This document shows positions 1-64,000 of a stretch of DNA of 64,000 nucleotides, piece after piece (the first letter of the stretch is position 1; every line of letters begins with the position of its first letter). The position numbers and the translations under genes are program-made. Origin of the DNA: Emcibacter nanhaiensis (GTDB taxonomy: Bacteria; Pseudomonadota; Alphaproteobacteria; Sphingomonadales; Emcibacteraceae); assembly GCF_006385175.1 (NCBI RefSeq), contig NZ_VFIY01000004.1, positions 248,001-312,000 of the forward strand. Reading direction: 5' to 3'. The notes below the pieces were generated by a model. It saw nothing but the letters and a program-made list of their open reading frames with translations, searched no databases and had not been told where the DNA came from.

Positions 1-8
1 TTTTTCTG

Positions 9-194
9 ATGCCATCAATTGTCCCGGAACTTATCCAAGACACAGAGACCACTCAGCGCATTGCACGGGTTTTGCTGAAGCATATTCGCCCGAAAAACAA
101 AGAAGAGGCGCGGGAAATTCTGAAGGGGCGGCTGGGAGTATATGTAACCAAAAAGGAAAACCTGGACCAGGAAATAGAACGTTATTTCAACTGA
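9..194 (+). CDS. Small protein or C-terminal end of a gene cut by the window edge, function unknown
   Basis: The 61-residue reading frame is open back to the window edge, so the ATG at 9 may be internal to a longer gene. The product is rich in Lys, Glu and Arg and looks helical, with no signal peptide, membrane segment or motif I recognise. It stops at TGA just before the convergent DUF4170 gene. No ribosome site can be judged because only eight bases precede the ATG. Function is not assigned. Confidence 0.4.
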   Translation: MPSIVPELIQDTETTQRIARVLLKHIRPKNKEEAREILKGRLGVYVTKKENLDQEIERYFN

Positions 195-212
195 TCCAGG
201 TGGCCTGTTCCT

Positions 213-434
213 TTAGTCGCTTTCCGGTTCCAGAAGTCTGTGGAGATGTACAACAACATATTTGGTAAGGGCGTCGTCAACATTGGCCTGGCTGGCGCCC
301 TTCCAGGCATCCCGCGCTTCCTTGTAGTTGGGAAAAATCCCGACGATATCCAGTTCCTCAGTATTTTCGAACTCCAGTCCGCTGGGGTCCGTCACTTTCC
401 CGCCGAATACGAGATGTAAAAGTTGTTCTGACAT
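213..434 (-). CDS. DUF4170 domain protein
   Basis: A 73-residue protein matching the small alphaproteobacterial DUF4170 family by its pattern of LVFGGKV near the start, LDIVGIFPNY in the middle and VVVHLHRLLEPE at the end. Family function is unknown. The ATG at 434 is preferred over the upstream ATG at 452 because an AGGT element lies about eight bases before it and the family normally begins a few residues before the LxxLVFGG segment. It has no signal peptide or membrane segment, so it is probably cytosolic. It is convergent with the small gene on its left and divergent from the ACT-domain gene. Confidence 0.8.
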   Translation of the reverse strand: MSEQLLHLVFGGKVTDPSGLEFENTEELDIVGIFPNYKEARDAWKGASQANVDDALTKYVVVHLHRLLEPESD

Positions 435-575
435 ATTTTGTACCTGCTGCAATTGAAAAAGGCTTGTCCGTCAATGATGATCCGGAAATCATTTACTGGC
501 AGAATAGCACTTTATCAGTTATTTTTTATGAATAATAGAAACTCTGTCATATAGGTAATCGGTTCAAAGCGCAAC

Positions 576-1115
576 ATGTCTCATACCAGAAATCATACAG
601 TTCTTATCTCAATTGTCAGTCCTGATCAGGTTGGACTGGTGGCGGCCGTCACCGGGCGTCTTTTCGATCTTGGCGTCAATCTGGCGGACACCTCCTTTGC
701 GGTGCTGGGCAAGGGATGCGAATTTTCCTGCGTTGCCGAGCTGCCGGCCGATATTTCCAGCCGGTTCCTTCAGAGTGAACTCCAGTCACTGGAGTGCCTG
801 GCCCATGCCGATTGCCTGGTGACCGATTTTCGCTTTCCGGTGGACCAGGACAGTTCCTCGGATGTTACCCACATCATAGAAGTGGGGGGCGGGGACCAGC
901 CCGGCCTCATTGCCCGTCTGGCGGAAGCCTTCATCGATTATGACGCCAATGTGGTCCGCATGCATTCAACGCGGCGGCTGGGCGAGGATGGAAAAATGAC
1001 CTATCACACCACCTTTGCCATTTCCGTGGCGCCTGAGCGGGCAGAGGCCTGTATTGCGGCGATAAACAATACGGCAGGCCAGTTGCAACTGACCTGCCGT
1101 GATCAAAAGGTCTGA
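576..1115 (+). CDS. Tandem ACT-domain protein, GcvR-like
   Basis: The 179-residue protein consists of two ACT domains, roughly residues 8-82 and 96-175. Each carries the typical D-x-x-G-L turn (PDQVGLVAAV and GDQPGLIARL) that forms the amino-acid-binding edge. This layout is that of the glycine cleavage repressor GcvR and related small ACT proteins, which sense an amino acid and act by binding another regulator; there is no DNA-binding domain. No gcv genes are nearby, so a link to glycine metabolism is only inferred from the family. The ribosome site is weak. The gene faces the mlaC-like gene with a 15-base gap. Confidence 0.75.
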   Translation: MSHTRNHTVLISIVSPDQVGLVAAVTGRLFDLGVNLADTSFAVLGKGCEFSCVAELPADISSRFLQSELQSLECLAHADCLVTDFRFPVDQDSSSDVTHIIEVGGGDQPGLIARLAEAFIDYDANVVRMHSTRRLGEDGKMTYHTTFAISVAPERAEACIAAINNTAGQLQLTCRDQKV

Positions 1116-1130
1116 CGACTGACTGGAAAA

Positions 1131-1877
1131 TCAGCTGTCTTCTGTATCGTCATTTTCTGGTTTGTCGGCTTTTTCGATTTCCAGCGGTTCCGCTTCCTCG
1201 GTGCCGTCAATGATATTCTGCATATACTGGTTCAATCCCGCCATTTTGCTTTCAGACACCCGCGAGGTAAAGTCGTCGCGCTGGGTGCGGGCCATGCTGA
1301 TGCCTTCGATTTTCACATCGATAATCTGATAACCCTTGTCTTTGAAGGGGCGGATGCGCCAGTCGACGTCAAAGGTTTCGTTGTTCTCGCCATCAACCTT
1401 GCTGCGGACAAACATGTCTTTTTTGCCGTGCGGAATGACCCGCTCGATTTCGATCTCCGTGGTATCCAGCTTGGTCAGGCGGGACGCATAGACCTTGATC
1501 AGAAAATCAGGGAAAAGGTCGAAATAGGTCTTTAGTTCCTCTTTGGTGGCCTGTTTTCTGTGGCGGCCGAGCACCAGCTTGCCAATATAATCAATGGCAA
1601 AGGAATCCGTCAGGATCACCCGCATCTGATCTTCCAGCTCGGCCTGGGAAAGCACGTCCTTTTGTTTCAGGACGTCGAAGGCGCGTTTGGAGGTGACCTC
1701 AATAAACTCGCGACCCTTGGCTTGTTCTTCTGCGCTTTGATTTGGATATTCCTCTTCCGCCAACACTGTCTGGGAAAAGAAGACGGCTCCAATGACTAAA
1801 AGCAGGGAAAAAGCGATCAGGATAGCTCTTCGGGGAAGTCCCTGGTCCCGTGAGATGGCTTTAGCGGCAGTTTTCAT
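1131..1877 (-). CDS. MlaC/Ttg2D-family phospholipid-binding protein
   Basis: A 248-residue exported protein. An N-terminal hydrophobic stretch (IAFSLLLVIGAVFFSQ, about residues 18-35) ends in VLAEEE, a likely signal peptidase site. The mature part matches the MlaC/Ttg2D family: helical start, the segment FAIDYIGKLVLGRH, then VDWRI and IIDVKIEGISMARTQRDDF near the end. MlaC proteins ferry phospholipid across the periplasm between the outer membrane and the MlaFEDB ABC transporter to keep the outer leaflet asymmetric. The partner mla genes are not beside it. I chose the ATG at 1877 (AAGG nine bases upstream) over the TTG at 1904. An acidic C-terminal tail is present. Confidence 0.85.
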   Translation of the reverse strand: MKTAAKAISRDQGLPRRAILIAFSLLLVIGAVFFSQTVLAEEEYPNQSAEEQAKGREFIEVTSKRAFDVLKQKDVLSQAELEDQMRVILTDSFAIDYIGKLVLGRHRKQATKEELKTYFDLFPDFLIKVYASRLTKLDTTEIEIERVIPHGKKDMFVRSKVDGENNETFDVDWRIRPFKDKGYQIIDVKIEGISMARTQRDDFTSRVSESKMAGLNQYMQNIIDGTEEAEPLEIEKADKPENDDTEDS

Positions 1878-1918
1878 ATCAGGCAGCCTTAAACTTGTTT
1901 CCAATAAAACTCATATGA

Positions 1919-1939
1919 CTCAATGTTAGGATCATTGAG
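1919..1939. promoter_or_regulatory. Inverted repeat upstream of the mlaC-like gene
   Basis: Seven-base arms CTCAATG and CATTGAG are separated by seven bases about 42 bases upstream of the mlaC-like start. There is no T-run, so a terminator is unlikely; it could be an operator. No known regulator motif is recognised. Confidence 0.3.
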
Positions 1940-1972
1940 CCATCAATCAAGTATTCTCTTTTCGCATCATGT

Positions 1973-2007
1973 CAAAAAATGGGCGCTTTCAAAATAAAAG
2001 CGCCCAT
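1973..2007 (-). terminator. Rho-independent terminator after the cytochrome c gene
   Basis: Read on the minus strand, the arms ATGGGCGCTTT and AAAGCGCCCAT enclose a seven-base loop and are followed by a run of T. It lies 19 bases past the cytochrome stop codon and separates it from the mlaC-like gene. Confidence 0.85.
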
Positions 2008-2025
2008 TCTACAGCAAAAAAATAA

Positions 2026-2409
2026 TCAGTCTGACAGGGTTTTAAGATAGGCGATCAGGTTTGCCCGGTCGTCGTCTTTTTTCAGGCCTGCGAAAATCAT
2101 GCGGGTTTTGGGAACAAGGCCTTTCGGCTGGGTCAGATAGGTATCCAGGGTGGCCTCATCCCAGGTCAGGCCGGATTCTGCCATGGCGTCCGAATATTTA
2201 AAGCCTTCGGATGTACCGGCTGCCCGCCCGACAACGCCATAGAGGTTGGGTCCGACTTTCTTTTTGCCGCCCTTATCGACGGTGTGGCAGGCCGAGCATT
2301 TTTTCTTGAATAATTTCTGTCCGAGGTCAGCGTCTCCCTCGGCATGGGCTGCACTGGCGGCCATAAGGCCGATTACAGGGACAATCATAAATTTCAAAAG
2401 CGATTTCAT
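2026..2409 (-). CDS. Class I c-type cytochrome
   Basis: A 127-residue small cytochrome c. Residues 1-23 form a signal peptide ending AHAEG. The haem-attachment motif CSACH is at residues 38-42, and [10 protein letters not shown] and a Met-bearing segment KTRMIFAGL (likely axial ligand) follow, as in mitochondrial-type cytochrome c / c2. It would carry electrons in the periplasm between the bc1 complex and an oxidase or another acceptor. The ATG at 2409 is chosen because AAGGA precedes it and the signal peptide begins there; the frame extends upstream but would overlap the symporter gene. It is transcribed alone or from the symporter promoter and ends in a clear terminator. Confidence 0.9.
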
Positions 2410-2461
2410 ATCACGGTCCTTTTGAGTTTTTAAAAAATCTTCAGGTGGTACTCCGAAACCG

Positions 2462-4012
2462 TCAGGCTCTTTCTTCCGCGGTGACGGGGGCAATTTCTCC
2501 GCTTCGTATACGCTCTAGATAGGAAGTGATCTCCTGTTTTACAACAGGGGCGAGGACAACCACACCGATAATATTGGGAATTGCCATGGAGAAGAGGGCA
2601 GCGTCGCCGAAATTAGTGATCGCCGTCAGCTGCATGGTGGAGCCGATGATGGCGACACTGCAGAACAGCAGCTTGTAGGCCATATCCACTTTTTTGCCGT
2701 TGCCGAACAGGAAAGACCAGGATTTCTGGCCGTAATAGGCCCAGGTGATGGTTGTGGAAATGGCGAACAGGAAGGCGATGATGGCAAGCGCAACATCAAA
2801 GTTGGGGTAAACCGTCGTGAAAGCGTTTGATGTCAGGATAATGCCGTCGCTCTCTCCGCTCATGTATGCGCCGGTAATGATGATCACAAGCGCTGTTGTG
2901 GTGCAGACCACCACTGTGTCGATGAAAGGTTCCAGCAGGGCGACCAGTCCTTCGGTAACCGGTTCGTCTGTCTTTACAGCGGAATGGGCGATGGCGGCGG
3001 AACCGATACCGGCTTCGTTGGAGAAGGTCGCGCGTCTCATGCCCTGGATCATGACGGCAATGACGCCGCCGATACTGGCTTCCGGGGTAAACGCGCCTTT
3101 GATAATGGCACCGAAAGCTTGCGGAATTGCACTGAAGTCCATGATCAGAACGCCGAGCGCAGCCAGCATGTAGACCCCGCACATCAGCGGGACGAGTTTG
3201 GAGGTGATCGAGGCGATGGACTTGATTCCGCCGATCAGCACCAGCCCGACAAAAATGGAAACACAGACGCCGTAGATCCAGCCGTTATTGTACAGGAAGC
3301 TTTCCTCGCCGCCCGTCACATGTTTCAGGATGGAGAGGGAGTTGCTGACCTGGAAGATATTGCCGGCGCCAAACGCGCCAAGGATACAGCAGAAGGCGAA
3401 AAAGCTGGCCAGAACCAGACCGATCTTGGGGAAACCTTTTTCCGCAAATCCCTTGCGCAGATAATACATGGGACCGCCGGAAACCACGCCATGCTCGTCA
3501 ATTTCCCGGTATTTGACGCCCAGAGTACATTCGGCGAATTTGGAGGTCATGCTGAACAGGCCGACGACGATCATCCAGAAGGTGGCGCCGGGACCGCCGG
3601 CGGCGATCGCAATCCCCACCCCGGCGATATTGCCGAGGCCGACAGTACCGGAAAGGGCGGCCGTCAAGGCCTGGAAGTGGCTTACTTCGCCGGCATCGGA
3701 TTTTTTCGTATAGTCGCCCCGGACGATACGGATTGCCAGGCCAAAGCCGCGAATATTGATAAACCAGAAATACAGGGTAAAGCCGATGGCGGCAGTAGCG
3801 AGCCAGACCACAATCCAGGGCAGCTGCTGTCCGGCGATGGTGATCGGATAAAAAATGAAGCTGGAGAAAGCATCTGTAAAGGGGGAGACAGCGTTGTTGA
3901 TGGCTTGGTCAATTTTTTCGGTATCGAGTGAAAGTGCGTGTGCCGATGAGGCAAATAATGTGGCCGCAAGCAAAACCAGCGCTGAATAGATGTTTCTACG
4001 TGTTCTCTTCAT
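2462..4012 (-). CDS. Alanine/glycine:cation symporter (AGCS family)
   Basis: A 516-residue inner-membrane transporter of the sodium:alanine symporter family. Family features visible include [15 protein letters not shown] and the segment [22 protein letters not shown], which hold the conserved glycine- and asparagine-rich transport helices, with about ten or eleven hydrophobic segments overall. It has an unusual N-terminal extension that looks like a signal peptide ([10 protein letters not shown]) before a short periplasmic helix, as seen in some marine AGCS proteins. The ATG at 4012 has AGGGG six bases upstream and is preferred to the ATGs at 4018 and 4066. Substrate is inferred from family only. 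The cytochrome gene begins 52 bases downstream. Confidence 0.88.
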
Positions 4013-4217
4013 TTTCATCCCCTGAAAACGGTTTATTGGTTTAATTTTTCTGAACTTATAGCTCATATTAACGCGAGTTTAACTACTTTTGTTGAAAATG
4101 ACACCGTGTTGTTCAGAAATACAGGGATTATTGTGCCCGAACAGAAAGCAGAAAGCGAAAAGACTACAGAGCTGCTGCGGGGATAATAAAACAATGGAAA
4201 CAAAGGCTTAGATTTCA

Positions 4218-5330
4218 ATGACGAACGCTCTCAGTCAGTCTGATGTATTAAAACTTCTCAAGGACCCGTCTGTCGAAAACCGTGCCGAGGCTGCAAAAAA
4301 AGTCGGTCAGCATTTTTCAGGCGACAGTCTGTCCGCGGAAGAAAAGAAAATCGCGGAAGATATCTTCAAACTCATGGTGAAGGACGCTGAAGTTCGCGTT
4401 CGTGAGGCGCTGTCAGCCAGCCTGAAGGATAATCCGGAAATTCCCCATGAAGTGGCCGTGTCTCTTGCGAACGATGTCACTGAAGTTTCCCTGCCGATTC
4501 TCGAGTTTTCCGAAGTTCTTACAGATGAAGACCTCAAAGATATCATCGCCAACAGCGGCTCTGAGAGCCAGATGGCTGTTGCCCGGCGGGAAAATCTTTC
4601 TGCAGAAGTCGCCGACGCCATTGTCGAGACCAGCCAGGACGAAGATGTGGTCGCCACGCTTGTCTCCAACGAGAGTGCTGATCTTTCCGAAGGCACCATG
4701 GGTAAGGTGCTGGACAAATTTGGCGAAAGCGAAAAGGTCAATGCACCTCTGGCCCAGCGCGGTCAGCTGCCGCTCAAGGTTGCGGAACGGCTGGTCAGCC
4801 TGGTTTCCGAGAAAGTCCGTGATCATCTGGTGACCCACCATGAAATGACCCCGGATATGGCCATGGACCTGTTCCTCAGCGCCCGCGAACGGGCTACCGT
4901 CAGCCTGCTGAACCGGGGTGTCGATGTGATGGATGTGCGCCAGCTGGTTGATCAGCTGCATAGTAATGGCCGCCTGACGCCGACACTGATTATGCGGGCC
5001 CTGTGTATGGGCGATCTGGTTTTCTTCGAATCCGCGCTGGCAAAACTCTGCAATATTCCAACCAGTAATGCCTATAAACTGATCCATGATCGTGGTGATC
5101 TTGGTATCTCGGCTCTCTTCCGCCAGGCTAACCTGTCTCCGGAACTGTTGCCGCTGGCCAAGGCCGCCCTGGACGTGGCCGAAGATATGTCCGTCAGCGC
5201 CGGTGAGGATCGGGAACGGTTCCGCAGCCGCATGCTGGAGCGGGTACTGACCTATTGTGAAAATGATGTGGATCCGGAAAACCTGGACTACTTCATTACC
5301 AAGATGGGATCCGGCTCCGCCGCCGCCTGA
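4218..5330 (+). CDS. DUF2336 domain protein
   Basis: A 370-residue, acidic, helix-rich soluble protein. The pattern of repeated short helical units (VRVREALSASLKDNPEIP, then LLNRGVDVMDVRQLVDQL) is that of the alphaproteobacterial DUF2336 family, which resembles HEAT-type repeats. Family members occur widely in alphaproteobacteria and some are linked to signalling, but no activity can be read from this sequence. No catalytic motif, signal peptide or membrane segment is seen. It stands alone: divergent from the symporter and convergent with the TRAP operon, with a shared hairpin terminator. Confidence 0.8.
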   Translation: MTNALSQSDVLKLLKDPSVENRAEAAKKVGQHFSGDSLSAEEKKIAEDIFKLMVKDAEVRVREALSASLKDNPEIPHEVAVSLANDVTEVSLPILEFSEVLTDEDLKDIIANSGSESQMAVARRENLSAEVADAIVETSQDEDVVATLVSNESADLSEGTMGKVLDKFGESEKVNAPLAQRGQLPLKVAERLVSLVSEKVRDHLVTHHEMTPDMAMDLFLSARERATVSLLNRGVDVMDVRQLVDQLHSNGRLTPTLIMRALCMGDLVFFESALAKLCNIPTSNAYKLIHDRGDLGISALFRQANLSPELLPLAKAALDVAEDMSVSAGEDRERFRSRMLERVLTYCENDVDPENLDYFITKMGSGSAAA

Positions 5331-5352
5331 ACAGGATAAATACCGATTTCGA

Positions 5353-5379
5353 AGCCGCCTCACTGAGGCGGCTTTTTTA
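5353..5379 (+). terminator. Terminator after the DUF2336 gene
   Basis: Arms AGCCGCCT and AGGCGGCT with a five-base loop are followed by six T residues. The T-run reaches the stop codon of the convergent TRAP permease gene. Confidence 0.85.
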
Positions 5380-6771
5380 TTTGAGTAATAGTTGCGGCAG
5401 CCAAAGGGCAATCTGCGGGAACAGCATGACCAGCAGCAGACCCATCAGCTGCAGCAGGACGAAGGGCACCACGCCGCGGTAGATGTCCCTGATGCTGACG
5501 CTGTCCGGCGCCGCGCCCTTGGTGAAGAACAGCGCGAAACCGAACGGCGGGGTCAGGAAGGAAGTCTGCAGGTTGATGGCGGTCAGGATCGCGAACCAGA
5601 CGATTATGTCCGAGGATGCCAGATGCGGGCCGAAATCAAGGGCGCTGACGATGGGGGCGAACACCGGCAGGATAATCAGGGTGATTTCAATCCAGTCGAA
5701 GAAGAACCCCAACAGGAAGATCATCAGCATCAGGCCGCCGAGGATGATCCAGGGTCCGGCCGCAATGGACTGGATGAAATGAATGATCAGGTCATCGCCG
5801 CCCAGGGAGCGAAAAACATAGGAAAAGGCCGTCGCGCCGATAAACACGCCAAACACCATGCCGGTAGTGCTGGCGGTTTCTTCGCACATTTTACCGAGTC
5901 CGGAAAAATTCAGGCGATTTTTGATCAGGGCCAGGATCAGGGCGGCGAAGGCGCCGACGCCGGCGGCTTCTGTCGGTGTGGCGAAGCCGGCAAAGATCGA
6001 GCCGAGGACCAGGAAAATCAATGTCAGCGGCGGAAGAATTCTCTTCAGGAGCAGGGCCACCGGATTGGCGTCCGGCAGGGGGCTGCCGCCGAACCTGTCG
6101 TCCAGCAGCGGCTTTTGTGTGCTGACGGACGGGGCAATTTCCGGGTTAAGCCAGCTTTTGATCAGGATGAATATGACATAAAGCAGGGCCAGCATCAGGC
6201 CCGGCACCAGGGCGCTGACAAACAGGGTGCCGGCGGAGGTGGCCAAAAGCTCGCCCATGATCACCAGCATGATGCTGGGGGGTATGAGGATGCCCAGGGT
6301 GCCGGAGGCGGCAATGGTGCCGGTGGCAAAGGCTTTGTCATACTCCTGTTCCAGCATGATGGGCAGGGCCATCAGGGTAATCATGACCACACTGGCGCCG
6401 ATGATGCCGGTGGTGGCGGCCATAATGGTGCCGAGCAGGGTGACCGACAGGGCAAGTCCGCCGGGAATGCGCCGGGTCAGGATCTGCAGTGACTGCAGCA
6501 GGTCGCGGGCGATGCCGCTGCGTTCCAGGATGATCCCCATAAAGATAAACATCGGCACGGCAATCAGGACCAGGTTTTCCACCACGCCGCCGTAGATGCG
6601 GGAAATGATCAGGAAGAATTCCTTGAAGTTATAGACATTCAGGGACATGCCGATCAGGCCGAATAAAAGCCCGGTACCGCCAAGCACAAAGGCGACGGGA
6701 TAGCCGCTGAACAGGAACAGGCCGAGCACCGGGAACATGAGCAGCGGGAGGAACTCAATCAACTCAGCCAT
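5377..6771 (-). CDS. TRAP transporter large permease (DctM/SiaM type)
   Basis: A 464-residue polytopic membrane protein of the DctM family, the ion-coupled transport subunit of tripartite ATP-independent periplasmic transporters. It has about twelve hydrophobic helices. Family segments include the glycine-rich SGTLGILIPPSIMLVI and the related FATPTEAAGVGAFAAL repeat, which correspond to the two hairpin/clamshell substrate regions. It works with the small permease and binding protein encoded just upstream on the same strand; its start overlaps the small permease end by eight bases, which suggests translational coupling. The substrate, probably a carboxylate, cannot be read from sequence. Confidence 0.92.
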   Translation of the reverse strand: MAELIEFLPLLMFPVLGLFLFSGYPVAFVLGGTGLLFGLIGMSLNVYNFKEFFLIISRIYGGVVENLVLIAVPMFIFMGIILERSGIARDLLQSLQILTRRIPGGLALSVTLLGTIMAATTGIIGASVVMITLMALPIMLEQEYDKAFATGTIAASGTLGILIPPSIMLVIMGELLATSAGTLFVSALVPGLMLALLYVIFILIKSWLNPEIAPSVSTQKPLLDDRFGGSPLPDANPVALLLKRILPPLTLIFLVLGSIFAGFATPTEAAGVGAFAALILALIKNRLNFSGLGKMCEETASTTGMVFGVFIGATAFSYVFRSLGGDDLIIHFIQSIAAGPWIILGGLMLMIFLLGFFFDWIEITLIILPVFAPIVSALDFGPHLASSDIIVWFAILTAINLQTSFLTPPFGFALFFTKGAAPDSVSIRDIYRGVVPFVLLQLMGLLLVMLFPQIALWLPQLLLK

Positions 6772-7285
6772 TGCCGTCTTCCCCGTGTGAGAGAAAGATC
6801 ATATTGCGCAGTATCACAGCAATGCCGGCCAGCGCCAGCAGGCTCAGGCCAAGCGGAATAAACCCCTTGATGATCCAGCGAAAGGGCAGTCCTTCCGCCG
6901 CGGACGACACTTCGTTGCCGACAAACGCCCGGTGGGCAAAATCAAAGCCGAAATACACCAGCACCAGGCAGTAGGGGATCAGGAACAACAGACAGCCGAC
7001 GATTTCGATCCAGGCCTGGAGGCGCGGCGACAGTTTTTCCCGGAGCAGTTCGACACGGACCTGGGCATTCTTCAGGTAGGTAAAGCCCAAGCAACAGAGA
7101 AACAGAATGCCGTGCAGGTGCCATTCCAGCTCCTGAAGCTTGATTGACCCGATCACGAAAAAACGTCGGCTGATCACATCGAACACGATGACCAGCATCA
7201 TGGCAATGACCAGCCAGGAGGAGGCTCTGCCGATTGAAGTGATGAAGCCGGACAGCGACTTTTCTATTTTGGCGAGATCAGTCAA
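6764..7285 (-). CDS. TRAP transporter small permease (DctQ type)
   Basis: A 173-residue protein with four hydrophobic helices (about residues 20-40, 52-70, 90-112, 136-160), the size and topology of DctQ small permeases. The sequence W-H-L-H-G-I-L-F around residues 51-58 fits the conserved family region. It docks onto the large permease to make the membrane part of the TRAP transporter. The gene overlaps its neighbours on both sides by eight bases (large permease downstream, binding protein upstream), so the three are one operon. Confidence 0.9.
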   Translation of the reverse strand: MTDLAKIEKSLSGFITSIGRASSWLVIAMMLVIVFDVISRRFFVIGSIKLQELEWHLHGILFLCCLGFTYLKNAQVRVELLREKLSPRLQAWIEIVGCLLFLIPYCLVLVYFGFDFAHRAFVGNEVSSAAEGLPFRWIIKGFIPLGLSLLALAGIAVILRNMIFLSHGEDGNG

Positions 7286-8339
7286 GATTTCCCAGTTCTT
7301 TCCAGATTTTATATTTCGCCCGGAAAGCGCTCAGGGAGTCCCAGGCCCGCTTGAAATCGGGGTCTTTTGCTGTCTCTTCCCGGACGACGTCCTGCCATGC
7401 GGAGTCCAGCGCCTGCATAATATCGTCCGGCCATTTGTGGAACTGGACTCCCTGCCTTTTCAGCTCTTCGAGGGCATCAGCCTGCTCGGCCTCGCCGCGG
7501 GCCAGGGTGTATTTGATATTATCGGCGCAGACGCTTTCAATCTGGGCCTGTTGGGTCGGGCTCATGCTGTTCCACTTGTCCAGATTGATCATCAGTTCGA
7601 AGAAGGTCGCCTGTTGGTGCCAGCCGGGAAAATAGTAGTGCTTGGCGAGCTGGCTGAAACCCATCTGCAGGTCGATGGAGGGGATGGAAAATTCCGTGGC
7701 GTCGATGGTGCCGAGCTCAAGGGCCGGAAAAATATCGCCGGTGGCCAGAAGCTGGGTCGAGACGCCCAGTTTGCTGAGAACCCGGGCGCCGAGGCCGTAA
7801 AACCGGATTTTCATGCCTTTGAGATCGTCGAGGCCTTTGATTTCCTCGCGGAACCAGCCTGAAGCTTCCGGCGGGCTCAATCCGCAAATGAGACTATGAA
7901 TATTATGTCGGGCGTAAATCTCGTCGAAGATTTCCCTGCCGCCGCCTTCATAGAACCAAGCCAGATATTCCGGGGCGTTGGGGCCGAAGGGCACGGCGCT
8001 GAACAGCTGGAGGGAAGGGACCTTGCCGCTCCACAGGCCCGGGGCGGACCAGCCCGCATCCAGGGCGCCATAGGACACCGCATCGAAAATTTCCAGGTTG
8101 GGCACCAGGGCCCCGGGTTCGAAAAACCTGATGGTCACATTGCCGTTGGAAATAAGCTTGATCTGCTTTTCAACCCGTTTACCCCCGGCCCCCAGAAGGC
8201 CGAGGCTGGACGGGTAGCTGCTGGCCATTTTCAGGTGGACGGGGGGATAGGCTTTCTTTTCGGTGGTCCCGACATCACTCTTCTGGTCGCACCCACCGAG
8301 CAGAAAAGCCAGCAGCAAAAGCCCGGTTATATATTTCAT
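7278..8339 (-). CDS. TRAP transporter solute-binding lipoprotein (DctP family)
   Basis: A 353-residue binding protein. The N-terminus is a lipoprotein signal, with lipobox LLGG-C at about residues 13-17, so it should be tethered to the membrane, whereas most DctP proteins are free periplasmic proteins. The mature part matches the DctP family: LKMASSYPSS at the start, GLDDLKGMKIRFYGLG in the centre with the Arg expected to bind a substrate carboxylate, and LGTIDATEFSIPSIDLQMGF. It delivers ligand to the membrane subunits encoded downstream. The ATG overlaps the TGA of the coiled-coil gene upstream (ATGA), a sign of coupled translation. Confidence 0.92.
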   Translation of the reverse strand: MKYITGLLLLAFLLGGCDQKSDVGTTEKKAYPPVHLKMASSYPSSLGLLGAGGKRVEKQIKLISNGNVTIRFFEPGALVPNLEIFDAVSYGALDAGWSAPGLWSGKVPSLQLFSAVPFGPNAPEYLAWFYEGGGREIFDEIYARHNIHSLICGLSPPEASGWFREEIKGLDDLKGMKIRFYGLGARVLSKLGVSTQLLATGDIFPALELGTIDATEFSIPSIDLQMGFSQLAKHYYFPGWHQQATFFELMINLDKWNSMSPTQQAQIESVCADNIKYTLARGEAEQADALEELKRQGVQFHKWPDDIMQALDSAWQDVVREETAKDPDFKRAWDSLSAFRAKYKIWKELGNLD

Positions 8340-10945
8340 GAAAGTTTTCCAACGGCCTGGGCCAGCGCCAAGTATACCTTGCCGGCATCGGAAGAAATCA
8401 GCGCCACGGCAAAGGGTGAATTATTGTTGCTGGCCATGGCCTTTGCCATCAAGTCCTCGAAATTCTCCATATAATCCTGGACATAGCGACGGAAGTCGGG
8501 ATCGTCTTTGCATTTTTCCGCCACTTTATTCTGGATTTTCCGGTCACTGACTTTTTTCAGACGCCGCAGAAAGGCGCCTTTATCGCCTTTGATATAGAGC
8601 TGCCAGAGGTCGTCGGAAACATCTTCATCCACATAGCGGCCGATATCGATGGCGAAGGACTGCAACTGCTCCATCACCCGGGAGGCGAGAGATGAGAAAC
8701 CGCTGCCGGATTTCTGGCTGATTTTCTTCTCAAAGGCTTCGGCATCGGCGACAACGCTGTTGCTGGACAGCTGGATAGACTTGATCAGCTGCTGGAATTT
8801 TTCATTGTGATGCTCAATGACCTTGTTGGTCTCGTCGGCCGCTTCAATGGCGCTGGCAGAGGCAAGATAGATGCTCTCCGAGGCATGCTGCAACTCATCG
8901 GAGATGCGCTTGATGTTGGCTTCCGCGGTCTCGGCGGTCCGGTTGTTATCAACCTCCAGCGACTTCAGCCGTTCCGTCAGTGTCCCAAGGTGATTGATGG
9001 TTTCAGTACATTTGGCGCCGATATAGTCTGACGTTTTGCGCCAGTCTTCAGTGATGTGGCCGGTTTTCGCTTCCGCTGCGCTCAATTGTTCACCGATATT
9101 GCCTTCGATCTCCTGCATGTCCCGCAGGCTGCTTTCGGCGCGCTGGCGGATCTCCTTCACATGGGTGGCCAGTTGTTCGGTCTGGCTGAGGATGTTGTCG
9201 ATGATCGCCTGGCCGTGGGCGCCCAGGTCGGAGGACTGGTCCTTCAGCTTATCAATGGCAAGGCCGATATGTTCTGTCACCGTGGTAATGTTTCCGGTCA
9301 GGCTGTCATGCTGCTGTTTGAGTTTTTCCTCGGATTGTTCAAGCTGGGTGCGATAGGTCTCGGACAGTTCCTCAAAGCGGCTGCCCTGGCTGTCCATCAG
9401 GCTGATATTTTCGTTCAGCTTGGTCACATTGGCCTCGACCTGCTGGCCGATGGTTTCAGAATGTTTCTGGATATCCATCAGGGAGCCCTGGATGGCTTGG
9501 CCGATCTGTTCGGTATTGCCGTTGAGGATGGACTGGATTTCCTCGGCCTGCAGCTTCAGGCCCTCGCGGATCACCTCTGCCTGGTTTTCCAGGATTTCCT
9601 CGGCATTGGAAATGCGGGCGGCGAGGGAATGTTCCAGGCTTTCGTTCTGGGTGTTGATCCGGCGCGTGCTGTCTTCGATCTGTTCGGCGAGATTGGCGGA
9701 AAACTCGTTAATGATGGCCTGTATCTGATCGGTGTTTTCGGCAAACCTGCTGCTGCTTTCTTCCATCAGCATATTGCCTTTTTCCGCCACTTCCGAGAAA
9801 AGACGCCCAAGGTTGGCGGCGTGGCTCTGGAAGCTCTCGCCGGCTTCCGCCGTCTGCGCCAGGGCGCCAGCGGCAACAGTCGAAAGTTCATTCGCCTGGG
9901 TTTTGAGCAAACCGGTTAAACGCTCGCTGTCGGCAGCCGCCTGTCCGGTCAGTTTGCCCATGGTGTCGGCCTGCTCATCCAGCTTGGCGCAGATTTCCCC
10001 GGTTTGCTGTTGCAGTAACTCGACCGTCTTGGTCAGGGCGATGCCGCGGGCGTCAATTTCCCGGGACAGGCCGGTCAGTTTTTCGCCTGAGCTGTCGACC
10101 GACCGATCCATTTCAGAAGTCAATTGCTTCAGTTTTTCACCCATCGCGTCCAGTCGGGCTTCAATCTGCTGGGCGCGTTCGTCCAGGGTCTTTTTCTGGA
10201 AGACAATTTCGTTGCTGACTTTTTCCGAATTCTTGCGGGTCGTGTTGGTGATGGTCTCACTGTCGAATTTGAGCTGACTGAAGACGGTTTCCAGCTCTTT
10301 GAGCTGGACGTTAATCTCTCCGCTGAGTTTGGTCAGGGACTCCCGTTCGGTACCCATCAGTTCCTGAAACGCCCTGGTGCGCTCTTCTGCTGTGGTCGTC
10401 GCGTCAAACAGAGAGGAGATCTGTTCCTGAAAACGGCTTTCCAGGTTTTCGATGCGGGACTGGGCGATCTCACCGGCCGCCTCGACATGTTTGATTTCCT
10501 TGTGCAGGTTGGCAACGATTGTCTCCACCCGTTTCTGGGCGATGTCCAGCGGGGACAACAGGTTTTCCAGTCCTGAGGAGAGGGCAAGCCGTTCTTCCCG
10601 CAGTGGGGTCACGCGCAAAAATGTCAGGGTAATCAGCCAGATGACCATCAGGGGCAGCATGGCGCCGGCCAGAAGTCCGGCCATCTCATAGAGCGGCATC
10701 CGGTCCAGTTGCCGGTCGGAGGACAGGAACAGGCTGACGCAGGCGGCAATCCAGGCGATGGAAAGAATGCTGGAGGTCAGCATGGGCCAGTAGTTCTTGA
10801 ACCAGGATTTGGCTCCGGCTTCCCGGGTGATATTAATGCGATTTTGCCTCAGGGATGACGGGTGGGGGGTAACCACCTGATCCGTTTCCTTCTGTCCGTC
10901 CTGATTAATGGTTTCCTCTGCCTGGGATGTGCTCTGTTCACTCAT
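8336..10945 (-). CDS. Large membrane-anchored coiled-coil protein, function unknown
   Basis: About 869 residues from the ATG at 10945; the frame stays open to 11023, so the start is uncertain. Two hydrophobic segments lie near the N-terminus (TSSILSIAWIAACVSLFL and AGLLAGAMLPLMVIWLITL). The rest, roughly residues 130-730, is a nearly unbroken heptad-like region rich in Glu, Gln, Leu, Ala and Ser, followed by a compact C-terminal part of about 130 residues (for example VMEQLQSFAIDIGRYV, DDLWQLYIKGDKGAFLRRL). No kinase, HAMP or MCP signalling hairpin is recognised. Similar coiled coils are annotated as apolipoprotein-like or chemoreceptor-like by composition only. It is the first gene of the TRAP operon. 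Confidence 0.7.
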   Translation of the reverse strand: MSEQSTSQAEETINQDGQKETDQVVTPHPSSLRQNRINITREAGAKSWFKNYWPMLTSSILSIAWIAACVSLFLSSDRQLDRMPLYEMAGLLAGAMLPLMVIWLITLTFLRVTPLREERLALSSGLENLLSPLDIAQKRVETIVANLHKEIKHVEAAGEIAQSRIENLESRFQEQISSLFDATTTAEERTRAFQELMGTERESLTKLSGEINVQLKELETVFSQLKFDSETITNTTRKNSEKVSNEIVFQKKTLDERAQQIEARLDAMGEKLKQLTSEMDRSVDSSGEKLTGLSREIDARGIALTKTVELLQQQTGEICAKLDEQADTMGKLTGQAAADSERLTGLLKTQANELSTVAAGALAQTAEAGESFQSHAANLGRLFSEVAEKGNMLMEESSSRFAENTDQIQAIINEFSANLAEQIEDSTRRINTQNESLEHSLAARISNAEEILENQAEVIREGLKLQAEEIQSILNGNTEQIGQAIQGSLMDIQKHSETIGQQVEANVTKLNENISLMDSQGSRFEELSETYRTQLEQSEEKLKQQHDSLTGNITTVTEHIGLAIDKLKDQSSDLGAHGQAIIDNILSQTEQLATHVKEIRQRAESSLRDMQEIEGNIGEQLSAAEAKTGHITEDWRKTSDYIGAKCTETINHLGTLTERLKSLEVDNNRTAETAEANIKRISDELQHASESIYLASASAIEAADETNKVIEHHNEKFQQLIKSIQLSSNSVVADAEAFEKKISQKSGSGFSSLASRVMEQLQSFAIDIGRYVDEDVSDDLWQLYIKGDKGAFLRRLKKVSDRKIQNKVAEKCKDDPDFRRYVQDYMENFEDLMAKAMASNNNSPFAVALISSDAGKVYLALAQAVGKLS

Positions 10946-11126
10946 TCTGGTGTCATTTTTCTGGTTGTTAGACAATGCGGCGCATTCTATCAGGCTCCTC
11001 ATAGGGGGGCAACTGCTGCGCATGCATTAAGGATAAATTATTAATGAGGATAAATTGGGACGATCACCTGATCTATGATATAAATATTACAAGAATAAAA
11101 AGGGATGTTTCAAAGGGGATATGAAT

Positions 11127-11636
11127 ATGAAGAATTTTTTCGTCCAGCAAATGGCCATGTATTCCGCTTATCACAAGGATGGCAGGAATCAACTCACTCA
11201 CTATATCGGGGTGCCGTCAATTGTGCTGTCTCTGTTTATTGCCTTTTCCTGGATAGATCTGTTTACCCTCAACGGCTTCCAGGTCACTTTTGCCATGTTA
11301 TTCGTCGCGGTTGTTTTACTGTTCTATCTGGTGTCCGATTTTGTGATCGGGCTGATTTCCGCCATTCTGTTTATCCCCTTGCTACAGCTGTCGATGCAGG
11401 TCGCGCCGACGGCGGATCTGGCGGGCTGGGCCTGGTTTGCCGTCCTGTTCGTTGGCGGCTGGATTTTTCAACTGGTCGGCCATGTTTTTGAGGGCCGGAA
11501 ACCCGCTCTTGTGGACAATTTATTCCAGATTTTCATGGCCCCCAGTTTCCTGGTGGCTGAGGCCCTGTTTCACCTGGGGCTTCGTCAGGACCTGCAGGCG
11601 CAGATCAGCAGGCGGACAGCCGACTATGCGGCCTGA
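11127..11636 (+). CDS. Mpo1-like (DUF962) membrane protein
   Basis: A 169-residue protein of the Mpo1/YGL010w family. The signature MYSAYHKDGRNQLTHYIGVP near the N-terminus contains the conserved His residues, and a second conserved region VGGWIFQLVGHVFEGRKPAL follows four hydrophobic helices. The yeast member Mpo1 is an iron-dependent dioxygenase in alpha-oxidation of 2-hydroxy fatty acids, so a lipid-related role is plausible here but not shown. The ATG at 11127 has AAGGGG eight bases upstream and is preferred to the ATG at 11121. The gene stands alone between a divergent coiled-coil gene and a response regulator. Confidence 0.85.
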   Translation: MKNFFVQQMAMYSAYHKDGRNQLTHYIGVPSIVLSLFIAFSWIDLFTLNGFQVTFAMLFVAVVLLFYLVSDFVIGLISAILFIPLLQLSMQVAPTADLAGWAWFAVLFVGGWIFQLVGHVFEGRKPALVDNLFQIFMAPSFLVAEALFHLGLRQDLQAQISRRTADYAA

Positions 11637-11747
11637 TACAGCTAACTGCAGATAAAAATGATGGTTTTCCAGATAAATTTCACACTTTATTTACCCTAAT
11701 CCCACAAGATTGCCTCAAAGACATAGAGGAAAAAGGTAGATTTCAGC

Positions 11748-12299
11748 ATGAGTAATTTGGATCTGAGCAGGATTAGCATTCTGGTGGTAGAAGACAGCCA
11801 GTTTATCCGCTCTTTGATCGTCAACAGCCTGCGCGTACTCGGTGTGGGAACCATTAAATCAGTCGGAGATGGCGGCGAAGCCATCGACTTTCTCAAACAG
11901 GTGGCCGATGATCCGATGAAAGCGGGCATGATGAGTGTGGACATCATCATTTCCGACTGGGAAATGTCTCCGGTGAACGGAATGATGCTGTTGCGCTGGG
12001 TGCGCCGGCACAAGGAATCTCCGGATCGTTTCGTGCCTTTTATCATGCTGACCGGCTATTCGGAGCCAAACCGGGTGCAGGAAGCTCGCGAAATGGGCGT
12101 CAACGAATTCATGTCCAAACCCTTTTCTATCAATGCCCTGGCAGACAAGATCTTTTCAGTGATCATGAAACCCCGTCAGTTTGTCCATACCTCGACTTAT
12201 TTCGGGCCGGACCGGCGGCGCCAGGTGATTCCCATTGAAGGTGAGGATCGTCGTAAACTAACTTATGAAAGTGAAGAAGTGGAAGTAGTCAATGGCTAA
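11748..12299 (+). CDS. CheY-like response regulator
   Basis: A 183-residue protein with one receiver domain at about residues 8-132. The acidic pair is in VVEDS, the phosphoacceptor is Asp70 in IISDWEM, Thr is in MLTGYS and Lys124 is in MSKPFS. After the receiver comes a short tail containing FGPDRRRQ and GEDRRK, a basic motif seen in a group of alphaproteobacterial single-domain regulators; there is no DNA-binding domain. The stop overlaps the start of the next gene by eight bases, so it is co-translated with an Hpt-like protein, its likely phosphate partner. Target unknown. Confidence 0.88.
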   Translation: MSNLDLSRISILVVEDSQFIRSLIVNSLRVLGVGTIKSVGDGGEAIDFLKQVADDPMKAGMMSVDIIISDWEMSPVNGMMLLRWVRRHKESPDRFVPFIMLTGYSEPNRVQEAREMGVNEFMSKPFSINALADKIFSVIMKPRQFVHTSTYFGPDRRRQVIPIEGEDRRKLTYESEEVEVVNG

Positions 12300-12798
12300 G
12301 CCGGTAAAGGTTCGCTACTATCGCCTGAAGAACAAGCTGAAAGAAAAAGCGATCGGCCTTGGAAATGTAAACGCCGATGATGTCTCCTTTGACGAAGACA
12401 TGATGATAAAAGCCCAGGCGGCTCTGCAGGAAATGGCGGAGGACTATCCCGACTGGGTCTCCACCCTGATCGACAGTCTGGCAGAGGAACACCGCCGTTG
12501 TGTGGACAGCCCGGAGTTTCGCAAGGCCCATTTCGAAAAAATCAATGCCATCGCCCATGATATGAAAGGGCAGGGTGGCACCTTCGGCTACCAGTTGATT
12601 ACGGATTTTGCCGACGGCTTGTATAACTTTACCGGCCCCAACGCCGGTATGGGCGACAGTCATGTGGAAATCATCAAAGCCCATATCGACGCCATGCGCG
12701 TTGTGATCAAGGACCGTATTGAAGGTGATGGCGGCGAAATCGGGACTGAACTGAAAAAGTCCCTGGATGCGGCGATTGAGAAATACCGCACCCGATAG
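12292..12798 (+). CDS. Hpt-like histidine phosphotransfer protein
   Basis: A 168-residue helical protein. The segment IAHDMKGQGGTFGY places His89 in the H-x-x-K-G context of Hpt domains, with the expected small residues after it. The remainder is helix-rich with no other domain. It is translationally coupled to the CheY-like gene before it. The inference is a phosphorelay step in which His89 passes phosphate to or from Asp70 of that regulator. No sensor kinase is next to the pair. A strong terminator follows the gene. The family assignment rests on the motif, not on a search. Confidence 0.7.
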   Translation: MAKPVKVRYYRLKNKLKEKAIGLGNVNADDVSFDEDMMIKAQAALQEMAEDYPDWVSTLIDSLAEEHRRCVDSPEFRKAHFEKINAIAHDMKGQGGTFGYQLITDFADGLYNFTGPNAGMGDSHVEIIKAHIDAMRVVIKDRIEGDGGEIGTELKKSLDAAIEKYRTR

Positions 12799-12822
12799 CA
12801 GAATACATATACCTGAATATAG

Positions 12823-12855
12823 AAAGCTCCCGGTGGTTGCCGGGAGCTTTTTTTA
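12823..12855 (+). terminator. Bidirectional terminator between the Hpt-like and usp genes
   Basis: Eleven-base arms AAAGCTCCCGG and CCGGGAGCTTT enclose a six-base loop and are followed by T residues. It sits between converging genes, and the A/T flanks allow it to work in both directions. Confidence 0.88.
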
Positions 12856-12865
12856 ACCCTAAAAA

Positions 12866-13738
12866 TTAGTCCGGCTTGATGGCCAGGATGTCGGTGCGCA
12901 GGATTTTCAGGATTTTTTCGCTGCTGTTGCCGAGGACCATGCGGGCCAGCCCCTTGCGCCGGTGGGTGCCGAGGACGACCAGTTCCGCTTTCAGGCGGTT
13001 GGCGATGGAGGGGACGACTTTCTCGATCTTTCCTGCCTTGACATGGAGGTTTTCCGGGGGAATGCCGTAAGACCCGACAAATTCCTCAAGTTTGCCGAGC
13101 TGCTTTTCCTTGAAGCGCCGGAAAATCTCGTCCTTGTTGATCATGTCGAGGTCCGCCAGGGCTGCACTATAGGTGACCACATAGCAGCAGTGCAGGTCGG
13201 CGTCCAGAAGTTCGGCACATTCCTTTGCATGGGTCAGGACCTTGTCATTGAGGGCCATTTGGTCTGCGTCGTCGCTGGAAAAGTCGATAGTGGTGAGAAC
13301 CACCGGTTTTGAGCGCCAGCTTTCTGCACTGACGATCATGACCGGGGTGGACGGCAGATTCAGCAAGTGGAAATCTGATGGCCGATGCAGGAGGGATTCC
13401 GAGCGGTGCCCGGTTTTGATAATCAGGTCCCGCGGTTCCTTTTCGCAGCTATATTCAACGGCGTCCGCCAGGTTTTTGCCCCAGTTGACTTCACCGGTAA
13501 CGTTCTTCTTTCCGGCGATCAGCTTTTCCAGGCGGGTTTGTGCCTGACCCATCAGTTTTTGCTGCAGGGCTTCTGCTTCTTCCGGGGTGATCAGCTCGGG
13601 ATGATCGAAGGTTTCATCATATACCAGGGACAGGATATGAACTTCTGCATTGCCGCGCTCGGCAAACTGCAGGGCTTTGTCGAGCGCAAGGGAAGGGGTG
13701 TCCGGCAGCTGTTCGGCGATGGCGAGAATTTTCTTCAT
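12866..13738 (-). CDS. Tandem-domain universal stress protein
   Basis: A 290-residue protein with two UspA folds, about residues 1-140 and 150-290. The second domain has the ATP-binding signature GTHRRKG followed by LGNSSEKIL, while the first lacks a clean version of it (TGHRSESLLHRPSDFHLL). Tandem Usp proteins bind ATP and respond to stress or energy limitation in the cytosol; no specific partner can be named. The gene lies 93 bases after the VWA gene on the same strand and ends at a shared terminator. Confidence 0.88.
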   Translation of the reverse strand: MKKILAIAEQLPDTPSLALDKALQFAERGNAEVHILSLVYDETFDHPELITPEEAEALQQKLMGQAQTRLEKLIAGKKNVTGEVNWGKNLADAVEYSCEKEPRDLIIKTGHRSESLLHRPSDFHLLNLPSTPVMIVSAESWRSKPVVLTTIDFSSDDADQMALNDKVLTHAKECAELLDADLHCCYVVTYSAALADLDMINKDEIFRRFKEKQLGKLEEFVGSYGIPPENLHVKAGKIEKVVPSIANRLKAELVVLGTHRRKGLARMVLGNSSEKILKILRTDILAIKPD

Positions 13739-13831
13739 GTCAACGACCTCCTCTTAAGATGTTTGGACGACTATCCTAAATTGGGGAGAAGGTCATTTCA
13801 ATCGAAGTCGGCAAGAAACGGACGGGTTTTT

Positions 13832-15016
13832 TTATTTTTTCCGGCTCAGTTCCTTCATGGCGGCCTCCAGGCCGGACAGGGTAAGCGGATACATGCGATC
13901 TCCCATCAGTTCCTTCATCAGGGAGATGGACTGGGTATAGTCCCAGTATTTTTCCTGCACGGGGTTAAGCCAGACGGCGCTTTGGTAGATATCCAGGGTG
14001 CGGCGCATCCAGACTTCGCCGCTTTCCGGATTGTAATGTTCCACACTGCCGCCGGGATAGACAATTTCATAGGGGCTCATGGACGCATCGCCGACAAAAA
14101 TCACCTTATAGTCATGGGGATATTTGTGCAGGATATCCCAGGTGTTGAGTTTCCGGGTATGTCGGCGGCTGTTATCTTTCCATACCTTTTCGTACAGGCA
14201 GTTATGGAAATAGAAATATTCCATATTCTTGAATTCAGTACGGGCGGCAGAGAATAGTTCCTCGCAAATCTTGATGAAAGGATCCATAGAGCCGCCGACG
14301 TCAAAGAACAGCAGGACCTTTACCGCATTGTGGCGTTCCGGCACCATCTTGATATCAAGCCAGCCCTGTTTGGCGGTGCTGTGGATGGTATCATGCAGGT
14401 CCAGCTCGCTGGCGGCCCCCTCGCGGGCGAAACGGCGCAGGCGTTTGAGCGCCACTTTGATGTTGCGGGTGCCGAGTTCGACATTGTCATCGAGGTTTTT
14501 ATACTGGCGCTTGTCCCAGACCTTGACCGCCCGGCCATGGCGGCCTTCCTTCTGGCCGATGCGCACGCCTTCCGGGTTATAGCCGTAGGCGCCGAAGGGG
14601 GAGGTGCCGGCGGTGCCGATCCATTTGTTGCCGCCCTGATGGCGTTCCTTTTGTTCCTCAAGCCGCTTTTGCAGGGTTTCCATGAGCTTCTCCCAGTCGC
14701 CCATACCCTCGATCTCCGCCATTTCCTCCGGCGTGAGGAATTTTTCCGCCAGCTTGCGCAGCCATTCTTCCGGGATATCCGCCACCAGATCCTCACCGAC
14801 CGGGGCTTCCAGGCCCTTGAAATGATGGCCGAACACCTGGTCGAACTTGTCGAGATTGCGCTCGTCCTTCACCAGGGTCGCCCGGCTGAGGTAATAGAAG
14901 TCGTCAATGGAATAGTCCGCCAGTCCCTGCTTCATGGCTTCCATGAGGGTGAGATATTCCCGCAGCGAAGCGGGAACGCCATGCTCTCTCAGTTCAAGGA
15001 AGAAATTAACAAACAT
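13832..15016 (-). CDS. VWA-domain protein, CoxE-like partner of MoxR
   Basis: A 394-residue protein. An N-terminal helical region (FFLELREHGVPASLREYLTL) typical of CoxE-like proteins precedes a von Willebrand A domain at about residues 225-390, where FFDVGGSMD provides the metal-site motif D-x-G-x-S. These proteins act with a MoxR AAA+ ATPase in chaperone-like assembly or metal insertion. The MoxR gene is upstream in the same operon but is separated from this one by a TPR-glycosyltransferase gene, whereas the two are usually neighbours. No signal peptide; cytosolic. Confidence 0.87.
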   Translation of the reverse strand: MFVNFFLELREHGVPASLREYLTLMEAMKQGLADYSIDDFYYLSRATLVKDERNLDKFDQVFGHHFKGLEAPVGEDLVADIPEEWLRKLAEKFLTPEEMAEIEGMGDWEKLMETLQKRLEEQKERHQGGNKWIGTAGTSPFGAYGYNPEGVRIGQKEGRHGRAVKVWDKRQYKNLDDNVELGTRNIKVALKRLRRFAREGAASELDLHDTIHSTAKQGWLDIKMVPERHNAVKVLLFFDVGGSMDPFIKICEELFSAARTEFKNMEYFYFHNCLYEKVWKDNSRRHTRKLNTWDILHKYPHDYKVIFVGDASMSPYEIVYPGGSVEHYNPESGEVWMRRTLDIYQSAVWLNPVQEKYWDYTQSISLMKELMGDRMYPLTLSGLEAAMKELSRKK

Positions 15017-15071
15017 GCTGGTCTCTGTTCATAGTGGTTGCTGGCGGTAACAGGGTATATTTTTTATCAGA

Positions 15072-16721
15072 TTAAAGGTGCCGTCGTAAACGGTCGGATA
15101 TTTTGCCCATGAAATCTGACCATTTTTCATTCATATTTTTCGAGAAGACATGGCCGTTTTCCAGCCAGGGCGGGTTGTTTGTTCCCATCAGCCACCAGGG
15201 GTCGCCGGAGTACAGCCACCACGTCTCTACGCCGGTATTCACCGCCAGGGTGTTACAGGTTGTGGCCGGACCGACGACAAGGTCCAGGCAGGACATCAGG
15301 GCTGCACTGTTGAGAAAATCATCTTTCAGGTCCAATTCGGGGAAACTGTAGATTCTCTGCCCGGACAGTTTTTCCAGTTCCTCCAGTTCCTCCCGGCATT
15401 CCCCATATTGAAGGTTTATGAAGTTTGTATTTGGTGTTTGCTTGATGAGTTCTGCCCACTCCGAGAGCGGTGCATACTGCAGTGACCTGGAGACGGTGAT
15501 CTTGCCGCTTCGCCAGCTAAAACCGACATTTTTTTGCGAAGGAAGTTCGCCCAGCCTGGCCTGCCAGTCCGAAGTGATATCTGCGGGGATCTCCAGCCGG
15601 CGCGCTTTGTGCCGGTCCAAATCCTCCTTCTTTTGCCAGAAGATTTTGAATAGATCAAAATTCAGGCAGAAATAATCAATTTCAGTGTTTTTCAGATCGG
15701 GGTAATGTCTGATGAACTGTCCGGTTTTGCGGTCCTTGCTGTCCTTATAGGCGACGACTTCCGCATTCTTGAAACAGGCCTTGTATAGCGGCAGGAGCCT
15801 TTCATCACAACCGATGTACAGCTTGTCGGCCTGGTCGATCAGGCCGTAATACAGCCCGCACAGAAAAATTTCATCTCCGACACCCTGTTCGCCGCCGATC
15901 AACAGTGTTTTTCCGGCCAGGTCCTCGCCCTGCCAGGCCGGTATGTGGTCCGGCATCCTGCGGGCGCCCGGCTTTTGCAGGTTTTTACGCCATTCATACT
16001 CTTGCCAGCCTTCCGCTAAATGTCCGGAAATGAGTAGGCTGGTAGCGAGGTTCATATGGGCTTCAGGGGAATTGGGGAGTAACTTGACTGCTTTCCTGGC
16101 ATGATTCAGCGCCTGCTCATAGTCGCCGACACTTTCATAGGCCTGGGTAATATTATTATAAATGGTACCGTTGTCGGGATTCAGCTTCAATGCTTCCTCA
16201 AAAAACACCAGGGCCTTGTCCGGTCCGTCTCGCAGGGCGACGGAATTGCCAAGGCTGTCCCAGAGGTAATCCTGGTCGGGATAAATGGGGATAATCTCCT
16301 GCAACAATTCAATTGCCTCGTCAATCCGAACCGCCTGTTGCAAGGCGTTGGCGTAATGATAATAAGCTTTGGGATCGCCGGGGCTAAGTTGAAGATTCCT
16401 GGCAAAGAATTTTACAGCCAGGTCGTCCAGCCCCAGACGGAGACAGGCATGTCCGGCGGTCTGGCAAATTTTCGGGTTATTTTCATCGCGGCTTGCTGCC
16501 TGCAACAAAATGTCCGTACCTTTTTGTAGCTGCCCCAGTTTCATATAACAGTCGGACAACAGAAGTGACAGTTCGCTTGAGGCAAGTCCCAGGGATTTAG
16601 CGCTTTCCAGGACTTCAACGGCTCTGGCGTAGGCCTGCTTTTGATAAAGCGACTGGCCCTTCTGGAACAATTTCCGGGACTGTGCGGCGGCCTGTTTGGA
16701 GATGGAAGAAGAGGATTGCAT
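15072..16721 (-). CDS. FlmG-like TPR-glycosyltransferase, copy 3
   Basis: A 549-residue protein with an N-terminal tetratricopeptide array (about residues 10-250; for example AYYHYANALQQAVRIDEAI and PDNGTIYNNITQAYESVGD) and a C-terminal GT-B-like domain (about residues 265-545). The GT part has GGEQGVGDEI, YIGCDERLLPLY, NVGFSWRSGK and LDLVVGPATTCNTLAVN. This domain order is that of the Caulobacter flagellin glycosyltransferase FlmG, whose TPR part binds flagellin. It lies 15 bases after the MoxR gene and 55 before the VWA gene. It is the most divergent of three paralogs here. Flagellin as acceptor is inferred from context. Confidence 0.75.
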   Translation of the reverse strand: MQSSSSISKQAAAQSRKLFQKGQSLYQKQAYARAVEVLESAKSLGLASSELSLLLSDCYMKLGQLQKGTDILLQAASRDENNPKICQTAGHACLRLGLDDLAVKFFARNLQLSPGDPKAYYHYANALQQAVRIDEAIELLQEIIPIYPDQDYLWDSLGNSVALRDGPDKALVFFEEALKLNPDNGTIYNNITQAYESVGDYEQALNHARKAVKLLPNSPEAHMNLATSLLISGHLAEGWQEYEWRKNLQKPGARRMPDHIPAWQGEDLAGKTLLIGGEQGVGDEIFLCGLYYGLIDQADKLYIGCDERLLPLYKACFKNAEVVAYKDSKDRKTGQFIRHYPDLKNTEIDYFCLNFDLFKIFWQKKEDLDRHKARRLEIPADITSDWQARLGELPSQKNVGFSWRSGKITVSRSLQYAPLSEWAELIKQTPNTNFINLQYGECREELEELEKLSGQRIYSFPELDLKDDFLNSAALMSCLDLVVGPATTCNTLAVNTGVETWWLYSGDPWWLMGTNNPPWLENGHVFSKNMNEKWSDFMGKISDRLRRHL

Positions 16722-16736
16722 TGCTTTGCCGCAGGG

Positions 16737-17588
16737 TTATTTGTTTTCCCGCCTTGTCATAAAGGCAAGGCGTTCGAACAGATGCACATCCTGCTCGTTT
16801 TTCAGCAGGGCGCCATGCAGTGGCGGAATCAGCTTCTTCGGATCCTTGCTTTTCAGCACATCCACCGGCATGTCTTCCACCATCAGCAGTTTGAGCCAGT
16901 CGAGCAGCTCGGAGGTGGACGGGCGCTTTTTCAGGCCCGGCACCTCGCGGATGTCGTAAAACAGGTTCAGCGCTTCGCGGACCAGCATCTTCTGGATGTC
17001 CGGATAATGCACATTGACAATCTGGTGCATGGTGTCCCGGTCAGGGAACTGGATGTAATGGAAGAAACAGCGGCGCAGGAACGCATCCGGCAGTTCCTTT
17101 TCATTGTTACTGGTGATGATCACCAGCGGGCGCTGCTCGGCCTTGATGGTTTCACCGGTCTCATAGACGTTGAACTCCATCCGGTCCAGTTCCTGCAACA
17201 GGTCGTTGGGGAACTCAATGTCGGCCTTGTCAATCTCGTCGATCAGCAGGATCGGGGATTCACCGGCTTCGAAGGCCTCCCACAGCTTGCCCTTCTTGAT
17301 GTAATTCCTGATGTCCTTGACCTTTTCATCGCCCAGCTGGGAATCGCGCAGGCGGGACACGGCATCATATTCATACAGGCCCTGCTGGGCCTTGGTAGTG
17401 GACTTGATGTGCCATTCCAGCAGTTTCTTGCCGGTGGCTTTGGCCACTTCATGGGCCAGCACGGTTTTGCCGGTGCCCGGTTCGCCCTTGATGAGCAAAG
17501 GACGCTGCAAGGTCATGGCGGCATTAACGGCAACCATCAGGTCTTCGGTTGCTACATAGGTATCGGTACCCTTAAACTTCATTTTCAA
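16737..17588 (-). CDS. MoxR-family AAA+ ATPase
   Basis: A 283-residue AAA+ protein of the MoxR/CoxD group. The Walker A motif GEPGTGKT is at about residues 37-44, Walker B is ILLIDEIDKAD near 113, sensor 1 is the TSNNEKELPDAFLRRC region and an arginine-finger context follows. MoxR ATPases remodel protein complexes together with a VWA-domain partner; the partner gene is in the same operon two genes downstream. It sits between FlmG-like copies 2 and 3, an arrangement I take as insertion of a glycosyltransferase gene into an older moxR-VWA pair. Confidence 0.92.
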   Translation of the reverse strand: MKMKFKGTDTYVATEDLMVAVNAAMTLQRPLLIKGEPGTGKTVLAHEVAKATGKKLLEWHIKSTTKAQQGLYEYDAVSRLRDSQLGDEKVKDIRNYIKKGKLWEAFEAGESPILLIDEIDKADIEFPNDLLQELDRMEFNVYETGETIKAEQRPLVIITSNNEKELPDAFLRRCFFHYIQFPDRDTMHQIVNVHYPDIQKMLVREALNLFYDIREVPGLKKRPSTSELLDWLKLLMVEDMPVDVLKSKDPKKLIPPLHGALLKNEQDVHLFERLAFMTRRENK

Positions 17589-17647
17589 ACACCCGTTTTA
17601 GATCATTTGTCAAAGGTTAATCAAAGGTCGAAAGCTGGTCAAAGAAT

Positions 17648-19339
17648 TTATTTTACTGACGTCTGTGAAGTCACCCAGCTCTCAAAGGTGCCCTGCATTT
17701 CCGTCATGAAGGCTGGCCAGGGCTGGTTTGGGTCCTTGGCATGGATGTGGCCTCTCTCCAGCCAGGGAGGGTCCTGGGGACCAAAGGTCCACCAGGGGTA
17801 GCCATTGGTCAGCCACCAGACCTCGGTGCCGGTACAGCCGGCCTGAATCACGGGGGTTGTGGCCGGACCGATCACCAGGTCCAGGCAGGACATCAGGGCA
17901 GCGGTGCCGTCAAAGTCATCCTTCAGGTCCAGGTCCTCGAAGTCGTGAATTTCAATATCATGTTTCATCAAGAATGCCGCAAGCTCGTCACGGTTGTCAC
18001 CATATTGAACGTTGATGAAATTGACCTTCCCGTTTTGGAGTAGGGGCAGCCAGTATTCCAGGGGCGGATAATGCAGTTGTCGCTGGACATGCATGGTGCC
18101 GCTCTTCCAGCAGATGCCCACGTTCAGCTTATGCGGCAGATCCTCCAGCCGCGCGCGCCATTTTTCCGTCTGGGCATCTGAAGGAAGCAGGATTTTCTCA
18201 CGAGGCTTGATGTCTTCCGGCTTTCTCCACACGTTCGCCAGGGCATCCAGGCAAAAGCAATAATAGTCGATGGTTTCAATATCTTCCGGACTGAGGTCTG
18301 GATACAGGCGACCGTTTCTTCCCTCCGGAGTCATAAAGACGTCAAAGGGTGTGATTTCAGCGTCGGGAAAAGAGTTTTTATACAGGGGAACCAGCCGTTC
18401 GTCGCAGCCGATATAGACCTGCCCGGCCTGCTCGACAATCTGCTTGTAGACCGGCGTTGCGAGAATCTCGTCGCCGACACCCTGTTCTGCAGAAATCAGC
18501 AGGGTCTTGCCGGTGATATCCATGCCGCTTTCCCAGGCGGGAATGTCATAGGGCAGGACACAGGAGGCTGCGCTGCCCGGATGGTGGCGCCATTTATACT
18601 CTTCCCAGCCTTGTTGCAGGTTTCCTTCACTCATCAGGATCTTGGCATAGAGGAGATGAGGGTAGGAAAATTCGCTGTAGTTACTGATACATTCCTGCAC
18701 GACTTTTTTGGCATCAGACAGCCGGCCGAGATCCAGGTAGACCGCTGGCAGATTGTACAGGACCAAGCGGTCGTCAGGGGCCTGCCGGTAGGCCTCTTCA
18801 TAGAAAACCAGGCTCGCTTCCGGACCGTCACGAAGGTGCACAACACTGGCCAGGGCAAGCCACAGCGGGGCATGCTCGGGGAATATGGGGATAACATTCT
18901 GCAACAGGTCAATGGCCTTGTCGAACTGGTCTATTTCCTTGAGGGCGGCCGCAAAATTTACATAGCCTTTGGGATCGTTCGGGTTGAGCCGGGTATAATG
19001 CTCATAGGCCTTAAGCGCCAAGTCATGGAAATTCATCTTGGTGGCAGCGCCGCCAATTACCGTGCAGACATCCGAATTTTCGGGTGCTTTTTGCCAGACA
19101 TAGCTCAAGACATTTATGGCTTTGGCTTTTTCGCCGATTTCAAACAGGCAGTTGGCGATCTGAACCCCGACCTGGGAGTTGGACTCGTCATAGTTCCAGG
19201 CCGCATTCAGGAAGGCAAGTGCCTGTGAATATTCGCCCCGGCTGAAAAGCTGATTGCCTTTTTGCAGGTATTTATTGAATTGTCCCCGATTTCGCGCGGG
19301 GGCCAACGTGCCGCTGTTTTTTTCCGATTTTTTGGCCAT
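17648..19339 (-). CDS. FlmG-like TPR-glycosyltransferase, copy 2
   Basis: A 563-residue paralog of the genes on both sides. TPR units span about residues 25-250 (for example KYLQKGNQLFSRGEYSQAL, DPKGYVNFAAALKEIDQFD) and the GT-B-like part about residues 275-555 (ISAEQGVGDEILATPVY, YIGCDERLVPLY, NVGICWKSGT, LVIGPATTPVIQAG, EVWWLTNGYPWW). The ATG at 19339 is chosen because AGGA lies five bases upstream and the product then aligns with copy 1; the frame extends to 19423 but would overlap copy 1. It is 53 bases downstream of copy 1. Probable role: O-glycosylation of flagellin with a nonulosonic acid in the cytoplasm. Confidence 0.78.
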   Translation of the reverse strand: MAKKSEKNSGTLAPARNRGQFNKYLQKGNQLFSRGEYSQALAFLNAAWNYDESNSQVGVQIANCLFEIGEKAKAINVLSYVWQKAPENSDVCTVIGGAATKMNFHDLALKAYEHYTRLNPNDPKGYVNFAAALKEIDQFDKAIDLLQNVIPIFPEHAPLWLALASVVHLRDGPEASLVFYEEAYRQAPDDRLVLYNLPAVYLDLGRLSDAKKVVQECISNYSEFSYPHLLYAKILMSEGNLQQGWEEYKWRHHPGSAASCVLPYDIPAWESGMDITGKTLLISAEQGVGDEILATPVYKQIVEQAGQVYIGCDERLVPLYKNSFPDAEITPFDVFMTPEGRNGRLYPDLSPEDIETIDYYCFCLDALANVWRKPEDIKPREKILLPSDAQTEKWRARLEDLPHKLNVGICWKSGTMHVQRQLHYPPLEYWLPLLQNGKVNFINVQYGDNRDELAAFLMKHDIEIHDFEDLDLKDDFDGTAALMSCLDLVIGPATTPVIQAGCTGTEVWWLTNGYPWWTFGPQDPPWLERGHIHAKDPNQPWPAFMTEMQGTFESWVTSQTSVK

Positions 19340-19392
19340 TTTAATCCTGTGCAGGTTTCCCGAATAGAGGTTTGCTTCGATGAAATATCGGC

Positions 19393-21081
19393 TTACTTGC
19401 CCGGCAGGCTGGATTTGACCCAATCATCAAAAACTGTTCCCATATCTTTCATGAAGTCAGGCCAGGCTTGGGCGGGTTGTTTGTCATAGACCAACCCCTT
19501 GGTGAGCCAGGGCGGGTTTTGCTGGCCAAATGTCCACCAGGGGTGGCCGTTGCTGAGCCACCATACCGGGGTGCCCCCACAGGCAGCCTCGGCAACCGGC
19601 GTGGTTGTCGGCCCCATCACCAGGTCGAGGTTTTGCATCAGGGCAACCGTGCCGGCGAAATCATCTTTCAGGTCCAGGTCTTCAAAGTTATGGATTTCTA
19701 TGCCGTGGTTGTCCGCGATATTTTGCAGTTCCGCGGCGCAGTCGCCATACTGGACATTGATGAAATTGACGTTTTCATTTTTCAGAATAGGCAGCCAGTT
19801 ATCCAGTTCCGTATAACTTGTTTTCCTCTGGGCGTGCAATATGCCGCTTCGCCAGCAGATCCCGACATTCAGTTTTTTGGGAAGTTTTTCGATCTCTGCC
19901 GCCCATTTCTCTTTTAAGCCGGCACTCGTGTCCAGAATTTGCTCCATGGGCTTTATGTCGTCGACGGATTGCCACAGGTTTGAAACGGCGTCCAGGTTGA
20001 AGCACATATAATCAATCTGTTCAACCTGCTCGTCAGTCAGGTCCTTATAGTTCCGGCCGCGCCGGCCGTCGCTCAGGGCGTAAACCCCATAGGGCAGGAT
20101 TGTGGCTTCCGGGAAGGATGTCTCAAACAGGGGGACCAGTCTTCGGTCACACCCGATATAGAGATGCTTGACCCTATCGATCAGCTGTCGGTAGACCGGT
20201 GTAGCCAGCAACTCATCGCCAACACCTTGTTCCGCGCTGAGCAACAGGGTTTTCCCTTCTATATCTATGCCCTTGTTCCAATAGTCGGTTTTATAGGGGA
20301 GAAGGCAGGCCGTCGGGTTGGTCGAATGGTGTCGCCATTTATACTCGCTCCAGCCCTTGCTGAGGTTGCCTTCATTAAGCAGGATTTTTGAGTACAGCAG
20401 GTGAGGGGACGCAAAGTCGCTGTATCTTTCCAGGCAGGCAAGCACCAGTTCCTTGGCCTTGTCAATTTGGCCGAGGTCATAATATATGCCCGGGAGGTTA
20501 TTGAGGATCTGCCGGCTGGTCGGGTTCAGCCTGTAGGACTCTTCAAAAAAGACCAGGGATTTTTCCGGCCCGTCGCGCAGCTGGACTGCCGCCGCCAGCG
20601 CATTCCACATTTCATCGTTTTCGGGGTAAATGGGAATAATTTCCTGAAGAAGTGTGATGGCCTCATCCAGCTGATTATTTTCCCGCAATGCCGTGGCCAG
20701 GTTGACATATCCCTTGGGATCATTCGGCTGAAGCTTTGTATAGTGATCATAGGCTTTCAGCGCCAAGTCGAAGAAGTTCATCCTGAGCGCTGCAGAGCCG
20801 ATGACGGTGCAGATGTCGGCTTTGTCGGGATGTTTCTGCCAGGTATAGATCAGCAAATCGAGGGCCTGGTTTTGCCGTCCCATCTGAAACAGGCAATCAG
20901 CAAGCTGGATGGTGATTTCGGGGATACTGTCATCATACTGCCAGGCCGCGTTAAGGAATTTGGCTGCAGTTGCATATTCACCTTTTGAATAGTGAAAGTT
21001 CCCTTTGCGAAAATATTTTGTAAATTGGCCTTTCGTTTTTGCAGGGGGTAATGCGTTGGAATTATTTGCTTTTCGAGCCAT
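19393..21081 (-). CDS. FlmG-like TPR-glycosyltransferase, copy 1
   Basis: A 562-residue protein, first gene of the minus-strand run. It starts MARKANN, then a basic linker, then TPR units (about residues 22-250) and a GT-B-like domain (about 275-555) with LSAEQGVGDELLATPVY, YIGCDRRLVPLF, NVGICWRSGI and LVMGPTTTPVAEAACGG. Copies 1 and 2 are clearly the closest pair, and they share the ending WWTFG-x-Q-x-PPWL. The gene is divergent from flbT, so a flagellin glycosyltransferase and flagellin regulators share one intergenic region. FlmG of Caulobacter is the named family example; equivalence is inferred, not proven. Confidence 0.8.
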   Translation of the reverse strand: MARKANNSNALPPAKTKGQFTKYFRKGNFHYSKGEYATAAKFLNAAWQYDDSIPEITIQLADCLFQMGRQNQALDLLIYTWQKHPDKADICTVIGSAALRMNFFDLALKAYDHYTKLQPNDPKGYVNLATALRENNQLDEAITLLQEIIPIYPENDEMWNALAAAVQLRDGPEKSLVFFEESYRLNPTSRQILNNLPGIYYDLGQIDKAKELVLACLERYSDFASPHLLYSKILLNEGNLSKGWSEYKWRHHSTNPTACLLPYKTDYWNKGIDIEGKTLLLSAEQGVGDELLATPVYRQLIDRVKHLYIGCDRRLVPLFETSFPEATILPYGVYALSDGRRGRNYKDLTDEQVEQIDYMCFNLDAVSNLWQSVDDIKPMEQILDTSAGLKEKWAAEIEKLPKKLNVGICWRSGILHAQRKTSYTELDNWLPILKNENVNFINVQYGDCAAELQNIADNHGIEIHNFEDLDLKDDFAGTVALMQNLDLVMGPTTTPVAEAACGGTPVWWLSNGHPWWTFGQQNPPWLTKGLVYDKQPAQAWPDFMKDMGTVFDDWVKSSLPGK

Positions 21082-21165
21082 GTAGCTTAAACCTTGATGT
21101 CCGGGCTGGTACTTGGGGCAGTGTTAGTAATTGTTTTAACAGGACAATATTTTTTAATAAAAAAA

Positions 21166-21182
21166 TTCACATTATGTTAACC
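21166..21182 (+). promoter_or_regulatory. Possible CtrA box upstream of flbT
   Basis: TTCA, seven bases, then TTAACC: one mismatch to the TTAA-N7-TTAAC consensus of CtrA. It lies about 85 bases before flbT and on the other side about 85 bases before the FlmG-like copy 1, so it could serve either. Confidence 0.4.
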
Positions 21183-21267
21183 ACCTATTTGTGAAAATGC
21201 AAAATAACAGTTATGCTTCTGGCGGGAACATCGTTGTTTGTCAGGAACATAAAAAGAAAGATAACAA

Positions 21268-21693
21268 ATGGCTTTGAAATTGTCATTGAAACCCGGTGAG
21301 AAATTTGTCGTAAACGGGGCTGTTATTGTAAATGGGGACAGGCGTGCAACACTTGTCTTGCAGAATAAGGCATCGCTGCTGAGGGAAAAGGATATCATGC
21401 AGCCGGACGAAGTGAATACACCGGTCCGGCATGTGTATTTCCCCATCATGCTGATGTACATGGACGAGGCAGGTCGCAAGGGATATTACGAGAAGTTTGT
21501 TCTCAGGATGACAGAGCTTCTTGGTGTAGTCGAAGATCCCGAAGCTAAGGCGCTTTGTGTCGCAATCAGCCAGGATGTTATGGAGGGTGAGTATTACAAG
21601 GCCCTCAATAAGTGTAAGAAACTGTTTGTATATGAGAAAGAGAGACTGAATTATGTCCCTGGAAGCGTACCAGAAGACACAACAGGCAACTGA
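21268..21693 (+). CDS. flbT: Flagellin regulator FlbT
   Basis: A 141-residue protein matching FlbT throughout: LSLKPGEKFVVNGAVI at the start, LQNKASLLREKDIM, and the region HVYFPIMLMYMDE. In Caulobacter FlbT binds the 5' untranslated region of flagellin mRNA and lowers its stability or translation until the hook is complete. An AAAG-rich weak ribosome site precedes the ATG. The end overlaps flaF by 41 bases, so the two are co-expressed, and flagellin 1 follows 276 bases after flaF. Confidence 0.92.
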   Translation: MALKLSLKPGEKFVVNGAVIVNGDRRATLVLQNKASLLREKDIMQPDEVNTPVRHVYFPIMLMYMDEAGRKGYYEKFVLRMTELLGVVEDPEAKALCVAISQDVMEGEYYKALNKCKKLFVYEKERLNYVPGSVPEDTTGN

Positions 21694-22078
21694 AACGGCA
21701 TCTCAGACAGAATACCGGATTTTTACCCAGGTTACCCGCGCTCTTATGGACGCCAGGGAGCTCCCTACAACAGACAAGCGCCTGCATGAAGCCCTGCACT
21801 GGAACCGGCGGCTGTGGTCAACCCTGGCGACAGATTGTGCCGTTGAGGGAAACAAGCTTCCTGATATCCTGCGGGGACAGATCGTCTCTTTGTCAATCTG
21901 GGTAAGTAAATATAGTTCACAGGTCGCCAAGGGCGAAGAAAATGTGGACGCTTTGATTACCATCAACCGGAACATCATGGATGGTCTGGCCGCCCAGGCG
22001 TCACTGTCATCCTCCGGGGCAGCCCGGGAAGAGTCGGCTGGTGCGCCAACACAGCCTTTTACCTCTACGACCATTTAA
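21653..22078 (+). CDS. flaF: Flagellin regulator FlaF
   Basis: A 141-residue FlaF-family protein, recognised from the N-terminal YQKTQQATETASQTEYRIF, the LHEALHWNRRLWSTLA block and SIWVSKYSSQV. In alphaproteobacteria FlaF works with FlbT and promotes flagellin synthesis or secretion. The C-terminal tail of about 20 residues, rich in Ser, Ala and Thr, extends past the usual family end. The start lies inside flbT in another frame, and a hairpin terminator follows the stop. Confidence 0.9.
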   Translation: MSLEAYQKTQQATETASQTEYRIFTQVTRALMDARELPTTDKRLHEALHWNRRLWSTLATDCAVEGNKLPDILRGQIVSLSIWVSKYSSQVAKGEENVDALITINRNIMDGLAAQASLSSSGAAREESAGAPTQPFTSTTI

Positions 22079-22105
22079 CTTTTCCATTAATATTTCTTAA
22101 AATCG

Positions 22106-22149
22106 AACCGGCAGAAACACTATAAAAACTGCCGGTTTTAAGTTTTTTT
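22106..22149 (+). terminator. Terminator after flaF
   Basis: Arms AACCGGCAG and CTGCCGGTT with a 14-base A-rich loop are followed by TT, AAG and then seven T. It separates flbT-flaF from the flagellin gene. Confidence 0.75.
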
Positions 22150-22208
22150 CCGATTAAATATCTGTTTTAAATAAGTTTTTTCGAAATAGATAAACATTAA
22201 TATTCTTG

Positions 22209-22224
22209 TTAACCTTTCGTTTAC
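22209..22224 (+). promoter_or_regulatory. Possible CtrA-like site upstream of flagellin 1
   Basis: TTAA, seven bases, TTTAC: one mismatch to the CtrA consensus. It is followed by the small palindrome GTTAC-AC-GTAAC at 22227-22238. No sigma-54 element is seen in this 276-base gap, unlike flagellin 2. Confidence 0.35.
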
Positions 22225-22306
22225 ATGTTACACGTAACCTGATCCTGTGAACTGGGTTGTCAGAAGGACACCATAGTCAGTTTACGGGATCGGGTAGAAT
22301 GCCCGG

Positions 22307-22323
22307 CAGGACAAAAAGTCCTG
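22307..22323 (+). promoter_or_regulatory. Hairpin in the flagellin 1 leader, candidate FlbT target
   Basis: Arms CAGGAC and GTCCTG enclose a five-A loop 31 bases before the flagellin ATG. The stem is preceded by TGCCCGGCA (22300-22308). FlbT is known in Caulobacter to act on the flagellin leader RNA, so this hairpin is a candidate site. Assignment is inferred from position. Confidence 0.45.
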
Positions 22324-22354
22324 TTTAATAGTACTCTCAGAATGGAGATTTATA

Positions 22355-23170
22355 ATGGCTTTTTCAGTCAATACTAATGCGGGCGCTCTCGTCGCCCTTC
22401 AGACTCTCAACAAAACCAATTCCAACCTGGCTACTACTCAGAACCGGATCAGCACCGGTCTGAAAGTGGCTAGCGCTAAAGACAATGCTGCGATCTATTC
22501 TATCGCTCAGTCTCAGCGTGCTGAAATTTCCGGTTTGAACGCTGTGAAAGACAGCCTGAGCCGTGCTACTGGTGCGATTGATACTGCTCTGGCCGGTGCC
22601 GAAGCTGTTTCCGACCTGCTCATCGAGCTGAAGGAAAAAGCTGTGGCTGCTGCCGATACCGGTATTGATGCTTCCCAGCGTACACTGCTGAACAACGAAT
22701 TTAGCGAACTGCGTAACCAGATCGACACGATCGTTGCCAACGCTGAATTCAACGGTATTAACGCTCTGCGTGGTTCTGACGATATTACAGCGATCGTTAA
22801 CCAGGACGCTACTTCCTCTATTACGATTGCTGCTCAGGACATCGACGTAGGCACACTGGGTCTGTCCGGTAAGTCCATCACCACCTCCGCCAGTGCGGCC
22901 GGTGTTGTGACCCTGGTTGACTCTGCTCTGGATACAGTGAACGCCTCTCTGGCGGTGCTTGGTGCCGGTGCGAAACGTATCGAATCAGTGACGACTTTCG
23001 TAGGCAAACTGTCAGACTCGATCGAGACTGGTATCGGTAACCTTGTGGATGCCGACCTGGCCCGAGAAAGTGCGAATTTGCAGTCGCTACAGGTTAAACA
23101 GCAGCTTGGTCTGCAGGCCCTGTCGATTGCGAACCAGCAGCCGAGTTCTGTACTCTCACTCTTCGGCTAA
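22355..23170 (+). CDS. Flagellin 1
   Basis: A 271-residue flagellin. The conserved N-terminal D0/D1 region (residues 1-135) contains the LNKTNSNLATTQNRISTGL and ASAKDNAAIYSIAQ segments, and the C-terminal region (about 200-271) ends QQLGLQALSIANQ and LSLFG. The middle is short and rich in Ser and Thr (TSSITIAA, SITTSASAAG), where O-linked sugar would be exposed. GGAG precedes the ATG. It follows flbT-flaF, precedes flaG and lies between the FlmG-like and nonulosonic acid genes. Codons here differ in style from neighbours (many GCT, TCT and CTG), as expected for a highly expressed gene. Confidence 0.96.
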   Translation: MAFSVNTNAGALVALQTLNKTNSNLATTQNRISTGLKVASAKDNAAIYSIAQSQRAEISGLNAVKDSLSRATGAIDTALAGAEAVSDLLIELKEKAVAAADTGIDASQRTLLNNEFSELRNQIDTIVANAEFNGINALRGSDDITAIVNQDATSSITIAAQDIDVGTLGLSGKSITTSASAAGVVTLVDSALDTVNASLAVLGAGAKRIESVTTFVGKLSDSIETGIGNLVDADLARESANLQSLQVKQQLGLQALSIANQQPSSVLSLFG

Positions 23171-23282
23171 TAAAAGCTCTGTTGTTTTGGCGGAGTGGAA
23201 ACCATTCCGCCAAAACACAATTTTTGCTTTATTCCCTTGATAGATTTTTTTAAGTTGATTTGAAGTAAGTAAAAAAGACTTT

Positions 23283-23297
23283 TGGCATGGCAAAGGC
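23283..23297 (+). promoter_or_regulatory. Weak sigma-54-like element upstream of flaG
   Basis: TGGCATG-N4-AGGC keeps the GG and GC doublets at sigma-54 spacing, but the -12 element is poor. It lies about 50 bases before the flaG start. Treated as tentative. Confidence 0.3.
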
Positions 23298-23348
23298 AGA
23301 ATGAGTTTGCCGTGTCGATAGAGATAAAAACAAAGTAAGAGAAGAACG

Positions 23349-23810
23349 ATGGTTGACGGTATTGCTATAAGTCCGTCGGTCCCTGGAGCTGGAATTGCCA
23401 AGAATGCAGAAAGCTATGGCAGTTTAAATAATGTAAAAGAAACGGCAGCTCTATATAAAACTGAAGACACGAAAAAAACTCCAGGGTCCGGAGCGGAACA
23501 GGAAAGTCAGATCACTGCAGCACTCAAGAAGGCTGCGGAAGAGGATTCTTCGTCCCTGAATGCTGAAAGTATCCAGGAATTCCTGAAAAAGGCTGAGGAA
23601 GTCATTAATGCCTCCCTGCCACAGGAACTTCCCAACACCACACTGCGGATCGACCAGGATGATGCCACCGGTATTTTTGTATACCAAGGCGTTGACAAAT
23701 CCTCCGGCGAAGTGGTCCGCCAGTGGCCGGCAGACGAAATTTTGAAATTCCTGGCCTATTATCGGGAACAGGAAGGTGCAGAAGGTATCGTTGTTGATGT
23801 TGAAACCTGA
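23349..23810 (+). CDS. flaG: FlaG-family flagellar protein
   Basis: A 153-residue protein. The C-terminal half (about residues 80-145) matches FlaG: LRIDQDDATGIFVYQGVD followed by VVRQWPADEILKFLAYY. The N-terminal half is low-complexity and variable, as usual. FlaG proteins are linked to flagellin filament length or assembly, and they typically sit beside flagellin genes, as here (178 bases downstream of flagellin 1). No signal peptide. A clear terminator follows, closing the flagellin segment before the sugar cluster. Confidence 0.88.
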   Translation: MVDGIAISPSVPGAGIAKNAESYGSLNNVKETAALYKTEDTKKTPGSGAEQESQITAALKKAAEEDSSSLNAESIQEFLKKAEEVINASLPQELPNTTLRIDQDDATGIFVYQGVDKSSGEVVRQWPADEILKFLAYYREQEGAEGIVVDVET

Positions 23811-23836
23811 CCTGCAAAAAAAGTTTTCCAAATAGA

Positions 23837-23868
23837 AACCCGCCTGACATAATCAGGTGGGTTTTTTT
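23837..23868 (+). terminator. Terminator after flaG
   Basis: Eleven-base arms AACCCGCCTGA and TCAGGTGGGTT (one G-T pair) with a five-base loop are followed by T residues. It separates flaG from the sugar cluster. Confidence 0.85.
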
Positions 23869-23885
23869 ATGGCAGAAGTCTATCG

Positions 23886-24725
23886 ATGAAAATATTGATC
23901 ACAGGCGGTTCCGGTTTGCTGGCTCCCTATATTGTGGAGGCATTTTCCGGGAGCGGGGACGTTATGACGACATCGAGAAAGGATGCGGAGTATCCCTGCG
24001 ACCTGACAGACAAAGCCGAAGTCCTTGAATTAGTTGAAAAAATAAATCCCGATGTGATCGTGCATCTGGCGGCGATGACAAATGTGGATTATTGCGAAGA
24101 GCATCCGGACGAAGCCCATGCGGCCAATGTCACGGCAACAGCCCATCTTGTCGAAGCCGTAAGCGGGTCAGACTGCTATTTGATCTATGTCTCGACGGAT
24201 CAGGTATACCCGGACGGGCCGGGCCTTTTTTCGGAAGGGCAGGTTGACCCGGTTAATCAATATGGCGCCAGCAAATATCAGGGCGAGGAAGCGGCCCGAC
24301 GGCATCCGAACAGCCTGATCGCGCGCATAAATATCGTCGGCCCTTCCCGGACGCCGGGACGATCGAGCCTGAGTGATTTTTTCACAAATTCTTTTGCCGA
24401 AGGCAAACATATCAGCCTTTTCCAGGATGTGCTGTTTTCTCCCCTGCATATGGAGACTTTGGCACAGCTTTTGCTACAATGTTACAGGAAGAAACTGACC
24501 GGAACCTATAATATCGGGTCCCATGACGGCATGAGCAAAAAGGATTTTGCCCTGAAACTGGCGGAATATAAGGGCTTGGATGCCTCAAATGTGACGATTG
24601 TGAACAGCTCGGATATGGCCGGGCGGGCTGTCAGGCCAAGGGATCTGAGGCTGAATGTGGCCTTTTTTGAACAGAAAAGCGGGATAAAATTGCCTAGTTT
24701 GCAGGAAGAGATCGAAAAATTATGA
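23886..24725 (+). CDS. RmlD-like SDR sugar-nucleotide reductase
   Basis: A 279-residue short-chain dehydrogenase of the RmlD substrate-binding type. GGSGLLAPYI near residue 7 is the NAD(P)-binding turn, HLAAMTNVDYCE and VSTDQVYPDG follow, and YGASK at about residues 122-126 holds the catalytic Tyr and Lys. It probably reduces a keto-sugar nucleotide. It is the first gene of the cluster; its stop overlaps the NeuB-like start by four bases. Which sugar it acts on is not readable; it is not part of the core pseudaminic pathway and may modify the sugar or a companion sugar. Confidence 0.85.
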   Translation: MKILITGGSGLLAPYIVEAFSGSGDVMTTSRKDAEYPCDLTDKAEVLELVEKINPDVIVHLAAMTNVDYCEEHPDEAHAANVTATAHLVEAVSGSDCYLIYVSTDQVYPDGPGLFSEGQVDPVNQYGASKYQGEEAARRHPNSLIARINIVGPSRTPGRSSLSDFFTNSFAEGKHISLFQDVLFSPLHMETLAQLLLQCYRKKLTGTYNIGSHDGMSKKDFALKLAEYKGLDASNVTIVNSSDMAGRAVRPRDLRLNVAFFEQKSGIKLPSLQEEIEKL

Positions 24726-25900
24726 CCAACCGGATCAAAATCGGAACTCATTACGTCGGCCCGGATGAACCGGTTTATTTCATCGCCGACATCGCTGCCA
24801 ACCATGACGGCGACCTGGAAAAGGCCAAGGACCTGATCTATTCCTGTGCCGAAAACGGCGCCCGGGCGGCCAAGTTCCAGAATTTTTTCGCCAAGTCCAT
24901 TGTCTCCGACAAGGGCTTCCGCCAGATGGGCGGCAAATTTTCTCATCAGGAGGGCTGGGACAAAAGCATCTTCGAGATCTATGAGGATGCCGCTCTGCCG
25001 GTGACCTGGACCGAAACCCTGCGGGACACCTGTGCCGATGCCGGCATTGACTATTTTACCGCGCCTTATTCCCTGGAACTGGTCAGGCAGCTGCAGCCTT
25101 TTGTTTCCGCTTGGAAAATGGGTTCCGGCGATATCACCTGGCATGAGGAAATCGAGGCCATGGCCAAATCCGGGCTGCCGTTTATCATGGCGACCGGCGC
25201 TTCGACCATGGCCGAAGTGACAGCTGCCGTGGGTGCGGCTCTGAAGCATACCGACCAGCTGATCCTCATGCAGTGCAATACCAACTATACGGCCAAACTG
25301 GATGAGCCCAGGGACGTCACCCTGGAAAGGTTCCGGAACATTAATCTCAAGGTGCTGGAGAGCTTTGCCAAGGCCTTTCCCGGGGTCTCTCTCGGCCTGT
25401 CCGACCATACCCACGGACACAGCACGGTGCTGGGCGCGGTCGGCCTGTATGGCGCCCGATCCATCGAGAAACATTATACCCTGGATAATAATCTGGTTGG
25501 TCCGGACCATCCTTTCTCCATGAATCCGGAAAGCTGGAAACTGATGGTGGAGAAGACGGCGGAGCTGGATGACCTGATTGCTGACGGCATGTCATGGGAC
25601 GAGAAATACCAGCTTGTGGAGAGTCTGTGCGATGACCCGGAGGGGCTTTCCCTGTCCATTGGCGACGGCGTCAAAAAGGTTGAAGACAATGAAAAGGATA
25701 CGGTTGTCCTGCAGCGCCGGGGCCTGCGCGCGACACGGGACCTGGCGTCCGGCGAAACCATAAGTGAGGGGGACCTGTTTCCGCTGCGTCCCTGTCCGGA
25801 AGACGCCCTTGCGCCCTATGAGCTCAGTAAATGCCTTGGCCGGGTGTTAATAAAGGATATCGAAGAGGGGGAACATATCACCTGGGGTGATTTGAAGTAA
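24722..25900 (+). CDS. NeuB-family nonulosonic acid synthase
   Basis: A 392-residue protein of the N-acetylneuraminate/pseudaminate/legionaminate synthase family. The TIM-barrel part (residues 1-300) contains FIADIAANHDGD, AAKFQNF, YFTAPYS, WKMGSGD, MATGAS and LSDHTHGH, and IEKHYTLD near residue 250. A C-terminal SAF/antifreeze-like domain (about 322-390) has RRGLRATRDLASGE with the substrate-contacting Arg. The enzyme condenses a six-carbon amino sugar with phosphoenolpyruvate to make a nine-carbon acid. Family members SpsE and PseI are closest in feel; the exact sugar cannot be told. Coupled to the SDR gene before and seven bases from the GT2 gene after. Confidence 0.92.
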   Translation: MTNRIKIGTHYVGPDEPVYFIADIAANHDGDLEKAKDLIYSCAENGARAAKFQNFFAKSIVSDKGFRQMGGKFSHQEGWDKSIFEIYEDAALPVTWTETLRDTCADAGIDYFTAPYSLELVRQLQPFVSAWKMGSGDITWHEEIEAMAKSGLPFIMATGASTMAEVTAAVGAALKHTDQLILMQCNTNYTAKLDEPRDVTLERFRNINLKVLESFAKAFPGVSLGLSDHTHGHSTVLGAVGLYGARSIEKHYTLDNNLVGPDHPFSMNPESWKLMVEKTAELDDLIADGMSWDEKYQLVESLCDDPEGLSLSIGDGVKKVEDNEKDTVVLQRRGLRATRDLASGETISEGDLFPLRPCPEDALAPYELSKCLGRVLIKDIEEGEHITWGDLK

Positions 25901-25906
25901 GATCCT

Positions 25907-26581
25907 ATGACTGAAGAACGAAAGCATATCGCCATCATCATTCCGGCGCTTAATGAAGAGGGCACCATTGCCACTGTGGTGCAGGCGGTGCGGCCCTTTG
26001 GTGATGTGATTGTGGTGGACGACGGTTCCACGGACAAGACGGCACAGATTGCGCAGGAGGCCGGCGCCGAGGTGGTGTCCCATCCTGTAAACCAGGGCTA
26101 TGACATGGCCCTGTTCAGCGGTTTTTCCCGCGCCATCGAAGCCGGGTATAAAATATGCCTTTCCATTGATGCGGACAACCAGCATTGCCCGGAATTTATT
26201 CCTCAACTGGTCAAACCGATCGAGGACGGAAAAGCAGCTATTTCCATTGGGGTGCGCCCCAAACCGGCGCGCCTGTCCGAGGCGCTGTTCCGGCTCTATA
26301 CCAAGGCCCGCTGGGGAATTGGCGACATCCTGTGCGGCATGAAAGCCTATGACACGGCTGTGTTGAAGGGCTATATCCATATTTTCCGCCACCCGACCAT
26401 CGGCACCGGCGTCACCCTGACCGCGGCGCGCGACGGGATCGAGATCGCCCAGCTCGATATGCCGGTGCGCGAGCGCGTGGATACCCCGCGCATTGGCCGG
26501 GTGCTCCGGGCCAACTGGATCATCTTCAAAGCCATGCTGGGTGATATTTTTTCAGGGGGGAATTATGCCCGGAGCGGATAA
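25907..26581 (+). CDS. Family 2 glycosyltransferase
   Basis: A 224-residue GT-A enzyme. IIIPALNEEGTI at the start, VVDDGSTD at about residues 37-44 and SIDADNQH at about 87-94 (the D-x-D-like metal site) match the dolichyl-phosphate mannose synthase-like group of GT2. There is no C-terminal membrane domain, so it is soluble or peripheral. In a nonulosonic acid cluster it could add a further sugar or make a lipid-linked donor. It overlaps the next gene by 17 bases. Confidence 0.88.
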   Translation: MTEERKHIAIIIPALNEEGTIATVVQAVRPFGDVIVVDDGSTDKTAQIAQEAGAEVVSHPVNQGYDMALFSGFSRAIEAGYKICLSIDADNQHCPEFIPQLVKPIEDGKAAISIGVRPKPARLSEALFRLYTKARWGIGDILCGMKAYDTAVLKGYIHIFRHPTIGTGVTLTAARDGIEIAQLDMPVRERVDTPRIGRVLRANWIIFKAMLGDIFSGGNYARSG

Positions 26582-27311
26582 GATCGTAGTGATAGTCCAG
26601 GCCCGGATGACCTCTTCCCGGTTGCCGGGAAAAGTGCTTAAGCCTTTGGCCCGAAAAACTATTCTCGAACATGTCATCGAGCGCTGCAGCCGTATTGCAG
26701 GGGTGGACGAGGTCTCTATCGCCATGCCTGATGACGCGGCCCAGGACCCTTTGGTGAAATTCGTCAGCGGACTTAAGAACGTTTCCTTCTTCCAGGGATC
26801 GGAGACCAATGTGCTGGAGCGGACCTTTCTGGCGGCCAAGGCGGTCGGGGCCGGGACGTTGCTGCGGGTGACGTCAGATTGCCCGTTTATCGATCCGGAT
26901 ATCTCCGGCGCATTGTTGGCCGCGTACCGGCAATCCGGTGCCCGCTATGCCCGCCTGCCCATGGACCGGGGGTTTCCGCTGGGCTTCGATACCGAGGTCC
27001 TGTCCATGGACCTGTTGCGCGAGGTGTATGAGGCGGATACCGACGAGTATGAACAAGAGCATGTGACCCCCTATATCTGGCGGCGACCGGAACAATATGG
27101 CTGCCTGATGCTGGACCATCTGCCAAGCCTGCGCCACTGGCGGCTGGTGGTCGATGAAGAACGGGATTACGAGTTTGCTGCCCGGGTTTTCGAGGAACTC
27201 TATCCGGCGAAACCCGAGTTCAATTTTAAAGACCTGCAGCAACTGTTTTCCGACAAGCCGGAATTACTTGAAATTAATGCCTCTGTAGCGCAAAATCCTT
27301 ATGTAAAATGA
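26565..27311 (+). CDS. SpsF-like cytidylyltransferase, copy A
   Basis: A 248-residue nucleotidyltransferase of the CMP-sugar synthetase-like (SpsF) family. IVQARMTSSRLPGKVL at residues 9-24 is the nucleotide-binding start; LLRVTSDCPFIDP is the metal-site region. The ATG at 26565 follows AGGGGGG four bases upstream and is preferred to the longer frame from 26493. Such enzymes activate nonulosonic or related sugars with CTP. A second, similar gene lies 1.4 kb downstream, so the two may have split roles. It precedes the methyltransferase by 30 bases. Confidence 0.85.
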   Translation: MPGADKIVVIVQARMTSSRLPGKVLKPLARKTILEHVIERCSRIAGVDEVSIAMPDDAAQDPLVKFVSGLKNVSFFQGSETNVLERTFLAAKAVGAGTLLRVTSDCPFIDPDISGALLAAYRQSGARYARLPMDRGFPLGFDTEVLSMDLLREVYEADTDEYEQEHVTPYIWRRPEQYGCLMLDHLPSLRHWRLVVDEERDYEFAARVFEELYPAKPEFNFKDLQQLFSDKPELLEINASVAQNPYVK

Positions 27312-27341
27312 ACCGGTTAGTCCGGTAGTCAGGAACTGGAA

Positions 27342-27974
27342 ATGAATACATCAAATACCGAGCAGACGTCCTTCTGGCGTGGGGAATTCGGGGACGAATA
27401 TATTGATCGCAACGCGGCCGATGCCGAACACCTGCGCAATCGTCTCGCCATGTGGAGCCGGATCATCGCCCCGATGCGGGATGAAATGCCGAAACGGATT
27501 CTGGAGATTGGCTCCAACATCGGCCTCAACCTGCGCGCGCTCAATCTTCTGACGGATGCCGAGATGGTCGCGGTTGAACCCAATGAAAAGGCGCGCAAGA
27601 TCCTGGTTGACGACAAAGTGGTCGCCCCGGGCAACGCCATTGAAGGGGTGGCGTCGGAATTTGATCTTGCGGATGGCGCCGTTGATATGGCCTTTACCTG
27701 TACGGTGATGATCCATATCCACCCGGATGATCTTCTGGCCGCCTGCAAACGGATCCACCGGGCGACCAGCAAATATGTGGTCTGCATCGAATATTTCTCC
27801 GACAAGCAGGAAATGATCGAATACCGCGGCCACAGCAACAAACTGTTCAAATGTGACTTCGGCGGTTTCTGGATGGACAATTTCCCCGATCTGAAACTGC
27901 TGGACTACGGCTTCGAATGGAAGCGGATCACCGGGCTGGATAACTTCACCTGGTGGGTTTTTGAGAAGAAGTAA
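27342..27974 (+). CDS. Pseudaminic-acid-associated SAM methyltransferase
   Basis: A 210-residue class I methyltransferase. The opening TSFWRGEFGDEYIDRN resembles the family named pseudaminic acid biosynthesis-associated methylase. Motif I is ILEIGSNIGLNL at about residues 47-58, then MVAVEPNEKA and a core FTCTVMIHI. These proteins occur in nonulosonic acid clusters and may methylate the sugar or a precursor. The product is probably cytosolic. The gene's end is followed at once by the second SpsF-like gene, ten bases on. Confidence 0.85.
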   Translation: MNTSNTEQTSFWRGEFGDEYIDRNAADAEHLRNRLAMWSRIIAPMRDEMPKRILEIGSNIGLNLRALNLLTDAEMVAVEPNEKARKILVDDKVVAPGNAIEGVASEFDLADGAVDMAFTCTVMIHIHPDDLLAACKRIHRATSKYVVCIEYFSDKQEMIEYRGHSNKLFKCDFGGFWMDNFPDLKLLDYGFEWKRITGLDNFTWWVFEKK

Positions 27975-27984
27975 GGCAGAATTC

Positions 27985-28746
27985 ATGCCGGGAAACAAGC
28001 ATATCGTCGCCACCATCGAAGCGCGCATGACCTCGACCCGCCTGCCGGGCAAGGTGCTGAAGGAGTGCCAGGGCAAGTCCATGCTGGCGCTGATGGTCGA
28101 GCGCGTGCAACGGGCTCGGCATATTGACGAGGTGGTGATTGCGACCACGGTCAATGTGACTGATGATGTCATTGTGGAGGAAGCCAACCGGCTTGGCGTC
28201 GGGTTTTACCGGGGCAGCGAGGACAATGTCATGTCCCGGGTGCTGGAGGCGGCCAAGGCGCACAAGGCGGATATCATTGTTGAACTGACCGGCGACTGTC
28301 CGCTGATGGACCCGGCTTTGATCGATGAAGCGGTTGAGGCTTATCTTGACAGCGGCGTGGATTATTTGTCCAACTTCAACTATTTGACTTTCGACACCGC
28401 GGAAACCTATCCGATCGGCTGTTCGGTGCAGGTCTTCAGGACTGCCGTCCTCGACGATGCCTTCAGCCGCACTGACGATCCGCTGGACCTGGAGCATGTG
28501 AGCCGCTTCATCTATCAGCATCTGGACCTGTACAGCGTTAAATTTATCGGCGCGCCGGAACATCTGCGGGCGCCGGAGGTCTCTATCACCCTGGATACGC
28601 CGGAAGATTTCCAGCTGATCGAGGCGGTGTTTGATCATCTTTATCCGAAAGATCCCGAGTTTACTCTGGCGGATATTCTGGATTTCTTCAAGGAGCATCC
28701 GGAAATCGCCGCCCTCAACCGGCAGATCGGCAGGGTGAAGGTGTGA
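27985..28746 (+). CDS. SpsF-like cytidylyltransferase, copy B
   Basis: A 253-residue relative of copy A. IEARMTSTRLPGKVLKE at residues 9-25, VELTGDCPLMDP in the middle and EHVSRFIYQH near the end fit the same family. The ATG at 27985, with AAGG about nine bases upstream, gives alignment with copy A; the frame is open from 27961. The two copies share the framework but differ across the sugar-binding half, so they probably use different sugars or partners. Its TGA overlaps the GTG start of the oxidoreductase. Confidence 0.84.
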   Translation: MPGNKHIVATIEARMTSTRLPGKVLKECQGKSMLALMVERVQRARHIDEVVIATTVNVTDDVIVEEANRLGVGFYRGSEDNVMSRVLEAAKAHKADIIVELTGDCPLMDPALIDEAVEAYLDSGVDYLSNFNYLTFDTAETYPIGCSVQVFRTAVLDDAFSRTDDPLDLEHVSRFIYQHLDLYSVKFIGAPEHLRAPEVSITLDTPEDFQLIEAVFDHLYPKDPEFTLADILDFFKEHPEIAALNRQIGRVKV

Positions 28747-29723
28747 GCGCGCCTGTGGAACCGTACAAGGTTTTTATCATCGGCTGCGGAGCCATTGCCG
28801 GCGGTTATGACGCAACCGATCCGCAATGCCCCGATGTGGTGCAGACCCATGCCAAGGCTTTCGGGCTGGATGACAGGTTCAAGGTTGTCGGCTGTTATGA
28901 TCCTGATCAGGAAAAGGCCCGGAAATTCGCCGCTTTGTGGAATATTTCCGAGGCCGCCAGCGAGCTCGAGAGGGCTTTGTCGGATCTGATGCCGGATGTG
29001 GTCTGCATTTGCAGTCCGACAAAATTTCATGAGCAGCACCTGACGCTGATGCGGGACAGGGACATTAAGCTGGTGATCTGTGAAAAACCCTTGACGGACG
29101 GGATTGAAAGCAGCCGGGCAGTCGTTGAAAAATATCTTGGGAGTTCAACCGCGCTGACGGTCAATTACACCCGGCGCTGGAACAGGGCCTTCCAGGATCT
29201 GGCCCGGCGCATTGCCGACGGGGAATTTGGCCGGCTGCAGCGGGGGACCGGCTGGTACAACAAGGGTCTCTATAACAACGGTTCCCATATGGTTGACCTG
29301 TTCCGGATGTTTTTCGGCGACCTCACCGTGACCCATGCCGGTCAGGTGGAACATGATTTCTGGGAAGATGACCCGACCATAAGCGCAGGCCTCAGGACGG
29401 CTAGTGACCTGCACCTGCACCTTGCCGGGACCGATGTTCGCGATTTTCAGTTTTTCGAGTTTCGCCTGGTCATGGAGAAATCCGTCATCGACATGGTTGA
29501 TTTCGGCGACCGGCTGGTGATCCGGAAACTGGGCGAGGATGGCGTGCCGGTGCGCAACGCAGAGACCATCGATACCGGCCGCAACAGGACCTTTGTGGAA
29601 TTGGCGGACAACATCGCCAATTATCTGGGGGGCGGCGAAACCCTTAAAACTTCGGCACAGGACGCACTGACAACACTGGAAATATGCGCCGCTATCCGGC
29701 AGATGGCCGGCGTGCGGACGTGA
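28743..29723 (+). CDS. Gfo/Idh/MocA-family oxidoreductase
   Basis: A 326-residue NAD(P)-dependent oxidoreductase with a GTG start overlapping the previous stop. IIGCGAIAGGYDA at residues 11-23 is the Rossmann turn, and CEKPLTDG contains the catalytic Lys of the E-K-P motif. LTVNYTRRWNRAF and NGSHMVDLFRMFFG follow, the latter with the family His. These enzymes oxidise or epimerise sugar nucleotides. In related flagellin-sugar clusters such genes sit with SpsF-like and DegT-like genes. Substrate unknown. Confidence 0.87.
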   Translation: MSAPVEPYKVFIIGCGAIAGGYDATDPQCPDVVQTHAKAFGLDDRFKVVGCYDPDQEKARKFAALWNISEAASELERALSDLMPDVVCICSPTKFHEQHLTLMRDRDIKLVICEKPLTDGIESSRAVVEKYLGSSTALTVNYTRRWNRAFQDLARRIADGEFGRLQRGTGWYNKGLYNNGSHMVDLFRMFFGDLTVTHAGQVEHDFWEDDPTISAGLRTASDLHLHLAGTDVRDFQFFEFRLVMEKSVIDMVDFGDRLVIRKLGEDGVPVRNAETIDTGRNRTFVELADNIANYLGGGETLKTSAQDALTTLEICAAIRQMAGVRT

Positions 29724-29742
29724 GGACAAAAAGGATCAGGAT

Positions 29743-31059
29743 ATGTCACAGCTGGCATTACTAGGCGGAACGCCCGTAAGATCTGAGCATTTTCCGGCTC
29801 ACAATTACATCGGCGAAGCGGAAAAGAAAAAGGTCATGGAAGTCCTGGACAGCGGAGTGCTGTCAAAATTCCTTGGCGTCTGGCACAAGGATTTCTATGG
29901 CGGGCCGGAAGTCCAGGCGTTTGAAAAACAATGGGCCCGGGACTATCAGGCCAAACACGCCATCTCCGTCAACAGCTGCACAAGCGGGCTTTATGCCGCT
30001 GTCGGTGCCGCCGGTGTCGGCCCGGGAGACGAGGTCATTGTCTCACCCTATACCATGGCCGCCTCGGTGACGGCGGCGATTGCCTTTAATGCGGTACCGG
30101 TGTTTGCCGATGTCGATCCCAAAAGCTACTGCATTTCGCCGGAAACTATCCGCCAGGCACTGACCCCGCGGACCAAAGCCATCATCGTGGTGCATATTTT
30201 CGGCCAACCGGCGGAAATGGACGGCATTATGGAAATCGCCCGGGAGCATGACCTGGTGGTGATCGAGGACTGCGCCCAGGCACCCTGCGCGACCTATAAG
30301 GGGCGCCCGGTCGGCACCCTCGGCCATATGGGAGTCTTCTCGCTCAATTACCACAAGCATATTCATTCCGGCGAGGGTGGCGTTATCACCACCAATGACG
30401 ATAGCTATTGTGATCGGTTGCAGCTGATCCGCAACCATGCGGAAGCTGTGCTGCAGGGCCGGGAAGTGGACAGCCTGGTCAATATGGTTGGCTTTAATTT
30501 CCGCCTCGGCGAGATTGAGGCGGCGATCGCTGTGGTCCAGAACGAGAAAAGTGCGGAACTGGTGGCCAAGCGGCGCCGCAATGTGGCCTACCTGTCGGAA
30601 AAGCTGAAGGATATCCCGGGGCTGCGCCTGCCTGAGGTGCCCGATTATGTGGAACATTCCTATTACATGCATGTGATGCGCTATGTGGAAAGCGAAACCG
30701 GGGTCAGCCGGGACGCTTTCGTCCGGGCGGTGCGGGCTGAATTGCCGGAAATGAGGCTCCGGGAAGGGGAAGGCGCCCTGATCGGCCAGGGCTATGTGAA
30801 ACCCATTTATCTCTATCCCATGTTCCGGGAACAAATCGCCTATGGATCGGTGCAGTGCCCGTTCAAATGTCCCCATTATAAGGGAGAACAGGACTATAAG
30901 GCGGGCATGTGCCCCAATGTGGAAGACGCGCATGCCACCGTGATTACCCACGAACTGATCCGGCCGTCGCTGAGTGAAAAGGATCTGGATGACGTGGCGA
31001 CAGCTTTCCACAAGGTTGCGGAAAATCTCGAGGAGTTGAAGGCGGTTGACGGGCAATAA
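29743..31059 (+). CDS. DegT/DnrJ/EryC1/StrS-family PLP aminotransferase
   Basis: A 438-residue sugar aminotransferase. It opens LALLGGTPVR, a start typical of the AHBA-synthase/inosose-aminotransferase branch, not of short PseC. SVNSCTSGLYAA and VIEDCAQA contain phosphate- and ring-binding residues, and Lys205 in NYHKHIHSGEGG is the expected Schiff-base lysine. A Cys-rich stretch (CPFKCPHYKGEQ) near residue 375 is a feature of part of the family. It likely aminates a keto-sugar made by the dehydratase or the oxidoreductase. It overlaps the next gene by 14 bases. Confidence 0.9.
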   Translation: MSQLALLGGTPVRSEHFPAHNYIGEAEKKKVMEVLDSGVLSKFLGVWHKDFYGGPEVQAFEKQWARDYQAKHAISVNSCTSGLYAAVGAAGVGPGDEVIVSPYTMAASVTAAIAFNAVPVFADVDPKSYCISPETIRQALTPRTKAIIVVHIFGQPAEMDGIMEIAREHDLVVIEDCAQAPCATYKGRPVGTLGHMGVFSLNYHKHIHSGEGGVITTNDDSYCDRLQLIRNHAEAVLQGREVDSLVNMVGFNFRLGEIEAAIAVVQNEKSAELVAKRRRNVAYLSEKLKDIPGLRLPEVPDYVEHSYYMHVMRYVESETGVSRDAFVRAVRAELPEMRLREGEGALIGQGYVKPIYLYPMFREQIAYGSVQCPFKCPHYKGEQDYKAGMCPNVEDAHATVITHELIRPSLSEKDLDDVATAFHKVAENLEELKAVDGQ

Positions 31060-32026
31060 CCCCCAGAAAATCCTTCTGTTCAGCCGGGATCCCGGCGGCA
31101 CCAACCAGCTGGTCGCGGTGCGGGACTTGTTGCTATCCGCCAACCGGCAGGACAGGCAGATTTTCGCGCCATTGGGGCTCTCGGCAGCCATCCCGGCAAT
31201 CAGGATTGTGGCCAAGGATTATGCCCGGGACATCTGGAAACGGCTTGACGCGGACTATCACGACTGGGCGGAGGTGGGCCTTGGGCGCTTGTTTGAGGAC
31301 TTCGTCCCGGACCTGGTGCTGACTGCCACCGGCCATGTGGATGATCACTCCGAGCAGGAGGTCTGGCGACAGGCCAGAAGCCAGGATATCCCAAGTGCGG
31401 CTTTTCTGGATTCTGCCGATCATGTTCAGGACCGCTTTCTGGATGCGACAGGCGGGAAAATATTCCCTGACCATGTTTATGTCTTCGATCGCCAGTCCGC
31501 AGCTGACCTTTCGGGCATGGATTTTCCGGCGGACCATATACATATCACCGGCGACCTGTATGCGGGTTATCTTGGCCGACAGGACAATCCCGAAGCAGTC
31601 CGTGATATCTGGTCGGCCTGGAATAGCCAGCCAGGTGAATCAATCATCCTCTTTGCTTCCGACTATATTTCGGAAATCGGACTGGCCGGATTTGAAGACA
31701 AGGTCAGCGAATTTGAGTGTCTTGATTACCTGATTGATGGGCTGGAGGAGCTGGCTGCTGCCAGCGGTCTGTCCGGGCCCTTCCGGCTCGTGATCCGGAT
31801 GCATCCCAAGGATACGCCGGGAAAATATGATGCCTATCCGGACAAATCACAGCTAGGTCTGACGATTATGATCAATAATCAAGGATTGTCACAGGATGCG
31901 GTCAGGGCGGCGGACCTGGTGGCCGGGATGCGCTCGGCTTTACTCAGGGAAGCCGAGGTATTCGGAACACCGGTCTTGCGGCTTATTCCTCTGGTTCTGA
32001 ATAAAGGTCCTCAAAAAAGCGCCTGA
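31046..32026 (+). CDS. GT-B-like protein of the sugar cluster, function unknown
   Basis: A 326-residue protein with a TTG start inside the aminotransferase end, preceded by GAGG. No family is firmly recognised. ILLFSRDPGGTNQLVAV at the start, VIRMHPKD at about residues 249-256 and AADLVAGMRSALLREAEVFG at about 290-309 resemble the two-domain fold of UDP-GlcNAc 2-epimerases, PseG hydrolases and GT-B transferases. A UDP-sugar hydrolase (PseG/LegG step) or a glycosyltransferase would fit the cluster, which otherwise lacks that enzyme. Its 3' end overlaps the convergent acetyltransferase gene by 44 bases. Confidence 0.65.
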   Translation: MTGNNPQKILLFSRDPGGTNQLVAVRDLLLSANRQDRQIFAPLGLSAAIPAIRIVAKDYARDIWKRLDADYHDWAEVGLGRLFEDFVPDLVLTATGHVDDHSEQEVWRQARSQDIPSAAFLDSADHVQDRFLDATGGKIFPDHVYVFDRQSAADLSGMDFPADHIHITGDLYAGYLGRQDNPEAVRDIWSAWNSQPGESIILFASDYISEIGLAGFEDKVSEFECLDYLIDGLEELAAASGLSGPFRLVIRMHPKDTPGKYDAYPDKSQLGLTIMINNQGLSQDAVRAADLVAGMRSALLREAEVFGTPVLRLIPLVLNKGPQKSA

Positions 32027-32687
32027 CCTTTTCGGTACGGTTGTCTGACGATCTTCGTTCGTAAAGCTGGCCCAGATCGTCGGTGCAGATGTTGCCGCTT
32101 CGTTTCCTTTCCAGGCTATAGAATCTGTCGGATGTGATTGCGTAAGTTATTGTATCATAAGGACTTCCATCGCGAACGCCGAAATTCTGATGATAGCCCT
32201 CAATCTGATAGCCAATCAGTTCCAGGCTATTCATCCAGCGCCACAGTGCCGCATTCTGCCCGGCGTAAACCCGTTGCAGGTTGATCCGGTCAAAGGCGTG
32301 TTTGGTGAGCAGGGCAACGGCTTCCAGCGCGGCGCCTTTCACATCCCGCTCGCCGAAGACGATGCTCAGGCTGGCACTGCGGAGCATATGGTTGATATCT
32401 TTCAGGCAGACAATGCCGATATGCCGCCCGGTCTCCCGTTCGATGGCAACGAGCAGCAGGGAATTGGGGTTGTCGATTTCTGTCTGGACAAATTTGGCCT
32501 GTTGTTCCCGGTTGACCGGGAAAACGCCGTGAATCAGATAGCGGGTGGTTTCCGCATCGTTGAACCAGCTGTGCCAATGCCCCTCCAGCACATCCTTTTG
32601 TACGTCGGGTTGGCGGAGACAGACGATCTTACCTCTCAGGAAAATATCTTCTTCTTGCGGGGTGCCGGTCATTCTGTGCAGATCCAC
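31983..32687 (-). CDS. GNAT-family acetyltransferase, PseH-like candidate
   Basis: A 234-residue protein with an acetyltransferase fold at about residues 20-190. LRQPDVQKDVLEGHWHSWFND and TTRYLIHGVFP match the start of sugar-acetylating GNATs such as PseH, and GIVCLKDIN, ALEAVALLTKHAFDRINLQRVYAG hold the acetyl-CoA-binding and following helices. It would N-acetylate the 4-amino sugar before hydrolysis and condensation. It is the only minus-strand gene of the cluster, divergent from pseB and overlapping the preceding plus-strand gene tail to tail. Confidence 0.8.
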   Translation of the reverse strand: MDLHRMTGTPQEEDIFLRGKIVCLRQPDVQKDVLEGHWHSWFNDAETTRYLIHGVFPVNREQQAKFVQTEIDNPNSLLLVAIERETGRHIGIVCLKDINHMLRSASLSIVFGERDVKGAALEAVALLTKHAFDRINLQRVYAGQNAALWRWMNSLELIGYQIEGYHQNFGVRDGSPYDTITYAITSDRFYSLERKRSGNICTDDLGQLYERRSSDNRTEKVRRFFEDLYSEPEE

Positions 32688-32711
32688 TTCTATTCTGATA
32701 ATATTAAGGCT

Positions 32712-32739
32712 TTGTCTTTACAGCATTTTTCCTTATACT
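32712..32739 (+). promoter_or_regulatory. Possible sigma-70 promoter before pseB
   Basis: TTGTCT and TATACT are separated by 16 bases, about 34 bases before the pseB start. The -10 is close to consensus, the -35 only partly. Tentative. Confidence 0.4.
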
Positions 32740-32766
32740 TGAAAGAGTAACATACTTAGGGAATGA

Positions 32767-33804
<1,038 letters not shown>

Positions 33805-33807
<3 letters not shown>

Positions 33808-33833
33808 AATTATATAATTTTAGAATTATATAA
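33805..33833. repeat. Short AT-rich direct repeat at the end of pseB
   Basis: TAGAATTATATAA occurs twice with a 16-base period; the first copy contains the pseB stop codon. Probably a local duplication; no function is seen. Confidence 0.6.
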
Positions 33834-33850
33834 AGACAGTTCAAAAAATG

Positions 33851-33885
33851 AAAAAGACCGGCAGATCCTGCCGGTCTTTTTTTGC
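33851..33885. terminator. Bidirectional terminator between pseB and flagellin 2
   Basis: Fourteen-base arms AAAAAGACCGGCAG and CTGCCGGTCTTTTT with the loop ATC serve converging genes; T-runs exist in both directions. Confidence 0.9.
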
Positions 33886-33906
33886 CAGAATACGTGACTA
33901 AAACGG

Positions 33907-34737
33907 TTAGCCGCCGAACAGGTTCAGGATAGCCTGCGGTGCCTGGTTGGCGATGGAGAGCGCCTGGACGCCCAATTGCTGTTTTACCTGGAGCGATTGC
34001 AGGTTGGCGCTTTCCTTGGCCATATCCGCGTCCACCAGGTTTCCGATACCGACCTCGATGGTGTCGGCAATTTTGTCGGAGAAGACGCGCTGGGCTTCAA
34101 GGGATTTGCCACCTGCGCCGAGCGATGTCAGAACGGAGTTCACATTGTCGAGGGCAGTGTCCACGGTAGACACCATAGCTGCGGCGAGTGTCTGCGTGTT
34201 GATGGTCGCGCCGGCAGTAAAGGTGATATTGGGGCCGCCGAGTGTCAAATTCTGATGATCGACGGTGATCGTCTGAGTTGCATCCGGGTTGGTGATGGCC
34301 ACAATTACGTCGGCGCCGCTGTCGAGAATGTTGGTGCCGTTGAATTCGGCGTTGTTGATAATCGTCGTGATTTGGTCCCTCAGGGCTTCAAAGTCTTCGG
34401 CCAGGGCGTCACGGCTGGTCTGGTCGAGGCCTGAGTCCGCCGCGGCAACAGCTTTCTCTTTCATCTCAATGAGCAGATCGGAAATGGATCCGCCTGCCGC
34501 CAGGGCGATATCTACCGTACTGATGGAACGGTCAAGGCTCTGCTTGACGGCGTTATACCCTTTCAGGTCGGCGCGCAGGCCCTGGGCAATGGAGAAGATG
34601 GCCGCATTGTCCTTCGCTGAGGAAATTTTGAGGCCGGTGTTAATTCTGGTCTGAACCGTTTCCAGATCGGTGGTGGTTTTATTCAGGTTCAACAGCGCCG
34701 ACAGGGCACTGGCATTTGTGTTAACTGAAAAGGACAT
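33907..34737 (-). CDS. Flagellin 2
   Basis: A 276-residue flagellin, paralog of flagellin 1. The N-terminal LNKTTTDLETVQTRINTGL, SAKDNAAIFSIAQGLRADL and LLIEMKEKAVAAADSG, and the C-terminal QSLQVKQQLGVQALSIANQ, are strongly conserved; the central part (about residues 140-200) differs and contains GGPNITFTAGATINTQ. An AAGGAGAG ribosome site precedes the ATG. Unlike flagellin 1 it has a consensus sigma-54 promoter 72-86 bases upstream. It stands alone between pseB and the flgI operon. Presence of two flagellins suggests ordered or mixed filament composition. Confidence 0.96.
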   Translation of the reverse strand: MSFSVNTNASALSALLNLNKTTTDLETVQTRINTGLKISSAKDNAAIFSIAQGLRADLKGYNAVKQSLDRSISTVDIALAAGGSISDLLIEMKEKAVAAADSGLDQTSRDALAEDFEALRDQITTIINNAEFNGTNILDSGADVIVAITNPDATQTITVDHQNLTLGGPNITFTAGATINTQTLAAAMVSTVDTALDNVNSVLTSLGAGGKSLEAQRVFSDKIADTIEVGIGNLVDADMAKESANLQSLQVKQQLGVQALSIANQAPQAILNLFGG

Positions 34738-34808
34738 ATTGCTCTCCTTATCCTACAAGTATTCTGGCTGTTACATTCAATGCAAAACTTGTTGCTGGAC
34801 ATGTATTT

Positions 34809-34823
34809 GCAATAAGCGTGCCA
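34809..34823 (-). promoter_or_regulatory. Sigma-54 promoter of flagellin 2
   Basis: Minus strand reads TGGCACG-CTTA-TTGC followed by A, a full match to the sigma-54 consensus TGGCACG-N4-TTGC-W. Transcription would start about 12 bases below the GC, leaving a leader near 60 bases. Confidence 0.88.
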
Positions 34824-34905
34824 ATTTAAGATGAATGCATAACCCTTTGTAATATAAGGAGAAAAAAATAAAAAATGACGGTAAATAGACACAGTGGGTA
34901 ATATG

Positions 34906-34922
34906 TTCCCCATTGGGGGGAA
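34906..34922. promoter_or_regulatory. Candidate enhancer for flagellin 2
   Basis: TTCCCC and GGGGAA arms with five bases between, 83-99 bases above the sigma-54 -24 element. A near-identical repeat lies at 41880-41897 above the flgF promoter. Position suits a sigma-54 activator such as FlbD; the binding protein is inferred. Confidence 0.5.
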
Positions 34923-35020
34923 AAGCTTGCATTGCAGAGCGGCCAGGGAAGGGAATGAAGGTCTTTTTTGCCTAGTGATTTTTGCCTGTCAAACACGGAG
35001 AATCCGGGTGTTTTCCGGGC

Positions 35021-35043
35021 AAAAAAAAAGGGCCGAAGCCCTT
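35021..35043 (-). terminator. Terminator of the flgI-flgJ-flgN operon
   Basis: On the minus strand AAGGGC-TTCG-GCCCTT, a stable UUCG-type tetraloop hairpin, is followed by a long T-run. It lies 28 bases after the last gene of the operon. Confidence 0.85.
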
Positions 35044-35070
35044 GTTGGAAGACCCAAAGTAAGAGAACTT

Positions 35071-35523
35071 TTATATGGTTTTATTTAATGTCAATGTGGT
35101 TGGTGTTTTGCTCCCTCTGGGAGACTGTATTTTTGCGTTGGCGCCATAGGCCTGGCTGGGGGCAGACTGGAGGGCGACTTCATCGCCGATGACCTTGATC
35201 ATTTTTTCCGAAACGGTTTTCAGGGAGAAGAGCAGGGATTTATGCTGCTTCAACACACTCTGGAAGGTTTCATGTTCTTTTTTAAAGCGCCGGACGATTT
35301 CACCTGTGCCCGCTGCCTTGAAACCGCCATTCCGGTTCAATTGTTCCAGTTTCTCCTGGTAGGCGGTAAGAAGACCATTCTTGGTTTCGTTCAGTGACTT
35401 TATTTCCGCCGGTCGCTTTTCCTTAAGCAGGTTCATTTCCTGGCGGATAACAGAAGTCAGTTCCCTGGTGGTTTCGATCAGGGAGGAGATAACGCCTTGG
35501 TTCATGTTTTGCAGTTCGGTCAT
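35071..35523 (-). CDS. FlgN-like flagellar chaperone
   Basis: A 150-residue helical protein. Leading helices NQGVISSLIETTRELTSVI and KEIKSLNETKN-like segments (EIKSLNETKNGLLTAY) resemble FlgN family chaperones, which hold hook-associated proteins FlgK and FlgL before export. Its place as last gene of flgI-flgJ-flgN supports the call. GGAAAG precedes the ATG; the gene begins 12 bases after flgJ. Sequence similarity in this family is low, so the call rests partly on position. The C-terminal 40 residues are polar and probably flexible. Confidence 0.75.
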   Translation of the reverse strand: MTELQNMNQGVISSLIETTRELTSVIRQEMNLLKEKRPAEIKSLNETKNGLLTAYQEKLEQLNRNGGFKAAGTGEIVRRFKKEHETFQSVLKQHKSLLFSLKTVSEKMIKVIGDEVALQSAPSQAYGANAKIQSPRGSKTPTTLTLNKTI

Positions 35524-35535
35524 TGTCTTTCCACT

Positions 35536-35856
35536 TTATTCCTGGTGGGGGGCTGCTTCCTGGGCTTTGAGAATTTCCCGGTAAACGGCATCCGATAATC
35601 CGATGCCGCCGTTTCTGGAAATACTGTTGGCGATTTGCTCATTCAGCATGTCCTTGAACATTTCTTCGGAATGGCCGCCGCCAAAGGGACCATTGGGATC
35701 AAGTCCCACGGACATATTCTTCAGGATGTCGGCCAGGAAGACCGCCTCGAATTCGTCAGCGGCTTTGCGCGCAGCTTTTTGCTGCACGGTTTGCGGTGCA
35801 TTGACGGCCTGTCGCAGGGAAGCCTTGGCGGGCAATGTAAAGATGTTTGTCTCCAT
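35536..35856 (-). CDS. flgJ: Rod-binding protein FlgJ, N-terminal domain form
   Basis: A 106-residue protein made only of the rod-binding domain: KAADEFEAVFLADILKNM, then GGGHSEEMFKDMLNEQIAN and GGIGLSDAVYREI. The peptidoglycan hydrolase domain of the enterobacterial FlgJ is absent, as is usual in alphaproteobacteria, where a separate lytic enzyme opens the wall. It caps or scaffolds the growing rod in the periplasm. Its ATG overlaps the flgI stop (TAATG), indicating coupled translation. Confidence 0.9.
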   Translation of the reverse strand: METNIFTLPAKASLRQAVNAPQTVQQKAARKAADEFEAVFLADILKNMSVGLDPNGPFGGGHSEEMFKDMLNEQIANSISRNGGIGLSDAVYREILKAQEAAPHQE

Positions 35857-37028
35857 TACATCACCTCGATTTCCGCGTGCAGGGCGCCGGATACCTTCAG
35901 GGCCTGGAGGATCGCGATCATGTCCCGGGGACCAATGCCCAGAGCGTTCAGACCGTCGACCAGATCCTGCAGGTTGACACCCGGATGAAGCAGGGCAAGT
36001 TTTTCACTGTTGCCCTGGTCTACCTCGACCTGTGTCCGCGGCACGACCTGGGTTTGTCCACCCTGGGCAAAGGGAGCCGGCTGCGACACCTGCGGTGTTT
36101 CGGTGACCCGGATTGTCAGGTTACCCTGGGCGATCGCCACTTCGCTAACCCGGACTTCATGCCCGATCACGATGATGCCTGATTTTTCGTCGATCACGAC
36201 ACGGGCCTTCTGGTCGGGAGTGACATAAAGCTGCTCGATATCGGTGACCAGGGAAACAATGTCCTGCTGATACCCCAGCGGTTTCTGAATCCGAATTGTG
36301 GCCGGATCGACGGGATCGGCGATATTCATTCCCAGTTCCTTGTTGATCACCTCGGCGATGCGGCGGGCTGTGGTAAAGTCCGGATTGCGCAGGGACAGGT
36401 TCAGCCCGTTCAGGTTGTTCATGCTGTAGCTCAGTTCCCGCTCGATAACAGCACCATTGGGAATGCGACCGGAAGTGGGTACGCCGGTGGTGACTGATTC
36501 CGCATCGCCGCCGGCGGAAAAACCGGCGATCTGCAGGGAACCCTGGGCAACCGCATAGACTTCGCCGTCGGCGCCCATCAGCGGGGTGACGATCAAGGTG
36601 CCGCCCCGCAGGTCGTCGGCATCGCCAAGCGAACTGATGGAAACATCAATCCGTGAGCCTTTGCGCGCAAACGGCGGCAGGCTGGCAGTAACCATGACGG
36701 CGGCCGTATTGTCCGTTTTCATAATGGCGTCGCGGGTGTTGATGCCGAGCCGTTCCAGCATGGCCGTGAGGCTTTGCTGCGTAAACGGCGCGTTTCTGAG
36801 GGTGTCACCGGTACCGTTGAGACCGACCACAAGGCCGTAGCCGACAAGCTGGTTTTCCCGCACGCCTTCCACCGCGACGAGATCCTTGATGCGGGAGGCG
36901 GAGTGGACGGGGAAGGATGTCAGCAGGATTAAAACAACGGTGAGAAGGCCGGAGAACAAACTGCGCTTTCCGGTCTTTCCTGATCTTCTGCTCAGACAGA
37001 ATAGGGTGCTTTTACGTCCTGTAGTCAT
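35856..37028 (-). CDS. flgI: Flagellar P-ring protein FlgI
   Basis: A 390-residue precursor. The N-terminus is basic with a hydrophobic core (GLLTVVLILLTSFPVHS), a signal peptide cut near residue 43. The mature part starts ASRIKDLVAVEGVRENQLVGYG and GLNGTGDTLRNAPFT, which is highly specific to FlgI, and continues with PPFARKGSRIDVSISSLGDA. It forms the P ring around the rod in the peptidoglycan layer. AGGTAAGAG precedes the ATG. First gene of the flgI-flgJ-flgN operon, under a sigma-54 promoter 41-55 bases upstream. Confidence 0.97.
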   Translation of the reverse strand: MTTGRKSTLFCLSRRSGKTGKRSLFSGLLTVVLILLTSFPVHSASRIKDLVAVEGVRENQLVGYGLVVGLNGTGDTLRNAPFTQQSLTAMLERLGINTRDAIMKTDNTAAVMVTASLPPFARKGSRIDVSISSLGDADDLRGGTLIVTPLMGADGEVYAVAQGSLQIAGFSAGGDAESVTTGVPTSGRIPNGAVIERELSYSMNNLNGLNLSLRNPDFTTARRIAEVINKELGMNIADPVDPATIRIQKPLGYQQDIVSLVTDIEQLYVTPDQKARVVIDEKSGIIVIGHEVRVSEVAIAQGNLTIRVTETPQVSQPAPFAQGGQTQVVPRTQVEVDQGNSEKLALLHPGVNLQDLVDGLNALGIGPRDMIAILQALKVSGALHAEIEVM

Positions 37029-37068
37029 CTCTTACCTGGTATAAATATTATTATTCGGGCTTTCCCTC

Positions 37069-37083
37069 GCAAAAGCCGTGCCA
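37069..37083 (-). promoter_or_regulatory. Sigma-54 promoter of the flgI operon
   Basis: Minus strand reads TGGCACG-GCTT-TTGC, a full match in both -24 and -12 elements. The predicted leader is about 30 bases. Confidence 0.88.
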
Positions 37084-37186
37084 GTTATCAGGTCTTTTTC
37101 TGGTCATCTTAAGTTATTGAAAATAAAGGAATAAAAAATCGGCAGGAAACCGGGGCAGGATTTTCCGGCCTTAAACAAGAAAAATA

Positions 37187-37217
37187 TTCCGGGTGATGGG
37201 AAAGCCTTGCCGGGCAA
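37187..37217. promoter_or_regulatory. Candidate enhancer region between flgI and fliX
   Basis: TTCC-N8-GGAA at 37187-37202 is a looser version of the repeat above the other sigma-54 promoters, and the palindrome TTGCCGGGCAA at 37207-37217 recurs as ATTGCCGGGCAAT at 41864-41876. Both are 104-148 bases above the flgI -24. Activator binding is inferred. Confidence 0.42.
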
Positions 37218-37296
37218 ATAATTATGATCTTCTGCTTTTCCCGACACCGGCCTTCTGATATTCATAACAGGACAGGAAATAACTTGAGGTGTTCCC

Positions 37297-37713
37297 ATGG
37301 AGATCAAAGGTCCCGGTAAAATATCTACCCCGGGTGTTTCCCCGAAAAAGCGGAAAAAGGGCGTTGACAAGGGCGCCTTTGACAAGGCGCTTGGAACGGA
37401 GGAAACCACTTCCAGCAGCGGGGTTAGCGGCACGGCGCCATTGACAGCGGTCAACAGTCTGCTGGCCCTGCAGGAAGCGGAAACGGCGACCGAAGGCCGC
37501 TCGCGGGGGTTGATGCGGGCTGAGGATCTGGTTGAACATCTCGAGGCAATTCAGAACGGTTTGCTCCTGGGGTATATTCCGCAACAGAAGCTTCAGGAAA
37601 TATCGACCATTGTCAGCAAGAAAAGGGATCAATTTGACGATCCTGCATTGAACGATTTACTCGATGATATTGAGCTGAGAGTGAAGGTTGAGCTCGCCAA
37701 ACTGGGGCGGTAA
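37297..37713 (+). CDS. fliX: Flagellar assembly regulator FliX
   Basis: A 138-residue protein of the alphaproteobacterial FliX family, recognised by MEIKGPGKIS at the start, LTAVNSLLALQEAE and the C-terminal LVEHLEAIQNGLLLGYIPQ. In Caulobacter FliX couples basal-body completion to the sigma-54 activator FlbD. It is divergent from flgI, a gene whose sigma-54 promoter would be its target, across a 268-base region with candidate enhancers. It is soluble or peripheral, with no signal peptide. Confidence 0.92.
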   Translation: MEIKGPGKISTPGVSPKKRKKGVDKGAFDKALGTEETTSSSGVSGTAPLTAVNSLLALQEAETATEGRSRGLMRAEDLVEHLEAIQNGLLLGYIPQQKLQEISTIVSKKRDQFDDPALNDLLDDIELRVKVELAKLGR

Positions 37714-37881
37714 CAGGCCGTTCTTTCAGATAAAAACTGTTATTCAGTCATATAGTTGTAACCTGGTTTTTCTACATCAATTGACAAATATGTAAATTCG
37801 CTCAAAAGCCGCTTGAAAAGTGGCATTGAGTTGAGTAGGTTGTGGACGATTTAAAAGCAGATCCATTTCTAGAGGTGGTCA

Positions 37882-38298
37882 ATGAGCGTAGAGTTGCCGG
37901 AAGGCTATGTTCCTTCTCCTGACGAAGAATTCATGAATCCCACACAAGTGGAATATTTTCGCAGGAAGCTGGTTCACTGGAAAGAAGACATCCTTCGTGA
38001 TTCCAAGGAAACCCTAAACCATTTGCAGGAAGACAGCCTCAAGGAACCTGATATTGCCGACCGGGCTTCTTCTGAAACCGACTGGTCTGTAGAATTAAGA
38101 ACCCGTGATCGCCAGCGCAAGCTGATTTCCAAAATCGATGCGGCACTGAATCGCATCGACCAGGGGGAATACGGATATTGCGAGGTGACCGGTGAGCCGA
38201 TCAGCCTGCAGCGGCTTGACGCGCGCCCGATCGCGACCATGACGCTGGAAGCGCAGGAGATGCATGAAAAATACGAGAAAGTTCATCGCGACGACTGA
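37882..38298 (+). CDS. dksA: RNA polymerase-binding factor DksA
   Basis: A 138-residue DksA. The coiled-coil hairpin spans about residues 20-95 with the tip acidic residues in DIADRASSETDW, and the zinc-finger region follows (YGYCEVTGEPISLQRLDARPIA). Only the first of the four zinc cysteines is present; Thr and other residues replace the rest, as is common in alphaproteobacterial DksA. It works with ppGpp in the RNA polymerase secondary channel to adjust rRNA and amino acid gene transcription. AGAGG precedes the ATG. The gene is free-standing with its own terminator. Confidence 0.93.
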   Translation: MSVELPEGYVPSPDEEFMNPTQVEYFRRKLVHWKEDILRDSKETLNHLQEDSLKEPDIADRASSETDWSVELRTRDRQRKLISKIDAALNRIDQGEYGYCEVTGEPISLQRLDARPIATMTLEAQEMHEKYEKVHRDD

Positions 38299-38320
38299 TT
38301 GAACTGACTGCCGGACAGGA

Positions 38321-38354
38321 AAAAAGGCCGCTCCATTCTGGAGCGGCCTTTTTT
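38321..38354 (+). terminator. Terminator after dksA
   Basis: Arms AAAAGGCCGCTCC and GGAGCGGCCTTTT with the loop ATTCT are followed by T residues. It also faces the end of flgH. Confidence 0.9.
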
Positions 38355-38413
38355 GTGGGAACCCTGCTGCAGGGCAAACTGCAGCAGATACAAATATTCC
38401 GTTGCTCTGTTTC

Positions 38414-39175
38414 CTAGAAGGGGAACAGGATATCGAACAGCTGGCTGCCGTAGCGGGGCTGCTGGACATCGCTAAGCTGTCCGCGTCCGCCGTAGGAGAT
38501 TCTGGCCTCGGCAATCTGGGTATGTTCAATGGTATTGGTCGAACTGATGTCTTCCGGCCGGATTGCACCCATGACGGTCAGTTCACGTACTTCATAGTTC
38601 ACGCGGACTTCCTGACGGCCCTGAATGATCAGGTTGCCGTTCGGCAGAACCTGGGTCACCACGGCGGCGACGGTCAGGTTGATTTCTTCCTTGCGGTCCA
38701 CGGACCCGGACCCGGAATTGGATGTAGTGCTGCCCATGTCAACCAGGTCGGTTGGAGACACTTCAGTGGGAAGTATGGTATCAAGGTGCGATTCCAGGCC
38801 CAGGAATTTGGACAGGTCCGCTTTATCGGAATTGGTGCGTGACCGTGTGGTGGTGTTGTCAACCGTGGCCTTGTCATTAATGGTGATATTCACAGTAAGA
38901 ATGTCACCGACCTGGCTGGCGCGCTGGTCCTTGAAGAACATCTTGTTGCCGGTTTTCCAGAGGGAGTTGGAAGTGTTGATCGTATTCTGGGCGGACGGCT
39001 GGCGGGCATAGGCGACGGCCTGCTTCTCTGCAGCCCTGTATTGGGGAACGACGGCATCGCTTTCGATTGGTGCCAGGTCCGGCGCCTTGCCGATGTTGCT
39101 GATGCGGTCAACCGCACTACAGGCAGAGACAGAAAGGGCGCAGGCGATAAAGAGTATTTTTCGAGTAAAGTTCAT
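38414..39175 (-). CDS. flgH: Flagellar L-ring protein FlgH
   Basis: A 253-residue lipoprotein. The signal ends with lipobox SVSA-C at about residue 18-19. The mature part contains NSLWKTGNKMFFKDQRA, VGDILTVNITINDKATVDN and the C-terminal VNYEVRELTVMGAIRPEDI with ARISYGGRG, all characteristic of FlgH. It forms the L ring in the outer membrane. The ATG at 39175 has AAGGA nine bases upstream and is favoured over 39184. Last gene of flgF-flgG-flgA-flgH, 16 bases after flgA. Confidence 0.95.
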   Translation of the reverse strand: MNFTRKILFIACALSVSACSAVDRISNIGKAPDLAPIESDAVVPQYRAAEKQAVAYARQPSAQNTINTSNSLWKTGNKMFFKDQRASQVGDILTVNITINDKATVDNTTTRSRTNSDKADLSKFLGLESHLDTILPTEVSPTDLVDMGSTTSNSGSGSVDRKEEINLTVAAVVTQVLPNGNLIIQGRQEVRVNYEVRELTVMGAIRPEDISSTNTIEHTQIAEARISYGGRGQLSDVQQPRYGSQLFDILFPF

Positions 39176-39191
39176 TTTGAACATTCCTTTC

Positions 39192-40163
39192 CTAGTTCGC
39201 TGCCAGGTTCATGCCGGCCGCAACGACCTGCACTTCGCCGGGGCCGGTAACCAGGGCTTCCATGGTTTTAAGTGAAGCGGCATTCATGACCCGGACGACA
39301 TCTCCGACACCGCCGTTCTCCATAGCTTTTCCGACCACGGTCAGGGTCATTTTCGGCGTCTCGTAGGTGATATTGACCAGATTGCCACGATGAACAATCT
39401 CCGGCCGCTGAAGGTCGGATAACCTGATCGGCAACTCGGATTTCAGGGGACGCCGGACTGTCATGCCGACAAGCTGGTTCTGGCTGCGGGCGATAGTCTT
39501 GCCCAAACCATAGAGCGGCAAGGGCACCCATTTGATATTCCGGGCTGTGATGACAGTACCCGGGGCAATGGATTTAGAGAGAGCCGGCACATAGACCACT
39601 TCGACCAGTTTGCCATTAATGATGGTTGACTGACGACTGTTCTGGCCAACGGGATAATCAACAGTTGCAGAAAAGCGCCCGTTTTTGCGGTTAAGGTCGA
39701 AATTTGTGACCTCCAGGTCCTCGAGGCCGTAGTCCAGGGGCACGACAATTTTCTGATTGGCGCCATAAAGGCTGACGCTGTGTTCCCGGCCGTCACTGAT
39801 GCTTTGCTTGGCGGCCTCTGTAAGCAGCTCGACCAGGTCATTCCGGCTAATTTCCTTGCCCTTGCGATAAACGACCACCTGTTTTACAGCCAGGTTGTTT
39901 CGCCAGTATACGCCATGTTGACGGGTCAGCTTGGCCAGGGAGGAGGCGGAAATATAAGCTTTCTTGCCGGGCGGAGGGGCATCCATGACCCACAGGTCAT
40001 GCATATCCTCCAGATTTTCAAAAAGATCGCCGAGTGTGACCACTTCGCTGTCCACATAGGCTTCCCGCTTGATGTCGGCGATGCCGGCCAGGGCAACCTG
40101 CCCACCGGTAAGCCAGATCAGTAAATACAGGATTGTGGCGATGACATATTTCATTCTAAACAT
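39192..40163 (-). CDS. flgA: P-ring assembly chaperone FlgA
   Basis: A 323-residue exported protein. A signal peptide (ATILYLLIWLTGGQVALA) leads to the FlgA start EAYVDSEVVTLGDLFENL. The SAF-like region VVYVPALSKSIAPGTVITARNIKW and the closing VNITYETPKMTLTVVGKAME and GDVVRVMN fit the family. It helps assemble the P ring of FlgI in the periplasm. AAGGGA lies six bases before the ATG. The protein is longer than enterobacterial FlgA (about 220), as is usual in alphaproteobacteria. Confidence 0.94.
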   Translation of the reverse strand: MFRMKYVIATILYLLIWLTGGQVALAGIADIKREAYVDSEVVTLGDLFENLEDMHDLWVMDAPPPGKKAYISASSLAKLTRQHGVYWRNNLAVKQVVVYRKGKEISRNDLVELLTEAAKQSISDGREHSVSLYGANQKIVVPLDYGLEDLEVTNFDLNRKNGRFSATVDYPVGQNSRQSTIINGKLVEVVYVPALSKSIAPGTVITARNIKWVPLPLYGLGKTIARSQNQLVGMTVRRPLKSELPIRLSDLQRPEIVHRGNLVNITYETPKMTLTVVGKAMENGGVGDVVRVMNAASLKTMEALVTGPGEVQVVAAGMNLAAN

Positions 40164-40173
40164 GTTACGTCCC

Positions 40174-40959
40174 TTACCTCAGGTTAGAAGTGACACTCAT
40201 CATTTCGTCGGCTGTGCTGATGACCTTTGAATTCATTTCATAGGCCCGCTGCGCGGTAATCAGCGATGTAATTTCGGCAACCGAGTTCACGTTGGCTGTC
40301 TCCAGGAAACCCTGAACAATGGAGCCGTATCCGTCGGTGCCCGGTGTGCCAATGGTTTGGGAGCCGGAAGCCGGGGTTTCCAGGAACAGGTTCTGGCCGG
40401 TTGCCTCGAGACCCGCAGGGTTGGGGAAGGTGACCAGCTCAAACTGGCCTACAACCTGAGGGTCGATCTGGCCATCAATCTTGACCGAGACTTCCCCCTG
40501 TTCGTTGATGGAGATATCACGTGCTTCCAGGGGGATGGTGATGCCGGGCGCGACGGTATAGCCCTCGGGTGTAACGACTTCGCCGGTCGGGCTGAGCTGG
40601 AACGACCCGGCGCGGGTAAAGGCATCCTCACCGGACGGCAGGATAACCCGGAAATATCCGGATCCGTTGATGGCGAGGTCAAGCGGCGTATTGGTGTTCA
40701 CCAGCTCACCCTGTTCGGTGATCCGGTAGACGCCGCCGGCTTTCACGCCAACCCCGATCTGGATACCTGACGGAATAATCGTTCCGGTATCGGATGAGGC
40801 AGCCCCCACACGTTCGATGTTCTGATACAACAAGTCCTGGAATTCGGCCCGCTGCCGTTTGAACCCTGTGGTATTCATGTTGGCAATGTTGTTGGAAATA
40901 ACTTCCACATTAAGCTGCTGGGCCAACATGCCGGTTGCTGCGATACTAAGTGCTTTCAT
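40174..40959 (-). CDS. flgG: Distal rod protein FlgG
   Basis: A 261-residue rod protein. The N-terminal MKALSIAATGMLAQQLNVEVISNNIANMNT-type segment (key piece VISNNIANMNTTGFKRQRAEF) and the C-terminal VNSVAEITSLITAQRAYEMNSKVISTADE are diagnostic. The middle DLAINGSGYFRVILPSGEDA is the standard FlgG core. It is exported through the flagellar type III system and forms the distal rod. Encoded 26 bases after flgF and ten before flgA in one operon. Confidence 0.96.
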   Translation of the reverse strand: MKALSIAATGMLAQQLNVEVISNNIANMNTTGFKRQRAEFQDLLYQNIERVGAASSDTGTIIPSGIQIGVGVKAGGVYRITEQGELVNTNTPLDLAINGSGYFRVILPSGEDAFTRAGSFQLSPTGEVVTPEGYTVAPGITIPLEARDISINEQGEVSVKIDGQIDPQVVGQFELVTFPNPAGLEATGQNLFLETPASGSQTIGTPGTDGYGSIVQGFLETANVNSVAEITSLITAQRAYEMNSKVISTADEMMSVTSNLR

Positions 40960-40985
40960 TTTTCAGTCCTCACTTTTACCCGTAC

Positions 40986-41732
40986 CTAGGTCAGGCGGGT
41001 CAGGCGGTTGATGGCCTGGTCCTGGGCATTTTGTGTGTCTTCCATCAGTTTGGCCATGGAGGTATAGGCCCGGCTGACTTCAATCATTTTGGTGATTTCC
41101 ACAATCGGCTCCACGTTGGAACTTTCCGTCACACCCTGGATGATTTTGTAATCCTGGGCCTGGAGCGGCGCCTGTTGTGTATTGAACAGATTGTCGCCGA
41201 TTTTGTTGAGCTGGGAGGTATCTGCAAATGTCACGATACCAAGTTTGCCGAGGGTGCCATGTTCCTTTGACCAGATATTCCCGTCACTGGCGATTTCCAC
41301 GCCGGTAAAATTGGAGGGTGTCGGAAACTGGATCGGGTTATTGTCGGCATCGAGAATGGGCTGGCCGGTCGAAACCACCAATGTGCCGTCTTCGGCGAGG
41401 GCGAGGTGACCATTTCTGGTATAGGCAACTTCGCCATTCTCTCGTCTGACCTTGAACAGGCCGTCGCCGCTCAGGGCAATATCGAAGGGATTTCCGGTGG
41501 TGACATAGTTCCCGTCGGTCATTTTACGGGAAATTCCATAGTCCTGCACAAAGGCAACCTGCCGCAATGACTTTGGCATATCGCCGTCAATGTCGTCGAT
41601 ATATTCCTTGAACATGACTGATTCCCGCTTGAAAGCGGTTGTATCCATGTTCGCAATATTGTTGGCGATAATATCCAACTGTCGCCGCATGGCGACCTGA
41701 TGCGAAAGTGCAACGTATATATTTGTATCCAT
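40986..41732 (-). CDS. flgF: Proximal rod protein FlgF
   Basis: A 248-residue rod protein. N-terminal YVALSHQVAMRRQLDIIANN and TTAFKRESVMFKEY, central FDIALSGDGLFKVRRENGEV and C-terminal ESSNVEPIVEITKMIEVSRAY mark FlgF; the final region differs from FlgG in the usual way. It joins the proximal rod. First gene of flgF-flgG-flgA-flgH, with a sigma-54 promoter 46-60 bases upstream. Confidence 0.95.
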   Translation of the reverse strand: MDTNIYVALSHQVAMRRQLDIIANNIANMDTTAFKRESVMFKEYIDDIDGDMPKSLRQVAFVQDYGISRKMTDGNYVTTGNPFDIALSGDGLFKVRRENGEVAYTRNGHLALAEDGTLVVSTGQPILDADNNPIQFPTPSNFTGVEIASDGNIWSKEHGTLGKLGIVTFADTSQLNKIGDNLFNTQQAPLQAQDYKIIQGVTESSNVEPIVEITKMIEVSRAYTSMAKLMEDTQNAQDQAINRLTRLT

Positions 41733-41777
41733 CTTTGTGGTCCTTCTGGCCAGTCAAATGTTCCCGCTGAACTATAT

Positions 41778-41792
41778 GCATTTCCCGTGCCA
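41778..41792 (-). promoter_or_regulatory. Sigma-54 promoter of the flgF operon
   Basis: Minus strand reads TGGCACG-GGAA-ATGC followed by A: the -24 element is perfect and -12 has one mismatch, with GG and GC doublets at the correct spacing. Confidence 0.82.
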
Positions 41793-41877
41793 AATTACGA
41801 AACCGAGTAAAAACAACAGGATAGATCGTGTTGCCGGGGTGTTTTTTGCGGCGGGAGGTAGGGATTGCCGGGCAATC

Positions 41878-41899
41878 TTTTCCCCGGAGGAGGGGAAAA
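41878..41899. promoter_or_regulatory. Candidate enhancer for the flgF operon
   Basis: A perfect inverted repeat with eight-base arms TTTTCCCC and GGGGAAAA and six bases between, about 86-107 bases above the -24 element. The neighbouring palindrome ATTGCCGGGCAAT is at 41864-41876. Similar repeats precede flagellin 2 and flgI. Confidence 0.5.
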
Positions 41900-41986
41900 T
41901 GACAAAGACTTCCATATTCCATTTGAAGACGGAGCCTGTTATGTTAACCATAAATTTTTAACGGGTAGCAGGGACTGCTGATTTTC

Positions 41987-42002
41987 CTAACGAGTTATTA
42001 AC
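41987..42002 (+). promoter_or_regulatory. CtrA-like box before fliL
   Basis: CTAA-N7-TTAAC, one mismatch to the CtrA consensus, extended to TTAACCAT. It lies about 70 bases before the fliL start. A further TTAACCAT 8-mer is at 41944. Confidence 0.62.
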
Positions 42003-42069
42003 CATCAGGTTTTACTTTTACGGTTTAGCCTGTAGTAACCGGCAGAACTGATTGGGATAGTTTGAATTT

Positions 42070-42609
42070 ATGAGCGAAGAAAACAGCGAAGACAACCTCG
42101 ACGACCTGGCCGAAGGTCTCGAACAAAAGAAATTCAGCGGCAAGAAGCTTGTGTTATTTGTTATCCTGCCTCTGCTGCTGTTGCTGATCGGTGGTGGGGT
42201 TGCCTTTATGTTTCTTGGCGGCGACGATCACCAGGTTGCGGAAGGTGAGCATGGCGCCGAGCAGGCCGAGCTCCATGACGAGAATCCTGATGAGCCCACG
42301 GAACTGTTGTTCCTCGACCTCGAGCCGCTGCTGGTTAATCTGAGCACGGCAGGCGGGAAACCCAGTTACCTGAAACTGACTATTGCCCTTGAGGTGGACA
42401 AACAAAGTTCGCTTGAAGACCTGAAGCTGAAATTGCCGCGGGTGATTGATAACTTCCAAGTATACCTGAGGGAACTGCGGGTGGAAGACCTGAATGGTTC
42501 GGCCGGCATGTTCAGGCTGAAAGAAGAATTGCTGATCCGGGTGAATGAAGCGGTGTATCCGACCCGGGTTCATGATGTGTTGTTCAAAGAAATCCTGATT
42601 AACGGATAG
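42070..42609 (+). CDS. fliL: Flagellar basal-body protein FliL
   Basis: A 179-residue single-pass membrane protein. A cytosolic acidic and lysine-rich start is followed by one helix (VLFVILPLLLLLIGGGVAFMF, about residues 28-50 in part) and a periplasmic FliL domain with FLDLEPLLVNLSTAGG, LKLTIALEVD and ELLIRVNEAVYPTRVHDVLF. FliL encircles the stator units and supports torque. First gene of a run fliL-fliM-DUF6468-motE, preceded by CtrA-like sites; fliM begins five bases after its stop. Confidence 0.94.
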   Translation: MSEENSEDNLDDLAEGLEQKKFSGKKLVLFVILPLLLLLIGGGVAFMFLGGDDHQVAEGEHGAEQAELHDENPDEPTELLFLDLEPLLVNLSTAGGKPSYLKLTIALEVDKQSSLEDLKLKLPRVIDNFQVYLRELRVEDLNGSAGMFRLKEELLIRVNEAVYPTRVHDVLFKEILING

Positions 42610-42614
42610 CATGG

Positions 42615-43703
42615 ATGTCAGACGAAGAAGAAATTGATGATGATGCCGTAGCCGCCGAATGGGAAGCCATGGCTGCCGCTGACGGTATGGATGAAGGCGA
42701 AGGAGAAGGTGAATCCGACATGGCCGCGGCCATGGGAACCGATCGCGTCCTGGACCAGGACGAAATCGACAGTCTTCTTGGTTTTGACGGCGATGAAGGT
42801 GGCGAAAGCACCAAGTCCGGAATCCAGGCACTGATCAACAGTGGCTTGGTTGCCTACGAACGTCTTCCCATGCTGGACATCATCTTTGACCGCTATGTGC
42901 GCATGATGTCGACCTCGCTGAGGAACTTTACGTCCGACAACTTCGAAGTTTCCATCGATAATATGACATCGATCCGGTTTGGTGATTACCTGAACAGTAT
43001 TCCCCTGCCGGCCATGCTGGCGGTTTTCAAGGCCAAGGAATGGGACAACTACGGCCTGATTACCATTGACAGTAACCTGATTTATTCGGTGGTGGATGCC
43101 CTTCTCGGCGGCCGGCGCGGGACCGCGCCAATGCGTATCGAGGGGCGTCCCTATACCACGATCGAGCATACCCTGGTCGAGCAGATGCTCCGGGTTATGC
43201 TCAAGGACCTTTGTGCGGCGTTTGAGCCGCTGAGCCCGGTCACCTTTGCCCTGGACCGCCTCGAAACCAACCCGCGGTTTGCCAGTATTGCCCAGCCCAG
43301 TAACGCGGCCCTGCTGATCAAGATGCGGGCTGACATGGAAGACCGTGGCGGCCGCATGGAGCTTGTGCTGCCCTATGCGACGGTTGAACCGGTGCGTGAA
43401 CTGCTGCTCCAGCGCTACATGGGGGAGAAATTCGGCCGTGACTCAATCTGGGAGACCCATTTGGCGTCCGAATTGATGATGACGGATGTATCCCTGGAGG
43501 CCGTTCTGGATGAACAGCAGATGACGTTGGGCGAGGTGCTGGGCCTGGAAGTCGGGCAAACCATGATGCTGAATGCGGTACCGGACGGCGATATTGAGGT
43601 CAAATGTTCGGGAATTCCCATGATGCGGGGCAAAATCGGCCGGATGGGCCGTTATGTCGCCATCAAGATTGACCAGATCAACCGCAAAATCCAGGAGGGC
43701 TGA
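42615..43703 (+). CDS. fliM: Flagellar switch protein FliM
   Basis: A 362-residue switch protein. LDQDEIDSLLGF at about residues 46-57 is the CheY-P-binding peptide, preceded by an unusually long acidic leader. The middle domain has ERLPMLDIIFDRYVRMMSTSL, and the C-terminal SpoA domain ends VKCSGIPMMRGKIGRMGRYVAIKI. It forms the C ring of the motor. Partners fliG and fliN are not in the window. It lies between fliL and the DUF6468 gene with gaps of a few bases, so the genes are co-transcribed. Confidence 0.96.
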   Translation: MSDEEEIDDDAVAAEWEAMAAADGMDEGEGEGESDMAAAMGTDRVLDQDEIDSLLGFDGDEGGESTKSGIQALINSGLVAYERLPMLDIIFDRYVRMMSTSLRNFTSDNFEVSIDNMTSIRFGDYLNSIPLPAMLAVFKAKEWDNYGLITIDSNLIYSVVDALLGGRRGTAPMRIEGRPYTTIEHTLVEQMLRVMLKDLCAAFEPLSPVTFALDRLETNPRFASIAQPSNAALLIKMRADMEDRGGRMELVLPYATVEPVRELLLQRYMGEKFGRDSIWETHLASELMMTDVSLEAVLDEQQMTLGEVLGLEVGQTMMLNAVPDGDIEVKCSGIPMMRGKIGRMGRYVAIKIDQINRKIQEG

Positions 43704-43706
43704 GCC

Positions 43707-44117
43707 ATGGGGATGGAGTTTATTCTGGACGGTATCGTTACCATTTTTATGGCAGTATTGATCGTTTATTGCATCGTACTGAACAACCGGCTGAAGAAAT
43801 TCCGCAGCGCCCAGAGCGAGATGGCAAAGATTGTCACTGAGTTGAATGAAGCTACGGCACATGCACAACAGAGTATCTCTGCGCTGCGGCAATCGGTGGG
43901 GGACGAAGAGGCGAGGCTAACCGGGCTTTTGGAAAAATCGCGTAAAATGGCCGACGAGCTTTCCGTTATTACCGATGTTGGCGCCAATCTGGCCGACAGG
44001 ATAGAAAAAGGACTTCTTCCCGGGAAGGAAACTCCCCAGGGTGTGGAAGACGCCGAGACAGATGAATCCGAAGGTCACGATGAGGAACTTTTGGAAAACC
44101 TGAGAAATATACGTTAG
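43707..44117 (+). CDS. DUF6468 flagellar-operon protein
   Basis: A 136-residue protein with one N-terminal membrane helix (ILDGIVTIFMAVLIVYCIVL) and a coiled-coil cytosolic part (LRQSVGDEEARLTGLLEKSRKM). Its size, topology and location between fliM and motE match the alphaproteobacterial DUF6468 family. The function is not known; a structural role at the motor is inferred from location. The ATG is three bases after the fliM stop. The C-terminal tail is acidic. Confidence 0.8.
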   Translation: MGMEFILDGIVTIFMAVLIVYCIVLNNRLKKFRSAQSEMAKIVTELNEATAHAQQSISALRQSVGDEEARLTGLLEKSRKMADELSVITDVGANLADRIEKGLLPGKETPQGVEDAETDESEGHDEELLENLRNIR

Positions 44118-44156
44118 GTGCAGTGGCTTGTTTCGGCAGGAAAATAGGAATGAATG

Positions 44157-44834
44157 ATGAGTAAAATCAGGTTTTTACCGGTGCTGATTCTGGTGATGGT
44201 TCTCTTCTTCGGCGTGAAGGCCTATGACTTTGCCATTGGCGTGGAGCAGGTTTTTGCCCAGGGTAACCAGGAACCTGTCGCCGAGATGGAGAACCCGGCG
44301 GCCCGGGATCTGTCCGACATTGTCTCCGGGGCCGGGGATAAACCGGATGAAAATACCGAGTCAGGTGATGCTTCTGAAGACTCTGGTGCGGAAACTGACG
44401 ACTCATATGTTGCCGGTTGGAGCCGCTCGGAAGTCCAGTTGTTACAAGAGCTTGCTGATCGCCGCGAGGTTCTGGAACAGCGCGCCAAGGAAATGGATAT
44501 CCGAGAAAAACTGTTGGAGGCCACGGAAAACCGCATTGACCAGAAAATCGCGTCACTGAAAAAAATCGAGGCGCAGATCCAGGCTCTTCTCAAAACCCAT
44601 GACGAGCGGGAGCAGGCCCAGCTGGACAGCCTGGTCAAGACCTACACGGCCATGAAACCGAAAGACGCGGCGCGGATTTTTGATAACCTGGATATGGATA
44701 TCCTGATCAATATCATCGAAAAAATGAACGAAAAGAAAGTTGCGCCGATTCTTGCCAAAATGTCTCCCCAGACGGCAAAGGAACTGACCGTCGAACTGGC
44801 GACCAGGCGTCAGTTGCCCGATATCGAAGGATAA
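44157..44834 (+). CDS. MotE-family motility protein
   Basis: About 225 residues. A signal-like or anchor helix at the N-terminus (FLPVLILVMVLFFGVKAYDF) is followed by an acidic linker, a coiled coil (LLQELADRREVLEQRAKEMDI and on) and a MgtE-N-like C-terminal domain (KPKDAARIFDNLDMDILINI, KVAPILAKMSPQTAKELT). In rhizobia MotE is a periplasmic chaperone for the motor protein MotC. MotC itself is not seen, although a large periplasmic protein gene lies further down. The start could be 44154 or 44157; GGA lies just upstream. Confidence 0.83.
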   Translation: MSKIRFLPVLILVMVLFFGVKAYDFAIGVEQVFAQGNQEPVAEMENPAARDLSDIVSGAGDKPDENTESGDASEDSGAETDDSYVAGWSRSEVQLLQELADRREVLEQRAKEMDIREKLLEATENRIDQKIASLKKIEAQIQALLKTHDEREQAQLDSLVKTYTAMKPKDAARIFDNLDMDILINIIEKMNEKKVAPILAKMSPQTAKELTVELATRRQLPDIEG

Positions 44835-44866
44835 CAAAGGCTTACCAGGAATTGTTGGGGCAGGGG

Positions 44867-44882
44867 TTAACCCGCCATTAAC
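44867..44882 (+). promoter_or_regulatory. CtrA box before cheZ
   Basis: TTAA-CCCGCCA-TTAAC, a full match to the TTAA-N7-TTAAC consensus, about 70 bases before the cheZ start. Confidence 0.78.
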
Positions 44883-44950
44883 AACTCTTCTTTATTCTTT
44901 CCCGTAATATAACGACTTGAAAAAAACAGCCTAAGTCCAAGGAATAAGTT

Positions 44951-45592
44951 ATGGGTTCGAATATCGTTGCGCTTGAAGACAGGATCGTAAATATCCGCCA
45001 AAAGCTGGGAGACCAGGTTCCTGTAGAAGACGTTTCCATGATTGTCGGCGAGGTGATGGGTTCCATAGACGGTGACCTGGCCCTCGTGGAAATTCATTTT
45101 CAGGATGAACTTCGCGAACTGCTGCAGTTTATCGACAAAGCGAAAAATGATATCAGCCAGATTCGCCCCAAGGATTTGAGTGAAAAGAAAATCCCCGAAG
45201 CTTCCGATCAGCTTGATGCCGTAGTCAGCGCCACGGAAGAAGCCGCGTCCAGCATCATGGATGCTGCCGAAGAGCTCGGCGAACTTGCCGCCGGCACCGA
45301 TGGCGAGATGGCGGAAAAGCTGGAAGCCATTTCCACCAAGATTTTCGAAGCCTCCAGTTTCCAGGATATTACCGGTCAGCGGGTGAGCAAGGTCGTAAAT
45401 ACCCTGAAACACCTGGAAGAAAAGCTGTCAGAACTGGCCGAAGCCATTGGCGATACAGAAGTTTCCGAAGAAGTTAAGAGCGACAAGGCGCCTGAGGAAA
45501 TGGAAAATCATGAGCTTTTGCATGGTCCTCAGTTCGAACATGAAGCCAACGATCAGGATTCTATTGACGCTCTGCTGGCCAGCTTTGATTGA
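44951..45592 (+). CDS. cheZ: Chemotaxis protein phosphatase CheZ
   Basis: A 213-residue helical protein. The active-site segment FEASSFQDITGQRVSKVV carries the essential Gln143 and neighbouring Asp139 (numbering of this protein), as in CheZ Q-D-L-T-G-Q. The C-terminal peptide QDSIDALLASFD resembles the CheY-binding tail of enterobacterial CheZ. It removes phosphate from CheY-P and so returns the motor to its default direction. AAGGAAT precedes the ATG. A consensus CtrA box is upstream, so it starts a transcription unit that leads into the motB-like genes. Confidence 0.92.
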   Translation: MGSNIVALEDRIVNIRQKLGDQVPVEDVSMIVGEVMGSIDGDLALVEIHFQDELRELLQFIDKAKNDISQIRPKDLSEKKIPEASDQLDAVVSATEEAASSIMDAAEELGELAAGTDGEMAEKLEAISTKIFEASSFQDITGQRVSKVVNTLKHLEEKLSELAEAIGDTEVSEEVKSDKAPEEMENHELLHGPQFEHEANDQDSIDALLASFD

Positions 45593-45626
45593 TTGTAACG
45601 AAAATTTTGTTTAGGCTAGCAAAATT

Positions 45627-45634
45627 ATGGTTAA
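45627..45634 (-). promoter_or_regulatory. CtrA-type 8-mer before the first motB-like gene
   Basis: The minus strand reads TTAACCAT. The same 8-mer is present at 41944, 41998 and 51614, all in flagellar intergenic regions. No matching second half is seen here. Confidence 0.4.
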
Positions 45635-45679
45635 CAAAGAGAATACCCAAGCCTGAACAATAAGTTGGCAGTCACTACC

Positions 45680-46426
45680 ATGGAACAGAACATGCTTGAA
45701 CCCGATAGTGCGGGGGATACAGAGGAAAACAAGTCGGCAGGAGATCAGACCACGGGAATTTTTGTCTCCCTGTATTTGATCGTGCTGGCTTTTTTCATGG
45801 TGATGAACTCAATTTCCAACCAGGAACAGAACAAGGTATCCGCCGTCACCGAAAGTGTGACCCGGGCCTTCAGAAATCCTTTTGAGCCGGATGCGGATTT
45901 CATCGACGTTACCTCCAGCGAGGATTCGGTGACGCCCAACGACGAATTCTACGACCAGATCCAGGGTGTATTTGCGTCCCTGGTCGGGTTTGACGGCAAG
46001 TTTCCCAGCAAGGGCGGCCACATTATCTCGGTAAACTTTTCCGTCAATGACCTTTTTGAACGGGGAACCGCCCAGTTCCGCATCGACCAGCAGGAGTTTC
46101 TCAATCAGCTGACTTCTTTTCTCAGAGGCGGGCGCGCGAGCGAGAAGCGGGAAATAGAATTCCTGGTCAGCACAGGGGACAGCCTTCCCGCTGGTCCACA
46201 ATACTGGAAAGACCTCAATATCCTGCGGGCCGGAGCCATTGTGACGAAACTGGAAGATATGGGCGTTGCGCCTGACCAGATATCCATCGGGGTTGCCGGT
46301 GAGGGGAAGAACCGCATCAGAGTGACCTTCTTCAACCGTGAGCGGATCAGTGCGCGGCAAACTCTGTCCGGTTTCGAGGGGATGCCGCGCGGTGACAGTG
46401 AAGCAGCGAAAGGAAATGCGCAATGA
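45680..46426 (+). CDS. MotB-like protein lacking the proton-channel aspartate
   Basis: About 248 residues from the ATG at 45680 (a TTG at 45665 is also possible; no strong ribosome site for either). One N-terminal helix, GIFVSLYLIVLAFFMVMNSIS, aligns with the MotB membrane helix, but the place of the proton-carrying Asp is Ser. The C-terminal part (about residues 130-235) resembles an OmpA domain only loosely; YWKDLNILRAGAI replaces the usual N-W-x-L-S-x-x-R-A, and V-G-H-T-D is lost. It overlaps the true MotB-like gene by four bases (ATGA). It may be a stator accessory subunit. Confidence 0.75.
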   Translation: MEQNMLEPDSAGDTEENKSAGDQTTGIFVSLYLIVLAFFMVMNSISNQEQNKVSAVTESVTRAFRNPFEPDADFIDVTSSEDSVTPNDEFYDQIQGVFASLVGFDGKFPSKGGHIISVNFSVNDLFERGTAQFRIDQQEFLNQLTSFLRGGRASEKREIEFLVSTGDSLPAGPQYWKDLNILRAGAIVTKLEDMGVAPDQISIGVAGEGKNRIRVTFFNRERISARQTLSGFEGMPRGDSEAAKGNAQ

Positions 46427-47130
46427 GCGATCCGGCGCTGCAGAAAAGCCGAAAAACCGTCGCTGACAGCTGGATGATCATTTTTGCTGATCTGCTGGCG
46501 CTGCTCCTGACTTTCTTTGTGCTGATGTTTTCCATGAATTCGGTGCAGGTCTCCAAGTGGAAGGCCGTGGTGGAAGCGCTCAGTGAACAGTTGAACCCGG
46601 AACGGGCAAAGGTGGATGACACCGACTGGGAAAAGGTGGAGACGGCTCTGGTCTACCGCGAACCCGCGCTCAGCCTCGTGTATCTGAAACGTATTTTTGA
46701 AGACAAACTGCAATATGATCCAATCCTGCAGCGCAGTTCCATTACTGTTCTCGATGACCGGCTGGCCATATCCCTGCCGTCTGATATGATTTTTGAACAG
46801 GGAAGCTCGGAACTGAACAAAGAGGCACACCGCGCGATGGTGGAACTGGGGGATGCGTTGCGCGACATTCCCAACAGGATTGTGGTTGTCGGACACACGG
46901 ACCTGGAGCCCACAAGCGGGTCGCGATATCCCTCCAACTGGGAACTTTCGCTGGTGCGGGCGGCGACCGTCGCCAAAATGATTGAGAAGGCGGGGTACGC
47001 CAACACAATCGAGGCCTATGGCAACGGATCGTCCCGTTTTCATGAACTGGACGAAAATATTGATCTGGACCAGAGATTTGTGCTGGCGCGGCGTGTTGAC
47101 GTGATGATCCACAAGGATGAAAAGAACTAG
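46423..47130 (+). CDS. Flagellar stator protein MotB-like
   Basis: A 235-residue MotB-type protein. Asp23 in IIFADLLALLLTFFVLMFSM is the proton-binding residue of the stator channel. The periplasmic OmpA-like domain (about residues 105-230) has VVGHTDLEP and NWELSLVRAATV, which bind peptidoglycan. A short plug or linker follows the helix. Its MotA partner is not in this window and must be elsewhere. It is translationally coupled to the upstream Asp-less paralog, and a large periplasmic TPR gene starts 14 bases downstream. Confidence 0.9.
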   Translation: MSDPALQKSRKTVADSWMIIFADLLALLLTFFVLMFSMNSVQVSKWKAVVEALSEQLNPERAKVDDTDWEKVETALVYREPALSLVYLKRIFEDKLQYDPILQRSSITVLDDRLAISLPSDMIFEQGSSELNKEAHRAMVELGDALRDIPNRIVVVGHTDLEPTSGSRYPSNWELSLVRAATVAKMIEKAGYANTIEAYGNGSSRFHELDENIDLDQRFVLARRVDVMIHKDEKN

Positions 47131-47144
47131 AGATTAGCAGGCAG

Positions 47145-50072
47145 ATGACATTCGGCAATCTACGCAATATTTTTTCAGAGCAGTTCCACAGGATCGGGAT
47201 CGCCATTTTCGCCCTCCTGCTGGCCCTGGCTTTTACGGATACAGGCGCCTTTGCGCAGGATACCGTACAGGTCAGGAACGGCGACCATCCGACCTTCAGC
47301 CGGATTGTCTTTGACTGGAACGATCCGGTGGAATATTCCGCCGCTATTATTGGCGACAAGCTTCGGCTTACGTTTGATCAGGCTGCAACGCCGGACTTCG
47401 GGGTTTTACCGGTTGAGCCGGTGCGTTTTCTCGGGGATCCGTCCTACAGTATTGAAGATGGTCGCCTGGTGGTAACTATGGACCTTCGCGAACCCGGCAG
47501 GCTCCATCACTTTGTCATGGACAACAAGGTTGTTATTGATGTCATCCAGGTGGCGGCACAAGCCACGGCGGAAGAACGTGAAGAGGTCGCCGAAGAAGAA
47601 TATGTCGATGCGGTAAGGAAGGACCCGGTCAAAATAACAAGCCTTTCCGAACAAATGGTGCAGTCGGCTCCGCCGGCTTCAAATGCAGATTTCGCCGTGC
47701 GTGTTTCCGGTACCAGGGATGTGCCGGTTCTGACCTATCCCTGGGACCGCGAAGTAAAGGCCGCCGTCTTTATCCGGCACAATATTCTCTGGGTTGTGTT
47801 CGAAGGAAAGGCGGTTATTGACCAGTCTGCACTGTCTGCCTGGATCGGTCCGAACAGCACCATCAGCAGTTTTCAGGAAGTTCCCCACGAGAATGCGACA
47901 ATTTTCATCTATACCCTCGCGCCTGGATATTTTGTTAAAGCGACCAAGGAGGAACACGCCTGGACTGTGGCGCTGAAGCCGAATTACTCCGTGGCGATGC
48001 TGCCCATCGATATCGGCCAGCAGCGGGGCAGCGGCAATGGCGAGAATTTCTTCTTTTCCTTTGAGGGTGTAGGCTCCCTATTCACTGTCAAGGACCCGAT
48101 TGTGGGCGACAGATTGTTTATGGCAACAGCGAGTGAACCTTCCCAAGGGGTGATCAAATCCCGGGAATATCCGGAATTTCGTGTTCTGGAGACAGCCCAG
48201 GGCATCGCTGTTGAGCTTTTTTCCGACCAGCTTGACCTGGTGCGCTACAGAAACGGCGTTGGCATCTCCTCCGAAAAAGGGTTGTCCATGTCCCGCAGTC
48301 GCCTGTCCAGCAAGTTTGTGATGGAAAAGGACGAGCAGGCAGATGGCGAGCAGACGGCAGAAGATGTCCGGCTCATCGATCTGAGCAAGTGGAAAGCGGG
48401 GCTGGATCGTCATGCAGATTTCAACGAGAACCGCCGTGAGCTGCTCTATGCCCTTTCCCGGGTGACCGATGATGAGCGCAACCAGGCGCGCTGGGATCTG
48501 GCGCGGTTTTATCTTGGCAACGGCTTTGCGGCCGACGCCCGCGGTGTCCTGGAACTCATGCGGGAACAGGAGCCGGAACTTCTGGAAAGCCCCGAATACC
48601 GTGCGGTGCTTGGGGTCACGAACATCCTTTCGCGGCGCTATGAGGAGGCTGTGAAGCTTCTCACCCACAAGGGACTCGCCACCGAGCTGGATGCCTACCT
48701 GTGGCGTTCCGTGGCTGAGGAAGCCTTGGGCAAGGACGAAAAGGTACTTGCGGATTACAGGAAGGGGTCCGACATCCTGTCCCTGCATGAACCGCGCGAC
48801 CGGGCCCGGTTCCTGTTGTCGGCCATCCGGGCCGCCTACCGGACCGGTGATCTGGAGTTCATGGCGGACCAGATGACGATCCTGCGTAAATATCCGCTAT
48901 CTGCAGAGCAGTTGACGGAACTTGATTACTGGCAGGCGAAACTGACAGAACTTTCCGGCAACCGGGAAAAAGCCGAAGGGGAATACGACAAGGTCATCAA
49001 GGCCGGCGTGCGCAAGACAAGCGCCTGGGCAAAGCTGGCACTGGTCAATTCTGAACTGGAGAGTGATAAGATCAATGCGGCAGAAGCCATCGATCGTCTC
49101 GAGAAACTGCGCTTTGCCTGGCGCGGGGACGACTTTGAACTGGAACTTCTTTCCCGTCTTGGCGAACTCTATGTCCAGCAGAATGAATATCGGACCGGGC
49201 TGGAAACCCTGCGGCAGGCGGCAACCTATTTTAAAAATAATGACAAGACCCGGGAACTGACAAAGGAAATGTCTGCTATATACCGGGATCTGTTCCTGGA
49301 AGGGGAAGCGGACCGTCTGGCACCGATCAAGGCCGTGGCGCTCTACAATGATTATCGGGAACTGACCCCGCTTGGCCCCGATGGTGACCTGATGACCCGC
49401 AGGCTGGCAGACCGTCTGGTGTCGGTGGACCTTCTGGACAAGGCGGCGGAGATACTGGATCATCAGATCAAGCACAGGCTCAAGGGAATTGCCCAGGCAG
49501 ACGTTGCCAGTCGCCTGGCCATGATCTACATCCTCGATAACAAGCCCCAGGAGGCCCTGAAAATACTTCGGTTTACCCGTCAGGCCCAGACTCCCGAGGA
49601 TATCGAGCGTCGCCGCCGGCTGATTGAAGCGCGGGCTCTGGTCGAGCTCGGCAGTTTTGAGGAAGCCGAAGTGATGCTTTCCGAATATCAGGGGACTGAG
49701 GTCGAGCAGCTCAGGTCGGATATTTACTGGAAGTCGGAAAACTGGCCCCAGGTGATCGCCCACAGCAACAGCCAGCTCGGCAGTCGCTGGCAGTCCGAGC
49801 AGCCGCTGACGCCGGAAGAGCGGCTGACGGTACTCCGGCTGGCAGTTGCCTTGTCACTCGCGGATGAGGATGAGGGACTGGCAACAGTACGTACCCACTA
49901 TATGGATCATATGCGGAACGGCAGATATGCCGACGCCTTCGAGGTGATTACCGCCCGGCAGCAGCGGAGCGGAGACGACATTCGCCGGCTGACCCAGAGC
50001 ATTGCAAGTGTTGATCGCCTGGAAACCTTTATGGATGCCTACCGCAGCGAATTTGCCAGCAATTCAAACTAG
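47145..50072 (+). CDS. Large periplasmic TPR protein of the motility operon
   Basis: A 975-residue exported protein. A signal peptide ends TGAFA-QD at about residue 39. Residues 45-140 look like an AMIN-type beta domain (SRIVFDWNDPVEYSAAI, RLTFDQAATPDFG). From about residue 420 onwards there are many TPR-like helical repeats (ARWDLARFYLGNGFAADAR, LAMIYILDNKPQEALKIL). AMIN domains bind peptidoglycan and TPRs bind proteins, so a wall-bound scaffold near stators is plausible. A MotC-like role alongside MotE is one idea. No closer family is recognised. It ends 25 bases before the convergent fliP. Confidence 0.8.
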   Translation: MTFGNLRNIFSEQFHRIGIAIFALLLALAFTDTGAFAQDTVQVRNGDHPTFSRIVFDWNDPVEYSAAIIGDKLRLTFDQAATPDFGVLPVEPVRFLGDPSYSIEDGRLVVTMDLREPGRLHHFVMDNKVVIDVIQVAAQATAEEREEVAEEEYVDAVRKDPVKITSLSEQMVQSAPPASNADFAVRVSGTRDVPVLTYPWDREVKAAVFIRHNILWVVFEGKAVIDQSALSAWIGPNSTISSFQEVPHENATIFIYTLAPGYFVKATKEEHAWTVALKPNYSVAMLPIDIGQQRGSGNGENFFFSFEGVGSLFTVKDPIVGDRLFMATASEPSQGVIKSREYPEFRVLETAQGIAVELFSDQLDLVRYRNGVGISSEKGLSMSRSRLSSKFVMEKDEQADGEQTAEDVRLIDLSKWKAGLDRHADFNENRRELLYALSRVTDDERNQARWDLARFYLGNGFAADARGVLELMREQEPELLESPEYRAVLGVTNILSRRYEEAVKLLTHKGLATELDAYLWRSVAEEALGKDEKVLADYRKGSDILSLHEPRDRARFLLSAIRAAYRTGDLEFMADQMTILRKYPLSAEQLTELDYWQAKLTELSGNREKAEGEYDKVIKAGVRKTSAWAKLALVNSELESDKINAAEAIDRLEKLRFAWRGDDFELELLSRLGELYVQQNEYRTGLETLRQAATYFKNNDKTRELTKEMSAIYRDLFLEGEADRLAPIKAVALYNDYRELTPLGPDGDLMTRRLADRLVSVDLLDKAAEILDHQIKHRLKGIAQADVASRLAMIYILDNKPQEALKILRFTRQAQTPEDIERRRRLIEARALVELGSFEEAEVMLSEYQGTEVEQLRSDIYWKSENWPQVIAHSNSQLGSRWQSEQPLTPEERLTVLRLAVALSLADEDEGLATVRTHYMDHMRNGRYADAFEVITARQQRSGDDIRRLTQSIASVDRLETFMDAYRSEFASNSN

Positions 50073-50097
50073 ATCAAATTGGAATTACGAAGTTCTG

Positions 50098-50871
50098 CTA
50101 GCCTGCGGGCAGCCCCGTATTGAAGCTCTGGATCAGACTGCCCGCGATCAGGTGCCAGCCATCCACAAGCACGAAAAAGATCAGCTTGAAGGGCAGGGAG
50201 ATCATCACCGGCGGCAGCATCATCATGCCCATGGACATGAGGATAGAGGCCACAATCAGGTCGATGATGATGAAGGGGACGAAGATCAGGAAACCGATTT
50301 CGAAGGCCCGCCTCAGTTCGCTGATCATGAAGGCCGGGACGAGTACCTGCAGGGGGGTGGCAGCGGGATTTTCAGGCTGTTCAGTGTTGGACAGGTCCAA
50401 AAACAGCAACAGATCCTTTTCCCGGACATGGCGCATCATAAAGGTATGGAACGGCTGGACCGTCAGGTCGAAGGCTTCCTCCTCGGTGATCTGTTCATTG
50501 ATCAGGGGGCTGATGCCCTGATCATAGGCATCCTTGATGGTCGGGGCCATGATGAAACCGGTCAGGAACAGGGCGAGACTGATCAGAACCACATTGGGCG
50601 GAGTCTGTTGAGTGCCCATGGCGCTGCGGAGCAGGGAGAAAACGATAATGATGCGGGTGAAAGAGGTTACCACCACCAGAATGGCCGGCGCCAGGCTGAG
50701 CACTGTCATCAGAAGCAGCAGTTGCACAACACGGCCGGACAGGCTGCCTTCTTCACCAAGATCCATGCTGAACTGCTGGGCCTCGGCCGGCAGGGCATAA
50801 AAAAGCAGGAAAAGCAGGCTGATGCAGAAAAGGCTCGCTAGAACCGGTCTGTTTTTCAGAGTATCAATCAT
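50098..50871 (-). CDS. fliP: Flagellar export gate protein FliP
   Basis: A 257-residue FliP with an N-terminal signal peptide (FCISLLFLLFYALPAEA), as FliP precursors have. SFTRIIIVFSLLRSAMGTQQTPPN and FHTFMMRHVREKDL are specific, and the C-terminal block RAFEIGFLIFVPFIIIDLIVASILMSMGM-type region (written in part: EIGFLIFVPFIIIDL) follows. FliP forms the pentamer core of the type III export gate with FliQ and FliR, which are encoded 2 kb away on the other strand. It overlaps fliO by four bases. Confidence 0.97.
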   Translation of the reverse strand: MIDTLKNRPVLASLFCISLLFLLFYALPAEAQQFSMDLGEEGSLSGRVVQLLLLMTVLSLAPAILVVVTSFTRIIIVFSLLRSAMGTQQTPPNVVLISLALFLTGFIMAPTIKDAYDQGISPLINEQITEEEAFDLTVQPFHTFMMRHVREKDLLLFLDLSNTEQPENPAATPLQVLVPAFMISELRRAFEIGFLIFVPFIIIDLIVASILMSMGMMMLPPVMISLPFKLIFFVLVDGWHLIAGSLIQSFNTGLPAG

Positions 50872-51179
50872 TCCCCAGTGTCTTCCCTGGCTATATTTTC
50901 GGATTCGGGCACGGGAATATTCTGTTCCACGAGAAGGTCATTTTCCGTTCCAAGCATTAAAAGATGTTCCGTCTGGTCCCGTCTGATCAGGATCAGTTTG
51001 CGTTTGGTATCAATGGGCAGGATCTCGACGATATTCAGGCGCCGGCGATTGGCTTTCGGCGAGTTGATGGTCACCCGGGCGGACAGGCCCATTTTTTTGG
51101 CCGCGTAGGCGAGCCCGAACAGCAGCGCAATAACAAACAACAGGGCAACAAGATACTGGCCATAGCTTATGACATCCAT
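50868..51179 (-). CDS. fliO: Flagellar biosynthetic protein FliO
   Basis: A 103-residue single-pass protein. One helix (YLVALLFVIALLFGLAYAAK) is followed by LNIVEILPIDTKRKLILIRRDQTEHLLMLG-like sequence (in part IVEILPIDTKRKLILI), the usual FliO core. FliO helps FliP form its ring. It lies between flhX and fliP: the ATG overlaps the flhX stop by a base, and its end overlaps fliP by four bases. The short size is normal for alphaproteobacteria. Confidence 0.88.
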   Translation of the reverse strand: MDVISYGQYLVALLFVIALLFGLAYAAKKMGLSARVTINSPKANRRRLNIVEILPIDTKRKLILIRRDQTEHLLMLGTENDLLVEQNIPVPESENIAREDTGE

Positions 51180-51526
51180 TACCTGTGATCCTTCCTGTTA
51201 CCGGCCTGATCGACGTCGGGGCGGTGCCTGTCGTAGCTCGCCATATCCAGGTTTACCTGTTCCTGGTAGAGATAGCTGAGGATTTCGGTGACCGTTTGTA
51301 GCGCTTCAACGGGAATCAGGTCGCCTTCGTCAAAAAGGTCCAACAGGGTGACCAGATCTTCATCCTGGCGCACCTTGACTCCGCTGGCAAAGGCAATCTG
51401 CAGGATTTTTTCCGCGTTTTCACCTTTGCCGGTGGCCGTGATCCGGGGCACGTTGCCCCGCTCGCCTTCCTGGCTCAGGGCGACAGCGGTCTGGCGCGTT
51501 TGATCGGGGGACTGTTCCATGGTCAT
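51179..51526 (-). CDS. FlhX, a stand-alone FlhB C-terminal-domain protein
   Basis: A 115-residue soluble protein. AVALSQEGERGNVPRITATGKGENAEKIL and KVRQDEDLVTLLDLFDEGDLIP (quoted in parts) match the cytosolic C-terminal domain of FlhB after its autocleavage site: ITATGKGENAEKILQIA is the core. It has neither the four membrane helices nor N-P-T-H. Such FlhX proteins can stand in for part of FlhB in substrate switching. A complete flhB is also in the window at 54102. The gene leads the flhX-fliO-fliP operon. Confidence 0.82.
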   Translation of the reverse strand: MTMEQSPDQTRQTAVALSQEGERGNVPRITATGKGENAEKILQIAFASGVKVRQDEDLVTLLDLFDEGDLIPVEALQTVTEILSYLYQEQVNLDMASYDRHRPDVDQAGNRKDHR

Positions 51527-51613
51527 TTATGGATATATTCCGGTTTTTTCTCGTTATATTCTGTCTTAGCATGGATAATAAGCACAGGCGGAAAAAAATT
51601 ACAGTACTTATTG

Positions 51614-51621
51614 TTAACCAT
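51614..51621 (+). promoter_or_regulatory. CtrA-type 8-mer between flhX and flgB
   Basis: TTAACCAT, the same 8-mer seen upstream of fliL and the motB-like genes. It lies 88 bases above the divergent flhX operon. Confidence 0.45.
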
Positions 51622-51688
51622 AAAAGAAGCCTCTGGCGGTCCCGGAAAGCAGAATAATAATATGTTCAGCTATTGTCCGCGCAGGAGA

Positions 51689-51703
51689 TTAATAGATTGT
51701 TAA
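51689..51703 (+). promoter_or_regulatory. CtrA box before the flgB operon
   Basis: TTAA-TAGATTG-TTAA, a full match to the TTAA-N7-TTAA core, about 110 bases before the flgB start. The operon it leads runs to flhB and possibly cckA. Confidence 0.75.
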
Positions 51704-51810
51704 TTTTCTCCCTCCACAATAGCCTCGTAGTGTTGTATCGTTAACGAATAGATCGAATTTTATCGATTCTGTGAATGTCCGGAGACGGTACATTAGACAA
51801 GGTGAAGTAA

Positions 51811-52227
51811 ATGGACCTGAATAAAATTTCCATATTCAGTTCGATCAGCAAAAAAATGGAATGGCTGAACGAACGGCAAAAGGTCCTGGCACAGAATATT
51901 GCCAACGCCAATACACCGGGGTATGTCCCCAAGGATCTGAAGAAAGTCAGCTTCAAGGCACATGTGGACCAATATGCGGGAGACGGCGCTCTGCAGTTGC
52001 AGACTGACGAGGCCGAACATCTGCATGCAGGTGATTCAAACGGAACAATGTTTGAAATCAAAGAGATCGACGCCAGTTTTTCCTCAACAAGCCCTGATGG
52101 CAATGCGGTAAACCTGGAAGACGAGCTGGTGAAAATGACAGAAACCCAGATGGACTATTCCATGGCCGTCAACCTGTATAAGAAACAGGTCGGGTTGCTG
52201 AAAACCGCGCTCGGCAAGAAAAGCTGA
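51811..52227 (+). CDS. flgB: Proximal rod protein FlgB
   Basis: A 138-residue rod protein. KKMEWLNERQKVLAQNIANANTPGY-type N-terminal region (in part: QNIANANTPGYVPKDL) and the C-terminal TETQMDYSMAVNLYKKQVGLLKTAL are diagnostic of FlgB. It is exported by the flagellar type III system and forms the first rod segment. First gene of flgB-flgC-fliE-fliQ-fliR-flhB, with a CtrA box upstream. The ATG is preceded by AAGGTGAAG. Confidence 0.95.
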   Translation: MDLNKISIFSSISKKMEWLNERQKVLAQNIANANTPGYVPKDLKKVSFKAHVDQYAGDGALQLQTDEAEHLHAGDSNGTMFEIKEIDASFSSTSPDGNAVNLEDELVKMTETQMDYSMAVNLYKKQVGLLKTALGKKS

Positions 52228-52241
52228 CTTAGGAGACTGAA

Positions 52242-52649
52242 ATGGATCTGTCAAAATCCATGCTGATATCCGCCGCCGGAATGAAGGCACAGACCGTCCG
52301 TATGCGGGTGATTTCGGAAAACCTGGCCAACGCCAACTCCGTTGCCAATGCTCCTGGTGAAGATCCGTACCGGCGCAAGGTGATTACCTTCGTCAACGAG
52401 CTGAACCGCGAACTTGGCATCCAGGAAGTCAAGGTCAATGACGTAAAGTTCGACCAGTCCGACTTCGGTCTCGAGTTCGAGCCGGGCCATCCGGCGGCCG
52501 ACGAAAACGGTTATATTCGTACGCCGAACGTCAATTCCCTGGTGGAAGCCATCGACATGAAACAGGCGCAGCGTTCCTATGATGCAAACCTGAATGCCAT
52601 TGACGTCTCGAAGAATATGCTCATGCGCACCATTGATCTGCTGAGATAA
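52242..52649 (+). CDS. flgC: Proximal rod protein FlgC
   Basis: A 135-residue rod protein. SMLISAAGMKAQTVRMRVISENLANANS (partly quoted: RVISENLANANSVAN) and the closing KQAQRSYDANLNAIDVSKNM identify FlgC; the middle contains PYRRKVITFV and the family Y-I-R-T-P-N-V-N segment. It extends the proximal rod above FlgB. AGGAG precedes the ATG, 14 bases after flgB. Confidence 0.96.
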   Translation: MDLSKSMLISAAGMKAQTVRMRVISENLANANSVANAPGEDPYRRKVITFVNELNRELGIQEVKVNDVKFDQSDFGLEFEPGHPAADENGYIRTPNVNSLVEAIDMKQAQRSYDANLNAIDVSKNMLMRTIDLLR

Positions 52650-52672
52650 CCTGAGGTCAGGGAGCTTAACCA

Positions 52673-53014
52673 ATGAACATTAAAGCCATGGATGCCGCAA
52701 ATGCTTATGCAAGTGCCCTCAAGAACCAGGGCGCTGCCGGCATCAACGACAAGATTGAGAAAATTTCTCCGGTCGGTTCGGTGGAAACGGAAGGCGCCGG
52801 CTCCTTCTCCGACATCCTGAAGGAGAGCTTGGGCGGAACAGCAGAAGCGATCGCCAAGAACGAGGCGACCAGCGTGCAGGCGCTGAACAAACAGGCGGAT
52901 CCGGTAGATGTCGTCACCAGCGTCCAGAATGCCGAAATGGTACTGGAAACGGTGGTGGCGGTACGTGACAAGGTTATTTCCGCCTATCAGGATATCATTC
53001 GCATGCCGATCTGA
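52673..53014 (+). CDS. fliE: Hook-basal-body complex protein FliE
   Basis: A 113-residue protein. The N-terminal half is variable, and the C-terminal DVVTSVQNAEMVLETVVAVRDKVISAYQDI (key piece NAEMVLETVVAVRDK) is the conserved FliE helix. FliE joins the MS ring to the rod and helps start rod export. The gene lies 23 bases after flgC and 48 before fliQ in the same operon. Confidence 0.95.
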   Translation: MNIKAMDAANAYASALKNQGAAGINDKIEKISPVGSVETEGAGSFSDILKESLGGTAEAIAKNEATSVQALNKQADPVDVVTSVQNAEMVLETVVAVRDKVISAYQDIIRMPI

Positions 53015-53062
53015 CGGACGGCGACCTGAGGTCAGAGGGCAATCGACAAGGATTATCGGTAA

Positions 53063-53329
53063 ATGAACGGGGCAGACGTCATTGATTTGGCACAGGAGTC
53101 TATCTGGGTATTGATCAAGGTGGCCGGCCCGATAATGATGATCGCCCTGATTGTCGGCCTGTTTATCTCCCTGTTCCAGGCCCTGACCCAGATTCAGGAA
53201 ATGACCCTGACGTTCGTGCCCAAGATCATCGCCATTTTCCTGTCGCTGTTCTTTTTCCTGCCTTTTATGGGAGAAACCCTGGGCACTTTCATGCAACATA
53301 TTGCCGAACGGATCATAGGTCTTGTTTAG
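53063..53329 (+). CDS. fliQ: Flagellar export gate protein FliQ
   Basis: An 88-residue protein with two membrane helices. AQESIWVLIKVAGPIMMIALIVGLFISLFQALTQIQEMTLTFVPK is the FliQ core (key pieces: GLFISLFQALTQIQE, LTFVPKI). It is the third component of the FliPQR export gate. The stop overlaps the TTG start of fliR. Confidence 0.96.
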   Translation: MNGADVIDLAQESIWVLIKVAGPIMMIALIVGLFISLFQALTQIQEMTLTFVPKIIAIFLSLFFFLPFMGETLGTFMQHIAERIIGLV

Positions 53330-54080
53330 TCAGTATCTGCCGCAGGAAGTATTCGGATTTTTGCTGGTTTTTACCCGTCTCGGCGCTATGTTCGTGGTTC
53401 TGCCGGCCCTCGGGGAAACAGCGGTTGCGCCGCGAATCCGTCTGAGCATGGCGCTGGCAATCAGTCTGCTGGTGTATATTTCGGTGAAGTCGGCCATTCC
53501 GGTCATGCCGGAGCAACCGATGCATCTGTTTGTGCTCCTGCTGCAGGAGGTGGTGGTGGGCCTGATGATCGGGACCACGATCCGGTTGCTGATGAGTGCC
53601 CTGCATGTGGCGGGGACAATCATTGCCATGAACAGCGGGCTGGCGACGGCACAGGCGTTCGACCCGGTTCAGGGGGCGCAAAGCGCCCAGATGGGAGCTT
53701 TTTTGACCCTGATGGGCACGACCCTGATCCTGGTCACCGACCTGCACCATATGATGATCGGCGCCATGCATGACAGCTATACGCTGTTTCCGGTCGGCAC
53801 AGACCTGAAAATGAGTGACTTTGCCCGGCGTGTCCTGGATACAGTGGCAAACAGTTTCACCCTCGGACTGCAGATCGGTACGCCATTCATTGTTTATGGA
53901 CTAATTTTTAACATTGGCCTTGGTATACTTGCCCGGTTGATGCCGCAGCTTCAGGTATTTTTTATCGCCATGCCCCTCAATATTATGATGGGGTTTATCA
54001 TTCTGATAATCGTGCTGGCGGCAGCCATGGCCTGGTTCATGCAACATATGGAAAACAGCCTGTCTGTTTTCCTGTTGTAG
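53322..54080 (+). CDS. fliR: Flagellar export gate protein FliR
   Basis: A 252-residue polytopic protein that starts with TTG inside the fliQ end, giving MFSQYLPQE. About six helices are seen; family segments include FTRLGAMFVVLPALGE, NSGLATAQAFDPVQGAQSA and MQLPLNIMMGF-like sequence (here IAMPLNIMMGFI). It completes the FliPQR gate. No ATG is available near the expected start, so TTG is likely real. The flhB gene begins 21 bases later. Confidence 0.95.
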   Translation: MFSQYLPQEVFGFLLVFTRLGAMFVVLPALGETAVAPRIRLSMALAISLLVYISVKSAIPVMPEQPMHLFVLLLQEVVVGLMIGTTIRLLMSALHVAGTIIAMNSGLATAQAFDPVQGAQSAQMGAFLTLMGTTLILVTDLHHMMIGAMHDSYTLFPVGTDLKMSDFARRVLDTVANSFTLGLQIGTPFIVYGLIFNIGLGILARLMPQLQVFFIAMPLNIMMGFIILIIVLAAAMAWFMQHMENSLSVFLL

Positions 54081-54101
54081 CCATACAATAGAGGAGCCCC
54101 T

Positions 54102-55196
54102 GTGGCAGAAGATCAGGATCAATCGCAAAAGACCGAAGAGCCTACAGCCAAAAAGCTGCAGGACGCCTTCGAGAAAGGTGAGGTCGTAAAGAGCCAGGAG
54201 GTAAAACACTTCTTTATCCTGCTGGCGGCGACACTTATGGTCCTGATCAGTGGCGCGTCGGCCATGGGCAGTGTCGGGAATACCCTGGCGCGGGTTTTTG
54301 AATTTTCCTATGAAGTTCCCATGGACCCGGATGGGCTGCGGGCCTTTCTGATGCAGCTTCTGTCCCATATCGGGGTTTTCCTGGTTTTGCCGGTTCTTTT
54401 GCTTCTGGCGGGGGCACTTGCCGGGACAGTCATCCAGCACCGGCCGGTTATGTCGATGGAAAAGATAACGCCAAAGCTGAATAAAATTTCCCCGGTCGGC
54501 GGACTGAAACGGATTTTTTCCATGCAGAACCTGGCCGAAATCAGCAAATCCGTCCTGAAAATATCGATCGTTGCAGCCGTTGTTTTTCTTCTGGTGTGGC
54601 CGGAACGGGACCTGCTGGAACAGATGATGACGTTCCCCATAACGGAAGTGGTCAGAATCGTCTATCAGATGGTGTTGCGGGTGCTGGGTGGTGTGGTCTT
54701 TATCATGGCGATTATTGCCGGCCTGGATTACCTGTTTCAGCGGTTCCAGTTTATGAAACAGATGCGCATGACCAAGCAGGAAGTCAAGGACGAGATGAAG
54801 CAGACCGACGGCGACCCGATGGTCAAGGCCCGTTTGCGCCAGATCAGGATGGAACGTTCCCGCAAGCGGATGATGGCGGCGGTGCCGGAGGCCGATGTGG
54901 TGGTCACCAACCCGACCCATTATGCCGTGGCCATGAAATATAAGCAGGGCGCCATGGAAGTCCCGGTTGTGGTGGCCAAGGGAATGGACAATATCGCCCT
55001 GAAAATCAGGGAGATTGCCGAGCAGCATGATATCCCCATTCTGGAGAATCCGCCCCTGGCGAGGACCCTGCACGCTGCCGTGGAGGTTGATGAGGAAATC
55101 CATCCGGAACACTATAAGGCGGTTGCGGAAGTCATTGGTTATATCCTCAAGCTCAAGGCGGGGCAGCGGGCAACCTATCGTCCAGCATTGAACTGA
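54102..55196 (+). CDS. flhB: Flagellar export switch protein FlhB
   Basis: A 364-residue FlhB starting with GTG (MAEDQDQSQKTEEPTAKKL). Four membrane helices lie in residues 30-215, followed by the linker YLFQRFQFMKQMRMTKQEVKDE and the autocleavage motif N-P-T-H at 270-273 in VVTNPTHYAVAMKY. The C-terminal domain has PVVVAKGMDNIALKIREIAEQHDIP. It controls the switch from rod/hook to filament export. Gene order with fliR is standard. cckA starts 60 bases downstream with no terminator seen between. Confidence 0.97.
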   Translation: MAEDQDQSQKTEEPTAKKLQDAFEKGEVVKSQEVKHFFILLAATLMVLISGASAMGSVGNTLARVFEFSYEVPMDPDGLRAFLMQLLSHIGVFLVLPVLLLLAGALAGTVIQHRPVMSMEKITPKLNKISPVGGLKRIFSMQNLAEISKSVLKISIVAAVVFLLVWPERDLLEQMMTFPITEVVRIVYQMVLRVLGGVVFIMAIIAGLDYLFQRFQFMKQMRMTKQEVKDEMKQTDGDPMVKARLRQIRMERSRKRMMAAVPEADVVVTNPTHYAVAMKYKQGAMEVPVVVAKGMDNIALKIREIAEQHDIPILENPPLARTLHAAVEVDEEIHPEHYKAVAEVIGYILKLKAGQRATYRPALN

Positions 55197-55256
55197 AATG
55201 AAAATCCTGTTTAAATCTGCGATAGCAAATCACGCAGGCAACAAAAAGAATAACAA

Positions 55257-57746
55257 ATGAACAAGATCAGCCCCATCACGTCCGAAGACTCGATTGTAGC
55301 AGGTATGAAACGCAGGAAGGAGTCTGTCGACTATCCCTTCCTGATCACGTTGGCCGGAATCGGCATCCTGATTGCCATGGCCTTTTTTATCCTTGGCCTC
55401 GCGACAGGGTATGCCACCACTGGCGCGATTGTGTCGGCGGTATCCGTCCTGCTTACGGCCGTCGTTATGGGCTTTTTCCTGAGCAAGGAAAATAACGTAA
55501 GAATTTCGGAAGTGCCGGCCTCGCTGGCCCGGCAGGAGGGGGAAGTTCCGGCTTATCTGCTGACCAGCAAGGCGGGCGAGGTCATCTATGCAGACTTCAG
55601 GTTCCGCCAACTGGTCGGTGCCATAACCGGTAGTCAGTCTGTTTCTCCCTTTGGGCTGAATTTTGTCGAGGAAGAGGAGAAATCAGAACTTGAGGACACG
55701 TTCAAGGCGCTGAAACCGGGCGAAAGGAAAATCCTGAATGTCACAGTAACGGATACGGAAGACCGTCCCCTGATCCTCAAGCTCGACCTTTTTCATGAAA
55801 GTGAACGGCAGGGCTATGTGCGTTGGAATGTGTCGGCCGGGGATTCGGCCGAATCAAAGCAGGCGCCTTCGCTTCGCCGCAAGGTAGACCTTTCCGGTAT
55901 CGGTCGTCTGCTGGAGCTCGGGAATGCGGGCTGTATGGCCGTGGGCGGCAATGATGAAATACTTTATGTCAACGACCTGCTGCGCGACTGGCTTGTGGAT
56001 TCTGATGAGAAAGAACTGCAGTTGCCGGTTTCTCTTCAGGAACTGACGGAAAGGCCAAGGGAGGAACTGGATGGACTTGTCCCGTTCCTGACGGTGTCCG
56101 GGCAGGAAATTCCTCTGGTGATCCATTCCGGGGAAAACCTCTCTTCGTCCTATGGCGATAGCGATGTTTCTATTTATGTTCTGATGCGTGAGGGGGAGGG
56201 CGGCGCTGCCCACCATATGCCGTCAGATGTGAATATTGAGCATTTCTTCATGGACTCTCCGATCGGCATTGCCGTCGTCTCGGCCAAGGGTGAAGTGCTG
56301 GAGCGAAATAATATTTTCCGGAATTTCCTTGCCGCGCTTGGGCTGGTGAAAACAAAACGGCTGAAGGATTTTCTGGAAGCGGAGGACCATGAAGATATAA
56401 TCGCAAAGATCGGCCATACGATCGAAAGCGGTGAAGCCAGTACCGTTGCCGATGTGGCTTTCAAGGGCAAGGAAGAAAAACGGGGGCAGCTCTATATCAC
56501 CCGTCTGGAGCATTTTGCCGATCACGAGGGGGTTTCCATTCTCTATCTGATCGACACCACCGAACAGAAAAGCCTGGAGCTGCAGTTCGCCCAGTCCCAG
56601 AAAATGCAGGCGGTCGGCCAACTCGCCGGTGGCATCGCCCATGACTTCAATAACCTGCTGACGGCGATCACCGGTTTCTGCGACCTGCTGCTGGTGCGGC
56701 ACGGCCCGGGCGACCAGTCCTTCTCCGACATTATCCAGATCAAGCAGAATGCCAACCGGGCGGCCAACCTGGTGCGCCAGTTGCTGGCCTTCTCGCGTCA
56801 GCAGACACTCCGGCCCAAGGTGCTGGTGGTGACGGACGTTCTGGCCGAACTGTCCAACCTGCTGCGGCGTCTGATCGGCGAGACCATCGAGCTCGAAATG
56901 AAGCACGGCCGCGGCCTGGGACCGGTCAAGGTGGACCAGGGCCAGCTGGAACAGGTGATCATCAATCTGTGTGTGAATGCCCGCGATGCCATGCCGGAAG
57001 GCGGCAAGATCATGATCCGCACCCGCAATATTCCCTATCAGGAATCCCTGAAGCTGAGCGAACGCTACAAGGTGATGCCGCCCAACGACTATGTGCTGCT
57101 GGAGGTGGAAGACACCGGCACCGGGATCGCCAAGGAGCATCTCGGCAAGATTTTCGAACCCTTCTTCAGCACCAAGGAAGTGGGCAAGGGGACCGGCCTT
57201 GGCCTGTCCACCGTCTATGGCATTATCAAACAGACTGACGGCTTTATTTTCCCGACCAGTGAGCTGGGCAAGGGAACGACCTTCAGCATCTATATTCCCA
57301 TGCACAAGGAAGTCAAACGGGAAACCGGAGAGGCCTCCGTTGTCGAGCAAGAAGGGAAGAGTGAGGCCAAGGACCTGACCGGCAAGGGCAACATCCTGCT
57401 GGTGGAAGACGAGGATGCGGTGCGCATGTTTGCTTCCCGGGCGCTGAAAAACAAGGGCTATAAAATCTATGAAGCCAACAGCGGCGACAAGGCACTGAAG
57501 ATCGTCCAGGAACTGGAAGGGGATCTCGACCTGATCATCAGCGATGTGGTGATGCCGCAGATGGACGGGCCGACCATGGTCAAGAAGGTCAAGGAGAAAC
57601 ATCCCAACCTCAAGGTGATCTTTATTTCCGGCTATGCCGAAGACGCCTTTGACAAGAACCTTGGCGAGGAAGACTTCAATTTTCTGCCCAAACCGTTCAG
57701 CCTCAAGCAGCTTGCCGAACAGGTGAAGGACGTACTGGAAAGCTGA
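55257..57746 (+). CDS. cckA: Hybrid histidine kinase CckA
   Basis: An 829-residue hybrid kinase. Two membrane helices lie at about residues 25-75; PAS-like domains follow (about 90-320 and 325-440). The HisKA domain has His462 in [11 protein letters not shown], the ATPase domain has [22 protein letters not shown] and [12 protein letters not shown], and a receiver (about 705-825) has Asp763 in [12 protein letters not shown] and KPF. This matches CckA, the bifunctional kinase/phosphatase that feeds the ChpT-CtrA relay and controls cell cycle and motility in alphaproteobacteria. It follows flhB closely, and a terminator closes the unit. Confidence 0.93.
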
Positions 57747-57775
57747 TCGGCCCCTGATTCTGCAGGACAATATTT

Positions 57776-57806
57776 AAAAAGAACGCTTCCAGGGCGTTCT
57801 TTTTGT
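57776..57806 (+). terminator. Terminator after cckA
   Basis: Eleven-base arms AAAAAGAACGC and GCGTTCTTTTT enclose a seven-base loop, 30 bases after the cckA stop. Confidence 0.85.
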
Positions 57807-57870
57807 TCTTTTTCCGGGAGCAATTCACAAAATAAATATAAAAAGTATAAGTAAAACAGTGAATTAAAAA

Positions 57871-57890
57871 TGTTCTTGCCAAAAAGAACA
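57871..57890. promoter_or_regulatory. Palindrome upstream of recA, candidate SOS operator
   Basis: TGTTCTT and AAGAACA arms with a six-base spacer, 65-84 bases above the recA ATG. It contains GTTC and GAAC but not the GTTC-N7-GTTC spacing usual for alphaproteobacterial LexA boxes, so it is only a candidate. Confidence 0.4.
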
Positions 57891-57954
57891 AATGGTGTAC
57901 ATTTACTGTCATTGCAACCTTGAGCGGGCTATGGAATATAGAGGAGAAGGATCA

Positions 57955-59031
57955 ATGGCAACCTCACAGCTGAAACTTGTCGGACAGGATAATATGGATA
58001 AACAGAAAGCTCTCGAAGCCGCCCTCGGACAGATAGAGCGGGCCTTTGGCAAAGGCTCCGTGATGAAACTGGGGCAGAATAATACGGCTGTGGATATTGA
58101 AGCGGTCTCCACCGGATCCCTGGGACTGGATATCGCCCTTGGCATCGGCGGCCTGCCCAAGGGGCGCATCATTGAAATTTACGGTCCGGAAAGTTCCGGT
58201 AAAACCACCCTGGCCCTGCATGCGGCAGCGGAAATCCAGCGCACAGGCGGTGTGGCGGCTTTCGTGGATGCGGAACACGCCCTGGACCCGGTTTATGCCT
58301 CCAAACTCGGCGTTGATATCGACGAACTCCTGATCTCCCAGCCGGACACCGGGGAGCAGGCGCTGGAGATTGCCGACACCCTGGTGCGTTCCGGCGCGGT
58401 TGACCTGCTGGTGGTGGACAGTGTGGCGGCGCTCACCCCGCGGGCCGAACTGGAAGGCGAAATGGGCGATTCCCATGTGGGTCTCCAGGCCCGTCTGATG
58501 AGCCAGGCGCTGCGCAAGCTGACCGGCTCCATTTCCAAATCAAAATGCATGGTGATTTTCATCAACCAGATCAGGATGAAGATTGGTGTCATGTACGGCA
58601 GTCCGGAAACCACTACCGGCGGTAACGCCCTGAAATTCTATGCCTCTGTTCGCCTTGATATTCGCCGCACCGGCGCCATCAAGGAAAAAGAGGACATCGT
58701 CGGCAACCAGACCAAGGTCAAAGTGGTGAAGAACAAGGTTGCTCCGCCTTTCAAGGTGATCGAGTTTGATATCATGTATGGGGAAGGGATCTCCAAAACC
58801 GGTGAACTTATTGACCTTGGGGTCAAGGCCGGCATTGTCGAGAAATCTGGCTCCTGGTATTCCTATGACAGCCAGCGCATCGGCCAGGGCCGGGAAAATG
58901 CCAAGCGCTTCCTCAAGGAGAATCCGGAAATCGCTGACACCATCGAACAGGCGATCCGCCATAATGCCGGTATTCTGGACGAAGCCATGCTCAAGGAAGG
59001 GGCAGTCCGCGATGAGGACACAGAGGAATAA
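57955..59031 (+). CDS. recA: Recombinase RecA
   Basis: A 358-residue Rec[19 protein letters not shown] near the N-terminus, Walker [10 protein letters not shown] at about residues 77-85, [21 protein letters not shown] (Walker B) and the DNA-binding loops [14 protein letters not shown] and [19 protein letters not shown] are all present. It binds single-stranded DNA, drives homologous recombination and LexA self-cleavage. The ATG at 57955 is chosen because AGGAGAAGG lies just upstream and the protein then begins at the normal place; the frame is open from 57892. The C-terminal tail is acidic, as normal. Confidence 0.98.
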
Positions 59032-59054
59032 TACCCGGCAAACCACCTTCGCAG

Positions 59055-59079
59055 GGCGCCCCACGGGGCGCCTTTTTTT
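59055..59079 (+). terminator. Terminator after recA
   Basis: GC-rich arms GGCGCCC and GGGCGCC with a four-base loop are followed by seven T. Confidence 0.88.
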
Positions 59080-59249
59080 GTGGCGGCAGGGTGATGCTTC
59101 ACCTACAGTATACAATGCTGGACAGCGTATGGATCAAAGGGTAAAAGACTATCGCAACGGATGTGACTGGCGGGTAGTGCCGCCTGAATTAGGATTGAAT
59201 GGCAAGGAGGCCGGTAGCGGTCGACGCCTGAGAAAGGGTTTAGCGTAAT

Positions 59250-61904
59250 ATGAAAGGCACCAATGAAATCCGGAGTGCTTTCCTCGATTATTTCCGGAAG
59301 AACGACCATGAAGTAGTGGCCAGCAGTCCCCTGGTGCCTCACAACGACCCGACCCTGATGTTTACCAATGCCGGGATGGTGCCGTTCAAGAATGTCTTCA
59401 CCGGTGCCGAAACCCGCGACTATGTCCGCGCCGCGTCGAGCCAGAAATGCGTGCGCGCCGGCGGCAAGCATAATGACCTGGATAATGTGGGTTATACCGC
59501 CCGCCACCACACTTTCTTTGAAATGCTGGGGAACTTTTCCTTTGGCGATTACTTCAAGGAAAAGGCCATCTATTATGCCTGGAACCTGATCACCGGCGAA
59601 TTCGGCATACCAGCGGACAAGCTGACCGCGACCGTTTATCACGAGGATGACGAGGCTTTTGACCTGTGGCGCAGGATTTCCGGCCTGCCGGAGGAACGCA
59701 TTATCCGCATTGCCACTTCCGACAATTTCTGGTCCATGGGCGATACCGGCCCCTGCGGCCCCTGTTCCGAAATCTTTTACGATCACGGCGAACATATCTG
59801 GGGTGGCCCTCCGGGCTCTCCTGACGAGGACGGCGATCGTTTTGTCGAAATCTGGAACCTGGTCTTCATGCAGTTCGACCAGCAGGCGGACGGGACCCGC
59901 AACAACCTGCCCAAACCGTCCATCGATACCGGTATGGGCCTGGAGCGCATTGCCGCCGTTCTGCAGGGCACCCACGACAACTATGAAATCGACCTGTTCA
60001 AGCATCTGATCGAAGCCTCGGCCGATGCCAGCGGTGTTGCCCCTTACGGCGACCACAATGTTTCGCACCGGGTGATTGCCGACCATCTGCGCTCCAGTTG
60101 CTTCCTGATTGCCGACGGCGTGCTGCCGTCCAACGAGGGCCGGGGCTATGTGTTGCGCCGGATTATGCGCCGGGCCATGCGCCATGCCCATATGATCGGC
60201 TGCCGGGATCCGCTGATGTACCGGCTGGTGCCGGCCCTGATCGGCCAGATGGGCCAGGCGTTTCTGGAACTGGGCCGCGCGGAAGCCCTGATCACGGAAA
60301 CTCTTCTCCTGGAAGAAACAAGATTTAAGAAGACGTTGGAGCGTGGTCTTAAACTTCTGGATGAAGAAGTGGAAGGGCTGTCCGAAGGTGGCACCCTGGC
60401 CGGTGACGTGGCGTTCAAGCTCTATGATACCTACGGCTTCCCGCTTGACCTGACCCAGGACGCCCTGCGCTCTCAAGGCTATGCTGTGGACGAAGAAGGC
60501 TTTGCCAAAGCCATGGCCAAACAGAAGGCCGATGCCCGCGCCGCCTGGAAAGGCTCCGGTGAGGCTGCCACCGATGAGCTCTGGTTTGAAATTTACGACG
60601 AACAGGGCGCCACTGAATTTGTCGGCTATACTTCCGAGCGGGCCGAAGGCAAGGTGGTCGGCCTCGTGGTGGACGGTAAAAAAGTCGACAAGGCGGAAAA
60701 AGGCCAGAAAGTGGCGCTGCTCACCAACCAGACCCCGTTTTACGGGGAATCCGGCGGCCAGATGGGCGATATCGGCTATATTACCACCGAAGACGGCGCT
60801 AACCTTAAAGTGACCGATACCTCAAAGCAGCTCAATGCCCTGCATGTGCATCATTGCGAAATACTCGACGGCGAGATCAGCCTTGGCGACATCGTTGATA
60901 TGAAGGTGGACGGGCAAAACCGGACTCGTCTGCGCGGCAACCACTCTGCGACCCATATCCTGCATGCCGCGCTGCGTGACATTCTCGGCGATCATGTCAC
61001 CCAGAAGGGCTCGCTGGTGGCGCCCGACAAATTGCGGTTTGACATCAGCCATTCCAAGGCTCTGACGGCTGAGGAAGTCAGGGCGGTTGAGCAATCCGTC
61101 AATCAGGTGATCCGCCAGAACAGCGAAGTGGTAACCCGGCTGATGACCCCCGAAGATGCCATTGAGGCCGGGGCCATGGCCCTGTTCGGCGAGAAATACG
61201 GAGACGAGGTTCGCGTTGTTTCCATGGGCGAGCGGGAAGTTCCCGATGACCGCTTCTCCACCGAGCTCTGCGGCGGCACCCATGTGCGCCGCACCGGCGA
61301 TATCGGCCTGTTCAAGATCACCTCTGAAGGAGCGGTATCCGCCGGGGTGCGCCGGATCGAGGCGGTGACCGGCGAGGATGCCCTGAACTATGTGGCGGCG
61401 GAAGAAGAAAAACTCTCCGAGGCGACGGCCGTGCTGAAAGTCACTGCTGAACAATTGCCGGACCGCCTGAAAAAGCTGCTGGATGATCGCCGGGCCATGG
61501 AAAAGGAAATTTCCGAGCTGAAAAAGCAGCTGGCCATGGGCGGCGGATCGACCGGCGGCGGCCAGGAAGCGAAAACCATTGGCAACTATAAGTTCCTCGG
61601 GCAGGTGCTGGACGGGGTTGCGGCCAAGGAGCTGCGCGGCCTGGCAGATGACGCCAAGGCCAAGGTGGGCTCAGGCATTATTGCCTTTGTCGCGGTCAAT
61701 GACGGCAAGGCGGCGGTCCTCACTGCCGTGACCGATGACCTAACCGACAAGGTCAGCGCCGTGGACCTGGTGCGGGCCGGCGCTGCGGCGGTCGGCGGTA
61801 AGGGCGGCGGCGGGCGGCCGGACATGGCGCAGGCCGGCGGACCGGACGGCAGCCAGGCGGAACAGGCCATAAAAGCCATAGAAAATTTCATTGCAGATTT
61901 GTAA
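59250..61904 (+). CDS. alaS: Alanine-tRNA ligase AlaS
   Basis: An 884-residue class II aminoacyl-tRNA synthetase. The aminoacylation domain begins [19 protein letters not shown], with [10 protein letters not shown] (motif 1 region) and [14 protein letters not shown]. The editing domain has [11 protein letters not shown] (zinc-binding His pair) and [14 protein letters not shown] with the Cys and His ligands. The C-Ala domain closes the protein with a glycine-rich [16 protein letters not shown]. It charges tRNA-Ala and clears mischarged Ser or Gly. Full family length. Free-standing, with terminators on both sides. Confidence 0.98.
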
Positions 61905-61908
61905 GATG

Positions 61909-61938
61909 AAGGCCGCTGTAAAAAGCGGCCTTTATTTT
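61909..61938 (+). terminator. Terminator after alaS
   Basis: Arms AAGGCCGCT and AGCGGCCTT with a six-base loop are followed by TATTTT, five bases after the stop codon. Confidence 0.78.
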
Positions 61939-61949
61939 CAGAGGGACAA

Positions 61950-63143
61950 ATGGCCAGACAATCCAAAACCATCAGGCGCCGCGTATTTGAAATGATGGAG
62001 GTCGGCGGGACCGGCACCCTAGTCGGGCGCGCGTTTGACCTGTTTATGATCCTTCTGGTCGTCGCCAACATCACGGCCATGGCCGCGGCGACCATTTATA
62101 CGGTGCGGCGCAGCTATTTCGAAGAATTATTCTATTTCGAGGTCTTTTCGCTGGCGGTTTTCATTATTGAATATCTGCTGCGCTTCTGGGTCTGTGTGGA
62201 ATATCTGTCGGATAACGATCGCCACGGCAAGTTCGGGTTCAGATTGCAGTTTCTGTTCAGTCCCCTGATGATTATCGATTTCCTGGCCATCGCTCCGATC
62301 GTGGGATTCTTCTTTGTCGGCGTGGACCTGCGCTTCCTGCTGATCCTGCGCCTGCTCAGGATTTTCAAGCTGACCCGCTATTCGCCGGCCCTGAGTTCGC
62401 TGGGACGGGTCATTTACGAGGAACGGCGGGCGCTCACGGCGACCATGATCATCATGATGGGCATGGTGCTGTTTTCAGCCGCGATCATGTATTATGTGGA
62501 GGGAGAGGTCCAGCCTGACGCCTTTGGCAATATTCCCATCGCCATGTGGTGGTCTCTGACCACCCTGACCACAGTGGGCTACGGCGATGTGGTTCCGGTC
62601 ACCGTCATTGGCAAGCTGTTCGGCGGCATTGTGATGATTTTCGGCCTCGCCATGTATGCGCTGCCGATCGGTATCATCGCCTCCGGTTTTTCAAACGAAA
62701 TACATCGCCAGGACTTTGTCGTCAGGTGGGGCCTGGTGGCCGGGGTGCCGCTGTTCAGCGACCTTGACGCGGCGATGATTACCAATATCGCCAAATACCT
62801 GCGTTCCCGGGTGGTGCAGGAGGGCAAGCTGATCGCCCGGGCCGGTGACCGCGCCGACAAAATGTATCTGATTGTCAGTGGCGAAGTGGCCCGGCGGAGC
62901 GGGCGTGATATCGTCAGGTTGCAGGAAGGCGCCTTCTTCGGAGTCAAATCCCTGATCGAGAATTCAAACTTTACGGCAAATTATGTCGCCACGTCCCGCT
63001 GCCAGCTTCTGGTGCTGGAAGTCAATGATTACCAGCATCTGATGGCCAATTTCCCGGAAATCGAGGAACGGCTGAAGAAGGAATATGAAAGCTTCGGCCA
63101 TGAAGACTACGGCCAGCCGGAAGGTGAAGCAGAACCGGCGTAA
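61950..63143 (+). CDS. Voltage-gated-like potassium channel with a degenerate cNMP-binding domain
   Basis: A 397-residue channel subunit. Six helices S1-S6 are seen; S4 is basic (RLLRIFKLTRYS) and the selectivity filter TTVGYGD is at residues 207-213. The C-terminal domain (about 260-385) has the fold pattern of a cyclic-nucleotide-binding domain (KMYLIVSGEVARRSG), as in MloK1. The phosphate-binding cassette reads FFGVKSLI and SNFTANYVA, so the usual Glu and Arg that hold the nucleotide are missing. Ligand gating by cAMP or cGMP is therefore doubtful. Standing alone between alaS and icd. Confidence 0.9.
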   Translation: MARQSKTIRRRVFEMMEVGGTGTLVGRAFDLFMILLVVANITAMAAATIYTVRRSYFEELFYFEVFSLAVFIIEYLLRFWVCVEYLSDNDRHGKFGFRLQFLFSPLMIIDFLAIAPIVGFFFVGVDLRFLLILRLLRIFKLTRYSPALSSLGRVIYEERRALTATMIIMMGMVLFSAAIMYYVEGEVQPDAFGNIPIAMWWSLTTLTTVGYGDVVPVTVIGKLFGGIVMIFGLAMYALPIGIIASGFSNEIHRQDFVVRWGLVAGVPLFSDLDAAMITNIAKYLRSRVVQEGKLIARAGDRADKMYLIVSGEVARRSGRDIVRLQEGAFFGVKSLIENSNFTANYVATSRCQLLVLEVNDYQHLMANFPEIEERLKKEYESFGHEDYGQPEGEAEPA

Positions 63144-63164
63144 TCTGAAAACGATGTTCAAACA

Positions 63165-63193
63165 AAAAGGCCCGCATCAAGCGGGCCTTTTCC
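63165..63193. terminator. Bidirectional terminator between the channel gene and icd
   Basis: Arms AAAAGGCCCGC and GCGGGCCTTTT with the loop ATCAA lie between converging genes. Confidence 0.87.
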
Positions 63194-63212
63194 TGTTCCT
63201 GTCGGAAATATC

Positions 63213-64000
63213 TTAGGACATGGCTTTCTGCAGGTTCTCGTCGATTTTGTCGAAGAACTGGCGGGAGGTAAGCCATCCCTGATCCGGACCAACCAGCAGG
63301 GCCAGGTCTTTGGTCATGTGGCCGCTTTCAACGGTTTCAACACAGACTTTTTCCAGCGTGGTCGCGAATTTCAGCAACTGGTCGTTGCTGTCCAGCTTGG
63401 CGCGGTGTTTGAGGCCGCCGGTCCAGGCGAAGATGGAGGCGATCGGGTTGGTGGAGGTTTCCTTGCCTTCCTGATGCATGCGGTAGTGACGGGTCACGGT
63501 GCCGTGGGCAGCTTCTGATTCAACGGTTTTCCCATCCGGGGTCATCAGGATGGAGGTCATCAGGCCGAGGGAGCCGAAGCCCTGGGCTACGGTGTCGGAC
63601 TGCACGTCGCCGTCATAGTTTTTACAGGCCCAGACGAATTTGCCGTTCCATTTCAGGGCACAGGCTACCATGTCGTCGATCAGCCGGTGTTCATAGGTGA
63701 TGCCGGCGTCTGCGAATTTCTCGGCGAATTCACTCTCGAACACTTCCTGGAACAGATCCTTGAAGCGGCCGTCGTAGGCTTTCATGATGGTATTCTTGGT
63801 GGACAGGTACACCGGCCATTTGCGGGCCAGGCCATAGTTCATGCTGGCGCGGGCGAAGTCACGGATGCTGTCGTCCAGGTTATACATGGACATGGCGACA
63901 CCCGGTCCGGGGAAGTTGAAAACTTCATGTTCGATGACGTCACCGCCGTCTTCCGGCACGAATTTGACAGTCAGACGGCCTTTGCCGGGGACCAGGAAGT
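63213..64000 (-). CDS. icd: NADP-dependent isocitrate dehydrogenase, 3' part
   Basis: The frame runs past the right edge; the visible part is about 260 residues of the C-terminal half. [45 protein letters not shown], the dinucleotide-binding region [12 protein letters not shown] and [20 protein letters not shown] match the eukaryote-like homodimeric NADP enzyme of about 405 residues. The Asp and Lys residues of the active site are seen in DDMVA and TKNT. It converts isocitrate to 2-oxoglutarate in the TCA cycle. The stop is followed by a shared terminator. Confidence 0.96.

Follow-up and report, generated by a model that had tools for sequence, protein, structure and literature searches.

Introduction

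The closest described relative of the proteins considered here is FlmG of Caulobacter (CCNA_01524), which is required for flagellin modification, binds flagellins through its TPR part, and is sufficient for flagellin modification in a host that makes pseudaminic acid (PMC7591256). A single FlmG modifies all six flagellins of this bacterium (PMC7591256). The paralogous flagellin glycosyltransferases Maf-1 and Maf-2 differ in serine-site specificity (Unay et al. 2024, as cited in a passage of PMC13317340), and the flagellin glycosylation islands of Geobacillus carry evidence of horizontal acquisition, according to PMC5109656. Searches of open-licence PMC papers listed none on arrays of FlmG paralogs. 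The stretch of Emcibacter nanhaiensis DNA analysed here (64,000 nucleotides, referred to as the window) contains three genes of this kind, A, B, and C, whose products are probably cytoplasmic flagellin O-glycosyltransferases of the FlmG type, derived from one flmG by duplication, with C and B perhaps basal and A perhaps diverged in task.

Three FlmG-type copies at one locus

Three intact paralogous reading frames, reported in a preliminary description of this DNA, were confirmed on the minus strand at 15072-21081, with products of 549-563 residues (Table 1). Pfam TPR matches fall in the N-terminal half of all three, and an AlphaFold2 model of C (mean pLDDT 91) shows seven helix pairs followed by a GT-B-like domain. 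The proposed layout of an N-terminal TPR array and a C-terminal glycosyltransferase (GT) domain, assigned from the alignment only in A and B and also from the model in C, is thereby borne out for all three copies. Amongst the motif blocks named earlier, YIGCD is present in each copy and the tryptophan block reads WRSG in A and C and WKSG in B, as described, whereas GEQGVGDE is literal only in A (AEQGVGDE in B and C). At 25 conserved GT positions, A and C show no departures and B shows one (G460D, C numbering). For paralog B, the listed TTG start at 19423 gives a longer reading frame than the ATG.

Table 1. Features of the flmG site, the flagellin genes, and the nonulosonate island, with positions in the window
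Feature	Position	Strand	Remarks
vWA/CoxE-like gene, moxR partner, downstream of A	13832..15016	-	Pfam VWA_CoxE
FlmG paralog A	15072..16721	-	549 aa; TPR array and GT domain; most diverged copy
MoxR-type AAA ATPase, between A and B	16737..17588	-	Pfam AAA/AAA_5
FlmG paralog B	17648..19339	-	563 aa from ATG at 19339
FlmG paralog C	19393..21081	-	562 aa; adjoins flbT
flbT	21268..21693	+	Pfam FlbT 5e-46
flaF	21653..22078	+	Pfam FlaF 1e-34; start as listed; overlaps flbT end
Flagellin 1, likely acceptor	22355..23170	+	Pfam Flagellin_N/C
RmlD-like NAD-dependent sugar reductase	23886..24725	+	Pfam RmlD_sub_bind 1.5e-47; below rmlD equivalog cut-off
NeuB-family nonulosonate synthase with SAF domain	24722..25900	+	Only NeuB of the genome
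Family 2 glycosyltransferase	25907..26581	+	Pfam Glycos_transf_2
Cytidylyltransferase 1	26568..27311	+	CTP_transf_3
Pseudaminic-acid-associated methylase	27342..27974	+	TIGR03587, 165.7 bits (cut-off 112.05)
Cytidylyltransferase 2	27970..28746	+	CTP_transf_3
Gfo/Idh/MocA-type oxidoreductase	28743..29723	+	
DegT-family sugar aminotransferase	29743..31059	+	PseC/LegC-like, below both cut-offs
NeuC/UDP-GlcNAc 2-epimerase predicted fold	31046..32026	+	Model mean pLDDT 84
GNAT acetyltransferase	31983..32687	-	Pfam Acetyltransf_3
PseB, UDP-GlcNAc 4,6-dehydratase (inverting)	32773..33807	+	TIGR03589, 516.6 bits (cut-off 407.75)
Flagellin 2, likely acceptor	33907..34737	-	Pfam Flagellin_N/C

Copies B and C share 58% identity, and A is 38-39% identical to either; since B and C differ at 42% of their positions, they are not an assembly duplicate. 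Identities within the TPR domain are 31% (A-B), 37% (A-C), and 59% (B-C), and the GT domains have diverged from each other no more than the TPRs have. The genome contains no further full-length homolog; in five other matches, the aligned region is limited to the TPR part of the query.

The claimed position beside flbT, flaF, and flagellin 1 is correct, with C transcribed divergently from flbT-flaF-flagellin and occupying the site where relatives keep a single flmG (locus comparison). B and then A follow on the same strand, A lying beyond moxR; the set is thus not strictly tandem as had been stated, because moxR intervenes between A and B, and A in turn lies between moxR and the vWA gene. The two flagellins, distinct genes that both lie inside the window, are the only ones in the genome. 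A promoter scan of the array gave promoter-like sites near chance level (9 versus 6.1 by chance); terminator-like sites numbered 20 versus 9.9 by chance, 16 of them on the opposite strand and the other four inside array genes, an uninformative outcome. No abrupt change in base composition marks the edges of the array or the sugar island.

Identity and relationships of the copies

Assignment to the FlmG type is supported by architecture, by a gene arrangement shared with Caulobacter, by tree position, and by co-occurrence with flagellin and NeuB. The divergent placement of FlmG relative to flbT-flaF-flagellin recurs across Kordiimonadales (as in Kordiimonas), Maricaulaceae (as in Maricaulis), and Caulobacteraceae (as in C. 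vibrioides OR37), and moxR, a neighbour of flmG in many relatives, follows FlmG in many such loci, lying beyond flaG instead in Kordiimonas. All three window copies fall inside a 25-row clade of same-family syntenic FlmGs (support 100), and the GT domains do not cluster with unrelated transferases in this tree, built without OGT or other outside families. The deep branching order towards Caulobacter is uncertain in the midpoint-rooted tree; some non-syntenic TPR-GT paralogs fall among the syntenic FlmGs, and the tree therefore does not prove one-to-one orthology with Caulobacter FlmG. Additionally, one genome (G019) has a non-syntenic TPR-GT paralog and no flagellin, so that architecture alone is not proof of a flagellin target.

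Within the clade, B and C group with support of 100/100, on branches of 0.45 (B) and 0.36 (C) after a shared stem of 0.52, and A has a branch of 1.46. A single clade of A, B, and C is not rejected by test (p = 0.205), nor is it demonstrated by the tree. Flanking genes (in a tree with 9 of 19 rows under half filled) and AlaS place the window genome beside G002, and a sister relationship of the window FlmGs to the G002 FlmG is rejected (p = 3e-9). Whole proteins group the window copies with genus g5 at moderate support (96/98), and the domain trees do not reject the alternative with G002 and g2 (p = 0.05 to 0.22); no donor lineage is therefore claimed. The identity values also prompted consideration of a domain chimera in B and C, with TPR and GT from different lineages, which is unsupported, as separate TPR and GT trees agree.

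The fold of the GT region of C fits GT9 (3tov, Z 17.9) and the heptosyltransferase TibC (Z 15.9). Foldseek on C ranked SPY/OGT first, and with VIA over the GT region a GT9 chain was highest; amongst the best 60 of 73 PDB sequence matches of C, those to OGT/SPY span the TPR part only, and none of the three copies has a Pfam match to GT41 at E 0.001. Fold rank being the sole ground, the domain is assigned to neither GT9 nor GT41.

FlmG (counted at E at most 1e-100) occurs in 22 of the 25 same-family genomes with flagellin versus none of the six without it (p = 1e-4, kinship ignored); the flagellin-less G013 has only a broken FlmG. Similarly, 54 of the 61 genomes that have an FlmG match also have NeuB, versus 58 of the 235 without an FlmG match (p = 3e-20, kinship ignored). 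In 19 of 27 FlmG genomes of family f5, the NeuB and FlmG matches were judged by eye to lie on one strand and no more than 200 bases apart. Five genomes (G004, G010, G025, G028, and G046) have a full FlmG and no NeuB match. The first of these, a complete genome, is also without a strong cytidylyltransferase match, and a nonulosonate donor can therefore not be assumed for every FlmG member.

The nonulosonate island

The nonulosonic acid cluster said to adjoin the array is supported by PseB, NeuB, two cytidylyltransferases, the Pse methylase, and a protein of NeuC fold, and the pseudaminic-type pathway set is complete (dehydratase, aminotransferase, acetyltransferase, hydrolase by predicted fold only, NeuB/PseI synthase, and cytidylyltransferase). 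PseB and the Pse methylase were assigned by curated cut-offs, and NeuB, DegT, GNAT, and CTP_transf_3 by Pfam. The product of 31046..32026 has no Pfam or NCBIfam match, and its model aligns with NeuC 5zlr (Z 19.0, 270 residues aligned, rmsd 3.2), making it a candidate sugar-nucleotide hydrolase or epimerase. The best PDB sequence match of NeuB is SpsE, and the protein falls short of the equivalog cut-offs for both PseI and NeuB; the sugar, which may be Pse, Leg, or another, may therefore differ from that of Caulobacter. Similar islands occur in G007, G008, and G028, in which no match was found to the added window block of RmlD-like, NeuB, and family 2 glycosyltransferase genes.

Copy number in relatives

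The set of three had been called unusual. This holds within the order, where it was seen in one of 296 sampled genomes (copy number, taken from the best four candidates per genome, is an at-least count; another large sample used the best three). It does not hold absolutely, as a Phenylobacterium locus (L134) also has three. Multiple FlmG copies at the flbT site were observed in six of 66 named loci, the named loci being the best 79 of at least 526 and not a random sample.

The suggestion of three transferases for two flagellins, possibly with different acceptors, is unsupported as an account of copy number: in each of 34 relatives that have a single FlmG, the flagellins number 2-10 (median 4), and copy number does not track flagellin number. 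Three genomes with a distant paralog elsewhere (G004, G015, and G056) entered this count as one-FlmG genomes, and two were left out (G043, whose match is only a distant one, and G039, where a shorter second copy lies near by). Tracking of cytidylyltransferase number is likewise unsupported, G007 and G008 each having two cytidylyltransferase matches and one FlmG.

Explanations for three copies

The trio is best read as FlmG paralogs that are lineage-specific and share their flagellin substrates. A single flmG at this site would have duplicated to give A, B, and C. By analogy with Caulobacter FlmG, the TPR domain would bind flagellin before export, and the GT domain would transfer an activated nonulosonate from the 23886-33807 island to Ser/Thr. 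With less certainty, C (and B) may retain the basal role, and the faster-evolving A might have shifted in part to another task on these flagellins, at a different site or a later glycan step; the long branch of A is also compatible with relaxed constraint. Division by site or glycan step rather than by flagellin seems likelier.

A division of modification sites among the copies, within the same flagellins, is quite possible, if short of an even chance: the Maf paralogs set a precedent, as far as PMC13317340 relates the work of Unay et al. 2024, and the distal copies of two multi-copy loci (L072 and L134) have lost more TPR than GT identity, but A of the window has diverged in both domains. It is possible, though doubtful, that the copies differ in the donor they use or add sugars one after another, with two cytidylyltransferases and a methylase yielding more than one CMP-sugar. 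The two CTP_transf_3 genes, the Pse-associated methylase, and the added RmlD-like/NeuB/GT2 block with no match in G007, G008, and G028 are all compatible with such diversity. However, G007 and G008 combine their two cytidylyltransferase matches with PseB and methylase homologs and a lone FlmG, G045 has homologs of nine of the 11 window island genes yet one FlmG, and G028 has a similar island and one FlmG (one that departs at two conserved GT positions); greater divergence of GT than of TPR domains is also not seen amongst A, B, and C.

A different flagellin for each copy, as first suggested, is unlikely. The TPRs differ substantially (31-59% identity), Caulobacter FlmG binds flagellin through its TPR (PMC7591256), and the two window flagellins are distinct genes; nevertheless, three copies face two flagellins, the 34 one-FlmG relatives manage 2-10, and one Caulobacter enzyme serves six (PMC7591256). 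Redundancy for dosage, accompanied by drift of A under relaxed constraint, would account for the long branch of A, but the intact 549 aa frame and 25 of 25 conserved GT positions of A, and the persistence of B and C as old duplicates still intact at 58% identity, render this improbable. Least probable is glycosylation of a non-flagellin protein by A or by more of the copies. The position of A away from flbT, within the moxR-vWA pair, would fit, as would the TPR-GT paralogs that the family carries outside the flagellin locus, including one in a flagellin-less genome, but A groups with the syntenic FlmGs, apart from the clade of off-locus paralogs, and the broken FlmG of flagellin-less G013 also argues against such a target.

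A broader and rather speculative possibility is that flmG is a gene of fast turnover, repeatedly amplified, whose extra copies away from flbT gain new sites or sugars on the same flagellin. Were this so, the flagellin glycan would be combinatorial, and allele replacement and duplication, not a change of flagellin, would alter it. Separately arisen sets of two or three intact paralogs would reveal how acceptor and donor specificity evolve, and natural sets could be a source of TPR and GT modules for glycoengineering. Should the copies be redundant, the case is one of minor gene duplication.

Comparison with known systems

Caulobacter crescentus FlmG (596 residues in PMC7591256) shares the N-terminal TPR and C-terminal GT-B layout, and the C. 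vibrioides OR37 locus has an FlmG of 598 aa divergent from flbT/flaF/flagellins with moxR near by; the differences are one gene there (L078) versus three in the window and an identity of ~30%. Maf-1 and Maf-2 resemble the trio as paralogous flagellin transferases, and the Maf-1 TPR is used for acceptor binding; this TPR is C-terminal rather than N-terminal as in FlmG (a comparison by description, not sequence, after PMC13317340). The Geobacillus loci are alike in having variable sugar gene islands beside flagellins, but their hosts are Gram-positive, and the likeness is one of description, not sequence (PMC5109656).

The nearest parallels are the Phenylobacterium (L134 with three copies, L130 with two) and Asticcacaulis loci (L072, L086, L108, and L136, two each), where more than one FlmG likewise occupies the flbT site, in expansions that the tree places as lineage-specific and separate from that of the window. 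None of the six loci yielded a vWA gene. The copies of L130 and L134 are grouped in the interval from flbT to moxR, unlike A of the window, which lies beyond moxR. In each of the five sets in the tree (all but L136), the longest path belongs to the most distal copy, a pattern spotted post hoc. Compared with single-copy Caulobacteraceae FlmGs, the identities of the distal versus proximal copy are 29 versus 39 (TPR) and 46 versus 44 (GT) in L072, and 32 versus 43 and 51 versus 56 in L134. Given these similar small expansions in other bacteria, the window trio is a modest variant of a known system.

The three FlmG-type proteins

Pfam matches to TPR families lie in the first half of each of the proteins A, B and C, and the AlphaFold2 model of C (mean pLDDT 91.1, from an alignment of 16 rows) has a GT-B-like part after seven helix pairs. 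The best-matching solved structure for the GT region of C is the GT9 enzyme 3tov (Z 17.9, 268 aligned, 3.5 A), the heptosyltransferase TibC also fits this region (Z 15.9), and in a structure search OGT and SPINDLY resemble C through the combined layout. B and C are 58% identical, and A is 38-39% identical to either. All 25 GT positions conserved at 93% or more across 81 homologs are retained in A and C, with one departure in B; the GEQGVGDE block, attributed to all three copies in the preliminary description, is literal in A and not in B or C. A search of the window genome for further full-length homologs found none.

The proposed FlmG type is supported by an 81-row tree, in which all three proteins fall inside a clade of 25 rows made up of syntenic FlmGs from their own family (100*). 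C occupies the single-flmG site of relatives, divergent from flbT-flaF-flagellin, a core arrangement also found in Kordiimonas, Maricaulis, Asticcacaulis and Phenylobacterium. Flanking FlmG on its far side, same-family loci have either moxR or the chemotaxis pair, and many Caulobacteraceae loci have moxR; Kordiimonas differs in having moxR past flaG.

Coordinates of the FlmG-type proteins and of a sugar-island candidate in the window
Feature	Position	Strand	Basis
A	15072-16721	-	ORF
B	17648-19339	-	ORF, start taken at ATG
C	19393-21081	-	ORF
Putative NeuC / UDP-GlcNAc 2-epimerase-fold protein	31046-32026	+	structure model, Z 19.0

Copy number, gene order and history of the site

The three-copy set had been called unusual, which holds within the order, where only the window genome has one (1/296), but not beyond it, as a locus of Phenylobacterium sp. 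M049S2SP5A64QC also has three. Matches at 1e-40 occur in 61 of the 296 order genomes (one copy in 46, two in 14). Four of the two-match genomes were inspected: the second copy of G004, G015 and G056 is a distant paralog at another genomic location, and that of G039 is shorter, near by and on the opposite strand. In the class sample, at a threshold of 1e-50, 13/385 genomes, the window genome among them, have at least three TPR-GT matches, three being the most scored per genome. Named loci that combine flbT with a divergent FlmG number 66, drawn from the best 79 of at least 526 loci, and six of them carry more than one FlmG: four from Asticcacaulis (two each), one from Phenylobacterium (L130, two) and the three-copy Phenylobacterium locus (L134). 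Separately, ORFs of 1198-2484 aa with FlmG-type GT domains occur in three Azospirillum records (L114, L119, L137) and in L124, from a proteobacterium; each ORF has several matches along its length, which suggests fused TPR-GT concatemers.

The copies are not strictly tandem as first described, the order being C-B-moxR-A-vWA. Both moxR and vWA are present in 24 loci (some from one genome), with matched stretches at most 60 bases apart in 19, and none of the 24 has an FlmG between them, so the position of A is probably derived. The pair is split by A in the window (15072-17588) and by 1.2-4.4 kb of other DNA in L052, L059 and L132, and the junction may thus be an insertion-prone spot.

Median identity to same-family loci is 86, 81 and 77% for the window MoxR, vWA and FlbT (n=8, 8, 15), whereas C reaches 41% and A 37% (n=15); against the relative G002 the values are 89, 90 and 82%, and 42% for C. 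The window genome and G002 are paired by AlaS (95/89) and by concatenated flanking genes (94/97), and trees placing G002 with genus g2 and the window outside find less support (AlaS p 0.03, flanks p 0.055). The FlmG tree groups G002 with g2 (100/100) and rejects a pairing of the window and G002 FlmGs (p 3e-9). Two histories would explain this: replacement of flmG in one lineage, or differential loss of old paralogs.

Association with flagellin and the sugar donor

Within the family, FlmG at E no higher than 1e-100 is present in 22/25 genomes with flagellin versus 0/6 without (Fisher p 1.1e-4, kinship ignored). Of the three with flagellin and no FlmG, two have a completeness of only 67-69%, and the third, G012, has a flagellin near the start of a contig. 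G013, without a flagellin match, has an FlmG broken in two frames (L147:4333-5650). G004, G015 and G019 (L140-L142) carry a further TPR-GT family that is non-syntenic and about 27% identical; since G019 has no flagellin match at all, the acceptor there is probably a molecule other than flagellin. Order-wide, NeuB is present in 54/61 genomes with an FlmG match versus 58/235 without (p 3e-20, kinship ignored); the 61 count G013 for its broken copy, and G019 and G043 for their distant paralogs. In family f5, a NeuB match lies on the same strand within 200 bases of the FlmG match in 19/27 FlmG-match genomes, judged by eye.

In the sugar island (23886-33807), PseB and a Pse-associated methylase exceed curated cut-offs, SpsE is the best PDB sequence match of NeuB, and two cytidylyltransferases, a DegT aminotransferase, GNAT, an RmlD-like reductase, a Gfo/Idh oxidoreductase and GT2 are also encoded. 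This content, including the NeuC-fold model, makes a nonulosonate donor likely. The predicted NeuC-fold protein has no match in Pfam or NCBIfam; relatives of it are encoded in L148-L150, which are flagellin sugar islands. Above about 31 bits, the window genome has no CTP_transf_3 matches beyond the island's two, and no obvious KdsB was seen among its four matches in all. G007, G008 and G028 have a similar island at the same site and one FlmG match apiece; G002 lacks such an island there. Five relatives with full FlmG, including the complete genome G004, have no NeuB match, which counts against one fixed donor. G004, a one-contig genome given as 100% complete, combines a syntenic FlmG (L044) with eight flagellin matches; in whole-genome searches NeuB had no match and cytidylyltransferase matches did not exceed about 36 bits, so its FlmG may use another donor.

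Comparison with known systems

Caulobacter FlmG is described in PMC7591256 as binding flagellins via its TPR domain, depending on a pseudaminic acid pathway and serving six flagellins as a single enzyme; by analogy, A, B and C would all use this chemistry. The idea that copy number follows flagellin number is not supported, as 34 one-FlmG genomes have 2-10 flagellins, and a putative division among copies by site or glycan step is therefore the favoured reading, with Maf-1/Maf-2 as a precedent for such division of labour (PMC13317340). The Phenylobacterium and Asticcacaulis sets branch as expansions separate from that of the window in a tree built without L136 (a fused ORF). In all four expansions the tree path is shortest for the flbT-proximal copy and longest for the copy farthest from flbT (window 0.87, 0.88, 1.2; L134 0.58, 0.9, 1.06; L130 0.36, 0.48; Asticcacaulis 0.64-0.82 vs 1.11-1.24), an ordering spotted post hoc and with C and B tied in the window. 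At the Caulobacter vibrioides OR37 locus FlmG is divergent from flbT-flaF-flagellin as C is. The trio is a lineage-specific FlmG-type expansion that has precedents and varies a known system only modestly.
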